Shown: positions 1 to 64,000 of the stretch, one piece after another
Numbering within the stretch: position 1 is the stretch's first letter
Layout of the letters: each line of letters begins with the position of its first letter
Assembly (NCBI RefSeq): GCF_964204645.1
Contig: NC_134029.1
Span: 16,262,450-16,326,449 of the forward strand
DNA: 64,000 bases
DNA from: Tubulanus polymorphus
Taxonomy: Eukaryota > Nemertea > Palaeonemertea > Tubulaniformes > Tubulanidae
Reading direction: 5' to 3'
Notes under the pieces: generated by a model
What the model was told of the DNA's origin: nothing
The model's input: only the letters and a program-made list of their open reading frames with translations
Databases searched by the model: none
Position numbers and translations under genes: made by a program

Positions 1-2208
1 AAGTTATTGTATTGTTCAACGCCCCTGGTGGCCATATACAAAAACCAATGAGCTTGAAACTCACCAAGATCATAGACCATGTCATGAGCTACATCTTTCC
101 AATTGATTGTGGTAGCAAAATATGCATAGGTACGAATGTAATATAGAAATACTAAGTTATTGTATTGTTCAACGCCCCCTGGTGGCCATAAACAAAACCA
201 ATGAGCTTGAAACTCACCTCAATCATAGAACATGTCATGAGCTACAACTTTCCAATTAATTATGGTAGCAAAATATGCTTAAGTATCAAAATGATGTGGC
301 AAAACTTTTTTTCCACCTATGAATGAGTACTGATGACCCCAATATGGCCGCCAATTGCGTCATAATCGCCTGGTCAAAAATAACCTCTCGGATATAAAAG
401 ATCCCTTTCCAAAGAATACCCATTACAAATTGCAATGAAAAATGGCACACCATTAGAAAGCTACAGGACTCAGAATTCAGGCCAAAATTAAAATGTTTGG
501 GAACAAAAAAGGTCACAGGACGGCCATCTTGAGTCCGATCGACCCAATTTTTCTCATGCCGATGGGCCCTTGGGGGATACAAATATATACGAATGATCAA
601 GGTTATTGATAAAAGTGTCTTCAAAATTTCCCTCGAAAACTTCTAAAATGTGTAAAAAGTGCTGATTTTGGCGAACAACAATGGCTGCCAGTCGGCCATC
701 TTGAATCTGACAGGGCCAGTTTTTGGCCTGAAGATGTGTCTAGGGTAGATACACGTATAAACCAAATATCAAGACATTACCTTGAAGCGTCTTCAAAACT
801 TTGGAACTCTCAAGAACTATCTAGATGGTTATCTCTCGACTCAATAGCTTCAAGACCCATCTCAAAACAACTTTGTTCCATGCAGCATACCATTAACTCT
901 CGGAAAGCGAATTGGATTTAACATTTTTTTGGCAGAATAAAATTTGATTGAATTTGCAATTCGAGCACATGGCTAATTAGCATATCAAGTTCATACACTC
1001 GATTTGGGAAAAGCAATTTTTTGCGAACCTTGCGCAATTGTCAAGGATGAATTTTCTGTAGAGCAAATGAAAATTCCTCCCAAACACCAAATCAACTAAA
1101 GATTTCATAGAAATTGATCTTGAAATACGATTTTAAATCAAAATAAAACTCGGAAGTAAAACAATAGACGATACCGCGGGTTCACGTGAACACCTGATTT
1201 CTGTAAACGAAATGTTGGTTGTGACAAAATTGTTCAGACAGTTTTAGGTGGTAATTAGTACGGAAACGTAACGACCATGGTTGACTTATTCGATGAAATC
1301 AGGCCTATGTGATATCCAAATTTTGACTTTTTTATTCTCCAGACCTCCCTGATATAGAAATAAAAAATTTTGGTGGTACGAATAGTGCAATTACAGCGCC
1401 GACGGCGACAGAGCCGTGTCAGAGATCGGCGGAGTGAAAATTGCGGAGGTGGACGAACACGAAGAAGAAGGCTATTGAGCTACTTGAATCGCGAAAACTC
1501 CTGGCGCGGCCCCGACGCTTTTCGTTGATTAAGTAATACAAATATCAAGCAATGGGTTTTCACAATCTACCGCCATTTCAATATCACTCCAAAATTCAAA
1601 GAAACCTCGAAATATCGAACCGCAACACTTTCGGTAGATATCGGCAGCTGCCCAACCGGGAAACTTATTTGTTGATAGCATCGATAGGATCCATCATCTC
1701 CCGTCAAGGGATTCGAACCCACTAAGCTAAAGCCGTGCCACAATCGGGTCGGGCCAATCACAGCGCTTGTAACAAACCACATTAGGCTTCTGTGGAATTT
1801 CCCAGTAAATGGGCCAATCAGCGAACACGTAGCGAACGCGGAAGTATTGTCGCGTGTTGATACATGACGTCATGCGCAAAAGCGCCAGTAATGAAATCAC
1901 GATAATTCACGTGAACAGCTGCTGATATTTTTAGATAAACCAATCACAGGGAAGACACAGCTTCCTGATTGGCTGATAAAAATTGAAATTTTCCCGATTT
2001 TATTTTCGTGAAAAATGCAGAAAACATTTTTATGAAAGCCTATTTCAAAATTCTGCTCGCTACCATTCCGAGAATGGATCACGCTTAAATACGTGATTTG
2101 TTCGAATATGCCCTCACTTGGCAAGCAAAAGAGCCTTTTGTGTGGAAACCATGTCATTTAAATTCGCTCCATTTGTATAGTAATAGGCTCAGCCTACGGC
2201 TGGCCTAA
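1..2208. repeat. Composite interspersed repeat, copy A
   Basis: This segment is nearly identical to 15893-18138. Positions 1-~800 belong to the Helitron-like core-repeat family described at 20460-21667. At ~800 the sequence switches to the 3' coding end of a CR1/L2-type LINE: a 'LWNS...' start and a 'SFKSHLKTT' type end are visible across frames, followed by a TTGAAT-rich tail near 940. The rest (960-2208) is non-coding. It contains a tRNA-type B box on the minus strand (GGTTCGAATCCC, 1709-1720) and ends in the hairpin CAGCC-tac-GGCTG followed by CTAA, which resembles a Helitron 3' end. Downstream of CTAA the sequence changes at once to Polinton DNA, whereas copy B is followed by a different sequence. 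No intact gene is present. Confidence 0.8.
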
Positions 2209-2698
2209 AAAGTGTGTAAAAGGTATTAAGTTTGGTGTAGCATCAATATTTGTAAAAGATTTATCTGGAGGAATTCCTAACAGTTTAGCTATAGGTTTAT
2301 TTTACCATAAATGCATGTTTTTCACTATTAGACAACCTTATCTTTATTTTGTCAGAACTCTCACTTTTTAAAAATCTAATATTAAACCCGGAATTATTAC
2401 CTGACTTGTGCCAGGCTTTTCTATTAATTTGTTGTGCTAATGTATCTAAATTATATAACCCCGGTTTTAAATATATATAGGCCCATTCATTTTTATTTTT
2501 ATTAAAAATTAAAAAGGCTCTATGTTCAACAGTTTTATTCGATATATTGTAAAAAGAATTACATAAACTTATATTAACTAATTTTAAATCAACACAATTT
2601 TTATATTCCCTATCTAATTGTACTAGTAAATTATGTGATTCATAATTTGTAAGTCTTCTAGAATCAACAAATATTCTGTATTCTTTTAATTCTACCAT
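2209..2698 (-). pseudogene. Penton-like minor capsid protein, truncated
   Basis: The reading frame starts with ATG at 2698 directly after the stop of the upstream gene (…AAAATAAATGG), beginning MVELKEYRIF. It is closely similar to the element B gene at 49986. Translation breaks at ~2297, where an extra base relative to element B creates a stop within the run after 'MVK'. Recognisable coding sequence (PIAKLLGIPPDK) then continues in another frame to ~2212, where the gene is cut by the repeat boundary. Polintons encode a single jelly-roll penton that caps the icosahedral vertices; the assignment rests on gene position and resemblance to that family. The alternative is another conserved Polinton structural protein. 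Confidence 0.6.
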
Positions 2699-3067
2699 TT
2701 ATTTTACATATTTTATTCGAAAATCTATTTCATGGTGCCCTTTTTCATTCTTACCTTTGTATATGAAATAGAAATCTCCAGAACATAATTCTTCAAAATC
2801 TTCACTTGATAATCTATGAAATCTATCTGGTAAATATGTTCTGAATTTATATGTATTTCCTTTTAATCCTTCATATTCTAAGTGTATAACTAATTTATCT
2901 CCATATTTGTTAGTAACTCTATCAATATTTGTAATTAGATATTTCTTATGGATTATTAATTCTTTTAACTTCTTAAATTTATAATCTACTGATTTGACAT
3001 TTGAAGTATCTTTTATTCTATCTAGAAATAATTTGTTGTTCTCACTGTGTGTTTGTTTACTCTCCAT
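2699..3067 (-). CDS. Small conserved Polinton protein (OB-fold-like, function unproven)
   Basis: An intact 122-residue ORF lies between PolB and penton. Its central and C-terminal part (a KYGDKL stretch, YLPDRF, and YKGKNEKGHH near the end) is shared with the 108-residue gene at 59641-59315 of element B, so this is a Polinton gene family. Short beta-rich proteins with this spacing occur next to polymerases in related elements, and a nucleic-acid-binding OB fold is a reasonable guess, but this is inference only. The start is supported by the upstream AT-rich motif TTTTAATAAAAATATG, which resembles the one before PolB. The stop codon abuts the penton ATG, suggesting compact viral organisation. 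Confidence 0.6.
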   Translation of the reverse strand: MESKQTHSENNKLFLDRIKDTSNVKSVDYKFKKLKELIIHKKYLITNIDRVTNKYGDKLVIHLEYEGLKGNTYKFRTYLPDRFHRLSSEDFEELCSGDFYFIYKGKNEKGHHEIDFRIKYVK

Positions 3068-3096
3068 TTATAATACATATTTTTATTAAAATTTGA

Positions 3097-6000
3097 TTAA
3101 CACGTTAGAATTCTTTTCATTATCTCGTTCTCTTTTGTTTCTTCTCTTTTAAATTTTAAGTATTCATCTAAATTACAACCATAAGCAACTGTATGAATTC
3201 CATCATCTAAAATATATCTTTTATCATCAAATGGGTTTAGACCAATCTTTTCAATTTCTTCAATAAACATTTCATGATCTTCAGATCTTAAACATTTCAT
3301 CTTATGTTTTCTAACTTCTTCATTGAATATACAATTGATGTAATCTTTGAAATGAATATTCTTTTCTACTACACTTTTGGTTATTCCTTTTAACTTTTTA
3401 GCTTCATGTTCTTTAGTTTTATATGAATACATTTTAGATCTAATACCGATGAACTCTATCATTTCTTCACCACCTAATTCATCCTAAAACTTCCCTGGAA
3501 CTTTTTTATTATCATTGCTAAACAATTCATGATTTTTAGGATAATTACTAAAATCAAAATGATGTTTTAATGTTTTTAAATCATCAGTTATGTTATCAGT
3601 TTTAATCTTTAATATGTAAGAATCGGTATCAAAATATAATATTTCTATATGTTTTTCTCCAAAAAGTGGTTGTAATACATTATAATAGAATTCATACATT
3701 AGTAATTTTGATAATTCTAAAACTGATGCTCCAACATAAATTGGTTTATTAAATTTCATTGATGTTCTTCTCATTTTAACTGCGGCTAAATTTCCATCAA
3801 ATATTCTGTTACCTAAAAACTTAGGATATGATTGTAAATGCCTTATCCTTTTACCATTACTAACTAACTCAATATCATTTCTATTTCTAATATTTTCACA
3901 AGTCTTACCAAAGAATGCATTATTCATTAGTTTGAAGAAATCTTTCTCAAAATCAGTTTTAGCTTCAGTTCTCTGTTTGGTGTTAAAATCTATATATTTT
4001 TCTAACCACTTAGATTGACTAAATGAAATATAACTATGTACATTTTTAGGACCATTCCTTGTTTTAGATAAAACTTTAACATTCTATAATGTACTACATA
4101 ATTATATTTATCTTCTTGAGTTACTATTAACTTTTTTGTATGAATATGATTTTCGGGTTTAATTCTTTTTTGATAATTTGATAATTCTTCATGAGTTACA
4201 GTTTTATGTTCGGGACAGTAAGCTAGATTTCTAGATTTAAATTTAATATGTTCAGGATATTCTAAATCTACAACAAAGAAGTAACCAGTATCTGAATCAT
4301 CTGCAATATCTAGAATTCTTTTCTTCCAATCAAATTTATCATTATTTTCATGTTGTGAAACTTCACTTATTTCAAATACTCCATAAGGTTGTGGTTCCAT
4401 CATTGCCCAACCATACAAATTATTTGCATCTATATATAATAACTTATATCCAGGGTTATCATTTACATTGAAATATCTATCACCTAATACACCTGAAACT
4501 CCTCCTCTTATAGATTTTTCAAATAATAATAATTGATCTATATTTGTTAACAAATCCATTTTTATATCTGTAAATTTTAATCCACAATCCCATGTTAAAC
4601 CTGGACTAGAATAACAATGACATGGATCAATGTTAAAATATTTTAGGTTTACATCTCTAAACCTTTCGAATATATGGGTTAATAATAATACATCTGATTT
4701 TAGATATGAATCTACTAATTGTCCATGATTTTCTATTTTGAAATGATTCCAAATATTCAATGTTCTATTATATACTTCATCTTTAACATATTCATTTTTT
4801 AATTCATCATAGAATTGTTCTTTCAATAATTCAGTTATGTTAAAATCATTATGATTTTTATAGAAAGAATATGGAATTGCGCCTTTATATCTCATTAATT
4901 GAAAATCATCATTATTTGGATAGTGTTGCTTTAATATTTTTAATTCATCATCAACTAATGATTTTGATAAGTTATCTAATGAACTATTTAAAAATCTATA
5001 TGAATCTATAAATCTTAGGCAACCAAATTGGATATATAATTCTCAGATGTTTTAGCTAACATTCTAAATTTATAAGTTGGTATTATATCTTTTGATCTAT
5101 TTGAATTTAATCTTTCTATTTCATTATTAATTTCTTCTATTTTATGGCATAACTGTTTGATGAATAAATGTGCATCATATCCTGATAGATTATGAAATAT
5201 AACTCGTACAAAGTTAATTTTCTTAGCTTGTAAGTTACAATTCTCATGTGCAGCGCCTCTAAACTTTCCATTCAAATGATCATGGTCTCTTACTTTTTTA
5301 TCTTTATAATTAAATATCTTTTCACAATAATAACATTTATCTGCAAACTCAAACGCTTCTTTATCTTCTTCTGTCATTATAATTTCTATATTTGTATTCA
5401 ATAATTTACTAAATCTTATTTCATATTCAATTAATAAGTCACAAAAATGATTGATAACATTTTCATTTCTATAATCATAATATTCACTTTCAATTAGTTC
5501 TGGATAATCAGATTTAATATATAACCCGAAAGCAGCAGCTGATTGATGAATCTTTTTAATTGTATTTGTTTTTGGTGGTTCTTCTGAAAAATCATTTTCA
5601 TTAGAATTTAATTTCTTTCTTTTATAATATATTTCTTTTCTATCTTGATCAGTTAATTCTTTATTTAATGATTCAAAATCTCCATATATTACAAATGGTA
5701 CTTTATTTTTGTAATCATATTTTTTGAATTCTAATATTTTATCCTTTTCATTTGGTAAAACTAATTTACAATAATCATGATTTTCACATAATTGTTTATG
5801 ATTTAATAATGTACTTTCATTACTGAATTTATGTAAACATTTTCTACATAGATATATTTTATTATGGTGATCACTTTCTGTTCTAAAGAATAAATCTATT
5901 TGTTTAATCCACATATAATGATTCTCATAATATAATATATCTATAACATCATTTGAATCATAATCTTTTGATAGATATAAAGGTTCTAACGTATAATGTT

Positions 6001-7131
6001 TTATATTGTTACCTTTTGTATTTGGTAATTTGATTAAATAAAATACATTTATCTTTATATTATTATCTCTTTCTATTTTTGGGATGTTTTTAATTATAAC
6101 AGGATACTTATCTATCTTATAATTATTTTCAAATGGTTTATAATTTGTTAATCTAAAACTATGTGTAATATCTTCGGTTGGATGTAAGCAACTTATAATT
6201 GTCCATAGAAAACATTTATCATCTTCATTTTGTACATTTATTACAGCATTAGTTTAAATGGTAGTTTAATATAACTTGATGCTTCAATATCTGGTTCTTT
6301 ATAATATGATACATAATTTTCATCAATTGGTTTGGATTTAGTTAACTTATTATATTTTGTGTTATAAACATGTAAAGTCATAAATATTATTTCATCAAAT
6401 ATTAAACCAGATCCTTCAAAATATTTCTCTTCTATTTTAGTTTTTACTTCATTATAACATTTATCTAATTTATCATCTATATGTTGTTTATATATAATAT
6501 GTTGTGAATGAGAATTTATATTATATATTGGTTTATCTTCAGATTTTATAAACTTTACTTTAACTGATATACTAATTTCAGGGTATTCAATATCTATTAT
6601 TATTTTTATTATTTCTTTCATATTTTCTAAATGGTTTTTATTTTCTTCTAATGTTTTTCCTTTATGAAATTTTAACTCGATAGCTGCTGGGCCAATATCA
6701 CTTTTAAATGCTTCAGTTATCTCTATATCTTTTTTATTATCCAATAAATTAATATATTTTCTTACATCTTCCATATATGGTCTTTTATTGTTTAATTTAT
6801 TTTTTATGCTGTTAATTGTCTTCTGTTTCTTATCATTATCTTCATCAAAATAATCTTCACCTAAAATATCATTATTCTTATTTCTAATATGACTTTTAGA
6901 TTTTAAATGTTCATTATAATATCTTTTATCACTGAATGATAGATTACATGTATCACATTTGTATGTTTCTTTTTCATTCTTTAATTCATCTAATTTAGTT
7001 TCTAATATATCATCTTTATATTCTAGTTTCAATTTATTCTCTAAATGTGTTTTAGTTTTATTGTGTCTTGCTTTTTGGGATTTATCTATATTGATATTAC
7101 ATGTTGAACAGTAGTACTTATTTGCTTCCAT
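3097..7131 (-). pseudogene. Protein-primed family B DNA polymerase, element A (broken)
   Basis: Recognisable order: two C2H2 fingers at the N-terminus (YYCSTCNINI…H and YKCDTCNLSF…H), Exo I (YGDFESL), an endonuclease VII-like CxxC…RDHDH…RGAAH block, Exo II (HNLSGYDAHLF), Exo III (YLKSDVLLL), polymerase motif A (DANNLYGWAM), motif B (NNAFFGKTCEN) and an uninterrupted motif C (YFDTDS, ~3650). The frame is broken near 6254, 5034 and 4065, and there is a TAG stop at ~3484. Replication of Polintons is primed by a terminal protein. There is no intein at motif C, unlike element B. The start ATG (7131) is preceded by a TTTTAATAAAAAATTT motif. Because of the breaks the gene cannot give a full-length product. 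Confidence 0.88.
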
Positions 7132-7353
7132 TTTAATAATAAATTTTTTATTAAAATTGATTTTAGAAGTTCAATGATTTATATCATGTATTATTTCAAT
7201 CACACTTTTAATGTTTAAAAAACTAACTCATACAAATATAAATATTGAAATAATGTTGTAAATATATCTATATATCTATTCTATAAGAGCTTACACTTTT
7301 ATATTGAATAATCTATCAATTTAAATGTTATTCATGTATATGATTATTTTAAG

Positions 7354-7483
7354 AGTAATAGGGGTAATAGGCTTTCATATCAAAGGTTGAGGGGGCGAGT
7401 GAGTAAAAATAAAAAAAAATTTTTATCTTTTTACTTTCTCAACCTCTCGACCTTTGGTATGAAAGCCTATTACCCCTATTACT
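7354..7483. repeat. Fold-back terminus of element A
   Basis: Two copies of the Polinton terminus face each other: AGTAATAGGGGTAATAGG runs rightward from 7354 and its reverse complement ends at 7483. The arms are ~60 bp with several mismatches (for example ATATCAAAGG versus ATACCAAAGG), separated by an A/T-rich centre. The 6-bp flanks (TTTAAG and ATCAGG) do not match, so this is not a simple MITE with a target duplication. Confidence 0.75.
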
Positions 7484-7500
7484 ATCAGGAATAGGCTTAC

Positions 7501-8409
7501 CTGTTGTAGAGGTTGCAGTGACTTGTTGCGACGAAGATAACAAGTTTAAAATTTTCTCTTCAAATACATGGAAATCCTTCAGAGTCAGGAATTTTCCAGT
7601 ATCCCGACGATCATGCCGACTTCGGTGACGGTCCCTCGAACGGGATCGAAACCTACTAGAAGAATCGCCTTCATCGATAACCGACGTCGACGAACGATGA
7701 GAAGACCGACGGCGAAACTTCCTTCAATAACGATCGTAGTCCCTCTCACGATCAAACCTTGATCTGCGAGAAGGAGATCTTGCTCGTTTATTACGCTCAC
7801 GGCGTCTAGATCTAGTGGGAGAGCGAGCTCTATCCCCGGAGCGACGATCAGAATCAGACGATGAACGTACCGGATGTTTTGAACCGGACGATGTCTGGAC
7901 CGGACCGGTGCCCGAACCGGACCGATGCCCGACCCGGACCGGTACCGACCGAACCGGTGCGGGCCATTCCCGACTACCGCGGCGCGCGCTCGGTTCAGAA
8001 CATGTAATCTGAACCGGCCGAACCGGCCGAACCGGTGAATGACCGGAGACCGGTGCCGGTGAACCAGCGTTCCTCCCCGGTGAACGGAGTTGGGAAGCCG
8101 ATCGTACCAGAACGACCGGCGACCGCTCCGCTATACGATTAGAAACAGGATTAGAGACGTCGGTTGGCACGTCGAAACCGACGAATCCCTGCTATTAACT
8201 CGACAACGATCTCTTAGTTTAAGAGCCTTATCGGCCCGAAGCCAAAGGTCCTCGGACCACACCTCGCAAATCTTGCAAGGATTGCTCCTTGCACATATTT
8301 GACCGGATTTGCGCCCGCACGACGCACACGAATCGTGGTTGTCCCAGGCGCCAAACAAATGCCCGCATCCCTCCCCGCCACGATGTTGACCCTTAGGAGG
8401 GGGTGGCAT
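7501..8409 (-). pseudogene. Cys-rich, SR-rich Gag-like protein remnant
   Basis: Reads from MPPPPKGQHR at 8409. A compact Cys/His region (GCGHLFGAWDNHDSC, ASCG, C…CKIC) is followed by a long Pro/Arg/Ser-rich stretch with RS/SR repeats (RSRRRERNKRARSPSRRSR). The frame shifts near 8175 and meets a stop at ~7724, after which SR-rich coding continues to about 7501, where a GTAAG follows (CAACAG|GTAAGC). Similar Cys-rich plus basic N-terminal ORFs are common in invertebrate retrotransposons (DIRS/LTR Gag-like), but I cannot name the family. A host exon encoding an SR-rich protein is the alternative. GC content is higher than in the Polinton next to it, which inserted immediately downstream of this sequence. 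Confidence 0.4.
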
Positions 8410-9151
8410 AATTATCCTGTCACAATACTAAATTCAATTCAATTCAATCAAATTATATTTGTAAATAAAATTCTTACGGAAAAATAGAAACCAGGGATAA
8501 CCCCCAAACCGAACGGACTCACCGTTATGAGAGTGAAAACTCCCTAATATCCTAATTCCCAGATTTTTACGGCGATTTCTACTGCGAGAACGCCAAGAAA
8601 AAAGATGGCGGATTTCGCTGGTGGCTAAATGCAATACCGCAGGGCCGGGTCGTATAGAAAAAACCATTGGTGATCAATTCAAATTTAGAAAATATTGGCA
8701 AAAACCATAGGAAAGGGTACAGTACTCGACGGAAATACCTGCGAATTAACGGCCTGTAACCCGTACACAACACTTTGGAAAACGAAGTTAATGTGATAGA
8801 GCCTTCATTTCCCGAGAATATTTTCTAAAGTGTGATACAAAGGAGGAACTGGACTGAGGTACAGTCATAGAAATACATCAAGATGAGTCATACTATATAG
8901 GTTAACTTTTTGCTTGATGCTTGAAAAAAATTAACTATTTACCTTTATAGTACTACTCATCTCATTGTTGAGTTCTACAACCGGTTAACACTAGGCTACT
9001 CTACAAATCATCTCAAATTGATTTAAATAAAGCATATATGTCATATCCTTACCATCAAGAGAATTATGAAGTTGTATCATCTCACCAAAATTGAAGAATA
9101 CCAAGAAGGACAAGGATATTATATGCGATGGGTTCATGAGATTAAAACAAA
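8410..9151. other. No gene recognised
   Basis: Non-coding sequence with an AATTC pentamer run near 8431-8450, which may be the tail of a truncated LINE. Short ORFs are overlapping and show no family resemblance. A possible splice donor near 9050 (GATG|GTAAGG on the minus strand) has no convincing exon in front of it. Confidence 0.5.
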
Positions 9152-9957
9152 CTAGGGGTCCAGGGACACCATGCCCACTTGGGAAGTGGTTTCAAAGGCT
9201 AAATAATCTAACAATTTCAATATTCAATACCCAATCCAAAGACCTTGAAAAAATCTGATGACCTTGAAAGTCACCACAATCAGAGAACATGTCAGCAGCT
9301 ACGATTTTGTAATTGATAGTGGAAACAAAATATGCCTTGTTACCAATATGATATGGAAATACTAAGCTATTCTATTATTCAATGCCCCCTGGTGACCATA
9401 TGCAAATCCCAATGACCTTGAGACTCACCATAATCATATACATGTCATGAGCTACAACTTGGCAATCGATTATGGTAACAAAATATGCCTGGGTAATATA
9501 ATGCATATGCCAATATAATAAGGAAATACTAAGTTAGTCTACTATTCAACGCCCCCTGGTGACCATACAGAATAACTAATGACCTTGAAACTCACCACAA
9601 TCATAAAGGATGTCATGAGCTACAAGATTGCAATTGATTGCAAAATATGGATAAAAATATATACGAAAGATCAAGGTAATTGATTTAAGCATCTTCAAAA
9701 TTTCCCTCAAAAAGTTCAAAAAGTGCTGATTTTGACGAACAACAATGGCTGCCAGTCGGCCATCTTGATTCTGACAGGGCCAGTTGGGCTGAAGATGTGT
9801 ATAGGGTAGATACATGTATAAACCAAATATCAAGACATTACCTAGAAGCGTCTTCAAAACTTCCCAAAATAACTGGATTCCGTCTACGGACGGACGCTAC
9901 GACGGACGAAAAGTGAACACAAGGCCGCTGAGACTTAAGTCCCAAGTGGGATAAAAA
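9152..9957 (+). mobile_element. Helitron-like/fold-back non-autonomous element, copy 1
   Basis: Starts with CTAGGGGTCCAGGGACACC and ends with a degenerate form of the family 3' hairpin (AGACTTAAGTCCCAAGTGGG then ATAAAAA). The core repeats containing CGCCCCCTGGTGACCAT are present, but the middle part is shortened relative to 20460-21667. It lies downstream of the last recognised CLOCK exon on that gene's strand. No coding capacity. Confidence 0.75.
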
Positions 9958-10058
9958 GCACCAGTGAGAACTGTTAGCTCGACTGATAGTAATGGGGAAT
10001 GGACTAATATAATATATGAGAGTGAATTTTTGTAATGTAACAGCACAGATTCACTTAC

Positions 10059-10763
10059 TCTTGCTGTAGAGGTAACTGGAGGTATATCAGTAGTTGACTC
10101 TACATCAGCATACTGTGAGGCTAAATGCAAAATTTCCTGGTTCTCAGCGGCACCAATCACTAATGAATGATTCTTCTGAAATTAATTTTTATCTAGAATA
10201 AATCATTTTTTTATTATTGTCATTATTATTAATACTATTATTTTTTTGTCATTACTGTTATTTTTATTATTATTATTATTATTACTATTATTATTATTAT
10301 TATTTTGTTCTCAATAATTGTAATCGGCTTTTTTCTACATAGCGGTCTTTTCACTGTTAAATATTTATAACTTTGTTATTGATGTCAATTTTGACCTTAG
10401 TAAAAATAACTTATTGTAAAATTTCCCCTGAAATAAAGCTATATTTATATTTTTTTTTAAATAATTATCTAGAAGGCAAATCGATTGAAACAATGAATTG
10501 GTTCACATAGAATACTCAACAAGTACAAACCTTTTTTCGTCCATTTCCATCCTGTGATGTAAGTGCCTCGTTAGTATCCACTAAATGATAAATCAGTCAT
10601 TTAAAATCACTTAAAAAGTGTACTTCAATGGTTTATTTTAGTAATATCAATACTGTTGTTATTCCAAGACTCACATGTTTCTACTTCATTATTTTTCATT
10701 TGTGATGTTTTAATCTTGTAGATGGATTCTTCCTTAGATTCATGAAGTTTAACCGTAGCATAA
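10059..10763 (-). CDS. Clock: CLOCK exons 11-13 (post-PAS)
   Basis: Exon 11 (10763-10675) starts with the conserved YA.V step after PAS-B and continues with a charged linker ([14 protein letters not shown]). Exon 12 (10580-10531) ends in a basic GRKK. Exon 13 (10175-10059) is polar ([14 protein letters not shown]) and ends at a GTAAGT donor, so the gene continues to the left. No further exon could be assigned. Confidence 0.75.
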
Positions 10764-13700
10764 CTAAGAAGGAAAACCGCTCATAAATAAAAATTCAATA
10801 TTTTACATGAATTGATTAGCCTATCTATCTACCTGAAGTCAGAACTTACTCAATAACTGTATTCGTACAAACAATTAATTCCGGTTTTGAATTCCACTGA
10901 TGGTAAGATATATAATAATATGTGCACAACCATAGCCATTGTTGTCCTTTGGTTAAAAACCTGTAGTAACAAGACACTCCTTCGCCAGACTGGGCCACTA
11001 GATAACCAGAAAATACATTGCTCGTGTGTTATATAGAATTAGATTGTTTGCACCGAATGATTAAATCCATGAACTTACATTGTTTATGACATTCAGTTAG
11101 TTTATTCAAATCATCAGGATGACAATAATCATAACCGGATGTTCCCAAAACTTCAAATGGCTGGAAACCAATAATTGGAGCGGCCCTATAAAATCATCAT
11201 TTTTAATCATATTTTTGATCACCAATCCACCATACTAGACTACCTGGCGAATATCTGAAGTATGTAAGGTATCTATTCAGACTGAAACTGCGCAGGTTTC
11301 TATGCGACCAAGCACTAGACTGTACAGGGAAAATCTGCATATGAGTCTTTAGATTGCGCTTATTGCCTTTAACGCTTTGAGGCCATAAGCATGCTTGATA
11401 AACTCTACCAAGCTCATAGATTAATATGGCTGATAACGCCTTAAAGTAAATGAAAGGCAAGCTGAAATCCCATCCTGATATGTTAGATTCATTCCCAAAA
11501 ATATGCCCATCTCTCATTTCAATAAACTATGGCAAACACAAAGAACCTAGAAGCCTAACAATTAAGACCTAAATTTCCACAACAAAAGCATATTCAAAAT
11601 TTCATCCAACTGGGATAAAAGCATTAATTCTTGTGTATTACATCATGTTGTGCTTACCTGTGATCTAAAAATAAAAACTTCCACTCAATACTGTGTCGGG
11701 ATATGAATTCTCTCATACTATTATCCGGTGTATGAATTTCACGTAATAATGGTGCATTATTTAGTCGTAAAATACAACAGAAATATTCATCCTTATTCAC
11801 TTCTTTGGTATACACAGAATCTATGATAAATGAATAATATGAATAAAACAAGAGTTCCAGGGACACCATGCCCACTTGGTGAAATGCTCGATAATCTGAC
11901 AGTTTCAGTATACAACACCACATGGTGAACATACACAGGTGTGTTTTCAGTAGATATATGTAACTAGGGGTCCAGGGACACCATGCCCACTTGGGAAGTG
12001 GTTTCAAATGCTCAACAATCTAACAATTTCAATATTCAACGCCCTCTGGTGACCATATACAAAAACCAATGACCTTGAAACTCAATGCAATCATAAAACA
12101 TGTCAGCAGCTACGATTTTGTAATTGATTGTGATAACAAAAATGCCTCGTTACTAATTTACTATGGAAATACTAAGTTAATCTACTATTCAACGCCCCCT
12201 GGTGACCATATTCAAAACCCAATAACCTTGTAACTCACCATATTCATAGAACATGTCATGAACTACAACTTTGCAATTGTTCATGGTAACAAAATATGCC
12301 TAGGTACCAATATAATAAGGAAATACCAGGTTATTCTACTATTCAACGCCCCCTGGTGACAATATAGAGTAACTAATTTCCTTAAAACTCACCACAATCA
12401 TAGACGATGTCATGAGCTACAACTTTGCAATTGATTGCGGTAACAAAATATGTATTGGTACAAATATAATATAGAAATACTAAGATATTGTATTATTCAA
12501 CGCCCCCTGGTGGCCATATACAAAAAACAATGAACTTGAAACTCACCCCAATCATAGAACACGTTATACGCTACAACTTTCTAATTCATTGTTGTAACAA
12601 AATATGCTTAGGTAACAATATAGTGTCGAAAAACTTTTTCCCACCTACGAATGAGTACTAATGACACCAAGATGGCCGCCAATTGCGTCATAATTGGCGG
12701 ATCAAAAATACCTATCTCAGGTATAAAACATCCCTTTACAAAGAATACCCATCACAAATTGCAATGAGAAATGGCAAACCAGTAGGAAGCTACAGGACCT
12801 AGAATTCTGGCCAAAATTGACATTTTTGGGCACTAAAAAGGTCATAGGACGGCCATCTTGAGTCAGATGGACCCAATTTTTCTTATGCTGATGGGCCCTT
12901 GGTAGATTCAAATATATTCGAAAGATCAAGGTAATTGATCATATTGTCTTCAAAATTTCCCTCGTAAACTTCGAAAATGTGTAAAAAGTGCTGATTTTGG
13001 CGAACAACAATGCTGGTCGGCCATCTTGATTCTGATAGGGCCAGTTTTTGGGCTGAAGATGTGTCTAGGGTAGATACATGTATAAACCAAATATCAAGAC
13101 ATTACCTTGAAGCGTCTTCAAAAGTTCCCAAAATAACTGGATTCCGTCTACGGACGAACGGACGGACGGACGACGGACGAAAAGTGAACGCAATAGCCCG
13201 CTGGGACTAAAGTCCCAAGTGGGCTAAAAAGCAAACAGCAAGAAAATCTATTGAGGCATCTTCGAGATATCCGAAGTAACTGCATTCAGCCTATGGAGAG
13301 ATGGACATATGAAAAGCGAATTCCAATAGTCAGCTGGAATTTAAGTCCCAAGTAAACCAACAAGAATCCATAATTTCACTGACTAATAAGGTACATACCA
13401 GAATCACCGCAATTCTTTAAACAGCCTTGACTTTCAACTTTTTGGAAGGCACCTTTCTCATTTGAATTCATAGTTTTCATGTGAAATTGCAAGTATAATT
13501 GATTATCTACTTATTTGAGAAAAAAAAGGAGGAACATTTTTATTAACAATCAAACAATAATCAACTGACATTCATGTATGAAATTTTCAAAAGAATGATG
13601 CGTACCTTTTCCATTATTGCTTGTCAGATTCATCCTATGCCTAGCTAACCGATTGTACACATCAATTCTGTCTTCTTTATGAATGAAATCAAATATTGAA

Positions 13701-16700
13701 TGGTTGTGCAATTCATACTGAAATCACATTACATACAATTATAATGATACATCATACTATTCATTCATGCAATATACATGTATTTAGAAAAATATGTATC
13801 AGGAAATAAATATACATACAGGGAAATAACCTAAAATTGGTTTAACATTGTCTGATATATAAGCTATTTTACCAGTTACATTAAAAACCATTAAAAATCC
13901 ATGAGTAGCCTGCAAAAGAAAACAATTTTTTCATTAAGGATACAAAGGCACCAAACCCTGAAGGCAAACAGACAATCAGATCTTTATCTTACTGGTAGCA
14001 ATTGATTTACAATGCCCAGATAAAGAAAATGAAAATCACATAAATATGTAAGACATTCTACTGATTCCTGGGACACAATGACAAACAGTTGGCAATAAAT
14101 GATATGACATCTGTATTTTCAATCATGGCCTCTAATCACAGAAATCCACGTAACCGCAGAAACTTATCATCCATGTATGGTCGATCCTTAAAATGTTTCA
14201 GGAAACACCCCCCGCCCCTGATAAGGTTTCTGAGTAAATAAATTTCATACTTACATCGAGCATTATTTGAATAAATTCGTCATTTGTTAAAAAAGAAGGT
14301 TTCCAATTTTCTTCGATTTCATGTGCTTGTGACTCCATTGCAATATCTGCACAAATACAAAATATCAACACACAAAAATGAATCAGCGGCAGATCCAGGG
14401 GGGTTGCACAGGGGGGCACGTGCACCCCCAAATTTCTTATGGACCGACCTTTTCGTGAGAACGAAGACAAACATGTGAAAAATCCCTGAAAATGTGTAAA
14501 ATTATGTCGTCGTTTACAATTACCAGTGCTTTTTTTAGGGCAGTCCAACATCGTTCATGAAAGTTGGGAAAATCACTTTTCAAATTGCGAGTTAAATCGT
14601 ACTCTGATCGTACCCAGAACGCGTCTGCGAGTCTAATTTTTAAAAATTTTCTGGGGGGAACCCCTATTTAGATTTGTACACCGTCCTCCATGGAATCCTG
14701 GATCCGACACTGTGAATAAACCTCACAGATCATTTTCGCTATGGGAATCAGGACTAATCTTAAAGGCGTCGGTTACCAACGGCCCAGGCGGACCACTTCA
14801 TTCAGGATAAGGTAGCACACGCTCGTTCTTTTTGATGAAAAATGACCCATTCCTCGATTTTATGGGTTTCTCCAAATGAGCCCTTTCCGGAGAAAATCAA
14901 GGGTGATTTCATTGAAACAGCCCCTGTTTTCCCAATTCTTTAACCCATTTCCCGTGTGATTAAGAACGCGGGTGCGTCCCATATGTTGAAGGAAGTGATC
15001 CGCAGTCCCATTAGCAAATTCAGATGTTGTTTTGGAAATAGGGCCCTGGGTAAAGTTTCACGCTTCTCCCTAACAATAAAATAGGGTCCAGGGACACCAT
15101 GCCCACTTGGGAAGTGGTTTCAAACGCTCAACAATTTAACAATTTCAATATTCAACGCCCCTGGTGACCATATACAAAAACCAATGACCTTGAAACTTAC
15201 CACAATCATAGCTCATGTCAGCAGCTACGATTTTGTAATTGATTGTGATAACAAACTATGCCTCGTTACCAATTCAATATGGAAATACTAAGTAATTCTA
15301 CTATTCAACACCCCCTGGTGACCATATGCAAAACACAATGACCTTCCAACTCACCACGATCATAGAACATGTTATGACCTACAACTTTGCAATTGATTGT
15401 CGTAACAAAATATGCCCAGGTACCAATCTGATAAGGAAATACTAAGTTATTCTACTATTCAACGCCCCCTAGTGATCGTATAGAGAAACTAATGTCCTTA
15501 AAACTCACCACAATCATAGACGATGTCATGAACTAGAACTTTGCAATTGATTGTGGTAACAAAATATGCACAGGCACAAATATAATATACAAATACTAAG
15601 TTATTGTATTATTCAAAGCCCCCTGGTGGCCAATTTTTCTTATGCTGATGGGCCCTTGGGGGATTCAAATATATATGAAAGATCAAGGTTCAAAATTTCC
15701 CTCAAAAAGTTCAAAAATGTGTAACAAGTGCTGATTTTGGAGAACAAGAGCCCCAAGGGGCACAATGGCCAGCCTGTCAGATTTGCTTTTTATAAATGAT
15801 GTAATCCGTGGGTTATATTTATCAATATACACTCCCTGCTCAATATCATTTACATAGTAAAATCGTGTGTTAACACAGACAGCAGGAACGAATGTAATAT
15901 AGAAATACTAAGTTATTGTATTGTTCAACGCCCCTGGTGGCCATATACAAAAACCAATGAGCTTGAAACTCAACAAGATCATAGACCATGTCATGAGCTA
16001 CAACTTTCCAATTGATTGAGTTAGCAAAATATGCATAGGTACGAATGTAATATAGAAATACTAAGTTATTGTATTGTTCAACGCCCCCTGGTGGCCATAA
16101 ACAAAAACCAATGAGCTTGAAACTCATCTCGATCATAGAACATGTCATGAGCTACAACTTTCCAATTGATTATAGTAGCAAAATATGCTTAAGTATCAAT
16201 TATGATGTGGAAAAACTTTTTTTCCACCTACGAATGAGTACTGATGACCCCAAGATGGCAGCCAAGTGCGTCATAATTGCCTGGTCAAAAATACCCTCTT
16301 GGATATAAAAGATCCCTTTCCAAAGAATACCCATTACAAATTGCTATGAAACATGGCACACCATTAAAAAGCTACAGTACTCAGAATTCAGGCCAAAATT
16401 GACATTTTTGGGAACAAAAAAGGTTACAGTACGGCCATCTTGAGTCTGATCGACCCAATTTTTCTCATGCCGATAGGCCCTTGGGGGATACAAATATATA
16501 CGAATGATCAAGGTTATTGATAAAAGTGTCTTCAAAATTTCCCTCGAAAACTTCAAAAATGTGTAAAAAGTGCTGATTTTGGCGAACAACAATGGCTGCC
16601 AGTCGGCCATCTTGAATCTGACAGGGCCAGTTTTTGGCCTGAAGATGTGTCTAGGGTAGATACACGTATAAACCAAATATCAAGACATTACCTTGAAGCG

Positions 16701-19700
16701 TCTTCAAAACTTTGGAACTCTCACGAACTATCTAGATGGTTATCTCTCGACCTAAATAGCTTCAAGAGCCATCTCAAAACAACTTTGTTCCATGCAGCAT
16801 ACCATTAACTCTCGGAAAGCGAATTGTATTTAACATTTTTTTGGCAGAATAAAATTTGATTGAATTTGCAATTCGGGCACATGGCTAATTAGCATATCAA
16901 GTTCATACACTCGATTTGGGAAAAGCAATTTTTTGCGAACCTTGCGCAATTGTCAAGGATGAATTTTCTGTAGAGCAAATAAAAATTCCTCCCAAACACC
17001 AAATCAACTAAAGATTTCATAGAAATCGATGTTGAAATACAATTTTAAATCTTAAAATAAAACCCGGAAGTAAAACAGTAGACGATACCGCGGGTTCACG
17101 TGAACACCTGATTTCTGTAAACGAAATGTTGGTTGTGACAAAATTGTTCAGCCGGTTTTAGGTGGTAATAAGTAGGCTACGGAAACGTAACGACCATGGT
17201 CGACTTATTCGATGAAATCAGGCCTATGTGATATCCAAATTTTGACTTTTTTATTCTCCAGACCTCCCTGATATAGAAATAAAAAATTTTGGTGGTACGA
17301 AAGTGCAATCACAGCGCCGACGGGGACAGAGCCGTGTCAGTGATCGGCGGAGTGAAAATTGAGGTGGACGAACACGAAAAAGTAGGCTATTGCGCTACTT
17401 GAATCACGAAAACTCCTGGCGCGGCCCCCGACGCTTTTCGTTAAGTAATAAAAATATCATGCAATGGGTTTTCACAATCTACTGCTGGTATTTACCGGAT
17501 TTCAATATCACTCCAAAATTCAAAGAAACCTCGAAATATCGAACTGGAATACTTCCGGTAGATATGCGCGGCTGCCCAACCGGGAAACTTATTAGTTTCA
17601 ATAGATATTGATAGGATCCATCATCTTCACCCGTCAAGGGATTCGAACCCACTAAGCTAAAGCCATGCCAGAATCGGGTCGGGGCAATCACAGCGCTTGT
17701 AACAAACCACATTAGGCTTCTGTAGAATTTCTCAGTAAATGGGCCAATCAGCGAACACGTAGCGAACGCGGAAGTATTGTCGCGTGTTGATACATAAAGT
17801 CATGCGCAAAAGCGCCAGTAATGAAATCGTGATAATTCACGTGAACAGCTGCTGATATTTTCAGATAAACCAATCACAGGGAAGACACAACTTCCTGATT
17901 GGCTGATAAAAATTGAAATTTTCCCGATTTAACTTTCGTGAAAAATGCAGAAAACATTTTTATGAGACCCTATTTCAAAATTCTGCTCGCTACGATTCCG
18001 AGAATGGATTACGCTTAAATACGTGATTTGTTCGAATATGCCCTCACTTGGCAAGCAAAAGAGCCTTTTGTGTGGAAACCATGTCATTTAAATTCGCTCC
18101 ATTTGTATAGTAATAGGCTCAGCCTACGGCTGGCCTAATAACAATAGCTGCCAGTTGGCCATCTTGATTCTGACAGGGCCAGTTTTTGGGCTGAAGATGT
18201 GTCTAGGGTAGATACACGTGTAACCCAAATATCAAGACATTACATTGAAGCGTCTTCGAAACTTCCCAAAATAACGGACGAATGGACGGACGAAAAGTTA
18301 ATGCAATGGCCCGCTGGGATTTAAGTCCCAAGTGGACTAAAAAAGTGTAAAAAGTGCTGATTGTGTAACCCAAATATGAAGACATTACATTGTCTGTTTG
18401 AAGCGTCTTCAAAACTTCCCAAAATAACTAGATTCCGTCTACGGACGGACGAACGACAGACGAAAAGTGAACGCAATAGCCCGCTGGGACTAAAGTCCCA
18501 AGTGGGCTAAAAAGTGCTGATTTTGGCGAACAACAATGGCTGCCAGTCAGCCATCTTGCTTCTGACAGGGCCAGTTTTTGGGCTGAAGAGGTGTCTAGGG
18601 TAGATACATGTGTAACCCAAATATCAAGACATTACATTGAGGCGTCTTTAAAACTTCCCAAAATAAAGTCAACTGAGGGATGGACGGACAAAAAGTGAAC
18701 GCAATAGCCCGCAGGGACTTAATTCCCAAGTGGGCTAAAAATAGTACAAACCATTATGTAGTTTAATGTAAGCAATAGTAGCTTTAAGCACAGCCGATTT
18801 GTCCATTTTACGTTCACTGCTTGAAACCATGGTGAATAGTTCGCTGATTAACAAATTGAATTGATCTCTTCGTTTCTTTTCACTTAAATTACGTGACTTT
18901 CTGAAATATATGCATCAACTCTTCCTTAGTTGAATTGAAGCTGTGTGTTAAATGGACAGTACAAAGGAACCAGTAGATAGCTGGCCTAATTGGGGAAATT
19001 TCAGAGTGAACAATCCCTTGCCGATCGACTTAAATGTCATTGGTGAGACCAGTTATTTGAATTTCTCTTCCAAAGTTTAACGCAATCGGATAACCTAAAC
19101 AGCATTTGCCATAATCCAGAACAATTTTGATAATTCACCTAGGCCTATATTAAGAATTGACATAATGAAGCATGATGTTTTTGTGTGCATTTCAGCAGCA
19201 TGGGCAGTACAGTAAACATTTTTAAGATGTACCAGGCAGCTGTATGCACCAACACAATGCAGCTGAAGCTAAATTTAAACCAAAGCTAAGAGAATTAACC
19301 CTTCAAAAATGGTTTTTTCAAAAAATAAAGCAATCCCACATTTGCATGCACAAGGTTGTCTAATGATACACCATTTCAACTGCAAACAATCCCAATTACC
19401 CCATCCTATGAATTTGGTGCATTGATTAAAATATATTTGACAGACAGCCAATATTCAAAACGGTCAAAAAGGTAGACCAAAGCACTTCAACCATAAGTAA
19501 TTTTTGAATTTTGGAGTCTAGATTAAATTCTATAGATGCCAAACACCGTTGAGTTAATGGTACAAACCTTTTGCCTTTTCCAGTTGTTTGATAATCATCT
19601 TCACTTTCATCATACAGTTCTTCTCCACTGAAATACACAATTATATATGTATTGAAGACTCAACTTATTCTATCACTTGCTCTCCACTTTATTAATTACC

Positions 19701-19749
19701 TCGTGAATGTCGAATTTGCACCAAGTGATGTTTTCTTTCCAAAATTCAT
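10059..19749 (-). CDS. Clock: CLOCK circadian transcription factor, partial (13 coding exons)
   Basis: Exons on the minus strand: 19749-19700, 19627-19568, 18900-18752, 14346-14255, 13909-13820, 13717-13606, 13509-13399, 11820-11658, 11185-11079, 10997-10850, 10763-10675, 10580-10531, 10175-10059. All junctions are AG/GT and the phases agree, giving 446 codons without a stop. The protein has an acidic N-terminus, bHLH (residues ~37-87), PAS-A (~110-220) and PAS-B (~245-355). PAS-B carries [17 protein letters not shown] and [12 protein letters not shown], the signature of CLOCK/NPAS2. In animals CLOCK pairs with BMAL/CYCLE and activates E-box genes in the nucleus. The glutamine-rich C-terminus expected for the family is not seen; exons beyond 10059 may lie further left or outside the window. 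Introns are filled with mobile elements. Confidence 0.93.
10209..10307. repeat. TTA/ATT microsatellite
   Basis: Run of imperfect ATT trinucleotides (TTATTATTATT…) within the intron between CLOCK exons 12 and 13. Confidence 0.85.
10850..11820 (-). CDS. Clock: CLOCK exons 8-10: PAS-B domain
   Basis: Exon 8 (11820-11658) ends with [12 protein letters not shown]. Exon 9 (11185-11079) encodes [18 protein letters not shown]. Exon 10 (10997-10850) encodes [15 protein letters not shown] and [13 protein letters not shown]. These strings are the most conserved part of CLOCK/NPAS2 and make the assignment secure. Introns here are short apart from one carrying copy 2 of the Helitron-like family. Confidence 0.95.
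11851..13230 (+). mobile_element. Helitron-like/fold-back element, copy 2 with duplicated 5' end
   Basis: A diverged 5' end (TTCCAGGGACACCATGCCC) at 11851 is followed by a second, better conserved one at ~11964. Four core repeats containing CAACGCCCCCTGGTGACC (~12036, 12190, 12345, 12498) lead to a unique part with GATGGCCGCCAATTGCG and the 3' hairpin ending AAGTCCCAAGTGGGCTAAAA at 13230. A further degraded 3' end follows at 13232-13372. It sits in the CLOCK intron between exons 7 and 8. Confidence 0.8.
13399..14346 (-). CDS. Clock: CLOCK exons 4-7: PAS-A region
   Basis: Exon 4 (14346-14255) carries [12 protein letters not shown], matching the CLOCK linker into PAS-A. Exon 5 (13909-13820) has the PAS core [16 protein letters not shown]. 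Exon 6 (13717-13606) has [11 protein letters not shown]. Exon 7 (13509-13399) contains the NQLYLQFHM strand. The acceptor of exon 7 follows a T-rich tract (TTTTTTTCTCAAATAAG). PAS-A mediates pairing with the BMAL/CYCLE partner. Confidence 0.9.
14384..14712. mobile_element. hAT-like MITE
   Basis: Inverted ends: CAGCGGCAGATCCAGG at the left and the reverse complement of CAGTGTCGGATCCAGG at the right. Flanked by the direct repeat TGAAT (14379-14383 and 14713-14717). The end sequence CAGTG..GGATCCAGG is typical of hAT-type elements. No transposase. Lies in the CLOCK intron just upstream of exon 4. Confidence 0.7.
15082..15748 (+). mobile_element. Helitron-like/fold-back element, copy 3 (3' truncated)
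   Basis: Begins TAGGGTCCAGGGACACC and contains three to four core repeats. It jumps at ~15631 from a core repeat directly into the unique region (TTATGCTGATGGGCCC) and stops at ~15748 (GCTGATTTTGGAGAACAA) without the 3' hairpin. Confidence 0.7.
15893..18138. repeat. Composite interspersed repeat, copy B
   Basis: Near-identical partner of 1-2208. It has a Helitron-like part (15893-~16712), a LINE 3' coding remnant beginning TGGAACTCTC at ~16714, a tRNA-type B box on the minus strand (17639-17650), and a terminal CAGCC-tac-GGCTG hairpin with CTAA at 18138. It lies in the large CLOCK intron between exons 3 and 4. The sequence beyond 18138 differs from that beyond copy A, so 2208/18138 marks a true element end rather than the limit of a larger duplication. 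Confidence 0.8.
18139..18741 (+). repeat. Tandem array of Helitron-like 3' ends
   Basis: Three successive partial units of the family, each ending in the terminal hairpin: (G/A)TCCCAAGTGG(A/G)CTAAAA at ~18342, ~18512 and 18741. Each unit holds only the last 170-230 bp of the element (from GCTGATTTTGGCGAACAACAA onward). The last unit ends about 10 bp from the bHLH exon splice donor. Confidence 0.75.
18752..18900 (-). CDS. Clock: CLOCK exon 3: bHLH DNA-binding domain
   Basis: Encodes the basic region [14 protein letters not shown] followed by helix 1 ([10 protein letters not shown]), loop and helix 2 ([16 protein letters not shown]). The basic residues that contact the E-box (E-K-K-R-R) are all present. 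The 5' splice site (G|GTTTGT) is only ~10 bp from the end of a Helitron-like array at 18139-18741, which occupies the start of the next intron. Confidence 0.93.
19568..19749 (-). CDS. Clock: CLOCK exons 1-2 (N-terminus)
   Basis: The start ATG at 19749 begins [10 protein letters not shown] and the exon ends with a GTAATT donor. Exon 2 (19627-19568) encodes an acidic stretch ([19 protein letters not shown]) leading into the basic region and is preceded by a TTTCAG acceptor. The acidic run ahead of the basic helix is typical of the family. Any 5' untranslated exon lies to the right and is not identified. Confidence 0.85.
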
Positions 19750-20459
19750 GTTGCATTGATGAACAAAGCATAGACTAGAATGCTTGGGAGAATGTCCCTC
19801 TAGTGACATAGGACTTGAGACACTGCAGCAAAGAAGCTATAGGCCTTATCTACATCCCTATCTTTTTACAAGCATCATACTGGAATCCACTGCCGTACTG
19901 CGAAGAAGTTGGTACCGGTATTTTCACAGAAAGGTCGCACATGGATAATTACTACTAATTCAATTAGAAAAAAATAGTGAGAACAAATCATTAGACTGCA
20001 TTCAAGTAGCTTTTATTCTTGAAAGTCAGAGCAATTACATGCCAACATTATACTGTAGATTCTGTTTAACTTGAATTCATTGGGACCAAAAACAAATCAA
20101 CGAGTTAAGTGCAATTTGAGTTAGGGTTTTCAACGTTAAATTGGCCAAATTAAATCATAAGAAATCGCTTTGTTTAATTAGATGCTAAGGGAGCGTTCAC
20201 AAATTACGTACCTCAAAATCTCCCATTTTTCTGACCCCCCCTCCCCCCTTATACCACCTTTGTACCAAATTCACTGACCCCCCTCTAAGGTACGTACCAT
20301 CGCACCCATGATGAATTACAGTCGATAGAAGTGGAGAGGTCATTTTCAGATTCACGATTAGTTACCAGCCTTGTTTTTTTATTATACAGGGATACTGGAG
20401 GTGGTCAGTGATACTGGTTTTATTCATTTACTATCGATTGTGACAAGGCCCTGTGTAGA
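19750..20459. other. Upstream flank of CLOCK; MITE-like palindromic patch
   Basis: No coding sequence recognised and no CACGTG E-box seen. At ~20188-20302 a stretch starts GAGCGTTCACAAATTACGTACC, runs through C-rich tracts and ends in AAGGTACGTACC, suggesting a small inverted-repeat element. The 15-mer ACTATCGATTGTGAC near 20435 recurs near 24627. Confidence 0.45.
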
Positions 20460-21667
20460 CTAGGGGTCCAGGGACACCATGCCCACTTGGGAAGTGGTTC
20501 CAAATGCTCAACAATCTAACAATTTCAAAATTCAACGCCCCCTGGTGACCATATACAAAAACCAATGACCTTGAAACTCACCACAATCATAGAACATGTC
20601 AGCAGCTACGATTTTGTAATTGATTGTGATAACAAAATATGCCTCGTTACCAATTTAATATGGAAATACTAAGTTATTCTACTATTCAACGCCCCCTGGT
20701 GACCATATTCAAAACCCAATGACCTCGAAACTCACCACAATCATAGAACATGTCAATTTTGCAATTGATCATGGTAACAAAATATGCCTAGGTACCAATA
20801 TAATAAGGAAATACTACGTTATTCTACTATTCAACGCCCCCTGGTGACCATATAGAAAAACTAATGTCCTTAAAACTCGCAACAATCATAGATGATGTCA
20901 TGAGCTACAACTTTCCAATTGATTGTGGTTACAAAATATGCATAGGTACGAATATAATAAAGAAATGCGAAGATATTATTCAACGCCCCCTGGTGGCCAT
21001 ATGCGAAATCCAATTACCTTGAAACTCACCACAATCATAGAACACATTATGAGCTACAACTTTCTAATTGATTGTGGTAGCAAAATACGCTTAGGTATCA
21101 ATATAATGTGGAAAAACTTTTTCCCACTTACGAATGAGTACTGGTGACACCAAGATGGCCGCCAATTGCGTCATAATTGGCTGATGAAAAATACCTGTCT
21201 CAGGTATAAAACATCCCTTTCCAAAGAATACCCATCACAAATTGCAATGAGAAATGGCAAACCAGTAGGAAGCTACAGGACTCAGAATTCGGGCAAAAAT
21301 TAACATTTTTGGGCACTAAAAAGGTCATCTTGAATCCGATCGACCTAACTTTTATTATGCTGATGGGCCCTGGGGGGATTCACATATATCCGAAAGATCA
21401 AGGTAATTGATCGAAGCGTCTTCAAAATTTCCCTCAAAAAGTTTAAAAATGTGTAAAAAGTGCAGATTTTGGCGAACAACAATGGTTGCCAGTTGGCCAT
21501 CTTGATTCTGACAGGGCCAGTTTTTGGGTTACCTTGAAGCGTCTTCAAAACTTCCCAAAATACTGGATTCCGTCTACGGACGGACCGACGGATGCTATAA
21601 CGGATGGACGACGGACGAAAAGTGAACGCAATAGCCCGCTGGGACTAAAGTCCCAAGTGGGCTAAAA
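20460..21667 (+). mobile_element. Helitron-like/fold-back element, copy 4 (best copy)
   Basis: Full-length ~1.2 kb copy. The 5' end is CTAGGGGTCCAGGGACACC with CCCACTTGGG close behind. Four core repeats of ~145-157 bp follow, each with CGCCCCCTGGTG(A/G)CCATA (20533, 20690, 20834, 20981). Next comes a unique part with GATGGCCGCCAATTGCG, a short CGGACGGAC-rich stretch and a 3' hairpin (TAGCCC…TGGGACTAAAGTCCCA…GGGCTA) ending CTAAAAA. There is no protein gene, so the family must be mobilised in trans. The hairpin/CTAA end and the core tandem repeats recall Helitron/Helentron-derived elements of bivalves ('pearl' type); this is inference. Confidence 0.75.
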
Positions 21668-21794
21668 ATGGCTCTATATTGTTGTAGTGCCTGTGACACC
21701 ATCAACATTGCCAATAACAACAAAACAAGGAGGATGGATGAAGGAAGTGTCAAATCAAATGCCCATCATATTCATTCAAGTGCCTGTCTCTACC

Positions 21795-24297
21795 ATATAA
21801 TACGCGTACCAGCATGATCACTCACCCGTGACCGAATTCGAAACTGACTGCGAAATCGTGTGGTGCAAGCTCACAACTAACAAAGCGAAGCACCTCTACC
21901 TATGCTGCTACTACAACCCGGACACTGCCAACAAGGACCAATATCAGGAACTCTACAAAAGTGTAGAAAAGGCAGTCACATCAGTCAACAACTCAAATAT
22001 CCTTATAGGTGGAGATTTCAACCTACCAGGATGGGCTTGGAACAAAGTGGAACTAAAGCCAGGTACTACTCAAGTACAAACACACCATGATTTCCTGGAA
22101 ATGCTGAATGACTATGGCCTGACCCAGATAGTAGAGGAACCCACTAGGGGCGAACATACCCTCGATCTGCTGGTCACTAACAACCCAACACTCGTTCAAC
22201 GAACAGATACCATGCTAGGAATATCAGACCACGATGTCGTGTATGCTGAGATGAATATCCAGCCCTCTCATAGCAAACAAAAGCCTCGGAAGATACTCCT
22301 GTACAACAGGGCAAACTGGGAAAACATGCGATGCGATATGAAATCCACGCTCGCCCAAGTAACCGAAATGTCCAACAATGGAAACTCAACTGAGGATCTT
22401 TGGAACAACTTCAAAAAACACCTTGAAGTGTGTCCAAAATTATTCCACATAAAAATATCAGGAAAAGAGACAGCAGACCATGGATAGACCAAGCTCTCCG
22501 TCGACGCATCAAACAACGTGATCGCCTCCACCGCAAAATGAAGAAATCAGGACACCCTGAGCATAGAGCCAAATACAGGGAAAGCAGGCGATTAGTGCAT
22601 AGAGATATCAGGAGAGCTTACTGGAAGTATATTGAAACCGTCGTAACCCAAAGTACCAATGATAACACCAGCCAGTTTACTTGTCTTAAAAAGTTTTGGA
22701 CCTACATTAAACACAAAAAATCAGACAGCACTGACATCCCACCGCTAAAAGATCAAGGGAAACTTCAGAGCTCTAACCAGGACAAAGCTAACATCCTTAA
22801 CCGGCAATTCCAGTCTGCGTTCTCTCGTAAGACCAACCTCTCCGAAGACGAACTGCAACAGAGATGTAGCAGTATCGATCAACACCACGAAATGATGGAC
22901 ATTAGCATATCAATACCAGGAGTTACTAAACTACTGAAGAACCTCGATCCCTCAAAAGCTGCAGGCCCCGACAACATAAAACCATGCATACTAAAAGAAC
23001 TCGCAGAAGATATCGCTCCAATACTGACCCTCATATTCAGGAAATCGTATGACTCATCAGAATTACCAACAGACTGGCGCTGAGCAAACGTTGCTCCTAT
23101 CTTCAAAAAAGGAGAGAAGTACGCAGCCGAGAATTATCGCCCTATTTCACTGACATGTTTATGTTGTAACATTCTAGAACACATCATAACGAGCAGCATC
23201 ATGAAACATGGAGAGACACTCAACATACTCTACAAGATGCAGCACGGATTCCGCAGCGGACTGTCATGTGAGACCCAACTGACAGAGTTCATTGACGATG
23301 CAACCCTCAACATGGAGGCCGGTAAACAGACAGACTGCATCATATTGGACTTTAGTAAGGCATTTGATAAAGTGAGTCACCAGTTACTAGTGGAAAAACT
23401 GAGAAGATATGGTATCACAGGGAAAACAAATGCCTGGATCAAAGCCTTCCTCACCAATCGTATGCAGACAGTAGTAGTCTCAGGAGAGTCATCAAACCCT
23501 GTAAGCGTTGAATCAGGTGTACCGCAAGGATCAGTACTGGGGCCGAGCCTATTCCTATGTTACATTAACGACATCCCAGACAATATCCACTCAACAGCTA
23601 GGCTATTCACGGATGACACATTGGTCTATCTCACTGTCTCATCCCAGCAAGAGGCACACATACTACAACAAGATTTAAACCAACTAGCGGAATGGGAAGA
23701 CCGGTGGCTCATGGCATTTCACCCTGAAAAATGCCATGTCCTCAGCATAAAAAAGGGACGAGCTACAGCATACCCTTACACACTGCGGAACCACATCCTA
23801 AGTCACGTGCAGTCGGCCAAGTACCTGGGCGTAACGATCTCCAATAACTTAAACTGGTCGCCGCATGTCAGGTCTCTATGTAGCAAAGCCAATCGCACAA
23901 TAGGATTCCTTAAACGGAACGTAAACATCAGCTCGAAACACGTCAAGGAGGCGGCCTACAAGTCGCTAGTAAGACCGCTCGTCGAATACGCCAGCTCGGT
24001 CTGGGAGCCCCATACCAAGACAGACATCCACAGAAACCAGGAAGCAGTCGTTCTTCCCTCGCACTATCCGAGAGTGGAATAAACTCCCTGCAGACCTGGT
24101 GTCAGTCGACAGCCTTGCAAGCTTCAAGGCTGCTCTCCCTAGCCAATAGTATATTCATGGCTATTTTAATTAAAACAACAAAAAAAACAAAAAATATCCT
24201 TTAAATTTCTCCCTGATACTTATATTTATCCTCTGCGCACCCCCGAAAACTGTAATATTCATTGATGCTGACAGTAAACGGAAGAAGAAGAAGAAGT
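21795..24297 (+). mobile_element. Non-LTR retrotransposon (jockey/CR1-like), 5' truncated
   Basis: Carries an apurinic endonuclease remnant followed by reverse transcriptase on the plus strand. It ends after the coding region in a short 3' UTR and an (AAG)n tail near 24282-24296. The 5' end is missing: coding begins in the middle of the endonuclease at ~21800. Target duplications were not identified. Confidence 0.85.
21801..24146 (+). pseudogene. LINE endonuclease/reverse transcriptase polyprotein (broken)
   Basis: The endonuclease C-terminal half is recognisable by NILIGGDFNLPGWAW and GISDHDVVY. After a frameshift near 22435, the linker and RT palm follow, with AAGPDNIKPCILKEL, ILDFSKAFDKVSH, GVPQGSVLGPSLFL and the catalytic box FTDDTLVY (FADD in most relatives). 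A TGA at 23081-23083 interrupts the frame, and the C-terminus has an internal deletion with frame change near 24040, since the usual FFPRTIREWNKLP string appears in another frame. Such proteins nick the target and copy RNA into it. This copy cannot be active. Confidence 0.85.
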
Positions 24298-25772
24298 ATC
24301 TGATATTGCCTTCTCTTCATACGTATAGGTACTCGTACCGGTTTAACTGCAGTTTAGGTCACCTTTCTACTGTGTGGTGCTAGTGTTATTAAAGAATAGT
24401 GTTATGGTAAGGTTAGGTACTTAAGTCAGTAACCTGTCTGTGTTTTAGTTTCACGATCGGATATTTTCACAAACCACATTTGTTATATAAGCCCATCCGA
24501 TTATAAAAAAGCTTACCACCAACGATTAGGTTAACTAACTAGGTTAGGTACATCATAACCACTAGGGACACCTAAAAGTGCAGTCGCTCCCTCCTGGTTA
24601 GGTATGTTCATGTCCGCGCGGGGCGCCACTATCGATTGTGACGACCATTATTGATTAGGAAAAGTGTGATGCGCGTTTTTACTAGGCGTTTTGACATCGC
24701 GTAGTAAAATCATTCATAAAACCTGTCTATCAATGCAAATGAGCTAAAATCTTTTGGAATCAACCAATAAGATCGATCTTTATCACTTGGGGGTTGGTTT
24801 AGTGTATAAATCCGCATTTTAGTCGAAGAAAATAGAAATCGAAATATACCCTTTTTCAAGAGCAAAATTCGTCAGATTAGGACCCGGAATAAGTGACGAA
24901 TCATCAGGAATCGGAAGGTTTAGGATCTTAAAATTCAAATACTGAAAACCGCATGATTTTATTTCGTGTCGGGCCTAATTTTCTACTTTTCTTAAATAAA
25001 ATCCATTTAGCAAATAATATATAAAATTGGTATATCTAAATCAATTTGCAATAGGAGCCTATGGCTATAGACCTAACTGACAGGCCTTGATAATCATGTT
25101 TATTCATTTCAAAAATTAAGTAGTGAAAAAAATAATTTCATCTGAAATCATATCAATATTTCTCAATATTTCACATTTTTTCTTGCCGTTACCATGGAAA
25201 CCTAATAATAATAATCTATATAATAATAGATACTCCTAGATAAACTTAGGGCAAACATAAACTATTGATAACTAGTTATTCTATCCCCTTTCTACATCAT
25301 AACTTTTGATCTAACATCGATATTTTCATTCCGCATTTGGAGTCAGATAAAAATTTTGGGTCTTTCAACTGTCACCTGAAAGTGCTATGAGTGTATTGCT
25401 CTTTAAATTTCTAGTCTATCTCTTTTAGTTTAAGAGATATTGAAGTTTGTTTACATGAAATATTGCCTTCTTAGATCACAGTTTTTGTGTATTAAAACAT
25501 GAAGACACTTTTCGCTCAAATTTTCAAACTTCAATTTGCGATATCTCGAAAACTACTGAAGATAATTCAAAAATTTAAAAAGCATATTGCTATTTGAGCC
25601 CTCCCCATTCCAACAAGCTTTCTTTCAGTAAGACTAAGAATAAGATTGGAGCTATTTGAATTTTTTATGGATATATAGCTATCCTGGTACCTAAAAATGA
25701 TTCATTAAACAATACATAAGCTTCGTGAAATTTTTGCTTTCATTCATTTAAAAAATGCATTTCTTAGTCTTT

Positions 25773-25818
25773 ACCTACGAGCAATTATCTGAAATTATTC
25801 AGATAATTGTTCGTAGGT
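25773..25818. repeat. Hairpin, 21-bp arms
   Basis: ACCTACGAGCAATTATCTGAA, loop ATTA, and its inverse with one mismatch. A related hairpin with GAGCAATTAT occurs at ~33224-33252 inside the Mutator-like element. Confidence 0.8.
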
Positions 25819-26403
25819 CTTACGTTCTTACTTGATTCTTACTACGTTAATTACTTCCGCGTTTGGTTTCTCGAGAATCGGCAGTTGATGATGGCGCGTT
25901 TGAGGACTATGGATCTGCGCCAAGTGAGAATTCATAGCGGAAGTATGTCAAGTGAGAATGTGAAAATGCGAATAAGTTGACAGGCGAAACGTCGAATAAT
26001 AGTACACAGATGGCGTTACTATTTCTGCGCCTAGACTGGTTGCCTGGCCCATTCAATATATATAATATGTAATAGATGAAGTGACGGACGCCTCGTCACA
26101 GCTTGATTCAATTTTTCATAGTAAGAAATGATAGCGATTGGGGAAAACAACCTCAAGTACGGGGTAACGAAGTCGAAAACACTCAAAATATTGTCAGTGA
26201 CAAGGAGCACACTTAAATGTTGAATGAAACTGGAAAGAGAATCAACTCCAATATTTCATATTGAAATTGTACTGTAGTTGAACCCAAAGCAATGAATTAA
26301 TGAAGAAATTAAATCAATTCTTAGTCAAAACTTGGAAAATTTAAATGCTCGAGTTAAGGGGTGGGAAGAAAGAAGATGAAACTGTAACTCTGTAACTGTA
26401 AGT

Positions 26404-26467
26404 TTTGATTCATTTCTGAAATTTGGGCTTGATATATTATAAGCCCAAATTTCAGAAATGAATCAAA
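26404..26467. repeat. Perfect 27-bp inverted repeat
   Basis: Left arm 26404-26430, 10-base loop (GATATATTAT), right arm 26441-26467; the arms are exact reverse complements. It could form a long hairpin in RNA or a cruciform in DNA. Confidence 0.9.
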
Positions 26468-27085
26468 CCTCATAATTCTTTAATCTTATATTATAAGATC
26501 AAATGAAATTTAATATTTTAATTTTTGCGAGAAAAAAAACTTGAAAAATTTCTTATAAATCAGGTCTCGGTACCACTGTCTGCTAAAAAGATTATTCTTT
26601 CGGTTTAGATAAAGTGTCATTTTTTAATGGTTTAAAACTCTTTGTGAAACCCGTAACCAATGACATTTCTATGGTGGAAACTGAGAGGGGTTTTTGCAAT
26701 ATTGAAGAATTTTGACCTGGTAGTTAATTTAGAAATTAGCTCCATTTGGAAATAAAAGGAAGATGAGAAGATTACCAACGCATTTCTTAATTACCTTCAA
26801 AAAGAAAAAAAATACGCGTTTGAAACGCACAAATCGGAAAATTATTTTCTGCTAGAAAAAACTCGAATTAGCAGGGAATGCGAATGTCAGTACAAAAATT
26901 GATTTCTCTTGCGAAAAATATACATTTCTTTCTAATCCGCCGGGAATACGGTTCAAAATAAGCAGTCCACGCGGCCAGCGGTTCCGAATTCCTTATTTGG
27001 TGAAGAAGGGGCGGAGACTAATGTTTTTGCCGACCGCGATGTTGCTGCTGCTCGAGAGCGAGACTACGCCGTGCCGATCCGGGTC

Positions 27086-27175
27086 GACCCTAGTTCCAGG
27101 ACGCGTTAACTACCTTTCAATTTTCGGTTACGGATACACTGCAGACATAGAATTCATTGAGCCAAGGTCGTTACC
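27086..27175. repeat. Left terminal inverted repeat of the Mutator-like element
   Basis: Begins GACCCTAGTTCCAGG and pairs with 33793-33882 in reverse. The first ~54 bp are exact; the remainder is diverged. Confidence 0.85.
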
Positions 27176-27203
27176 GCAACCTGGAAACGCCATATAAACA
27201 AAC

Positions 27204-27701
27204 GGCATCAGACCACAATTAGGTTAGTAGCTCGAAGATGCGTAGGGCCGGACCGGACCCCAAAAATAGTACCTAGAGTGAAGAAGAGGTCCCCCATAAA
27301 TGTTGCCATAATTTCTGCAAATGGGATAGGTAACGAATTTCGGTTATATGTATGAAATCCATTGATCCTGAGAGACAGATCGATGATGAAATAAGGGATT
27401 CCCTGGACTTTTTTTGCTTGGAGTAAGGGTACCAAACACGGTGGGAGATTCCCTTAGATATTTGGCTCGGATGTACTGGCATACCTGTACTGGGATACCC
27501 CTCCTTTCTAAAGGTTTGATTATTTCAAAAGTTAGGTTGGGTATGTGGGGCGAAAACCACTTCAATGCGTAGCTAAGATGCTGGCCTATGAGCCATAAGC
27601 AGGATTTCCCCTGAATTTACGCGCTTATATATGAACTAAACTCTCGAATTTCTTGTTTTTACTATAGGATATAGAAGATTTTGGAATAGTGGTCTGAGCT
27701 C
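27204..27701. mobile_element. 498-bp MITE with 4-bp target duplication, copy 1
   Basis: Starts GGCATCAGACCACAATT and ends AATAGTGGTCTGAGCTC, giving imperfect inverted ends around CAGACCAC(A/T)ATT. Flanked by AAAC on both sides (27200-27203, 27702-27705). Nearly identical to 46171-46667. The ORFs inside are not conserved between the copies (a GA present here is lost in copy 2). Confidence 0.88.
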
Positions 27702-28673
27702 AAACAACCGTCTGTCCGCCCGTCTCCTCTTTATCATAAAAATCTTTTACCCTCCTTTTAATGTAAAATCCTTCCTTCAATTGAAATCCTTTTGCAAATC
27801 ATTGATAAAATGATGACGAAAAGGCCAGAGCCCAGGTCCTAGGTCCTTATCTCTACAATCCACCAATGCAATGTCCAATAAAAAATACAACAAGAAAGCG
27901 TGTAGGCTAATTTGTACTTTATGATTTACTTTCTCTATTTTACTGCAGTAACAGATGGAGTAAAAAGAATAACAATATATTGATAAAAGATTTCTTGAAA
28001 ATGCATAGGCCTACCTTTACTTACTGAAAGAAATACTGAATTCTTATGGTAGGATTAGGAACTACATTATTTGGAATTGGAATGATAACTATAATAACAG
28101 AAATTGATATCGACTGCAAAGAAATTAATTCTCAAATGAATATATGGATGGATAAATCAGCTAGCAATTAAGCGTACGTACGCGTGACTAAAACATTTAT
28201 TCCAAATACCGTGTTAAAGTGAACATTAGTGCAAGTTGGTATATGATTAGAATGGTGACATAAGTTAGATATTATCTTCCCTCATCATTAGTCACGCAGA
28301 TATCAGATAAGAAAAATAACATAGAAAAGAATGTTAAAAATACACTTGATAGCACATCAAAAGCGTTACAGTAAGCATGATAGGGGGAATGTGCAAGACA
28401 ACAGATTCTTAACAATACATACCTGAAGTTTCCAGAGATCTTCAAAAAAGAAAATATCTTATCAATGATTGATGAAATATACAATTGAGAATAGATAGGC
28501 CTACGTTAATTTTTCTCACATTTTGATATATCTGGTAAGGACAATACAAAAGATTCAAGCAATCATCGTTTAATCATTTCTATGAGTCATGGAATCATTT
28601 TTCATACCAATTAATTATTTAACCGCATCAAAATCAATAAAGATCACACATAACACAGAAAATACAAATTCCT

Positions 28674-31600
28674 TTAACGAACACATTGGAAACGATTACG
28701 CTTTGAAATCTGAATGCTACCAAAATAGGTTTTTAAGCTCTTAATATTCCTAGGCTCAAATGGAAACATTTCAATTTCTGAATTATTCAAACATTTAAAC
28801 AAATGCGATCGCATTTTTGACTGTTTTAAGACGATATCAAATACATTATGATCACCAGAAGCTAAACAATATGCAAAGGCGATTGCAAAAAGTCCGCAAT
28901 CATTACCACCGCTTTGTCTTTGTGGTGAATATAATTTCACAGTTATAATTCCATTATCACCTTGAGCATAGTTCGCATATAGAGAAACCAGCTGGGATTG
29001 TAGATCAGGGGTAATTTTTGGAGTCATAGAATCATAAACAGCAACTTCATTTCCTATACATGTCCACAAAACCCAGTGACTACCTACGTTATGGATTTGG
29101 ATACCGTCACCATGCATCGGAGCACTGAAGGAATTTGCTGATAGTAATATAGGATCCTTAAATCCATCTATGTATGGATATCTAAGGTGGATAAGATGCT
29201 GAGCAGCATGAATGTGTCTATCGTTCAACCACTCGTGGTTCAACAAACTATTAACATCCCCTGTAATCAAGCGAACATTACCAACAGCGATCAGGGTGTT
29301 GTCCGAAGACTTAATTTTCTCCCTGGTGGTCAACGACATAGGTCTACTTGAATTTTGAAATTCACATTTATCAGTTTCATGACAAACAGGCAAATTCACA
29401 CCCACATACTTTTTCATATCATCTGCATTTTTTCCGAAGCGTTTATGCCATTTCAAAGACTTTCTATGTTTTGGAGGTGGAGCATATGATAGGCCTATGT
29501 CTTCAGAAGCAGATCGCTTAGGAGCAGAGTGTGCCTTTCGATTGACGACTAGTGTTGTTTCATCCTGTGGTAGGCGTTTGGAAAAACGGTCACGGAGAGC
29601 AGTAGCTTCTTCAAGAAATTCCGCCAAGTCCTCATCCTCAATAAGATGAACCTGGTTTTTCAATTCATTTACAACAGCACAACACTTTTTTCGTAGAACC
29701 TTATTTTCCATATATTTTGGCTCAATCAACTGCGCAGACTGCACTTCAGGCTCATCGTCAGAAGAAACACAATCTTCGTTGTCCACAAAAGTAACACTGT
29801 TTGTTACATTGTCAATATTGGTAGGGATCAGATTGCATGTCTTCACAATAACTTCGTCAAGATAAAATCTTGGATTTGAGATATATGATGCGGCTAAGGA
29901 ATGAAATGAGTATTCAGAGAGACCGATGACAGCACACATGTGCTTACACGGTAATAAGGTTATCTGCCAGTCTTTACAAGTACAGCGCGGTAGTTCAGTA
30001 TTGGATCCTAGGTAAACTTGATAATGCTTAAGCCCACTCACCACTTTGAACCACTTATTTTTTTCGACTTCTATGGTATATTCTATGTTGGATTGCATAC
30101 GTTGTGTAATGTGGTCCACAAAATATCGTGGTCGATCAACGAGCCATAAAGGTACATTGGAGTTGTATTTCTTGTAACTACTACTATTTTTCACGTTCAG
30201 CTCAACATATCTGAAAAAAAATGCCAGTGAATTTCGAATAAAGTACATAATTCAATTAAAGTACATTTTTGTTTTTCCAAAGGATATTGTCAATACTCAC
30301 TTTTTATAACTCCTTGGTAGAAACATGTTAATAATAACATTAACTAATTCAGTCAGGGAACAGTTTTTGTAGCCCTGTAAAAATCCATACTTGAGGGCTT
30401 CATTTTGCCGTTCTACTCCATTCGTTGTTTGTATCGATGATGTTCGTAGATTTGGTTGATATGCTCTCACCCATCGCTGAAATATAAATTAATTTCAAAG
30501 CATTGCAGCATTACATGTTAGTATGGGCTAAAAGCTTGAGAAAAAGGGGGTACCTTTTTTCACTAAGCCAAGAATTTTGAAACCATCGACGTAACTTTGG
30601 ATTGACTTTCCAAATGTTAGATTGCTGAAGTTCATTGTAAGCCCAATTAAATCCTGCCTCTGTAGTTGATTCAGCAATATCTCTCATCAGTCCTTTCAAC
30701 ATTTCTCTGTTTTCTGAAAACGAAAACATATTAGGAATTTATGACAACATATAGGAAGCGCTCAAATAGTATTTTTGCTTTATTTGGGGTGGGGGTTCGG
30801 TTTAAGTACATGTACTAAACGCATAGGAAAAATTGGAAATATACTAAGGGGCATTTCTCGGGCAACTGGTACATATTTTGGACATTTCAATTTGGGAATC
30901 AAATTTTGCAGCCACAGTTATATCAAGCACATACCTCCAATTCCATTTTCAGATCTTGCGAGCCATTCGTTCCATGCTTTCTCTCTATGAAATTTACATA
31001 GTCTTACCAATACATCTAGCATAAATCAAAGAACTTTTACATTAATACCTTTGTCTAACAAAATTGTCGCAAAGCAATATCTTAACACTGCATACATCTA
31101 CCTTCAAAAGCACTTTCAATAGCATTTATTTCTGCCCAACAGCAATCAGTGATAAAATCCTGTGGCCTCCAATTTTCATTCCATGATTTGAAAACATCGA
31201 TGGCCTCTTTAATGCTTGCAGCGTCTTCGTGTTCTAAAATTATGTTTTTTATATATAATTAAATACCGCTACTGGTATACAGAATACCAGGTGTGTGATC
31301 AAGATTTTTTAAGCAAAATTTGTTCAAAGAACCAGTACGTATTTTAATGCTGTGATTATGTATACGATCATGGCTTAAAAGTACCTGGCATAAAAACTCC
31401 AACAACACAATAATTGACGTTTGTCTTAACACTTATAAAGAACAGGGGCATGGCATACTTCAGTGTCTTATATGTTGCATCAAGCAAACATATATCATTT
31501 CCATATCGCATCATCAAACGCTGCTGCCATTCGGTCTGATAACAAAATAGGTGGTGTTACCGATCACCTTCATCGGTATGATGAGCGGGTCGAAAAAAAA

Positions 31601-33783
31601 TTTTGCATTTGCATCAGCCTTCTTCCAATCATCGATTTGCAGTGATAAGTTTTCCTGATCATTCTGAAAATAAAAGATGCAAAATTGGGAATGGGGAATA
31701 GCCATTCAAGCATCATACTGATGGCTGAATTTATTTACCTTGCTTTTCTGATGAGTACACTTCTCATTCAACATGATATTTTCGATATCTTTATGAGTAG
31801 GGAAGTAACGACGGCGGTTCTCCGATACAGTCTGGTTCTTTAAAAGTTCATCTTTGACAAAATTACGGATGTACCGCATCATTTCAGACACTTTCTGAAC
31901 ACCGTTAAATGTCAGGCTGCGTATCTTCTGTACGATTACAGGATCAACAGGCTCGCACATATTTGCTGTCTGAAAATTAAAACACATACGGTACGCGTAT
32001 TTGTTAAATTCAAATGAGCAAAGTTCCAGTTAGAATATTTTTCAAAGCAATTAAAGCAAAGAAGTGTCAAGCAAGGTTTTAAGTAAATCATACTAAAATT
32101 CCTAGGCATATTAGAACTAGGCCTATTGTTTCACAGACAAATTACCTCATCCCCAACGGGGTGTTCTTTGTGGTCCTGGATGTCGGGCAACTGAATATGA
32201 TATTGTATTAATCCATTTATTGACAAGTCATGTAAATTCTGTCGGAGTTTCGCCGAACCGTTTTCTTTACAACGTACAGTGTTTCTGTTGATCTGAAATA
32301 AGGAAATAATTTCAATAATAAATCACATGATTTGAGTAACAACTCACAATACTTTAGGATTAAGTGGTATTCACCATTATATCAGGAAATCGAACAACCT
32401 GATTCACTTTTATCGATGCAGGGCAGTCAAGTTTTTTTGTGGTTTGGATCAGCGTACGGCGTTTGGTAAAAACATGATCCTCCTCCTAAAATATACAAAC
32501 TCACACCATAACCATCAAAATAAAACAACGACTTGTATTTAAAGACTTGCAGCGACAGAACAAAAAAGTTTGAATAGCCTACCATCAAATCATCTTTTTT
32601 CTTTTTGTATGTCTCCTTTTTACGTTTATTATAATCTATGCCTTGGTGACAGTTAAGCACCAGGGTCCAGTTCCACAGTTCCGAGTTAAGATTTAACTCC
32701 GAGTTAACTCATCGAAAATGAACTAGCTTTAACTCAGAGTTAACTCTAACGCACAACTGTGGAACTGGGTCCAGACGACTAACATAAATAAATGGCGTGC
32801 CATCAAAAGGAATTTCTTTCACACCAGTTCCAGTTGACGAAGTGGACTCCCAATAGATTCGCGGTGTCGAACATCTTTCTTTCAGCCAGTTTTTCCAATC
32901 TGAATTTGATTCAAATATATTATCCTACCTATTAATTTTATACAGTAGGTTAGGCCTAATTTAGCACACCCACACACATAATAGACATAGGGCCATGTTG
33001 TATGAGTCCAGGGTTCATAGTCTCCATGACCAGTCTCATTCTATGACTTTCAAGCACCTTTTCGAGCCCAATTCAATGACGCAATGTTACTAATACTGAA
33101 ACTTCGATGGCATATTTTGTTTTCATTGTAGTTGAGATAAATTAAGACTAGTGTGAACTAGACCTAACAACACAATGATCAGATCTGATGATGTATAATG
33201 CCTAAACTATAGATTATCTGTGACCGAGCAATTATGTTTAGATGATTGCTCGTAGCTGTGACTAACCACTTCGAAATCTATGCGCGCAGTAAGGTAGATC
33301 ACTCTCCAATGACCATGACCATGAATCAATGACTTTAGAGGCAATTCCATGACTTTCAAGGCCTTGAATTGACCTATTCCCATTTCATGACTTTCCATGA
33401 CTTTCAATGACCGCTATGAACCATATGACCCACAGCCCTCGCCCAAGTTGGGCAGTTGAAACATTGACATTGATGGTCCCTGTCCCTCACGGTAAACTGA
33501 TAAACTAGCAGCTGCTTATAAGCCTATTCTTTGGTCCATTGAATTAGGTGCTAGGTTATAGGCCTAACCGGCTAACGTTCTTTCTGCTGTGCTGTTATTC
33601 TTCGACAAGTCCAGACGATAGGCTTTTTTAATTTTAAAATGACACCTCTCGATCAATTGAAAACATACCTTCATTTCCAAAGTTCTTGTCTTTATGCTGA
33701 CAAACAAATTTAGTGCCAGTTTCGGCTTCGTATTCAGATATGTTTCTGAACACTTCTTCAGCGCGATTTAATATGACCGGCAT
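28674..33783 (-). pseudogene. MULE transposase with SWIM finger and Ulp1-like protease domain
   Basis: Minus-strand exons: 33783-33670, 32899-32583, 32485-32378, 32292-32146, 31969-31739, 31663-31385, 31233-31102, 31015-30935, 30713-30554, 30476-30301, 30210-28674. Catalytic acids lie in LLDATYKT, FITDCCWAEINAIE and TTNGVERQNE, with LCKFHREKAWNEWL between. The last exon has a SWIM finger (CTCKDW…LPCKHM) and a C48 protease domain with His (GSHWVLW), Asp (AVYDSM) and Cys (SGGNDCGLFAI). A cut-and-paste transposase is expected; the role of the protease is unknown. Damage: frame conflict in exon 1, a 107-bp MITE in exon 2, a one-base shift at ~31560, and a phase mismatch between exons at 30554 and 30476. 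Two of these could be sequencing or splice-model errors. Confidence 0.85.
32664..32770. mobile_element. 107-bp MITE inside a transposase exon
   Basis: Inverted ends GGTCCAGTTCCACAGTT and AACTGTGGAACTGGGT, with GAGTTAA-rich subterminal repeats. Flanked by CCAG at 32660-32663 and 32771-32774. It brings a stop codon into exon 2 of the transposase gene; sequence on either side of it belongs to one continuous reading frame. A diverged relative lies at 62653-62740. Confidence 0.85.
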
Positions 33784-33792
33784 TTTGATAGC

Positions 33793-33882
33793 GAAAACGA
33801 CCTTGGAATCTAATTGAACACTAAGAATGTGTATCCGTAACCGAAAATTGAAAGGTAGTTAACGCGTCCTGGAACTAGGGTC
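33793..33882. repeat. Right terminal inverted repeat of the Mutator-like element
   Basis: Ends …GGAACTAGGGTC at 33882. It immediately precedes the transposase ATG (33783), so it probably contains the promoter and most of the 5' leader. Confidence 0.85.
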
Positions 33883-33952
33883 AAACCGGACGTCAAGTGA
33901 CGTCATTTTTTTCTGACTTTGTCAGCTAGTCAGCTTACCAAAGGGACGTCCT

Positions 33953-33973
33953 CCGGGCGCCTTCGGCGCCCGG
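33953..33973. repeat. GC-rich hairpin
   Basis: CCGGGCGCC-TTC-GGCGCCCGG, perfect 9-bp arms, about 70 bp beyond the Mutator-like element's right end. Confidence 0.85.
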
Positions 33974-34689
33974 CGTCCGTCTATAAGATAGAGACCGGTA
34001 ACCAGTCTATAAGAATTTTTTACGCCGTGTAGGAATTCTTAATCGATCTTTCTCGTCTGTTTGTGTTAAAAGCGTTGATATTCCGAAGATGATGTTTGCC
34101 GGCTCGATGAACTGGTCAACTGGTTAATTTTAGGATACACTGGGGTCAAAAACTGCTTGTTTCAGGCCCCTCATTATGAGTTTTCCGGTTTGCTCGGCTA
34201 CCCGTACTGGCGGGGTATTCTAGAGAGGCTAATGAAAACTCCGGTTTGCTGAACCACCCCTCTTTGCGGGGATGCGGTATGATGTTTGATCTGACAGTTT
34301 CAAGTGGTTAATGGCTGTTTCAAGTGCTTACAACGATGCTTATTACTTCGTGGTACATGGTGGTTTAAAAAAAGATTTCATAATAATACGCTCACCGCGT
34401 GGGCTTCGTAGAAAGACCACTACCTGTGGCCTTCCCAAATTTTAATTGTCCTGTCCGATTTGGTTCATCCAATTGAGAGACTGCCTTTTCCAGTTAGGGC
34501 ATTTTTGGATCACGTCACTCCAGGAAATGACTTAACGCTTTTGGGCCCCTTCGTCGGTTCCACATGTTTCATTTGAGACCACAATGGTAACACCATGATG
34601 GTCAGTAACTGACCAATTGAGATATCCCCGAGTCTGACCACTTGACTTCGAATTTCGGAAATTTATCATGTAATGTTTGTTTTCAAACC

Positions 34690-34975
34690 TCTAAGGAATC
34701 ATCATTGCAAATTCATCACTGACCATCACTGACCACCAATGACCAATTCAAACTTCTCGAATATGAAAACGATATACCGCGTTATGGTGTCAAACTAGAA
34801 AGGATTCGCCATTGAAAATTCATAAATTGACCATCACTGACCACCACTGACGAATTGAAACTTCTTGAAAGAACGATATACCGGTACCGCTTTTGGTGTG
34901 AAACTAGAAAGGATTCGCCATTAAAATTCATAAATTGACCATCACTGACCACCAGTGAAACTTCTCAAATATCGT
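34690..34975 (+). repeat. ~110-bp tandem repeat, about 3 units
   Basis: Units share GACCATCACTGACCACCA, the stretch CGATATACCG, and TGAAACTAGAAAGGATTCG. Units begin near 34690, 34801 and 34912. Each unit also contains short GACCA(t/c)cACT subrepeats. Confidence 0.8.
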
Positions 34976-37900
34976 GGTCGAATTCGAAAGTGCTTGTCGT
35001 CGTATTGCTATTTCTAGAAACCAGCAGAAAGTTTTGCTACTGTTTTTGAATGGCGTTGACATGATGGAAATTTATTACCCATAAATGGGTTACACATCTG
35101 GATCACAGCACCTCACTTGCCGCAGTGCGTTATTTTCACTGCATAGTAATGCTAATACATAAACTTTTTTACTACTTGACTCGAATCATCTGAACAGTAC
35201 TGCGTTTGAAAACTCAACGAATAGCAAATGTTTGCGGGATGCGCCTACAAATAAGTTATAATAAGATTAATTAATCGATGCATGAAAAACAATTAAATCA
35301 CAAGGTGACTAACACCCGTCTTTCAACCAATCTGCGCGATACCAATTAATTAAATCATTAAACGCATTGGGTTCCTAATATTTGAAATCATGTGATACAA
35401 TAGTTGTTCTTTAGACTTGGCCACTTTCATTTCAGAAAACCGCGTACTAGACCAGTGGTCACCGAGGCATTAACCATTCCTTCAAGTTTTGAAAATTCGA
35501 TGGTAACGCGGATTCTTCGCCTCTAAAAACTGTTTCGTTAATAGTTTTCTTTATATTAAAAGTGTTCATAGGAATTGAAATTTGGAGCGATATCAGTCAC
35601 AGCTGTAACCATTTTTCATTGTCGGTTCTTTTTTGGAATTCAAGTAGATTAGTGAAAATATCAATGATGAAGTTCACTTATTACACAAGTACCGTTTTTA
35701 CTGTCGCATGCGAGTCGAAACAAAAAGATCTATCCAACTGCATATGTTCGGGTATAACCTGTGATATCCTTCAGTATGTTATGAATATCTTTAAAAATTT
35801 GTGTTCTAGTATAATACCCGAAGGTTTAACTATCGGACACATAAAAGATTCGCCATAATCAAAGTTTTTAAGAAAATCTTTCTTCGAGAAAGAAAGATCT
35901 TTAAAAGAACGATTGGCGTCAAACTAATCCATAATGGACTGTTGTGAATTTATTGAATAATCCACCTGAGAAATTTTAAGATTTCGAAGCGAAATTTATT
36001 CATATAAATCAAAAATGCATAAATAACTTGACGTTATTTGCGGGTCTCATGAAACACTTTCGTGCGCTCTTTTTAAATCTAAAATAGCATAAATACATGC
36101 GTGTTTCGTTATAAACAAGGTTAAATTCCAAACGCACATGAAATATGGAGCCTGTATCTCACACGATATACACATCTTGAATTTTCTCTAACTACGTAGG
36201 CCCTTTCCAAATGGGAATTGTTCAGTTTTTTAACGGCCGACATTCAGAGGCACCTAAAAAACCGGTTGTATAGCACTTGAGATTTTCAGTGTAGGGCACA
36301 TCTCACATCGACTCGGCTCGCGGTCGGTGGTTTAATGGGAACACATCTGTTTGTTACTAGTTTAACAGTTGACGAATTCAGAAAACTTTTTTCAAATGTC
36401 TTTGATAACTTTTTAAACATAGTATTCCTCTTAATTACATTTCGCTGATTCCATAGATATTTTTTCATGAAAATTGCTCCAGTTATAACGGATTCAAACA
36501 TACATGTAAAATGATTATTTTTAAAATATTCAATTTTCTCCGATTTTGAAGAAATTCTGACACAATATCATCTCCACTCGACACATGATTTTACTTCGGC
36601 ACCTTTGAAGGGAGTGTCACTTGTTGTTGAGTTCATATATAGTCAATAAAGAAGATATGCCCGATTCCTTTTTAGAATTTAGATTTCGACGGATATCATC
36701 AAATTACTAGAAAGGGACAGCAGCTTTCGGTCATCCGCAAAAAAATACCTAAAATGCTCTCCTAGGGTTATGGAAAAACATGTCACGAAACATACGGAAA
36801 ATCCTTTGTTTGGTAGACTGAAATTATTGAACTCTTAAATAGCAACATTCAGAGAAACAAAAACATAAGAATATATTCTCGCCCACCCTTTAAAAAAACA
36901 ACGTGATTTCAATTGAAGATGACACGTAGCCTCATATCAAATGATATGAACGCAACAGAGCCTATTCATTCTCTTTACGAGGATGGGTCTCCACATTAAT
37001 AGGATACGATACGAGATTCGTGCGTACGATTGATGAATACAACTGATAAAGCGCCAATTTCACTGATTCTTGCACATAAAGGTGTTTTAGAGTAATCTAG
37101 TTAACAGGTGTGTTTTAGGAGTATTTTGAATTTAAACTCAAATCGGGGTTCACGACGAATATTGAGCATTCTAGGGCTGGAGCAAGAAACGTGTGGGATC
37201 GTCCGCCAATGGTATCACCAAAGAAATAATAAGGAGCCAGTCCGTGGTGGCTATTGAAAGCGACGACCGCATGTGAATGCATTGATTGAATGACATCTCA
37301 AAAGTCAGATTTTATAAAAATTGAAGATGATATATGGATAGGTTATTCAATATATACTGGTAAAAATGATGCCCAATATGTGATATAAATGTTCAATTAA
37401 AAAGTAGAAACCGAATCCATACTTCAGTCTGATATTGTTATAACATCAAACACTCAAATTTAATCCTTTGTTAGATTGGTAGCCAGTGTAGATGAGCAAG
37501 AATAGTGGTCCCTAATTTCAATGTGGACTGTTCAACAAGTTGGAGTTTGTGAAGAGATGAATGAGTTTAAAATGGAGTGCAATTTAGATAATACTGTTTG
37601 AATGTCTATTACTCAATCTTTTATTGATCATAAAAAATTGTGGTAAAATATTTGACTCTAGGGTTGGTTTTAGATTGTATCTCTCCACGCCAGAGGTAAT
37701 CACGGATATTGGACTACACAAAATTCCTTGTGTACAGCTCGACTTTTTAAATCCCTGGAAAAGCTCGCCACGGATATATCTCAGTAATGATTAATTTTCC
37801 CACAAATTCTCCCCTTCGAAAAACCTAAACAACCAATGTACGCTTGCTCTAAGTTTGCCAATGCACTATTGTTACCTTTTCTAGCTATTTGCACTAGCTG

Positions 37901-39394
37901 TTTGTCGCAAATAGATTGCATCCTCTATTACAGGAGTAAAGGATACAGCTCTGGGACCCGTTTCTCAAAAGATAGTTTAAATTAACCATCATCCAATATG
38001 ATACATGACTAAATACATTGAAAAAGATCAACTATGTACACATTTCAAATTTCAAACCATGTTTTATCATTAGAAAATTACGACACAACGTTCGATCTCT
38101 CACTAGGGATAATCTTTTTGAATTTGTACACTGAGTTTTCGTATCGTATTATCGTATTTTCAATTCTCTGCTTTTGAGTCAACAAGTACAAAGTTATTTT
38201 AGCAATGAAAATTTAATTGTCATTATAAATGTTAACTATCCACTGGTAAACTTACTAACTTTTGGCAACTTACCTTAGATCGTGGAATGGTCTCAGGTGG
38301 CCTGCTGATCCACTCTTTATTTATACTACTAAAGAAATATACAGTATAAGAAGTAAACAGTATATTAAAGTACTATTTATCTTTATATCGCGATAATTCG
38401 TGTACGTATGATTGAAAAATGATATTCTATCGAATCTCATGGTACTTATGATTATTGTGTATTAGCAACCCTCCACGGATACGAAGCAGCCTAAGTTTAC
38501 ATCCTACCAAAATTATCCTCGGAACTCTCAGCATTATTTCAAGGGTCGGTCTTAGAAAATATACGAAGGACGTGTTCACAGGTTAACGAGGCCAAAAATC
38601 TTCCCCAAAATTTCAAATTTTTACAAGCAAAGATAATATACTTCATGCTTTTGGTGCAGAAAAAAATACATGTCCACAAAATGCAAATTGTGTTTTCAAA
38701 GTAAACGATTGAGTGTGGAATTGTTTCGAATTCAAGGTTTTCCCATTAACACTCCGGTTTTTTCAATAAGATAAGTCAAACTATTGTTGTGATGGCCAGT
38801 TGAATACTTCATCATTATATTGAAAGATATGTTATACTTAATGCATATTTTCTTAGGACTTACAGCTTTCTCTATTGGTTAGCGTTGTGATCACTCAAAA
38901 TTAACCATAAGTTTGAATTCTCACTGATCTACTACATCTCTATAACAAAAATATATTTCATATCAGGCAATTAGCTTTGATCTGTGGTCAGTGGACAGCA
39001 GCTACGAAACATTTAAAACTACTACATTATCATTCCATCTATTCATGTATATATAATATGATATGATATCTTCTTTGTTCAGTTTAAAAGTCTTGATCGT
39101 AAAAGTTTGACAAGTCTCGCATGTTGGTACCGATACGCACGTTCACGCGAGTGAAATGTGCACGTTACAGGCTCAAATGCGCACGTTACAATTACAAATG
39201 GAAACGTTGTTCGTTCAAAACCCTACGTAAAAATCGTATGCATTTTAGCGGAATTTCAAAGTTAGCTCGCTACCTACAACAAAAATCGGACAAGACTTTT
39301 TCAAGCGACAAATTTAAATGTAAGAGCTAGTAGTACCAACGAAGGATTCACTAAACATATAAATTACTTATGGGGGTTCTGGTTAGCACCGGTA

Positions 39395-39555
39395 ACTGGT
39401 CAGTACTGGTCAAGCATTGGTCAGTTAAACAATTTTTAGATTAATGCCCACATCATATCTAGTTATTTGACACCAAACAACTTAATTGTTTGCAAACAAA
39501 TAATTTACTATATGGTCAGTACTGGTCATGCATTGGTCAGTTAAAATACCATGGT
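39395..39555 (-). repeat. Array related to 34690-34975, opposite orientation
   Basis: Two units carrying GGTCAGTACTGGTCA(A/T)GCAT at ~39400 and ~39513. The text between them (CTAGTT…GACACCA) resembles the reverse complement of the unit at 34690. Confidence 0.5.
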
Positions 39556-40202
39556 CCACGCCACATTTGTTACCAAACATGATTGGATTGTGTCGTTTCG
39601 AAAATTAATCTGTTGGGCAATTTGTGGTCAGCCCTGGTTCGTTAGGTTCTTATTTTGCGGGCATTTTATCTCGAACCACCGAAAGACCGAATCACTAATT
39701 AATTCACCAGATCGTTAATTGCTGAAAATGAAGATTAGTGTTTAACTAATAGTCCTTGTCTGAACAAAATGTCTCTGGTATGGGTCCTATGGAATCATGT
39801 CCTTAACTGTACACCGTACTGTATCTTTGTACTGTATCTTTTTATGTTCACTACTACCGTAATTGACTATGATGTTTTCAAGTGGTCTTAAGTACCGCTA
39901 ATAGCCGAAAGTCGTTGATTTATGTGAAATTTACATACAGCGCCACCCGTTAATAGTAAAACTAACCCGAGCAATACGGGTGTTAAATAGATACGCTAGC
40001 AAACCGGCATTCTCATAATGTGTGCGCCGAATTCATGACAACCTCGTGTTCGAACTAACGGCCCGGCGCACGCAGTTCTAAACAAAGTATTAAATCGCAC
40101 CCCGCATTGGACGCTGACTAGAGCATGCGCAGAAGAAATATGCTGTGGCGGATAGAAAACAACGCGCTCCGTTTCGCGGATTACCGCAATTTGGTTGATG
40201 TT

Positions 40203-40282
40203 AGTAATTGGAAAAGTAGGCGTTCATACCAGAGGACGAGAGGACGAGACACCACTCATCACCACAAGTAATTTTTTTTCCT
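40203..40282. repeat. Left terminal inverted repeat of element B
   Basis: 80 bp matching 59998-60077 in reverse with about one mismatch (GGCGTTCATACC versus GGCTTTCATACC). It includes AGAGGACGAGAGGACGAG and CACTCATCACCACAAGTAA. The similarity fades into AATAACTGGG, which corresponds to the TATAAATGGA start region of the gene at the right end. Confidence 0.95.
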
Positions 40283-40333
40283 AATAACTGGGAGAGAATG
40301 AACACCAGCCAGAACATAATAATGTTAATAAAA

Positions 40334-43300
40334 ATCAATATTATTGCCAATATTGTAAAAAATACGTCGATACATCTAATAAAACACGACATGAAAAAAC
40401 TGTAAATCATATAAAAAATGTAATAGATTTTGAAACTCCAGAAAATTCCAATGAAAGAAAAGAAAGATTAGAAAATATGAATGTGGATGAAATAAAATGT
40501 GAAGTTTGTAATGAATTTATAGTAAAAAGGAATTATAATAGACATCTCGAATCACAAAAACATTATAAAAACTTAAATAAAAATGTTTTAGGATCAGAAT
40601 ATTTTGATGATAAACCTCAAAAAGTAAAAAAACCAACTTCAAAAACTAAATCCATTTCAAATAAACCTTACATGGAAAATGTTAGAAATTATATTGATTC
40701 ACTAGAAATAAAAGATACAATTGAAATTTTAGAAACATTACATAGTAAAATTGGTCCTGCAGCTATTATATTTAGATTTTTTAAAGGTACAACAATAGAA
40801 GATTATAGTACATTTAATGAAATAATAGAAAAAATACTAGATTTGATAACAGATGTTGAATATCCAAAAATTAGTATCTCTGGGAAAGTAAGTTTTATAA
40901 AGTCAGAAGAAAAAATGAATTATAATATTCAAACACACTCTGAAGAAATAATTTCAAAAACACAAATAAAAGAGAAGTTAGAAAAAATATTTAATGAATT
41001 TAAACGTCATATTGAAGAAAGATATTTTGAGGGTTCTGGCTTAACATTGAATGAAATTATATATTTAGATTTAAATGTTTATAATACAAAAAGAAATAAA
41101 ACATCAAAAAGTAATAAAATGTTTAAAAATGATTCAAACTTTATAACAGAAAAGGATATTAAAGCATCATCTTATATTAAATTACCATTTACAACAAAAG
41201 CAGTAATAAATATTCAAAATGAAGATAATAAATGTTTTCTATGGTCAATTATTAGTTGCTTACATCCAACAGAAGATATGACGCATAGTTTTAGAATAAC
41301 AAATTACCGGAAATGTGAAACATTATATAAAATTGATCAATATCCAGTAACTATAAAAATGATTCCTAAAATAGAAAAAGTTAATAATTTAAAAATAAAT
41401 GTATTTGAATTAATGCAATTACCAAAGACAAAAGGTGAAAATATTTAAGATTATACATTGGAAGCTTTATATTTAACAGAATATTATGATGATGAAAATG
41501 CTATAGATTTGTTATATTATAAAAAAGATGAAAATGAACATTATATGTGGTTAAAACAAATTGATTTATTCTTTAGAACAGAAAGTGATCACCATAATAA
41601 AATTTATCTATGTAGAAAATGTTTATCTAAATTTATGACTGAGAATACATTATTAAAACATAAAGAATTATGTGATAATAAAGATTTTTGTAAATTAATA
41701 ATGCCAACAAAAAAAGATTGTAAGTTGAAATTTACTAATCATAAATTTAAGAATATTGTTCCATTTGTAATTTATGGGGATTTTGAATCGTTGAATAAAG
41801 AATTAACTGATCAAGATAGAAAAGAAATATATAACAAAAAGCAATTATTAAAATCAATGGATAAAGGAAATGAATTAAATGAAGATATAATTCAAGACCC
41901 ACCAATTATAAATACAATTAAAAAAGTTCATCAAAGAGCTGCTGCTTATGGAATTTACATAAAATCAAATTATCCTGAATTATATGAAAGTCAATATATT
42001 TCTTTTAGAGGTGAAAATGTAGGTAATGATTTTTGTGACAAAATGATTGAATTAGAAAGTGATTTTGCAAAATTATAAACAAAAATAAAAGAATAGTTAT
42101 GACAAAAGAAGATGAAATTGATTTTAATTATGCAACTCATTGTTGTTATTGTGAAAAACGTTTTTATTCATTTGATAAAAAAGTTAGAGATCACGATCAT
42201 TTAAATTCAAAATATCGTGGAGCTGCTCATGAAGATTGCAATTTACAAGCTAAAAAAGTAAATTTCGTTCCAATATTATTTCATAATTTATCCGGCTATA
42301 ATACCCATCTATTTATAAAACAATTATCAAAGAAATTGGGTACAATTAATCAAGAAATAGAAGAACATAATGCTATGAATGAAGCAAATGTAAGAAAATA
42401 TGATTTTAAACTATTAGCTAAAACATCTGAAAATTATATTTCATTTCAATTTGGTTGCATTAGATTTTTAGATTCTTATAGATTTCTAGCAAGTTCATTA
42501 GATAATTTATCAAAAAGTTTAGTTGATAATGATTTTATAATAACACGATATTATTATCCAAATGAACAAGATTTTAAATTATTGAGATATAAAGGCGCAA
42601 TTCCTTATTCATTTTATAAAACACATGATGATTTTAATGTAACAGAATTATTAAAAGATCAATTTTATGATCAATTAAAAGAGGAGTATGTAAAAGACGA
42701 AGTGTTTAATAGAACATTAAATATTTGGAATCATTTTAAGATGAAAAATCATGGTGAATTAGTTGATTTATATCTAAAATCAGATGTTAAGATTTTGGCT
42801 GACATATTTGAAAAATTTAGAGAAGTTAATTTGAATCATTTTAATGTTGATCCTTGTTATTGCTACTCTAGTCCTGGTTTAACCTGGCAATGTGGTTTAA
42901 AATATACAAATGTAGAATTAGATTTATTAAAAGAACCAGATATGGTTTTATTATTTGAAAAATCAATTAGAGGTGGAATTAGTGGTGTTATGGGAGATAG
43001 ATATTTTAAAGCAAATGATGAATATAAATTACTATATATAGACGTCAATAATTTATATGGTTGGGCAATGATGCAACCTCAACCATATAAAAATTTTATA
43101 TTAACAGAAGTTGAAAATGATGATAAAACTAATTGGGAAAGCGCAATTATGAGTTTAGAAGATGAAGCACCAATTGGTTATTTCTTTGTAGTTGATTTAG
43201 AATATCCTGAAAATATAAAGTTTAAAACAAGAAACTTACCTTATTGCTCAGAACATTTAACTGTAGATGATAGTTATTCAAGTGAATACCAGAAGAAAAT

Positions 43301-45034
43301 AAAACCGAAAGATCAGGTTTTTACAGAAAAATTAATACTTACTCAAAATAATAAATACAATTATATTGTTCATTATAGAATGTTAAAATTTTATCTAAAA
43401 CAAGGAATGAAATTAAAGAAAGTACATAGATATATTGAATTTAATCAATCGAAGTGGTTAGAAAAATATATAGATTTTAATACTCAACAGAGAACCATAT
43501 CAAAAACAGATTTTGAAAAAGATTTCTTCAAATTAATGAATAATAGTTTTTATGGTAAAACATGTGAAAATATTAGAAATAGAAATGATATTGAATTAGT
43601 AAATAATTCTGAAAGATTAAGACATTTACAATCAAGTCCTAGACATTTAGGAAATAAAAGATTTGAAGATTATTTAACAGCAGTTAAATTAAAAAGAACT
43701 TCAATGAAATTTAATAAACCAATATTTATAGGTTCAACTGTTTTAGAAATATCAAAATTATTAATGTATGATTTTTATTATAATGTTTTACAACCACTTT
43801 TTGGGGAAAAGCATATTGAAATATTATATTTTGATTCTGTAACAGCTGACACCCCAATATTATTAAAATGTAATAATAAGATATTGGTAAGAAGAATTTC
43901 AGAAATAATTCCAAAACAAAATGAATGTTATATTTCATATGGTGAAAAAGAATTAATACAAATAAATGGATTAATGGATGTTTGGACAAGAAATGGATGG
44001 AAAAAATTAAAGAATATTATTAGGCATAAAACAAATAAGAAAATCTATAGAGTTAGAACTAAATTAGGATTTGTAGATGTTACAGAAGATCATAGTTTAA
44101 TTAAACGAAATGGTGATGAAATAAAACCAACTGATATAAAAATTGGAGATGAATTATTACATAAAAGATTTTTCCAAAGAATGAATCATATGTCATTTGA
44201 TGAAATTATTGATAATATTTATAATATAGAACCCGAAACATTAGAAGAAAAAGAATATTTTATCAAAGGATTTTTCATGGGCGATGGTTCAGCAGGTGTG
44301 TATAATTATGTTTGGGGTAATAAATATTTTTGGTATTTATGCAATCAAGACTTAAAATTATTAGAAAGAACAAAGAAATTCTGTGAAGAAGTTTATCCAA
44401 ATAAAACATTTAAAATCATGGATGTTATGAAATCATCAGCAGTTTATAGAATACTTGTGAATAATCCTAAAGATTTTGCTATAAAATATAATGATGAATT
44501 CTATATTCATGCAATAGTAAAAAGTAATACTTCAACTAAAGAAAAGATAGTACCAGATTATGTATTAAATGCAAAAAATAATTTAAGAAAATGGTTAAAA
44601 ATCAAGACAAATGACATAACAAAAGACTTAAAAACATTAAAACATCATTTTGATTTTAGCAATTATCCCAAAGATCATGAACTATTTAGCAATGATAATA
44701 AAAAGATTCCTGGTAAATTTAAAGATGAATTAGGGGGTGATGAAATGATTGAATTTGTTGGGATAAGAAGTAAAATGTATAGTTACAGAACAAAAGATCA
44801 TGAAGCTAAAAAGTTAAAAGGAATAACAAAACATGTGGTTGATAAACATATAGAATTTCAAGATTATATAAAGTGTTTATATAAATCAATTGTAATGAAA
44901 CACAAAATGAATTGTTTAAGATCAGAAGATCATGAGATGTACATTAATGAAGTTGAAAAAACTAGTTGAAATCCATTTGATGATAAAAGGCATATTTTAG
45001 ATGATGGTATAAAAACATTACCTTATGGTTATTA
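40334..45034 (+). pseudogene. Protein-primed PolB of element B, broken, intein-interrupted
   Basis: Open coding with an N-terminal C2H2 finger (YYCQYCKKYVDTSNKTRH) starts at ~40334 without an ATG in frame; a second finger (CEVCNEF) follows the first Met at 40477. Other parts: Exo I YGDFESL, endonuclease VII-like CCYCEK…VRDHDH…RGAAH, Exo II NLSGYNTHLF (Asn where element A has Asp), Exo III YLKSDVKIL, motif A DVNNLYGWAM, motif B NNSFYGKTCEN. Motif C is cut after YFD by an intein (43836-44594) and its second half is absent. Breaks: TAA at 41446-41448, one-base loss at ~42076, TGA at 44967-44969. Loss of motif C would abolish polymerase activity even without the other breaks. Confidence 0.92.
43836..44594 (+). 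other. Intein remnant inserted in PolB motif C
   Basis: About 253 codons absent from the element A polymerase. It begins SVTADTPILLKC directly after YFD, a classic intein block A with Ser as first residue. Block B is VDVTEDHSLIKRNG (T..H). Homing endonuclease motif is FIKGFFMGDGSAG (LAGLIDADG type, block C). After about PDYVLNAKNNLRKW, the extein resumes at LKIKTND. The second endonuclease motif, the block F region and the terminal HN dipeptide are not present, and the extein residues equivalent to TDSYI are gone too. So one in-frame deletion removed the intein's C-terminal end and the neighbouring polymerase residues. Protein splicing cannot occur. Confidence 0.88.
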
Positions 45035-45640
45035 AAACATAAAATCAATATCATCATAATCGAAATCACTATTGGCTTCTTCATTTTCATTTAATTGTTC
45101 AGGTTCTTCTTCCATTCCATTTTTCTCATTTAAATAAAGTTCTATCTTGTTCCACATTTCATCTCGCTCTCTTTGTTTCTTTTTGTTTGTTAATTCATCA
45201 AATGGAATTATAATATCTATGTTTAAATAATTTACAATCTTATTTAAAAAGAATTCATAATTTATTGAATCTGTTATTCTATTATTCAAATGATACATTA
45301 ATATTTGTTTGAATATTTTTTTTATATTTTTCATATCTTCTTCTGTTAATTCAGGTTTTTCATAATAATCGTTAAATAATAAATATAAATACATTTTCTT
45401 TTGTTTTGTGTTAAATGTTGATGGAATAATTGTTTTTATAATGTCTTTTTTAGTTATTTCACCATTTTTATATTCTATTATTTTCATTTTTTCAAGCCAT
45501 TGCATATATTCTGGTGTATGATCTTCTATAGAAACTATTTTAAAAATTTCATCAAGATAATTAGGGTTTTCTGTTTCTTCACAGAAAACCCTATTGAAAT
45601 TCGCGTGATTATTATTATTTTTTTTTCCCCTTTTCCACAT
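45032..45640 (-). CDS. Acidic-tailed Polinton protein of unknown function
   Basis: An intact 202-residue ORF converging on the PolB 3' end (a few bases of overlap). It starts MWKRGKKNNNN, has a charged helical middle, and a very acidic C-terminus ending DFDYDDIDFMF. No catalytic motif is visible. The leader contains CTTTTAACAAAAAC, resembling that of the zinc-finger gene at 49917. The ORF starts very close to the left edge of the foreign block (~45655), so regulatory sequence may be lost. Acidic C-termini with a terminal aromatic are seen in some DNA-binding replication proteins, but this is only suggestive. Confidence 0.6.
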   Translation of the reverse strand: MWKRGKKNNNNHANFNRVFCEETENPNYLDEIFKIVSIEDHTPEYMQWLEKMKIIEYKNGEITKKDIIKTIIPSTFNTKQKKMYLYLLFNDYYEKPELTEEDMKNIKKIFKQILMYHLNNRITDSINYEFFLNKIVNYLNIDIIIPFDELTNKKKQRERDEMWNKIELYLNEKNGMEEEPEQLNENEEANSDFDYDDIDFMF

Positions 45641-46170
45641 AGTTTTTGTTAAAAGTGTAAAAGCTTCCTTACCTTACCGCTGTCGCCGATACAATCCGTA
45701 TGATGTCCTTCAGCTCACTTCAATCTCCAGATACTGCATGGGAATTTTGATAAATCCACGTTATAAAGGCACTGTCGAGCCGTAAACATCGGAAATTTGG
45801 CTCGATTCAATTAGTAGCCATGTTGTGTTTTCTTACCGATATTTCTCTCTTCTTTTCGAGGAAGAGCTATCGAATTATTCCCTCTCTTCTCCACAATCAA
45901 TTTCAAAGTCAATTTTATGAATTTATTGCTCAGCGGGTCCGAGTCCAAGAGTTTACGAGTCCGGCGTTCGCGTGTCTGACAGGTTTACGGGCATTTGTTT
46001 GTTACCTCTTTAATATTTTTGATTTCTTGTTATTCCGGTTATTTTATTTAAGTATATTGCTGATCAGTTCATGTAACCAAAAGCGTCAATAAACAGACTT
46101 TGAATTGATCAAGTTTAAATCAAGGTCGTTGAGTCGCGGAAGGCTACTAGAATTACGTTCGTCTTCGTCT

Positions 46171-46667
46171 GGCATCAGACCACAATTAGGTTAGTAGCTC
46201 GAAGATGCGTAGGGCCGGACCGGACCCCAAAAATAGTACCTAGAGTGAAGAAGAGGTCCCCCATAAATGTTGCCATAATTTCTGCAAATGGGATAGGTAA
46301 CGAATTTCGGTTATATGTATGAAATCCATTGATCCTGAGAGACAGATCGATGATGAAATAAGGGATTCCCTGGACTTTTTTTGCTTGGAGTAAGGGTACC
46401 AAACACGGTGGGGATTCCCTTAGATATTTGGCTCGGATGTACTGGCATACCTGTACTGGGATACCCCTCCTTTCTAAAGGTTTGATTATTTCAAAAGTTA
46501 GGTTGGGTATGTGGGGCGAAAACCACTTCAATGCGTAGCTAAGATGCTGGCCTATGAGCCATAAGCAGGATTTCCCCTGAATTTACGCGCTTATATATGA
46601 ACTAAACTCTCGAATTTCTTGTTTTTACTATAGGATATAGAAGATTTTGGAATAGTGGTCTGAGCTC
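46171..46667. mobile_element. 498-bp-family MITE, copy 2
   Basis: 497 bp, nearly identical to 27204-27701. Flanked by GTCT on both sides (46167-46170 and 46668-46671), a different 4-bp duplication from copy 1. Confidence 0.9.
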
Positions 46668-46880
46668 GTCTCAGAGAGAAAACAAACGACAGAAAAGTAT
46701 CAGGTGATTATCGATAGCCTACAACGGTACACACAGTTGACAAACAGTGTTAGGCCTGTGCCGGTTGGTGCGTACTGGGACTAAATATACTGGTTGGTCA
46801 GTTGGTTCGGTTGTGAAGTGTGGAAGCTAAGATTATAAGAAAGCCTACCGGTATTTATTTGTCTATAGGCCTATTATATA

Positions 46881-47221
46881 GAAGCCAATACCATTTTAAG
46901 TACGTAGTTGTTAACCGCACGTGACTGTACGGTGATCTCCACAGGTTAACCGCGTACGTGAGGTCCCTACTAAGTCTATAATGCCAATCGTGAGTTCCTA
47001 GTAGCCAATACCATTTTAAGTACGAAACTGTAACGCGTACGTGACTGTACGGTGATATCCACAGGTTAACCGTACGTGAGTTCCCTACTTACGCCGTACG
47101 TGAGTTCCTAGTAGCCAATACCATTTTAAGTACGAAATTGTAACGTGTACGTGACTGTACGGTGATATCCACAGGTTAACCGTACGTGAGTTCCCTAAAA
47201 ACGCTGTACGTGAGTTCCTAT
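46881..47221. repeat. ~111-120 bp tandem repeat, 3 units
   Basis: Units begin GCCAATACCATTTTAAGTACG at about 46883, 47003 and 47114. They include GTACGTGACTGTACGGTGAT and CCACAGGTTAACCG, rich in CGTACG-type dyads. Confidence 0.85.
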
Positions 47222-47316
47222 AATCTGCAAACGCGCATGCGTAAAAGAATAGAGTTTGGGTTAGGTGAGGCTAGGCTATTTGTAAATCAAATTTCATCCA
47301 CCCACCAGTTACGTTC

Positions 47317-47390
47317 TGTGGCACAGTGGGTAAATCACTGGACTACTACTGGATTTTTTTTTCGTTTTGTTTTGAATCCCAATATTGCAA
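47317..47390 (+). repeat. tRNA-like (SINE-type) sequence
   Basis: GTGGCACAGTGGGTAAATCAC resembles a tRNA A box and TTTTGAATCCC a degenerate B box ~50 bp downstream. The spacing is right for a Pol III promoter, but the arms do not fold into a standard tRNA, so this is more likely a SINE head or decayed tRNA relic. Confidence 0.4.
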
Positions 47391-47967
47391 GTCTGAGCGT
47401 CAACGTACTCACATATGGCTAACCTGTAGAAATCACCGTACAGTCACGTAGGCCTACAGGTAACAACAGCGTTTTAAGTATTAAGTGAGTACGACAAGCC
47501 TACCATGCCTATGTACTACAAACACAACTTTTTCCCTCTCGTCGGCCCTACAGTGATGTTACTATAACTGGTGCCATTATAATTTAATATAAGATATCTC
47601 TCTTCGACCGATCTTGTACCATAGAAGATCTGATTCTTTCAACTCAAGGAAAGTGATTCAACACGATCGACATAACACTGCAGTAACTAACCGTTCATTT
47701 CATTTAGTCCTATGTACTTTTTAGCCAATTTGGATTTGATTGTAATTGAAACTCTGGAACTGTTAACAAAAGACAAGTAAGACAAGTTGAAAAAACACAA
47801 GTTATGCTTGATTCTCATGTTCAAATTTAATTCAAATTTATTTTATTACATCATATTTACAAAGCATATCATTGGTTCATACAGTAATAAAAATTAGGGC
47901 AGAACAAATATTATTACAGAAACTCCAAAAAGGCAATGAATTTCTATGACTAAATGAACATTATTTT

Positions 47968-48523
47968 TAGCCCACTTGGGACTTTAGTCCCAGCGGGCTA
48001 TTGCGTTCACTTTTCGTCCGTCGTCCGTCCGTAGACGGAAATCAGTTATTTTAGGAAGTTTTGAAGACGCTTCAATGTAATGTCTTGATATTTGGGTTTC
48101 ACATGTATCTACCCTAGACACATCTTCAGCTCAAAAACTGGCCCTGTCAGAATCAAGATGGCCGACTGGCAGCCATTGTTGTTCGCCAAAATCAACACTT
48201 TTTACACATTTTTGAACTTTTTGAGGGAAATTTTGAAGATGCTTTGATCAATAACCTTGATCTTTCCGATATATGTGAATGCCCCTGGGCCCATCAGCAT
48301 AACAAAAATTGGGATACGGACTCAAGATGGCCGTCCTATGACCTTTTTTAGTGCCCAAAAATGTCAATTTTGGCCCGAATTCTGAGTTTGCCATTTCTCA
48401 TTGCAATTTGTGATGGGTATTCTTTGAAAAGGGATGTTTTATACCTTTGATACCTGAATTGTTAGATTGTTGAGCATTCGGAACCACTTCCCAAGTGGGC
48501 ATGGTGTCCCTGGACCCCTAGTT
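47968..48523 (-). mobile_element. Helitron-like/fold-back element, inverted short copy
   Basis: In reverse orientation: 3' hairpin end at 47968 (TTTTTAGCCCACTTGGGACT) and 5' end at ~48523 (GGTGTCCCTGGACCCCTAG). Nearly all core repeats are deleted. It is the only reverse-oriented member in the window. A short AATTTAATTCAAATTTATTT stretch just before (47823-47845) resembles a LINE tail on the minus strand. Confidence 0.8.
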
Positions 48524-49127
48524 CTAATAACTCAGATCAAGAGTGACTCTCCAGTTTATTAGGAAACACACGCAACTAATGGAATAGGTTTGATTTACAC
48601 ACATGTTGCAGGTATCAATTGTTTATCACTGTAGAATTTGTAATCCATAAAAGCCAAAATCAACATCAGCCGGAAACCCAGACCAAATAAATTCATAATT
48701 TATTGATTGAATCTACACTACAATATATGTATTTATTCAAATATTTCAATAAAAACATTAACTTCTTAAATCTAATCTATTCTAAATCATAATACGTTCT
48801 TATCTGTGAATTCACTCAATCTATCGGCTCAGCAGGTGCTTAAGATGAGTTCTTAATAGGACAGATCCATTTTTAAGGATGGTGATAATACAGTATCATG
48901 ATGTTTGAATGCCAAAATAAGTGCCTGGTCAAATATATTAATATTTGTGATTGTACGTCCACGTATGTTCGGTTTCAAAGCTGAATCATATTTGACGTTT
49001 ACACAGTGGTTGCATATTAGGTTCGAATCTGTCAATGCATTTTATTCTATGTTTCGATATTTCAATTTACTACAATTCCCATCATTCTGAATGGCTTTAC
49101 AGAAAACCCGTCATCGCTGCTTTGCAG

Positions 49128-49917
49128 CTATATTTTAATTTTGGATCTATGAGAAAATTTCTAGTTTTTTCACCCAATAAATTCTTTTGCCATCCACATT
49201 CATTACAAAATAACACAGTACCATCTTGCCTTATGGTCGCGTAACTACATTGTGGACATTTTTGTTTATAATTTATTGGTAATAGATCTTCATTAAGCTC
49301 TTGGTATTTTCTTACGTTTTCTTTATGTTTTATTGTTCTATTATGTAGATTTGAATTACTTGTTGTAATAATCAATTTACAATATTTACAATAATATGTT
49401 TTTCTTGTTAATTCATTATATTGTTTTTCTAACTTTTCAACTGTTTCTTTATTATCTGGTAACGTTTTCTCATATTTTATTTTTTCTAATAAATTATCTT
49501 TTCTTTCATTGAATTCAGTTTCAAATTTATTAGAAATTTTATCTATATGTGCTTTACGAAATTGATGATTCTCCCAATCTTCTATATTTTCAGGGCTATA
49601 TTTTATTCGACAAGGCTCACAGAAATGATCTTTTATATTATCCTTGTCATAGAATAAGAAAGGTCTTTTCCAAATAACTTCAGGTTCAACTTCAACAGAA
49701 TTACTATTACTTTCATTACTATCAACATTAGCCGTCGTGCCATTAATTTTACACTTCTCTGAATGTTTTTAACATAATTTCTTGAGAATAATTTATTACA
49801 TTTTGGGCAGTTTATTTTAGGGGGTTTATAATTTTCATCATGTTTTTTCGTATGTCGAGCCATATTACTTTTTCTTAGTAGTTCACCACAAATTTCACAT
49901 GCTATCTTCTCATCCAT
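49128..49917 (-). pseudogene. Polinton zinc-finger/coiled-coil protein
   Basis: Starts at 49917 with MDEKIACEICGELL, a C2H2 finger (…MARHTKKH) and a second Cys pair (CPKCNKLF). The frame shifts near 49770, after which a continuous coding track runs on with a further CEPC motif, a long charged coiled-coil-like part, YYCKYCK and a C-terminal ribbon (CPQCSYATIR…CNECGW). It ends at the edge of the foreign block, so the original C-terminus may be cut. The leader has TTTTAACAAAATTTTTCC then TAAATAAATG. Likely a nucleic-acid-binding early or regulatory protein, by inference from the fingers. Confidence 0.65.
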
Positions 49918-49985
49918 TTATTTAGGAAAAATTTTGTTAAAATTAATTTTTAGTGATGAGCGGTAATTTTTTTATGTTATGAATA

Positions 49986-50787
49986 TTGGTAGAATTAAAA
50001 GAATACAGAATATTTGTTGATTCAAGAAGACTTACAAATTATAAATCACATAATTTATTAGTTCAATTAGATAGAGAATTTAAGAATTGTGTAGATTTAA
50101 AATTAGTTAATATAAGTTTATGTAACTCTTTTTACAATATATCAGATAAAACTGATGAACATAGAAGCCTTTTTATTTTTGATAAGGATAAAAGAAAAGA
50201 TTTTCAACTTATGATTACACCAGGATTATATGATTTAGAAACATTAGAGCAAGAAATTAATAGAAAAGCTCGCATTAGATTAGGTAGTGATTCTAAATTT
50301 AATATTAAATTCATAAAAAGTGAGAGCTCTAATAAAATTAAAATAAAGTTTGATAATGATTATTATAAATTTCATCAACATACAATAGAAAGATATCTTT
50401 ACATGGTAAAAAAACCTATAGCTAAACTGTTAGGAATTCCTCCAGATAAAGATATTAGAGAAAACATATACGGTAGATCAAACTTAATACCTTTTACACA
50501 TTTTTATATTTATTGCAATTTAATTGACCCAACAAAAACATTTGAAGCAACTAAAGATATAACTTGTAATTCTAGTATATTAAACATTTTACCATTGAAG
50601 AATGTTAAACAATTTGGAACGCAAATAAATTATAATTTAGCTGAATGTGATTTCAAACCTTGTATTCCACATTTTAATAATTTTAAATTTTAAAGAAATC
50701 ATAATGGTTATTTAATTGATTTGAATAACTTTCCTGTGATATATGAATTAATTATAAGATGTAAAGAGTATTTTTTTCATTATATAA
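49986..50787 (+). pseudogene. Penton-like minor capsid protein, element B
   Basis: Closely matches the element A gene at 2698. The initiator is now TTG (VELKEYRIF follows), where element A has ATG, and the usual TAATTTTTTT leader is present but its TAAATAAATG end is degraded. Typical segments: SLCNSFYNIS, AKLLGIPPDKDI and NLIPFTHFYIYCNLI. A TAA at 50691-50693 precedes further in-frame coding (NGYLIDLNNFPVIYEL), so the C-terminus is also cut. Polinton pentons form the vertices of the predicted icosahedral capsid. The position upstream of the capsid gene cluster fits; identity is from resemblance, not structure. Confidence 0.62.
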
Positions 50788-51142
50788 ATGGATATAACTG
50801 TTGGACCGAGTATATGTTTTGGATTTAATTTTAAACGTGAGAAAGAAATGAAATTTAACATTAATGATGTAATTACACAAATCAAAAATTGTATTGTATT
50901 ATATCATTGTATTTTTTAATGAAACAACAATAGATAAAGAAACTTTTAATGTAGAAAAGATTACTAATTTAATTAGAGAATCTTTAAGATTTTATGAATT
51001 AGATGAAGATTTTATCATCGATGATATTAAAAAAATAATAATTGAAATATATACAAATGAAACTAGTAATGAAATAAATGTTGAATTAATCATCACTAAA
51101 ATAACTAAATATTTTGAAGATAGTAATTTTTTTGATAAATAA
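50788..51142 (+). pseudogene. Small Polinton protein, frameshifted
   Basis: The ATG at 50788 lies in TTTTTTTCATTATATAAATGG, the late-type motif of this element. The first ~37 codons (MDITVGPSICFGFNF…) run to ~50895, then coding continues in a different frame (FFNETTIDKETFNVEK… to 51142). The C-terminal part is charged and helical. Its TAA stop directly precedes the next ATG. Function unknown. Confidence 0.55.
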
Positions 51143-51364
51143 ATGAGTGATAATAAGTGGATAATAACTGGATTATATAATGGCGCCTTACTATCAGTTG
51201 GAACTGTTGGTTATTCAATGGTATTAAAAAAAGTATTCAAAATGGGAAGTGTTAATGTTGATAGATTTGATATAAATGATATCTTAAAATTAACGTTAGC
51301 AGTAACTTTATCTAATTTAACAATTGATTATTTGGAAAAACAAAAATATATTCCTCCCATATAA
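51143..51364 (+). CDS. Small membrane protein, intact
   Basis: 73 residues with an N-terminal hydrophobic segment (LYNGALLSVGTVGYSMV) and a second at LKLTLAVTLSNLTI, ending KYIPPI. The start is fixed by TTTTTTTGATAAATAAATG. Such short two-segment proteins are typical companions of Polinton capsid genes, possibly virion or membrane-interacting; no enzymatic motif. Confidence 0.6.
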   Translation: MSDNKWIITGLYNGALLSVGTVGYSMVLKKVFKMGSVNVDRFDINDILKLTLAVTLSNLTIDYLEKQKYIPPI

Positions 51365-51388
51365 ATGCGTAATTTTTTCATTAAATAA

Positions 51389-51811
51389 ATGGCTTATGCA
51401 GTTATAACTATTATAGGATCGGCAATTGTTAACGCTTTAGCATTTACTGGTGGTAGTTATTTATTCAAGCATATTGATGAAAATGGTTCATTATCAGAAC
51501 AAAAAAGACATAACTTAGCATTAGAGGAATACAATAAAGCAGAGGAAGAATATAGAGAAAAGAAACAAAACTATGTGGATTATATTAACAAAGAATTATA
51601 TGATCAGAATATTTCACATAGAGATTTTCAATCAGTTGATGATGCCATGAGTTTATATAACGCAGTAACCAATAAAGAAAAATTATATCTACATAAACCT
51701 ACAATATCAGATTATTATACCCCAAGTAATGAACAACAAATATATGAAATAATATGGATTTTAGGCGGAACTGTTATTGTTATATTTGTTGCTTATAAGT
51801 TTACTAATTAG
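51389..51811 (+). CDS. Conserved Polinton membrane/coiled-coil protein, intact
   Basis: 140 residues. N-terminal hydrophobic stretch (IIGSAIVNALAFTGGSYLF), central charged coiled coil (EEYNKAEEEYREKKQNY), a conserved FQSVDDAMSLY…YTPSNEQQIYE block, and a C-terminal transmembrane helix (IIWILGGTVIVIFVAYKF). The start lies in TAATTTTTTCATTAAATAAATGG. I recognise the pattern from other Polintons/adintoviruses, where the protein is uncharacterised; a minor virion protein is likely. Confidence 0.65.
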   Translation: MAYAVITIIGSAIVNALAFTGGSYLFKHIDENGSLSEQKRHNLALEEYNKAEEEYREKKQNYVDYINKELYDQNISHRDFQSVDDAMSLYNAVTNKEKLYLHKPTISDYYTPSNEQQIYEIIWILGGTVIVIFVAYKFTN

Positions 51812-51832
51812 TAATTTTTTTTTGCTAAATAA

Positions 51833-52258
51833 ATGGATGATAATATTGATATTATTCCTCATGATATAAATAAAACTAAATTAAAAATATATTTAGAAAA
51901 ACAAATATTAGAATTTGAAAGTGACTTAAAGATAAAAAAGAAAAAATATTTAAAAAGTAAAATTATATATTATCTTATTATTAGTGGTTCGGTTACAATT
52001 AGTTCTGTAATAACATTTCTAGCAATATTCAGTCCATTAACACCTTTAGCTATATCAATTGGTGTATTAGGATTAAGTTCAAGTGTTTTAACTGGTATAA
52101 GTTCAAAATTAAATATAAAAAGTAATAAAGAAAAAATTAAAACTAATATAAAAGAAATTAATAAATTAAAGAACACACTAGATTATATAATAAGTTTAAA
52201 TGGCCATATAACAGTTGAAGAACAAGATAAAATATTAAAAGAATTAATAAATTATTAA
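51833..52258 (+). CDS. Polinton membrane protein with paired hydrophobic helices
   Basis: 141 residues: charged N-terminal helix, then hydrophobic SVTISSVITFLAIFSPLT and LAISIGVLGLSSSVLTGI, and a Lys-rich coiled-coil C-terminus (KEKIKTNIKEINKLKN). The leader is TAATTTTTTTTTTGCTAAATAAATGG. Function unknown; by position a capsid-associated or membrane-active protein. Confidence 0.6.
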   Translation: MDDNIDIIPHDINKTKLKIYLEKQILEFESDLKIKKKKYLKSKIIYYLIISGSVTISSVITFLAIFSPLTPLAISIGVLGLSSSVLTGISSKLNIKSNKEKIKTNIKEINKLKNTLDYIISLNGHITVEEQDKILKELINY

Positions 52259-52260
52259 TT

Positions 52261-53577
52261 TTTAGTTTTCCAAAAGCTTTCCAATATAATAAATCAATTA
52301 AATATAATATTCCAGCAATAGATTTTAATAAAGATATTTCATATAGAAATGAAGTTTTAAATTCATTAATTGATTTATATATTTATGTTACTGAAAGTAA
52401 TAATTTTCATGTAAAGATGGAAAATATATTTCATGTGTATACACTTAATTTCAAAAATTTAGATGAGGCAAAACAATGGTTATTAAAATCTAATATGAAG
52501 TATTGGCAGAACCAATTAAATTTTGCTGTTTATTGTGCAACAACAGGATGTGGAATTAGTTGGAATGATCATTTAAACAAACCAAATTTACCATTGATGT
52601 TATCACTTTTTAGATTTCATACTTATTTTCAAATAAAATTAATATTAGATGAATTAGAATGTCCTTTACCAGGTTCAAAATATTTTAAAGAATTGAATAA
52701 TAATATTAATTTTTCTAAGTTTTATAAAATATGTAATGAATTTAATTTTAATTCAAATAAAGATTTTAGAGCAAAAATTGGAACAATGGGTGGATTAGGA
52801 ATATTATATACTAAAGAATTTGGAAAAATAATAACAAATTCAGATATAAGAACACTAAATTGGAATGAATTACCAACATATTATGATAATATACAACCCC
52901 AAAACAATAATGGTTGGGTTAATTTTATTTTAGAGAATAGTGAAGGTTTTACTAAAGCTGGAATACAAAGAATAAATCAATCGATTAGAACTTATTTGAT
53001 ATGTATTTTAGGTGCGCAAGTTGAAACAAGATCCCCAATAATTGGAAATGATAACACTTCATTCGATGCGCAGAAACAATTTAAAGTATTATTTGAAGAT
53101 TCAATTCATAATGATAAAAATAGATCGATTCCAGAAAACATTGTAAGATATCAAAATTATTTAGATAAATCACATATTAGATTAAATTATTGTATAGGCC
53201 CTAATTTGTTAATTATTTCTAATGATTTAATATTAAAAATGGGTAGTATAATTGGTTATAATAATTTAATTAAAACTGCAACAATAGATAATTCATTTGG
53301 ATTAATTGATATAAATAAAAAGATTATCACTGCTCCAAAATTAATGGAAGGTGAAAAAAATAAAAAACACATTCAATCAACAGAAACTAAAACTAATAAT
53401 ATTAAATTAAATAATGATTCTAAACCGGATTACAATACATCAGAAAATATTAGAACTGATTAAATTCAACATGAAATAATTAAACTAAATGATGATAATA
53501 AATCCCATGAAAATACTAAATTAGCTTTAACTTGTATAGGAATTGTAATCGGAGGAATATTATATTTTAAATTTTAA
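52261..53577 (+). pseudogene. Large conserved Polinton protein of unknown function
   Basis: Coding is open from at least 52261 (FSFPKAFQYNKSIKYNI) without a plausible ATG or late motif, so the start has been lost. The first Met in frame is 52417. Characteristic stretches: NFAVYCATTGCGISWNDHL, LLDEL-type helix with CPLPGSKYF, and GWVNFILENSEGFTKAG…IRTYLICILGAQ. A TAA at 53461-53463 is followed in frame by a Lys/Asn-rich linker and a C-terminal hydrophobic tail (LALTCIGIVIGGILYFKF) to the stop at 53577. The family recurs in animal Polintons; no role is established to my knowledge. Confidence 0.65.
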
Positions 53578-53593
53578 TTTTTTTATTATATAA

Positions 53594-54917
53594 ATGGATG
53601 TAGAAGGTGGAGAAGATATTGGAATGGATCCTTTTGATGAACCTGGTATAAGTGATGAACAACCACCTGATTTTGATGAAACAAGCTTTAATGATGGTAA
53701 TGAGCCAGGATATAATAATAATTTAAATATGCCTGATTATATCAAAAATGCAGAATCACAATTAAATCCTGAAAATTTAAACCCAGATTTAGTAAAACAA
53801 GATTTAGATAATTTAAACAAAATACCCAAATTAGAACGTATAATTGAAAATTCTAAACTTAACATAAATGATGAAGACGTTGGTCTTTTAGCATATCAAT
53901 TAAAATTTTTAGATAATGGTAAATGTTATTATCGTTTGAAAGGTGATTATTATATTGATATCACTTTTAAAAATAATAAAAAAATATTAGCGGAATCAAC
54001 TTTGAAAAGTTTAAAACCAGATAAAATTAAAATAATAAGTAATAGTAATGAAATAACTGATGTTACACAAAAAGAAATAGATGATAATATAGACGTATTT
54101 AAACAAAGAATTAATGAATTATTTGAAATAATCAAAAAGAAATCAGAAACAGAAACAACTTCTGAACAGAATATAACTTCCAAAAATAGTAAAATTAAAT
54201 CAAATAAAGTTCCAATTGAAAAACTTTTACCGAATGGATCAAAAAATTATGTATTTGGAAAAAGCATTAACTAATGCAAATAAAGAAATAGAACAACTAA
54301 AGTCTGATTTAGATCATCAAGTAATTGATGAAATAGAATATAGGCAAAAAGAATTACGTTTAGAAAAAGAAATTGATAATTCAAAAGATAATTTAGAAGT
54401 ACAAAAAGAAGAAATTAAATTATTATTAAAATCATATGATTATAATATTAATAGATTAAAAGTTATTTTTAAAGATTTGTTGATTAAACCAAATTCTGAA
54501 ATATCATTAAAAGATAGAATAAAGTTATTTTTTAAATTAGAAGGAATAACAATTCTTTGAATTCTAACAGCTGTAACTATGTTATTTACAACAATTGGTT
54601 TAGCAATATCAAATTCTTTGAAATCTACTCCTACTCCCAATAAACCGGATAAACCCCCGAATGATAATAATTCTATACAAGATAAAGTTAAGGATGGTTC
54701 AAAAAAATTAGCAAAATATTTATGGGAACTATCTAAAAAATCTGCTGCAGCTTTACCAGGACTTATTGCATCAATTGTTGGTTTTATATTGAAATCTGCA
54801 GGAAACATTATTAACTTTGCTGCTGAACATATTATTTTATTTTTAATTACAGTTGTAAGTGCTATTATTTTTGGGTTAGTGAATATGATAACAAAAAGAT
54901 ATCAAGAAAAAAAATAA
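53594..54917 (+). pseudogene. Coiled-coil membrane protein of Polintons, broken
   Basis: Starts in TAATTTTTTTATTATATAAATGG with an acidic, Pro/Asp-rich N-terminus (DPFDEPGISDEQPPDF). The frame shifts near 54255 into a coiled coil (LTNANKEIEQLKSDLDHQ). A TGA at 54558-54560 interrupts before a hydrophobic, conserved C-terminal domain (ELSKKSAAALPGLIASIVGF, then IILFLITVVSAIIFGLV). The C-terminal domain is one I recognise from many Polinton/adintovirus hypothetical proteins. Its position directly upstream of the capsid gene suggests a virion membrane or assembly role. Confidence 0.65.
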
Positions 54918-54951
54918 TAAAAAATAAATAATTAATTTTTTTGCTAAATAA

Positions 54952-56155
54952 ATGAGTGGGAGTTATATAAGTCCTTCTAAGATTTCTAGAATATCTAATG
55001 CTATTAAAGCAGAAAGATCACATCATATAATTACTCATAACCCTTCAAATATTAATCCCGATGAAACTTTATATGTTAGAATTCCTAGATTAACACAAAA
55101 TACTTTTTATGTTCCAAATAGTATTTATTTATCAGCTGATATAAAAGTAACTGGCCATGATAACAATTATGTTGTTGATAATGTTGGGAGATATTTGATT
55201 AAAAAATTAACTATAAAGATTGGTCCAGAAACAGTTTTCTCATTAGATGATTATAATTTATTTATGCATTATAAAGATTTATGGTTAACTAAAGAAAATA
55301 GAAATAATATGATATTTCAAGGAATCCAATCAGAAAACCATAATAAATTAAGATCAGGAGCTAATGACGCAATAGTAACTCGTGCCACAGATAATTTGAT
55401 TAAAAAGATTTATGGCAGCAAATATAAAATTCCATTAGACTTTGAATTGATAAATAATAATGCACCTTTATATAAATACGCAATTCAAGAAGATATTATA
55501 TTTGAGATAACATTTGCTCCTGTAAATGAAATTGTATTATCTAGCGTTGTTAAAGATATGGGTTATAAATTACCGAATATATGTTTAGAATATAACACAA
55601 TAACTAATGAAAATATTGCTAGCACAATTCAAACTCAATACAATCAAGGATTTTCATTATTATATGATTATATTGATAAATTTAAAACTGTAACTATTAA
55701 TGCAAATGATGAAATAATTAATATTTTTTACCATTGCAACATATACTAATGGCGCAATAAAGGTTGATAATTATTATAATCCTGAAATAACAAAAGTAGA
55801 AATAACTATTGAAGGAATAGCAAATAAAATATTTTGTCAAGGAATGAGAATGATAGATCAATGGCCAGAAATTAGAAAACATTTTATGAATGAAAAAGTA
55901 AAATCATCTGAAAATTGTAATATTAATCAAATTGATTATTATACCGGTAATAAATATGCATTATGGTTAGATTTTAGAACAACAGAGGATAATTCATTAC
56001 ATGGTTCTGGGAAAAAACTACAGAACACTAAAGATGGAATACAATTATTCATGAAAAAGAAAAAAGGAAGCTTAAATTTTAAAATGCACATTTATATTAT
56101 ATCTGACGCGCAATTGAATATTGTAAATTCACAATTAGATAGTATTCAATATTAG
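54952..56155 (+). pseudogene. Major capsid protein (double jelly-roll, hexon-like), frameshifted
   Basis: Starts in TAATTTTTTTGCTAAATAAATGAG with MSGSYISPSKISRI. N-terminal jelly-roll features include ETLYVRIPRLTQNTFYVPN, YLIKKLTIKIG and LDDYNLFMHYKDLW. Near 55728 the frame is lost, giving a premature stop at 55749; coding resumes in another frame with GMRMIDQWPEIRKHF and the conserved ALWLDFRTTEDNSLHGSGK block to the stop at 56155. Total size (~400 residues) is a little short of many Polinton capsid proteins. In this family the protein forms pseudo-hexameric capsomers. The split makes capsid formation from this copy unlikely. Confidence 0.8.
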
Positions 56156-56185
56156 AAATATAAAGTTAAAATTAAGGATATATAA

Positions 56186-57313
56186 ATGGGTGGTAAAAAA
56201 ACTCCTAATACTAAAGAACAATATTTAAGAAATTTATATTACAACCCTGAGAGTTCGGTTGCTTATTCTTCTACCAAAAATATATGGAGTAAAGTAAAAC
56301 AAGATAAATTAGATAAGATAATCCCACACAATTTAGTTAAATATAAAGATATAAATGAATTTATCTTAGAACAACCAACATACACAACACATAAAAAAAT
56401 TGTTAGAAAATATAAAACTCGTAAAACTATGGTAAGTTATGTAGATCAACAGTGGCAAGGAGATTTAATTGATATGAAAAATGTTAAGAAAGATAATGAT
56501 GATTATTGGTGGTTATTGAATATAATTGATATTTTTAGTCGTTATGTATGGAGTTTCCCACTTTATAGAAAAGATGCTGTACAAACATCAAATGTTTTAA
56601 GAAAATTTCTTTCGGATGATAAACTTAAACCAGAAAAAATACAATTTGATGATGGAAAAGAATTTGATAATTCACTTGTCCATGAACTCTTAGATAATCA
56701 TAATATTAAATATTTTTCAACAAAATCGGATAAAAAAGTAGCAGTTGTTGAACGATTTAATAGAACATTAAGAACAAGAATGTGGAAATATTTTACAGCA
56801 AATAGCACTTATAAATGGATTGATGTTTTACCAAAATTGATAGAAGGATATAATAATTCTTATCATTCTTCTATCGGAATGAAACCTATTGATGCTAGAA
56901 AACCTGAAAATGCTGAAATTGTTTGGAATAATTTATATGGAGCATTTCTTGTAGATGATTTTGGTGAACCTGAATTTAAAGTTGGTCAAAATGTTAGAAT
57001 TTCTAAGTATAAAAAGATATTTGACAAAGGATACGATCGGAATTTTACTAGGGAAATATATAAAATAAAAAAGGTAATAACAACAAAACCATATGTCTAT
57101 AAATTAGAAGATTTAGATGGTGAAGAAGTTGATGGCTACTTTTACGAAGAAGAATTAAGTTTAACTACTGAAAATCTAGAACAAGAATATAAAATGGAAA
57201 AAGTATTAAAAACAAAAACTATTAAAAGAAAAAAATATTCTTTAGTAAAATGGGTTGGATGGCCAGATAAATTCAATGAATGGATATTATCAAGTAAAAT
57301 TAAAAATATATAA
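56186..57313 (+). CDS. rve-family integrase with C-terminal chromodomain, intact
   Basis: 375 residues with an uninterrupted frame. The DDE core has D93 in QQWQGDLIDM, D155 in IQFDDGKEF and E189 in VVERFNRTL, a 34-residue spacing typical of retroviral-type integrases. Conserved YNNSYHSSIGMKP follows. The C-terminus (~335-375) is a chromodomain (YSLVKWVGWPDKFNEW). It would join the element's ends to host DNA with the 6-bp duplication seen at 40197/60078, and the chromodomain may steer it to modified histones. The start is in GGATATATAAATGGG without the T-run. The stop is followed directly by the ATPase ATG. Confidence 0.93.
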   Translation: MGGKKTPNTKEQYLRNLYYNPESSVAYSSTKNIWSKVKQDKLDKIIPHNLVKYKDINEFILEQPTYTTHKKIVRKYKTRKTMVSYVDQQWQGDLIDMKNVKKDNDDYWWLLNIIDIFSRYVWSFPLYRKDAVQTSNVLRKFLSDDKLKPEKIQFDDGKEFDNSLVHELLDNHNIKYFSTKSDKKVAVVERFNRTLRTRMWKYFTANSTYKWIDVLPKLIEGYNNSYHSSIGMKPIDARKPENAEIVWNNLYGAFLVDDFGEPEFKVGQNVRISKYKKIFDKGYDRNFTREIYKIKKVITTKPYVYKLEDLDGEEVDGYFYEEELSLTTENLEQEYKMEKVLKTKTIKRKKYSLVKWVGWPDKFNEWILSSKIKNI

Positions 57314-57922
57314 ATGAATAAAGAATTATTTATATTTGAGCCTCATAATATGTTAATTTCTGGCGTAACAAATTGTGGAAAAACTTATTTTATATTAAAT
57401 TTATTAGAAACTGTTTATGAAAACTATTTTGATAATATAGTATTATTTTGCCCAACATATGAATTTAATCAAACTTATGATAGAAATATTACTAGAAATA
57501 ATAAATTTATTATATTAGATCCTAAAACAGTAAAAGAAAATTTAGATAATTGTATAAAAATAGCAATTGATATTTATAAAGGATCAAATACATTATTCAT
57601 TATAGATGATTGTGCTAATCTACATGATTCAAAAGTTAGAGAAAGTGAGTTATGTTATTTAGCTTTTTCTGGCAGACATTTTGGGATAACAACTTGGGTT
57701 TAAAATCAAAAATATAATTCAATTGTTAAAGATTTTAGGGAGAATATAAGATTTCTAGTTTTATTCTACAATAAAGATAGAAAATCGATGAAAAATGCAC
57801 TTGAAGAAAATGATATTATTCCACATGATTTACATAATGAATATATGGATAAGTTGAAAAATATTAAAAGATCAAAATTACTATTTAGATTACAACACCC
57901 ATTTAAATATGAATTTATTTAA
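57314..57922 (+). pseudogene. FtsK/HerA-type DNA packaging ATPase with one stop
   Basis: Begins at the ATG overlapping TATATAAATGAA. Walker A is GVTNCGKT (residues 17-24) and Walker B is LFIIDDCA (~95). A TAA at 57701-57703 stops translation at residue 129; the same frame then continues (YNSIVKDFRENIRFLVLFYN… to the stop at 57920-57922), giving an ancestral length of ~202. This is the A32-like ATPase that pumps DNA into capsids in Polintons and related viruses. The stop removes the C-terminal third, including the arginine/sensor region. Confidence 0.85.
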
Positions 57923-58210
57923 ATTCAACTGGCTTGTTAATCTAGTTGAATTCTAGTTACATTCTAGTTGAATTCTAGTTATAAGTAGTTGAAACAAAAA
58001 TCAACTAGATTTAACAATATTTTAACTAGCTTGTTAATCTAGTTTAATTCTAGTTACATTCTAGTTGAATTCTAGTTATTGGTAGTTGGAACAAAAATCA
58101 ACTAGATTTAACAAGAAATAAACAAAAACAACAATATTTCAACTAGCTTGTTAATCTAGTTGAATTCTAGTTACATTCTAGTTGAATTCTAGTTGCAACA
58201 ACACAATTAA
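57923..58210. repeat. Non-coding CTAGTT-rich tandem repeat
   Basis: Three units of ~98-117 bp beginning near 57930, 58028 and 58145 (GCTTGTTAATCTAGTT). Each is built from TCTAGTTGAATTCTAGTTAC elements followed by the inverse-like AACTAGATTTAACAA. It occupies the whole gap between the ATPase and the next gene. Confidence 0.85.
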
Positions 58211-58226
58211 TTTTTTTGTTATATAA

Positions 58227-58832
58227 ATGGGAGGTGAAAAGAAAATAAAATCTAAAAATGGTGATGTTCCAATTGAAAAAACTTTATATGATTTAGGAAT
58301 AACAGAAAACAAATTAATTCCAGATGATGGTGCTTTAAATAATGTTACAACAAATAATAATTATGAATATTATCTTTATTGTAAACATCAATTAGAAATA
58401 TTAATAGCATCTGGAAAATGTAAAAATTTTGTCGGTAAAAATTTAACTTATAATGAACTAGATACAATGAAATCAGATGAAATTATTAGATTATTTAAGA
58501 TTTATGAAGCCGCGAGAACAGCTAGAATTAATAACGCGATATCAGAAAATGTAGTAAAAGGTTATAGTAAATTATGTATTTATATACTACCAATTGAAGA
58601 TGAAAATAGATTATATGCTGATTTAAAAAATGACTATTTAGTTATGACTGAATTAAATAAATGGATTGGATATTTATCATTTCAATTAGGTGGATTTATG
58701 ACATTATTATCAACTGGAGTTATAATATTTTCAAATATTGAAAGTAAAAATATTTCTATAATAAATGAACAAGGTGGAAGAAGTGAAGGAATTAACTGTG
58801 AAGAAAAAACCGAGATCACAGAAACAAATTGA
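58227..58832 (+). CDS. Polinton protein of unknown function, intact
   Basis: 201 residues starting in TTAATTTTTTTGTTATATAAATGGG. Features: N-terminal basic and polar part with GDVPIEKTLYDLGITENK, a YEYYLYCKHQLEILIA…KNFVGKNLTY block, and a C-terminal hydrophobic region (LGGFMTLLSTGVIIFSNI). The VPIEK motif also occurs in the coiled-coil protein at 53594. The 3' end overlaps the next gene in another frame by ~68 bp. No family assignment. Confidence 0.55.
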   Translation: MGGEKKIKSKNGDVPIEKTLYDLGITENKLIPDDGALNNVTTNNNYEYYLYCKHQLEILIASGKCKNFVGKNLTYNELDTMKSDEIIRLFKIYEAARTARINNAISENVVKGYSKLCIYILPIEDENRLYADLKNDYLVMTELNKWIGYLSFQLGGFMTLLSTGVIIFSNIESKNISIINEQGGRSEGINCEEKTEITETN

Positions 58833-59133
58833 ATGGTCTCGACAATTAGGAATTAAATCACAAGAATATAAAAAAGCTGTAAAAGAAAAAATAAGTAATT
58901 AAAATGTTAGTAAAAATAGTGAAAATATTGTTATTTCTACTCCTTCTGATAATAGAATATTTGATAAATGTCTATATTTTACATTTGGATTTGTAATTGT
59001 ATTCATTTTGATTGGGTGTAATTGGTATAAGAAATCAAATAAAATTCATGATATTAATAATTCTGAAACAACTGCTATCAAAAATGAAAATACTTCTGAA
59101 ATTCCAAAATTGATAATAAAAAAAATTGATTAA
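58765..59133 (+). pseudogene. Small basic plus transmembrane Polinton protein, one stop
   Basis: The ATG at 58765 lies in TATAATAAATGAA within the preceding gene. N-terminal basic motif KKKPRSQKQIEWSRQLG…EYKKAVKEK, then TAA at 58900-58902. The frame continues to a transmembrane helix (CLYFTFGFVIVFILIGC) and a stop at 59131. The KPRSQKQIEW motif is one I associate with small Polinton proteins. With the stop, only the basic part (45 residues) would be made. Confidence 0.5.
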
Positions 59134-59314
59134 TATTTTAGAAAAAAAGCAAAAAAAAATAATTTTTTTTTAATTAATTGAATATCTCACTACTTTTGTC
59201 TATCACTGTGTGGGTGCTGTTTATGGCACCATCTATGCTGAGCAATTAAATTGTCCAGATAAGTCATTTCGGATTCTAGATATTCATTATTTTTATTAAT
59301 TTATTTTTTTAAAT

Positions 59315-59641
59315 TTAATCAACAATTTCTAAATCATGATGACCGTCTTCATTTTTCCCATGATAGATTATTTTAAATCCTTCTAAATCTTTTAATTCCT
59401 CTGTACTCAATGAAACCCATTTATCAGGTAAAAATACTTTAAATTCTCGCGATGTACTAACATTGCAGTAGCTTAAATTAGCTGATACTTTCTCTCCATA
59501 TTTAGTTTTTATCTTTTCTAATTTCAATATTTTATGTTCAATTTCTTTTGTAACATCAATCAACTTTTTTATTTCAAATTGTTTTTTTGATGGTTTTATT
59601 CTGTTATTTATTGTTGCTAAGAATGCTTTTCTATCTCCCAT
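59315..59641 (-). CDS. Small conserved Polinton protein (OB-fold-like), element B
   Basis: 108 residues, homologous in its last two thirds to 2699-3067: shared KYGEK, FLPDKW and YHGKNEDGHH. Starts in AATTTCTTTTCCTAATAAATGG next to a duplicated inner terminal-repeat sequence. In element A the same gene lies between PolB and penton, here it is at the far right end. Role unknown; DNA binding in replication is a guess. Confidence 0.6.
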   Translation of the reverse strand: MGDRKAFLATINNRIKPSKKQFEIKKLIDVTKEIEHKILKLEKIKTKYGEKVSANLSYCNVSTSREFKVFLPDKWVSLSTEELKDLEGFKIIYHGKNEDGHHDLEIVD

Positions 59642-59776
59642 TTATTAGGAAAAGAAATTACTTGTGGTGATGAGTGGGGATTACTTCCCCTTGTATATAA
59701 CAAGTACGCTATTAACCGTTCTCACCCAAGCCTCACAGCATCTATTAGGAGCAGTAATTATAACTGTCCAGATAAG

Positions 59777-59992
59777 TCATTTCGGTTCCTTGATATCAAA
59801 TTCCTCAACGTTTTGTTCATTATTTGGATCATTGTTCCATTGATCAATAAATTTCTTTGCCTTTGTTAACTGTTCTAAATATAACTGTAAATCTAGTTTA
59901 TTAGATTTGATTTGATTTTCTTTCTTTTCTAAAGGCCTTAAACTTTTCCAACCCCAAATAAGTTTTTTATTGTATTCATCATTCCTTTCCAT
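59777..59992 (-). CDS. Right-end small protein
   Basis: 71 residues, rich in Lys, Asn and Asp, without recognisable domain (WGWKSLRPLEKKENQ). The promoter-like TAATTTTTTTTCCTTATAAATGG is part of the terminal inverted repeat. Downstream it shares TGTCCAGATAAGTCATTTCG with the region after the gene at 59315, so the two genes sit in duplicated surroundings. The corresponding left-end position has CTG instead of ATG. Confidence 0.45.
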   Translation of the reverse strand: MERNDEYNKKLIWGWKSLRPLEKKENQIKSNKLDLQLYLEQLTKAKKFIDQWNNDPNNEQNVEEFDIKEPK

Positions 59993-59997
59993 TTATA

Positions 59998-60077
59998 AGG
60001 AAAAAAAATTACTTGTGGTGATGAGTGGTGTCTCGTCCTCTCGTCCTCTGGTATGAAAGCCTACTTTTCCAATTACT
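59998..60077. repeat. Right terminal inverted repeat of element B
   Basis: Inverse of 40203-40282. Its inner edge merges with the promoter-like TAATTTTTTTT…TATAAATG of the minus-strand gene starting at 59992. Inner-repeat sequence (AATTACTTGTGGTGATGAGTG) is also duplicated at ~59656-59676. Confidence 0.95.
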
Positions 60078-60142
60078 GATGTTTGCCTGTGAACGGACTC
60101 AGGAGTTGCATATGAGCTATCCACGTTCCCGTCTCGACCCGT

Positions 60143-60175
60143 TACTGTCTCGACCCGTTACGGGTCGAGACAGTA
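60143..60175. repeat. 33-bp palindrome related to the satellite
   Basis: TACTGTCTCGACCCGT on one arm and its exact inverse on the other, one base in the centre. The arm includes the GTCTCGACCC core of the 59-bp satellite that starts ~560 bp further on. It lies 66 bp outside element B. Confidence 0.9.
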
Positions 60176-60177
60176 GT

Positions 60178-60729
60178 ACAATAGCGCCACCACAATCGAT
60201 GATTTGAACTAAAACACTACGGCGCGTATCGGATTCGTTTTTCGCATGTGATATGGACGGTTGAAGAACGACCAGTGAAACCTACCAACAATTTTAAAAA
60301 GTCAATTAGATTTTTTAAAACTTTTCATTGAAAAGATCGAATGAAGAAAACGCCTCCAATGTCAACAGAAGTAAAAATTCAAGATGCGAAGTGAGCAATT
60401 TTCCGTCTAGATTTCCTCCCAGAATATTACTGAAGTGGGTTTAAACTGTTTTCAAATGTAATGTTGAATAAATCATACAAGTTTAATTATTTTGGTTTCA
60501 ACTTTCAAATGATATCAACTTTCGGCTTCAAATCTCTCAAAACTCAGTTCTAAAAATGACCCCTCTCGGCCGGGGGCATTTTGTTTAGGGTACACTTTAT
60601 TTTGCTATTAATCAGTTCGAATTCATCAAATTTATGAAGAAAATTAATGTATGAATTTTGCAAAAAAAATAAAGATGATTGTTAAATTTATGACGCGTTG
60701 TCTCTCTCTACCAGATCCCGTCGGTCTTT
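60178..60729. other. No gene recognised
   Basis: AT-rich intergenic sequence between the palindrome and the satellite. Nothing of note. Confidence 0.5.
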
Positions 60730-61434
60730 CTCCGATGGACACTATGTTCCTGTCTCGACCCTTCACATCTGTCTCTACTCTCTAGACAGTCCCATGGACG
60801 CTATGTTCCCGTCTCGACCCTTCAAAACTGTCTCTACTCTCTACACAGTCCCGTAGACACTATGTTTCCGTCTCGACCCTTCAAACTTGTCTGTACTCTC
60901 TACACTGTTCCGTGGACACTATGTTCCCGTCTCGACCCTTCAAACTTGTCTGTACTCTCTACACTGTCCCGTGGACACTACGTTCCCGTCTCGACCCTTC
61001 AAATCTGTATGTACTCTCTACACAGTCCCGTGGACGCTATGTTCCCGTATCGACCCTTCAAATCTGTCTGTACTCTCTACACAGTCCCGTGGACGCAATG
61101 TTCCCGTCTCGACCCCTCAAAACTGTCTCTACTCTCTACACAGTCCCGTAGACACTATGTTCCCGTCTCGACCCTTCAAACTTGTCTGTACTCTCTACAC
61201 TGTCCCGTGGACACTATGTTCCCGTCTCGACCCTTCAAATCTGTCTGTACTCTCTACACAGTCCCATGGACGCTATGTTCCCGTATCGACCCTTCAAATC
61301 TGTCTGTACTCTCTACACAGTCCCGTGGACGCAATGTTCCCGTCTCGACCCCTCAAAACTGTCTCTACTCTCTACACAGTCCCGTAGACACTATGTTTCC
61401 GTCTCGACCCTTCAAACTTGTCTGTACTCTCAAG
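60730..61434. repeat. 59-bp satellite, first block (~12 units)
   Basis: Units spaced 59 bp (GTCTCGACCC at 60752, 60811, 60870, 60929 and so on). Consensus parts: GTGGACACTATGTTCCCGTC, TCGACCCTTCAAA, CTGTCTGTACTCTCTACACA. All three forward frames stay open over several units because 59 is not a multiple of three. These ORFs are not taken as genes. Confidence 0.95.
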
Positions 61435-61947
61435 TTCAAGTTCAAATTTATTTCACAGAAAGCATGACAGGCTATGTACACAGGTTGAGAGAAAACAAAC
61501 AATAAAATTTACAATTTTTTTAAACAAAGCACAATTATAAAAAGAGAGAGAGAACAGTAGCTTTCAGTGTGGGCCAAGCAAAGCCTTTAGGCCGCTGTCG
61601 CAAGCACCCAGGGAAAAAACGAAAGGGAAATGAAGAAATAAAGGAGAAGGAAATGAAAGTTGATGATTTTTGATAATTACAGGAGAGTTTATATGAGTAA
61701 GCTAGAGGGTTCAGGAGAGTGAGCAATTATAACGATTAGGGTTATTACATTGATGGATATCATTGTAGGCGGAGGTGAGATATGGTCTGAGTTTACGTTT
61801 TAAATTTTGTTTGCTTGTTTGTAGGATGTCATTGGAAAAAGGTAGTTTTTGCCAGATGTTTGAAAGAATGTTTTGAGGTGAATTTTGATGCGGGGTTGGC
61901 GGTGTTTGTTTTGAAAATAAAGAATATGCGTGGTCTACTGGAGGTGT
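61435..61947 (-). mobile_element. 5'-truncated LINE inserted in the satellite
   Basis: On the minus strand the sequence encodes the C-terminus of a CR1/L2-like reverse transcriptase (NIWQKLPFSNDILQTSKQN, RKLRPYLTSAYNDIHQ) down to a stop near 61720, followed by a 3' UTR and a TTTGAACTTGAACTTGA tail at 61435. Satellite sequence continues on both sides (…TACTCTC and TCTCTACAC…), so it split one array. Confidence 0.75.
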
Positions 61948-62374
61948 CTCTACACTGTCCCGTGGACACTATGTTTCCGTCTCGACCCTTCAAACCTGTC
62001 TGTACTCTCTACACAGTCCCGTGGACACTATGTTCCCGTCTCGACCCTTCAAACTTGTCTGTACTCTCTACACTGTCCCATGGACACTATGTTCCCGTCT
62101 CGACCCTTCAAATCTGTCTGTACTCTCTACATAGTCCCGTGGACGCTATGTTCCCGTCTCGACCCTTCAAAACTGTCTCTACTCTCCACAATCCCGTGGA
62201 CGCTATGTTCCCGTCTCGACCCTTCACTCCTGTCTCTACTCTCTACACAGTCCCGTGGACACTATGTTCCCGTCTCGACCCTTTAAAACTGTCTTTACCC
62301 TCTACACAGTTTCGTGGACACCATGTTCCTGTCTCGACCCGTCACATCTGTCTCTACTCTCTAGACAGTCCCGT
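61948..62374. repeat. 59-bp satellite, second block (~7 units)
   Basis: Same unit as 60730-61434, with slightly more variation. It ends at CAGTCCCGTGG. Confidence 0.95.
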
Positions 62375-62652
62375 GGTTTAATGTAGAATGCAGATAATTG
62401 AAAATATCAAATGCACTTTTTCAGACTAGACGACGCAGCAGTTTTTTCTATGAATTGCCACAGTCAGCTGCTAAATATTGTATTTGTAAAAAAATCGACA
62501 CAGGAGGGTTAGTGTATCATGATTACATACATAGCTCTAATAAGATTATTATAATTCTGAATTACATTAGATATTTGATATTTTGTAGCTTATACATCGC
62601 ATGCGAAATGTGCGTCAGCAGTAAAAGAATGGTACTTGGAAAAAACAAATGA

Positions 62653-62740
62653 CCAGTTCCACAGTTATTTAGCCCTTTAGTTGATTTGAATTGTATTAAA
62701 AGTAGAATCAAATTTTAACTGGAAACCCTGTAACTGGATC
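62653..62740. mobile_element. Diverged relative of the exonic MITE
   Basis: Left end CCAGTTCCACAGTTAT and right end …GTAACTGGATC match the inverted ends of 32664-32770, with degraded right side. Confidence 0.5.
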
Positions 62741-62910
62741 TAGGTTCCTATAAATCATACTTTTTATACGTATTTACCTTTGCAGCTTATCCTAGATTAT
62801 TGTATTTTTGTATCAAACGTTGAAAAGGATCTATGTAGTGAATCTTCTATTTCGAAGTAATTAATTATTTATGCCATGCATCAATCAAAATTTGATATCC
62901 AATATTTCAG

Positions 62911-63729
62911 AAAATAATTCGGGGGCTTGCAGCAACAAGAGCTCGTCAGGTTTGTTATTTACAATATATGCGTTAATGTTGTGTTAAGTCCATGATAAAT
63001 GAAAAATGGCACACTTTGTTTTAGGTTCCAGTTTGCAGATTAAAAGATGTCAGTGAGTTAGGTGGAAAACGGAAGATCTTTTGTTTCTGTTCAAATAAAT
63101 GGTGAGTTTCGCATGCAGTTAAATCTTCGCTCCCATCAGGTATGGTGGGTTTGTAAAGGACACCAAAAATCTTTTTGTTATTGTAGTAAGAAAGTGATAG
63201 TTTGCAATGGATTTAATTGCAACTGGGCCATACACCCAGAGTGTATAGGTGGAAATTCGGATGACTACACGTTCAATAATTCTTACCGTTGTCCCATGTG
63301 CCAAATTGAGAAGTTGCGAAGAACATGGGAGGTAATTCAAGTTTTTTTGACTAATCGGCTTTTGTGTTCTTGTTGATTTTATTCGATGGGCCACGCAAAA
63401 CAGATTTCAGTGCCAGTTGAATTTGTTTGCTTTTTGCTATTTCTTGAATAATATCGAATTTTAGGATGCATTGTTTAAAGATGGAAATGAGAAAAAAATG
63501 TATCTGTTGCAAAGAACTTGAGATAAGGTGGGTGTAGGATATGAGAGTTAGTGAGCAAAACTTCATCACTCACCACCCCATGTGCAAATACATGTATATT
63601 TATTTTTTAAGGTTTCCTGACTAGGTGATCTGTGGGGCGTGTTTTCAGAAAATTGAACCAGACACTTCAGAAAACGATGATGGTCGCCAAGTCCCTCTCA
63701 AGTATTTATTGGAAAAACGGCGCGCAATT
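62911..63729 (+). CDS. Putative PHD-finger protein exons, partial
   Basis: Exon candidates with AG/GT borders: 62911-62949, 63025-63101, 63140-63331, 63465-63527 and 63625-63729. The first two join in frame (…AATRARQ then VPVCRLKDVSELGG). 63140-63331 carries a PHD-type Cys/His pattern (FCYCSKKVIVCNGFNCNW, H, C, then YRCPMCQ). The last has VICGACFQKIEP. Phases between the second and third exons and around the fourth do not agree, so some borders are wrong or the gene is decayed. PHD fingers usually read histone H3 tails, but non-chromatin and transposon-borne versions exist. Gene continues off the right edge. Confidence 0.45.
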
Positions 63730-64000
63730 GTAAGAATTTTATTTTCAACTTGCGTAAAGCATGCTACTCAAGTTGCAAATAGATCTCACGTCAGTTTCAT
63801 ATATATCCTATAAAAGGCAAAAGAGCCTTGGTGGCTTTCAGCTTAATCTTGCCAACGACGGATTGATTGTAAATGTGCCCATGTGCATCTATTTTGATGT
63901 ACAGTATTTTCATTTTTTTACAACTTGATGACCTCAACCGATATATAACAAATACATCGACTCAAGAACAGTGTTTGTAAGCTTTGATTTATATTCTGCT

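What the first reader, a model, noticed from the sequence alone, without database searches (positions are those of the whole stretch)
43836..44594. Degenerate intein inside motif C of a Polinton DNA polymerase
The element B PolB is split between YFD and TDS, the most conserved polymerase site, by a segment starting SVTADTPILL with block B (TEDHSLI) and a LAGLIDADG-type motif (FFMGDG). Inteins at this site are known in archaeal and giant-virus PolB, but I do not recall them as a standard feature of metazoan Polintons. The C-terminal splice half is missing together with the extein residues that follow, so a single in-frame deletion removed both. The intein must once have been active in an animal-infecting or animal-integrated lineage.
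Basis: partly seen in the sequence, partly recalled or inferred. Interest (0 to 1): 0.88.

Follow-up and report, generated by a model that had tools for sequence, protein, structure and literature searches.

The report
Intein in an animal Polinton polymerase
An animal genome carries hundreds of virus-like Polinton elements whose DNA polymerase gene is interrupted, at its catalytic centre, by a self-splicing-type protein insert (an intein), a kind of element reported as absent from animal genomes; the copy in this window is a truncated relic of it.

Summary
Window 43836-44594 encodes the first 253 residues of an intein in motif C of a Polinton pPolB (intein_Nterm 32.1 bits, cut-off 24.5). The element, 40203-60077, has terminal inverted repeats, a 6-bp target duplication, an rve integrase and an A32-type ATPase. 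This copy is dead: one in-frame 321-bp deletion removed the last 102 intein residues and five C-extein codons. The same genome has 269 five-prime intein junctions; 18 of 26 loci examined hold an open 355-residue intein, under purifying selection (dN/dS 0.26). By downstream flank, B-type sites are 218 filled, 5 empty; A-type sites are 12 filled, 480 empty; a second element in this window is A-type and empty. The host is an animal: eleven Wnt domain ends lie on contigs that also carry filled Polintons. Five metagenome pPolBs carry a complete intein at the same site; pPolB inteins form one clade apart from the mimivirus and Asgard rows sampled. Splicing and homing are not shown. Two papers state that inteins are absent from metazoan genomes; one suggests intein invasions in polinton pPolBs (passages seen).

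The parts
40203..60077 (+). Polinton element B, 19,875 bp; terminal inverted repeats 40203-40301 and 59979-60077; 6-bp target-site duplication GATGTT at 40197-40202 and 60078-60083
42063..43835 (+). N-extein part of pPolB, last stretch in this frame, ending in YFD of motif C; the earlier part of the gene probably lies in other frames (40288-41448, 41449-42078), so the gene is broken here
   Evidence: DNA_pol_B_2 E 7.4e-21; ORFs; arm 41539-41864 shared with copy A
43836..44594 (+). truncated intein, residues 1-253 of 355
   Evidence: TIGR01445 32.1 bits; PF14890; 2cw7; complete copies
44082..44102 (+). intein block B, TEDHSLI (residues 83-89)
44259..44291 (+). first LAGLIDADG motif, FIKGFFMGDGS (residues 142-152, acid D150)
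   Evidence: the second motif (D262) is deleted in this copy
44594..44595 (+). junction of the 321-bp in-frame deletion (102 intein codons and five C-extein codons)
44595..44969 (+). remaining C-extein of pPolB
   Evidence: match to copy A
3484..4083 (-). pPolB segment of a second Polinton (copy A) with the empty site, YFD-TDSY; the five codons opposite the insert are 3613-3627
56186..57313 (+). rve integrase with a weak chromodomain match at its C terminus, same element
   Evidence: PF00665 E 2.3e-10; PF00385 E 0.0037, below its cut-off
57314..57703 (+). A32-type ATPase, same element
   Evidence: PF04665 E 1.4e-9
54952..55749 (+). possible capsid protein, weak
   Evidence: PF16903 E 7.6e-4, below its cut-off

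Best explanation
Residues 43836-44594 are the N-terminal 253 residues of a LAGLIDADG-containing intein of the kind found at the YxD|TDS site of family B DNA polymerases. In complete copies the 355-residue insert would excise itself after translation: Ser1 attacks the Asp-Ser bond, Thr +1 takes over the chain, the terminal Asn cyclises, and YFD is rejoined to TD(S/A). Without splicing, the catalytic motif C would stay split. The endonuclease half would cut intein-free polymerase genes and so spread the insert. In the window copy one in-frame deletion took the C-terminal splicing half and five extein codons; this copy can neither splice nor code for a working polymerase. Shown: the sequence, its completeness in other copies, constraint, site and distribution. 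Inferred: splicing and homing.
For: Profiles: TIGR01445 and PF14890, LAGLIDADG_3 over its cut-off in both complete copies tested. Residues, in the 19 of 26 loci whose first 355 codons are open and end in Asn: S1, T83, D85, H86, D150, D337 each 19/19, D262 18/19, Thr at +1 18/19. Fold: mean pLDDT 74.9, pTM 0.82; the best PDB matches are endonuclease-bearing VMA inteins and PI-PkoII; the first five BFVD matches are a phycodnavirus polymerase, an unnamed protein, and polymerases of a pandoravirus, Megavirus and a marseillevirus. Constraint: dN/dS 0.26 for the intein, 0.05 N-extein flank, 0.13 C-extein flank; dS 0.178, 0.198 and 0.130 (18 complete open copies of 26). Empty sites: copy A and 485 places by flank-typed patterns. 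In five metagenome pPolBs the insert begins after the Asp of the same site (YGD, YMD, YLD, ASD, SSD) and ends before TDS.
Against: No penultimate His: K 16, F 2, V 1 of 19; K, V, F, L, A, R or N in 100 listed junctions, one of which also has a stop. In well-studied inteins that His assists Asn cyclisation (recalled); Lys-Asn is common among the related inteins extracted. PF14890 stays below its curated cut-off in the window piece and in both complete copies. 8 of 26 loci have an indel within the 1065-nt span, and 57 of 100 listed filled copies would splice to TDA rather than TDS. The last six residues of the model are below pLDDT 50. No expression or splicing data. Loci were picked as top hits or for long open frames, which favours intact copies.
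Confidence: 0.92

Rival explanations
1. The insert is a splicing-dead endonuclease fusion: a homing endonuclease parasitising the polymerase gene, with Hint remains that no longer splice, so that filled copies are dead polymerases multiplied in trans by intein-free copies.
For: No penultimate His; variable last residues; 8 of 26 loci carry indels in the 1065-nt span. Hundreds of intein-free sites exist in the same genome.
Against: Splice-half residues are the constant ones (19/19 for S1, H86, N355 in open loci). dN/dS is 0.21 in the N-terminal and 0.18 in the C-terminal splicing part, lower than 0.30 in the endonuclease part, the reverse of what this predicts; the N-extein flank has 0.05, so the filled polymerase is itself constrained.
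Confidence: 0.1
2. The insert is a spliceosomal intron with a coding-like frame.
For: None beyond its being an insert.
Against: It is open for 355 codons in 18 of 26 loci, evolves as protein, and has homologues in other pPolB and PolB proteins at the same place.
Confidence: 0.01
3. The sequence is contamination by a protist, giant virus or metagenomic contig.
For: The nearest relatives outside this genome are metagenomic proteins without names.
Against: Filled copies lie on the chromosome-size contigs C1-C12 (11.5-32 Mb); six of these also carry Wnt exons (C1, C3, C4, C5, C7, C9). The element has a target-site duplication.
Confidence: 0.01
4. On the two families: B gained the intein, and the 12 filled A-type places are recent homing or recombination from B (against: the common ancestor had it, A lost most of it, and the 12 are an old A-type lineage).
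For: Occupancy is lopsided: B-type 218 filled and 5 empty, A-type 12 filled and 480 empty. One of the 12 has a B-like intein end (CCAAAAAAAT, TDA) with an A-type flank.
Against: 11 of the 12 share an intein end (Ile-Lys-Asn) which, among the 100 filled junctions listed, occurs only at A-type places (4 of 4): a separate lineage. P0001, an outgroup by identity (63-65% to both; A to B 75.5%), has the intein with intein identity (62%) equal to extein identity (63%), as expected from common descent. The extein tree leaves A, B and P0001 unresolved.
Confidence: 0.3

Closest known systems
PolB inteins at the YGD|TDS site of giant viruses (mimivirus row P0198) and archaea (Promethearchaeota row P0189)
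   Same: Inserted after the Asp of motif C, start with Ser or Cys and end Asn-Thr by the extraction rule; related inteins often have Lys before the Asn
   Different: Those sit in PF00136-type PolB. This one sits in protein-primed pPolB (PF03175) of a Polinton in animal chromosomes, and the seven pPolB rows lie together on one side of a branch (99/94)
Homing endonuclease domains in polinton pPolBs and Tlr1-like helicases, ascribed to intein invasions (PMC11071308, passages seen; it cites Jeong 2023, which is not held and of which nothing was seen)
   Same: Polinton pPolB interrupted by a homing-endonuclease-bearing insert; the same explanation is proposed there
   Different: The passages seen name no insertion point, splicing blocks or copy numbers. 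Here there is a defined motif C intein with complete splicing halves, a mostly intein-free sister family, and measured constraint
pPolB inteins in metagenome proteins P0001, P0002, P0003, P0005, P0006 (and truncated P0122)
   Same: Same site; the five complete ones are 41-62% identical to this genome's intein
   Different: Host and element unknown; P0003 carries the intein in a distant pPolB (22.9-29.2% extein identity) and so points to horizontal movement
Hedgehog/Hint domains of animals
   Same: Hint-type autoprocessing (PMC5784728 and PMC6805012 passages seen)
   Different: No extein ligation and no endonuclease there (recalled); the present insert has both splice junctions and LAGLIDADG motifs

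Membership tests
Intein (LAGLIDADG-containing, PolB motif C site) | Match to an intein N-terminal splicing profile | tested here: met
   TIGR01445 32.1 bits against a cut-off of 24.5, window piece
Intein (LAGLIDADG-containing, PolB motif C site) | Cys or Ser at position 1 and TxxH in block B | tested here: met
   Window S1 and TEDH; 19/19 open loci of 26
Intein (LAGLIDADG-containing, PolB motif C site) | Terminal Asn followed by Ser, Thr or Cys | tested here: met
   Loci were required to end in Asn for this count; Thr at +1 in 18 of 19. All 18 complete copies of 26 end in Asn. Deleted in the window copy
Intein (LAGLIDADG-containing, PolB motif C site) | Penultimate His | tested here: not met
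   K 16, F 2, V 1 of 19. Usual but not universal: many related inteins end Lys-Asn
Intein (LAGLIDADG-containing, PolB motif C site) | In-frame insert at a conserved site, with insert-free homologues | tested here: met
   Copy A in the window; 480 A-type and 5 B-type empty places by pattern
Intein (LAGLIDADG-containing, PolB motif C site) | Two LAGLIDADG motifs with acidic residues | tested here: met
   D150 19/19, D262 18/19 in open loci; only the first remains in the window
Intein (LAGLIDADG-containing, PolB motif C site) | Protein splicing | not testable with these tools
   Needs expression
Intein (LAGLIDADG-containing, PolB motif C site) | Homing into empty alleles | tested here: inconclusive
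   Across pPolBs: the intein tree rejects the extein-like placing of P0003 (p-AU 0.013 and 0.014). Within this genome: 12 filled A-type places against 480 empty, origin unsettled
Polinton (Maverick) | pPolB, rve integrase and A32-type ATPase in one element | tested here: met
Polinton (Maverick) | Terminal inverted repeats and 6-bp target-site duplication | tested here: met
Polinton (Maverick) | Capsid protein and cysteine protease | tested here: inconclusive
   Only a weak Capsid_N match; no protease match among the ten ORFs, one of which lies outside the element

The most novel reading that the evidence does not exclude
A living population of splicing, homing inteins resides in an animal nuclear genome, carried by recently multiplied Polintons: nearly fixed in one family, and present as a small, separate lineage in the sister family, so that intein gain, loss and transfer can be watched inside one animal. 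(My earlier addition, that the sister family resists homing by recoding the site, is now put at about 0.05, because both common A-type site haplotypes also occur filled.)
Probability: 0.3. Interest if true: 0.88.

Novelty: new variant of a known kind. Interest (0 to 1): 0.74.

Why it matters
Two papers state that inteins are absent from metazoan genomes, and one calls this 'a puzzle yet to be explained' (PMC5784728 and PMC6805012, passages seen). Here complete, constrained inteins occur in an animal genome, inside virus-like elements, at some 240-270 junctions. That gives a route by which inteins could reach animal nuclei. It also supplies, in one genome, a nearly filled and a nearly empty family of the same gene, which makes intein gain, loss and homing in an animal directly testable.

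Tried and rejected
RNA families and tRNAs in the window: none. PHROGs on seven ORFs of the element: matches only for the integrase ORF. PDB by sequence for the 52417-53463 ORF: nothing. IMG/VR scans gave 3 and 4 loci (two of these seven are the same contig); the two that I opened (L089, L091) are other PolBs with inteins, the rest were not examined. The prokaryote genome scan gave 8 archaeal loci (Asgard, Woesearchaeota, Diapherotrites, ainarchaeum), 24-26% identical where the match was long. INPHARED gave one 25% match.

Homing-escape idea: weakly supported, then contradicted. For it: in family A the nine bases after the insertion point are more variable than any window not overlapping them (0.242, rank 4 of 892 overlapping windows, next best elsewhere 0.206). 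The Ser codon there is the only one of 15 with a balanced AGY/TCN split (one more at 12%; 41 of 57 copies used downstream, 32 of 57 upstream). On a tree of the upstream flank the site codons change 22 (three states), 15 and 15 times; variable control codons downstream change 15-16 (three states) and 11-14 times (two states near balance), so the site leads only slightly and recombination is general (7 of 57 copies dropped beforehand, 44 of the remaining 50 used). Against it: of 12 filled A-type places 6 have ACTGACAGT and 5 ACAGATTCT, the two commonest haplotypes of the empty places. The Ala at the third extein residue (57 Ala, 42 Ser, 1 Gly of 100 filled; 96 Ser, 2 Ala, 1 Cys, 1 Thr of 100 empty) is confounded with family.

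An early reading of mine, that family A has no intein, rested on 60 places that had been picked by an empty-site pattern, so their being empty proved nothing; searches replaced it.

Dating: no substitution rate is known for this host, so no age is given. The species was not determined; searches for insect odorant receptors and cuticle proteins did not complete.

Full report
WHAT IS THERE. The frame 42063-44969 (+) reads as the C-terminal part of a protein-primed family B polymerase (DNA_pol_B_2, E 7.4e-21). At 43836, directly after the YFD of motif C, 253 codons intervene before the polymerase resumes at 44595. They begin SVTADTPILL, contain TEDHSLI and FIKGFFMGDG, and match the intein N-terminal profile TIGR01445 (32.1 bits, cut-off 24.5), Pfam Intein_splicing (E 1.9e-5, below its cut-off) and PI-PkoII in the PDB (E 6.7e-5).

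THE EMPTY SITE IS IN THE SAME WINDOW. A second Polinton, copy A, lies on the minus strand at about 2.3-7.2 kb. Its polymerase aligns with copy B in long arms, 3628-4047 against 43416-43835 and 3177-3612 against 44595-45030. Between them copy A has 15 bases, T-D-S-Y-I, where copy B has 759.

THE ELEMENT. Copy B is bounded by about 99-bp inverted repeats (94% alike) at 40203-40301 and 59979-60077 and by a 6-bp duplication GATGTT. It encodes an rve integrase (E 2.3e-10) with a weak chromodomain match, an A32-type ATPase (E 1.4e-9), and perhaps a capsid protein (weak). That is a Polinton. Its polymerase gene is broken in this copy by frame changes upstream and by the deletion below.

COMPLETE COPIES. 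The genome that holds the window (267.8 Mb, 77 contigs) gave 150 scored matches to the 253 residues out of 531 first-look candidates (a lower bound). A 5' junction pattern occurs 269 times (153 + 116) and a 3' junction pattern 241 times (133 + 108); 17 more places fit a version one base shorter. In 26 loci examined, the distance from junction to junction is 1065 bases in 18, with no stop, giving 355 residues ending in Asn; the other 8 have indels. Among the 19 of 26 loci whose first 355 codons are open and end in Asn, S1, T83, D85, H86, D150 and D337 are constant; D262 is N in one; Thr at +1 is kept in 18. The window copy lacks residues 254-355 and five C-extein codons, one 321-bp in-frame deletion with one shared base at the breakpoint.

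FOLD. The complete intein of one locus was modelled from seven aligned sequences (mean pLDDT 74.9, pTM 0.82; the last six residues below 50; the other four models averaged 64-68). Foldseek's best PDB matches are the endonuclease-bearing TliVMA and PhoVMA inteins (E 1.5e-13) and PI-PkoII (E 4.9e-12), then PI-SceI; I-DmoI also matches (E about 1e-3). In BFVD the first five matches are DNA polymerases of a phycodnavirus, a pandoravirus, Megavirus and a marseillevirus, and one protein without a name.

CONSTRAINT. Over the 18 complete open copies dN/dS is 0.26 for the intein (0.21 residues 1-110, 0.30 residues 111-320, 0.18 residues 321-355), 0.05 for the N-extein flank and 0.13 for the C-extein flank; dS is 0.178, 0.198 and 0.130. 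The intein has thus been kept as protein while the family multiplied, for about as long as its flanks. Several filled copies are nearly identical to each other, so multiplication was recent on that scale; no age is given. The sample is biased: loci were top hits or had long frames.

TWO FAMILIES. Copies fall into two families about 80% alike in DNA. 28 filled loci (27 distinct places, picked by their intein) are all family B; of 60 places picked by an empty-site pattern (the first 60 of 536 hits, contigs C1 and C2), 58 could be placed, 57 in family A and one, L082, in family B. Because the sampling went by site state, I then counted the whole genome by the first codons downstream: B-type flank 218 filled and 5 empty; A-type flank 12 filled and 480 empty; controls with the pattern reversed gave 0 in all four. 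So the intein nearly fills family B and is rare in family A. Eleven of the 12 A-type filled places end Ile-Lys-Asn. Of the 100 filled junctions listed, the four with that end are all A-type places. So family A seems to carry a lineage of its own, kept from the ancestor or acquired; the twelfth has a B-like end. I could not read one whole. On a tree of the upstream flank (86 rows: 59 empty, 27 filled) A and B separate at 100/100 and L082 is nested among filled B copies (98/93). L082 keeps B-type sequence on both sides: a precise secondary loss.

RELATIVES. Three searches of a 5.8-billion-protein set (the second listed 120 of 329 hits, the third used E 1e-45) showed six pPolB-type proteins with this intein: P0001 (62% identical), P0002 (49%; 136 member sequences), P0003 (47%), P0005 and P0006 (41-42%), and truncated P0122. 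In the five complete ones the insert starts after the Asp of the same site and ends before TDS. In a 75-row tree of inteins (thinned from 129 by similarity) the seven pPolB rows, two of them from this genome, form one side of a branch (99/94), apart from the mimivirus row P0198 and the Promethearchaeota row P0189; the root is a midpoint and several branches are long. Intein and N-extein identities to family B agree for P0001 (62 and 63%), P0002 (52 and 49%) and roughly for P0005 and P0006 (43-44 and 49%), but not for P0003 (50 and 23%). The intein alignment rejects placing P0003 outside the other pPolB inteins (p-AU 0.013 and 0.014). So the insert mostly descended with its polymerase and at least once moved between distant pPolBs.

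HOST. The Wnt family (PF00110) has 39 matches, eleven of them to the end of the domain, on contigs C1, C3, C4, C5, C7 and C9; two weak fragments lie apart; none of the 14 control genomes matched. Wnt genes are specific to animals (recalled). The same six contigs carry filled Polintons. The species remains unknown.

HOW IT WOULD WORK. Inferred from the family: self-excision after translation restores motif C, and the endonuclease cuts intein-free genes so that repair copies the insert. Neither was tested. A weak point is the residue before the terminal Asn, usually His (recalled); here it is mostly Lys, sometimes Phe, Val or others. Lys is common in the related inteins.

AN OPEN DETAIL. In filled copies the two residues before the terminal Asn vary (QK 29, AV 17, CF 17, AK 14 and others of 100) and the third extein residue is Ala in 57 of 100, against 2 of 100 in empty copies. 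In family A the three codons after the insertion point vary in silence (ACT/ACA/ACC, GAC/GAT, AGT/TCT). I read this at first as escape from homing; filled A-type places with both common haplotypes and general recombination among copies speak against it.

WHAT IS IN PRINT. [quoted passage not shown] more passages); [quoted passage not shown] 2023, which is not held and was not seen. One section of PMC12220804, on endonucleases in Polinton-like viruses, names GIY-YIG and HNH, not LAGLIDADG (passages). Passages of PMC5718144, PMC3671162, PMC10120064 and PMC7765530 add nothing on inteins in animal chromosomes. Ten searches of the open-licence library listed no paper whose title or abstract start describes an intein in an animal genome; one listed title (PMC7593156, listing only) concerns a mitochondrial homing-endonuclease element in a nuclear genome. 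Subscription papers are mostly not held.

VERDICT. A real intein, truncated here, complete elsewhere in the same animal genome, in a Polinton. It is a new setting for a known kind of insert, against a stated absence, with one earlier hint in print.

Noticed in passing
43836 and 3613-3627 equivalents across G000: Codons directly after the insertion point vary in silence in family A, and Ala replaces Ser at the third position in 57 of 100 filled copies against 2 of 100 empty ones.
   Followed up: partly
L082 (G000:C2:12001036-12003459) and four further places: Five empty sites with B-type flank; L082 is nested among filled copies with its frame open over the stretches read, a precise loss of the intein.
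   Followed up: partly
12 places, for example G000:C4:10024314: Filled sites with A-type flank; 11 of 12 share an intein end (Ile-Lys-Asn) not seen at B-type places among the listed junctions.
   Followed up: partly
3' intein junction, for example L020, L021, L022, L026: A run of A in the last intein codons often has one base less, which breaks the frame (17 places fit the shorter pattern); real, or an assembly error in a homopolymer.
   Followed up: no
L005 (G000:C5:14886397-14890155): One complete copy has Asn in place of the second LAGLIDADG acid, so it may splice without an active endonuclease.
   Followed up: no
P0003: A metagenome pPolB only 22.9-29.2% identical in its exteins carries an intein 50% identical to this one: a sign of horizontal movement.
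   Followed up: yes
P0002: A pPolB with this intein whose cluster has 136 member sequences and a longest contig of 657 kb: perhaps another genome with many filled Polintons.
   Followed up: no
window 47963-48523: Sequence inside element B that also occurs, inverted, at many places between 0.5 and 22 kb of the window: a repeat inserted in the Polinton or shared satellite-like DNA.
   Followed up: no
window 21828-24082: Endonuclease and reverse transcriptase ORFs, probably a non-LTR retrotransposon.
   Followed up: no
window 28674-30248: 524-residue ORF with a SWIM zinc finger (E 1.3e-7) and a weak Ulp1-protease match; probably another mobile element.
   Followed up: no
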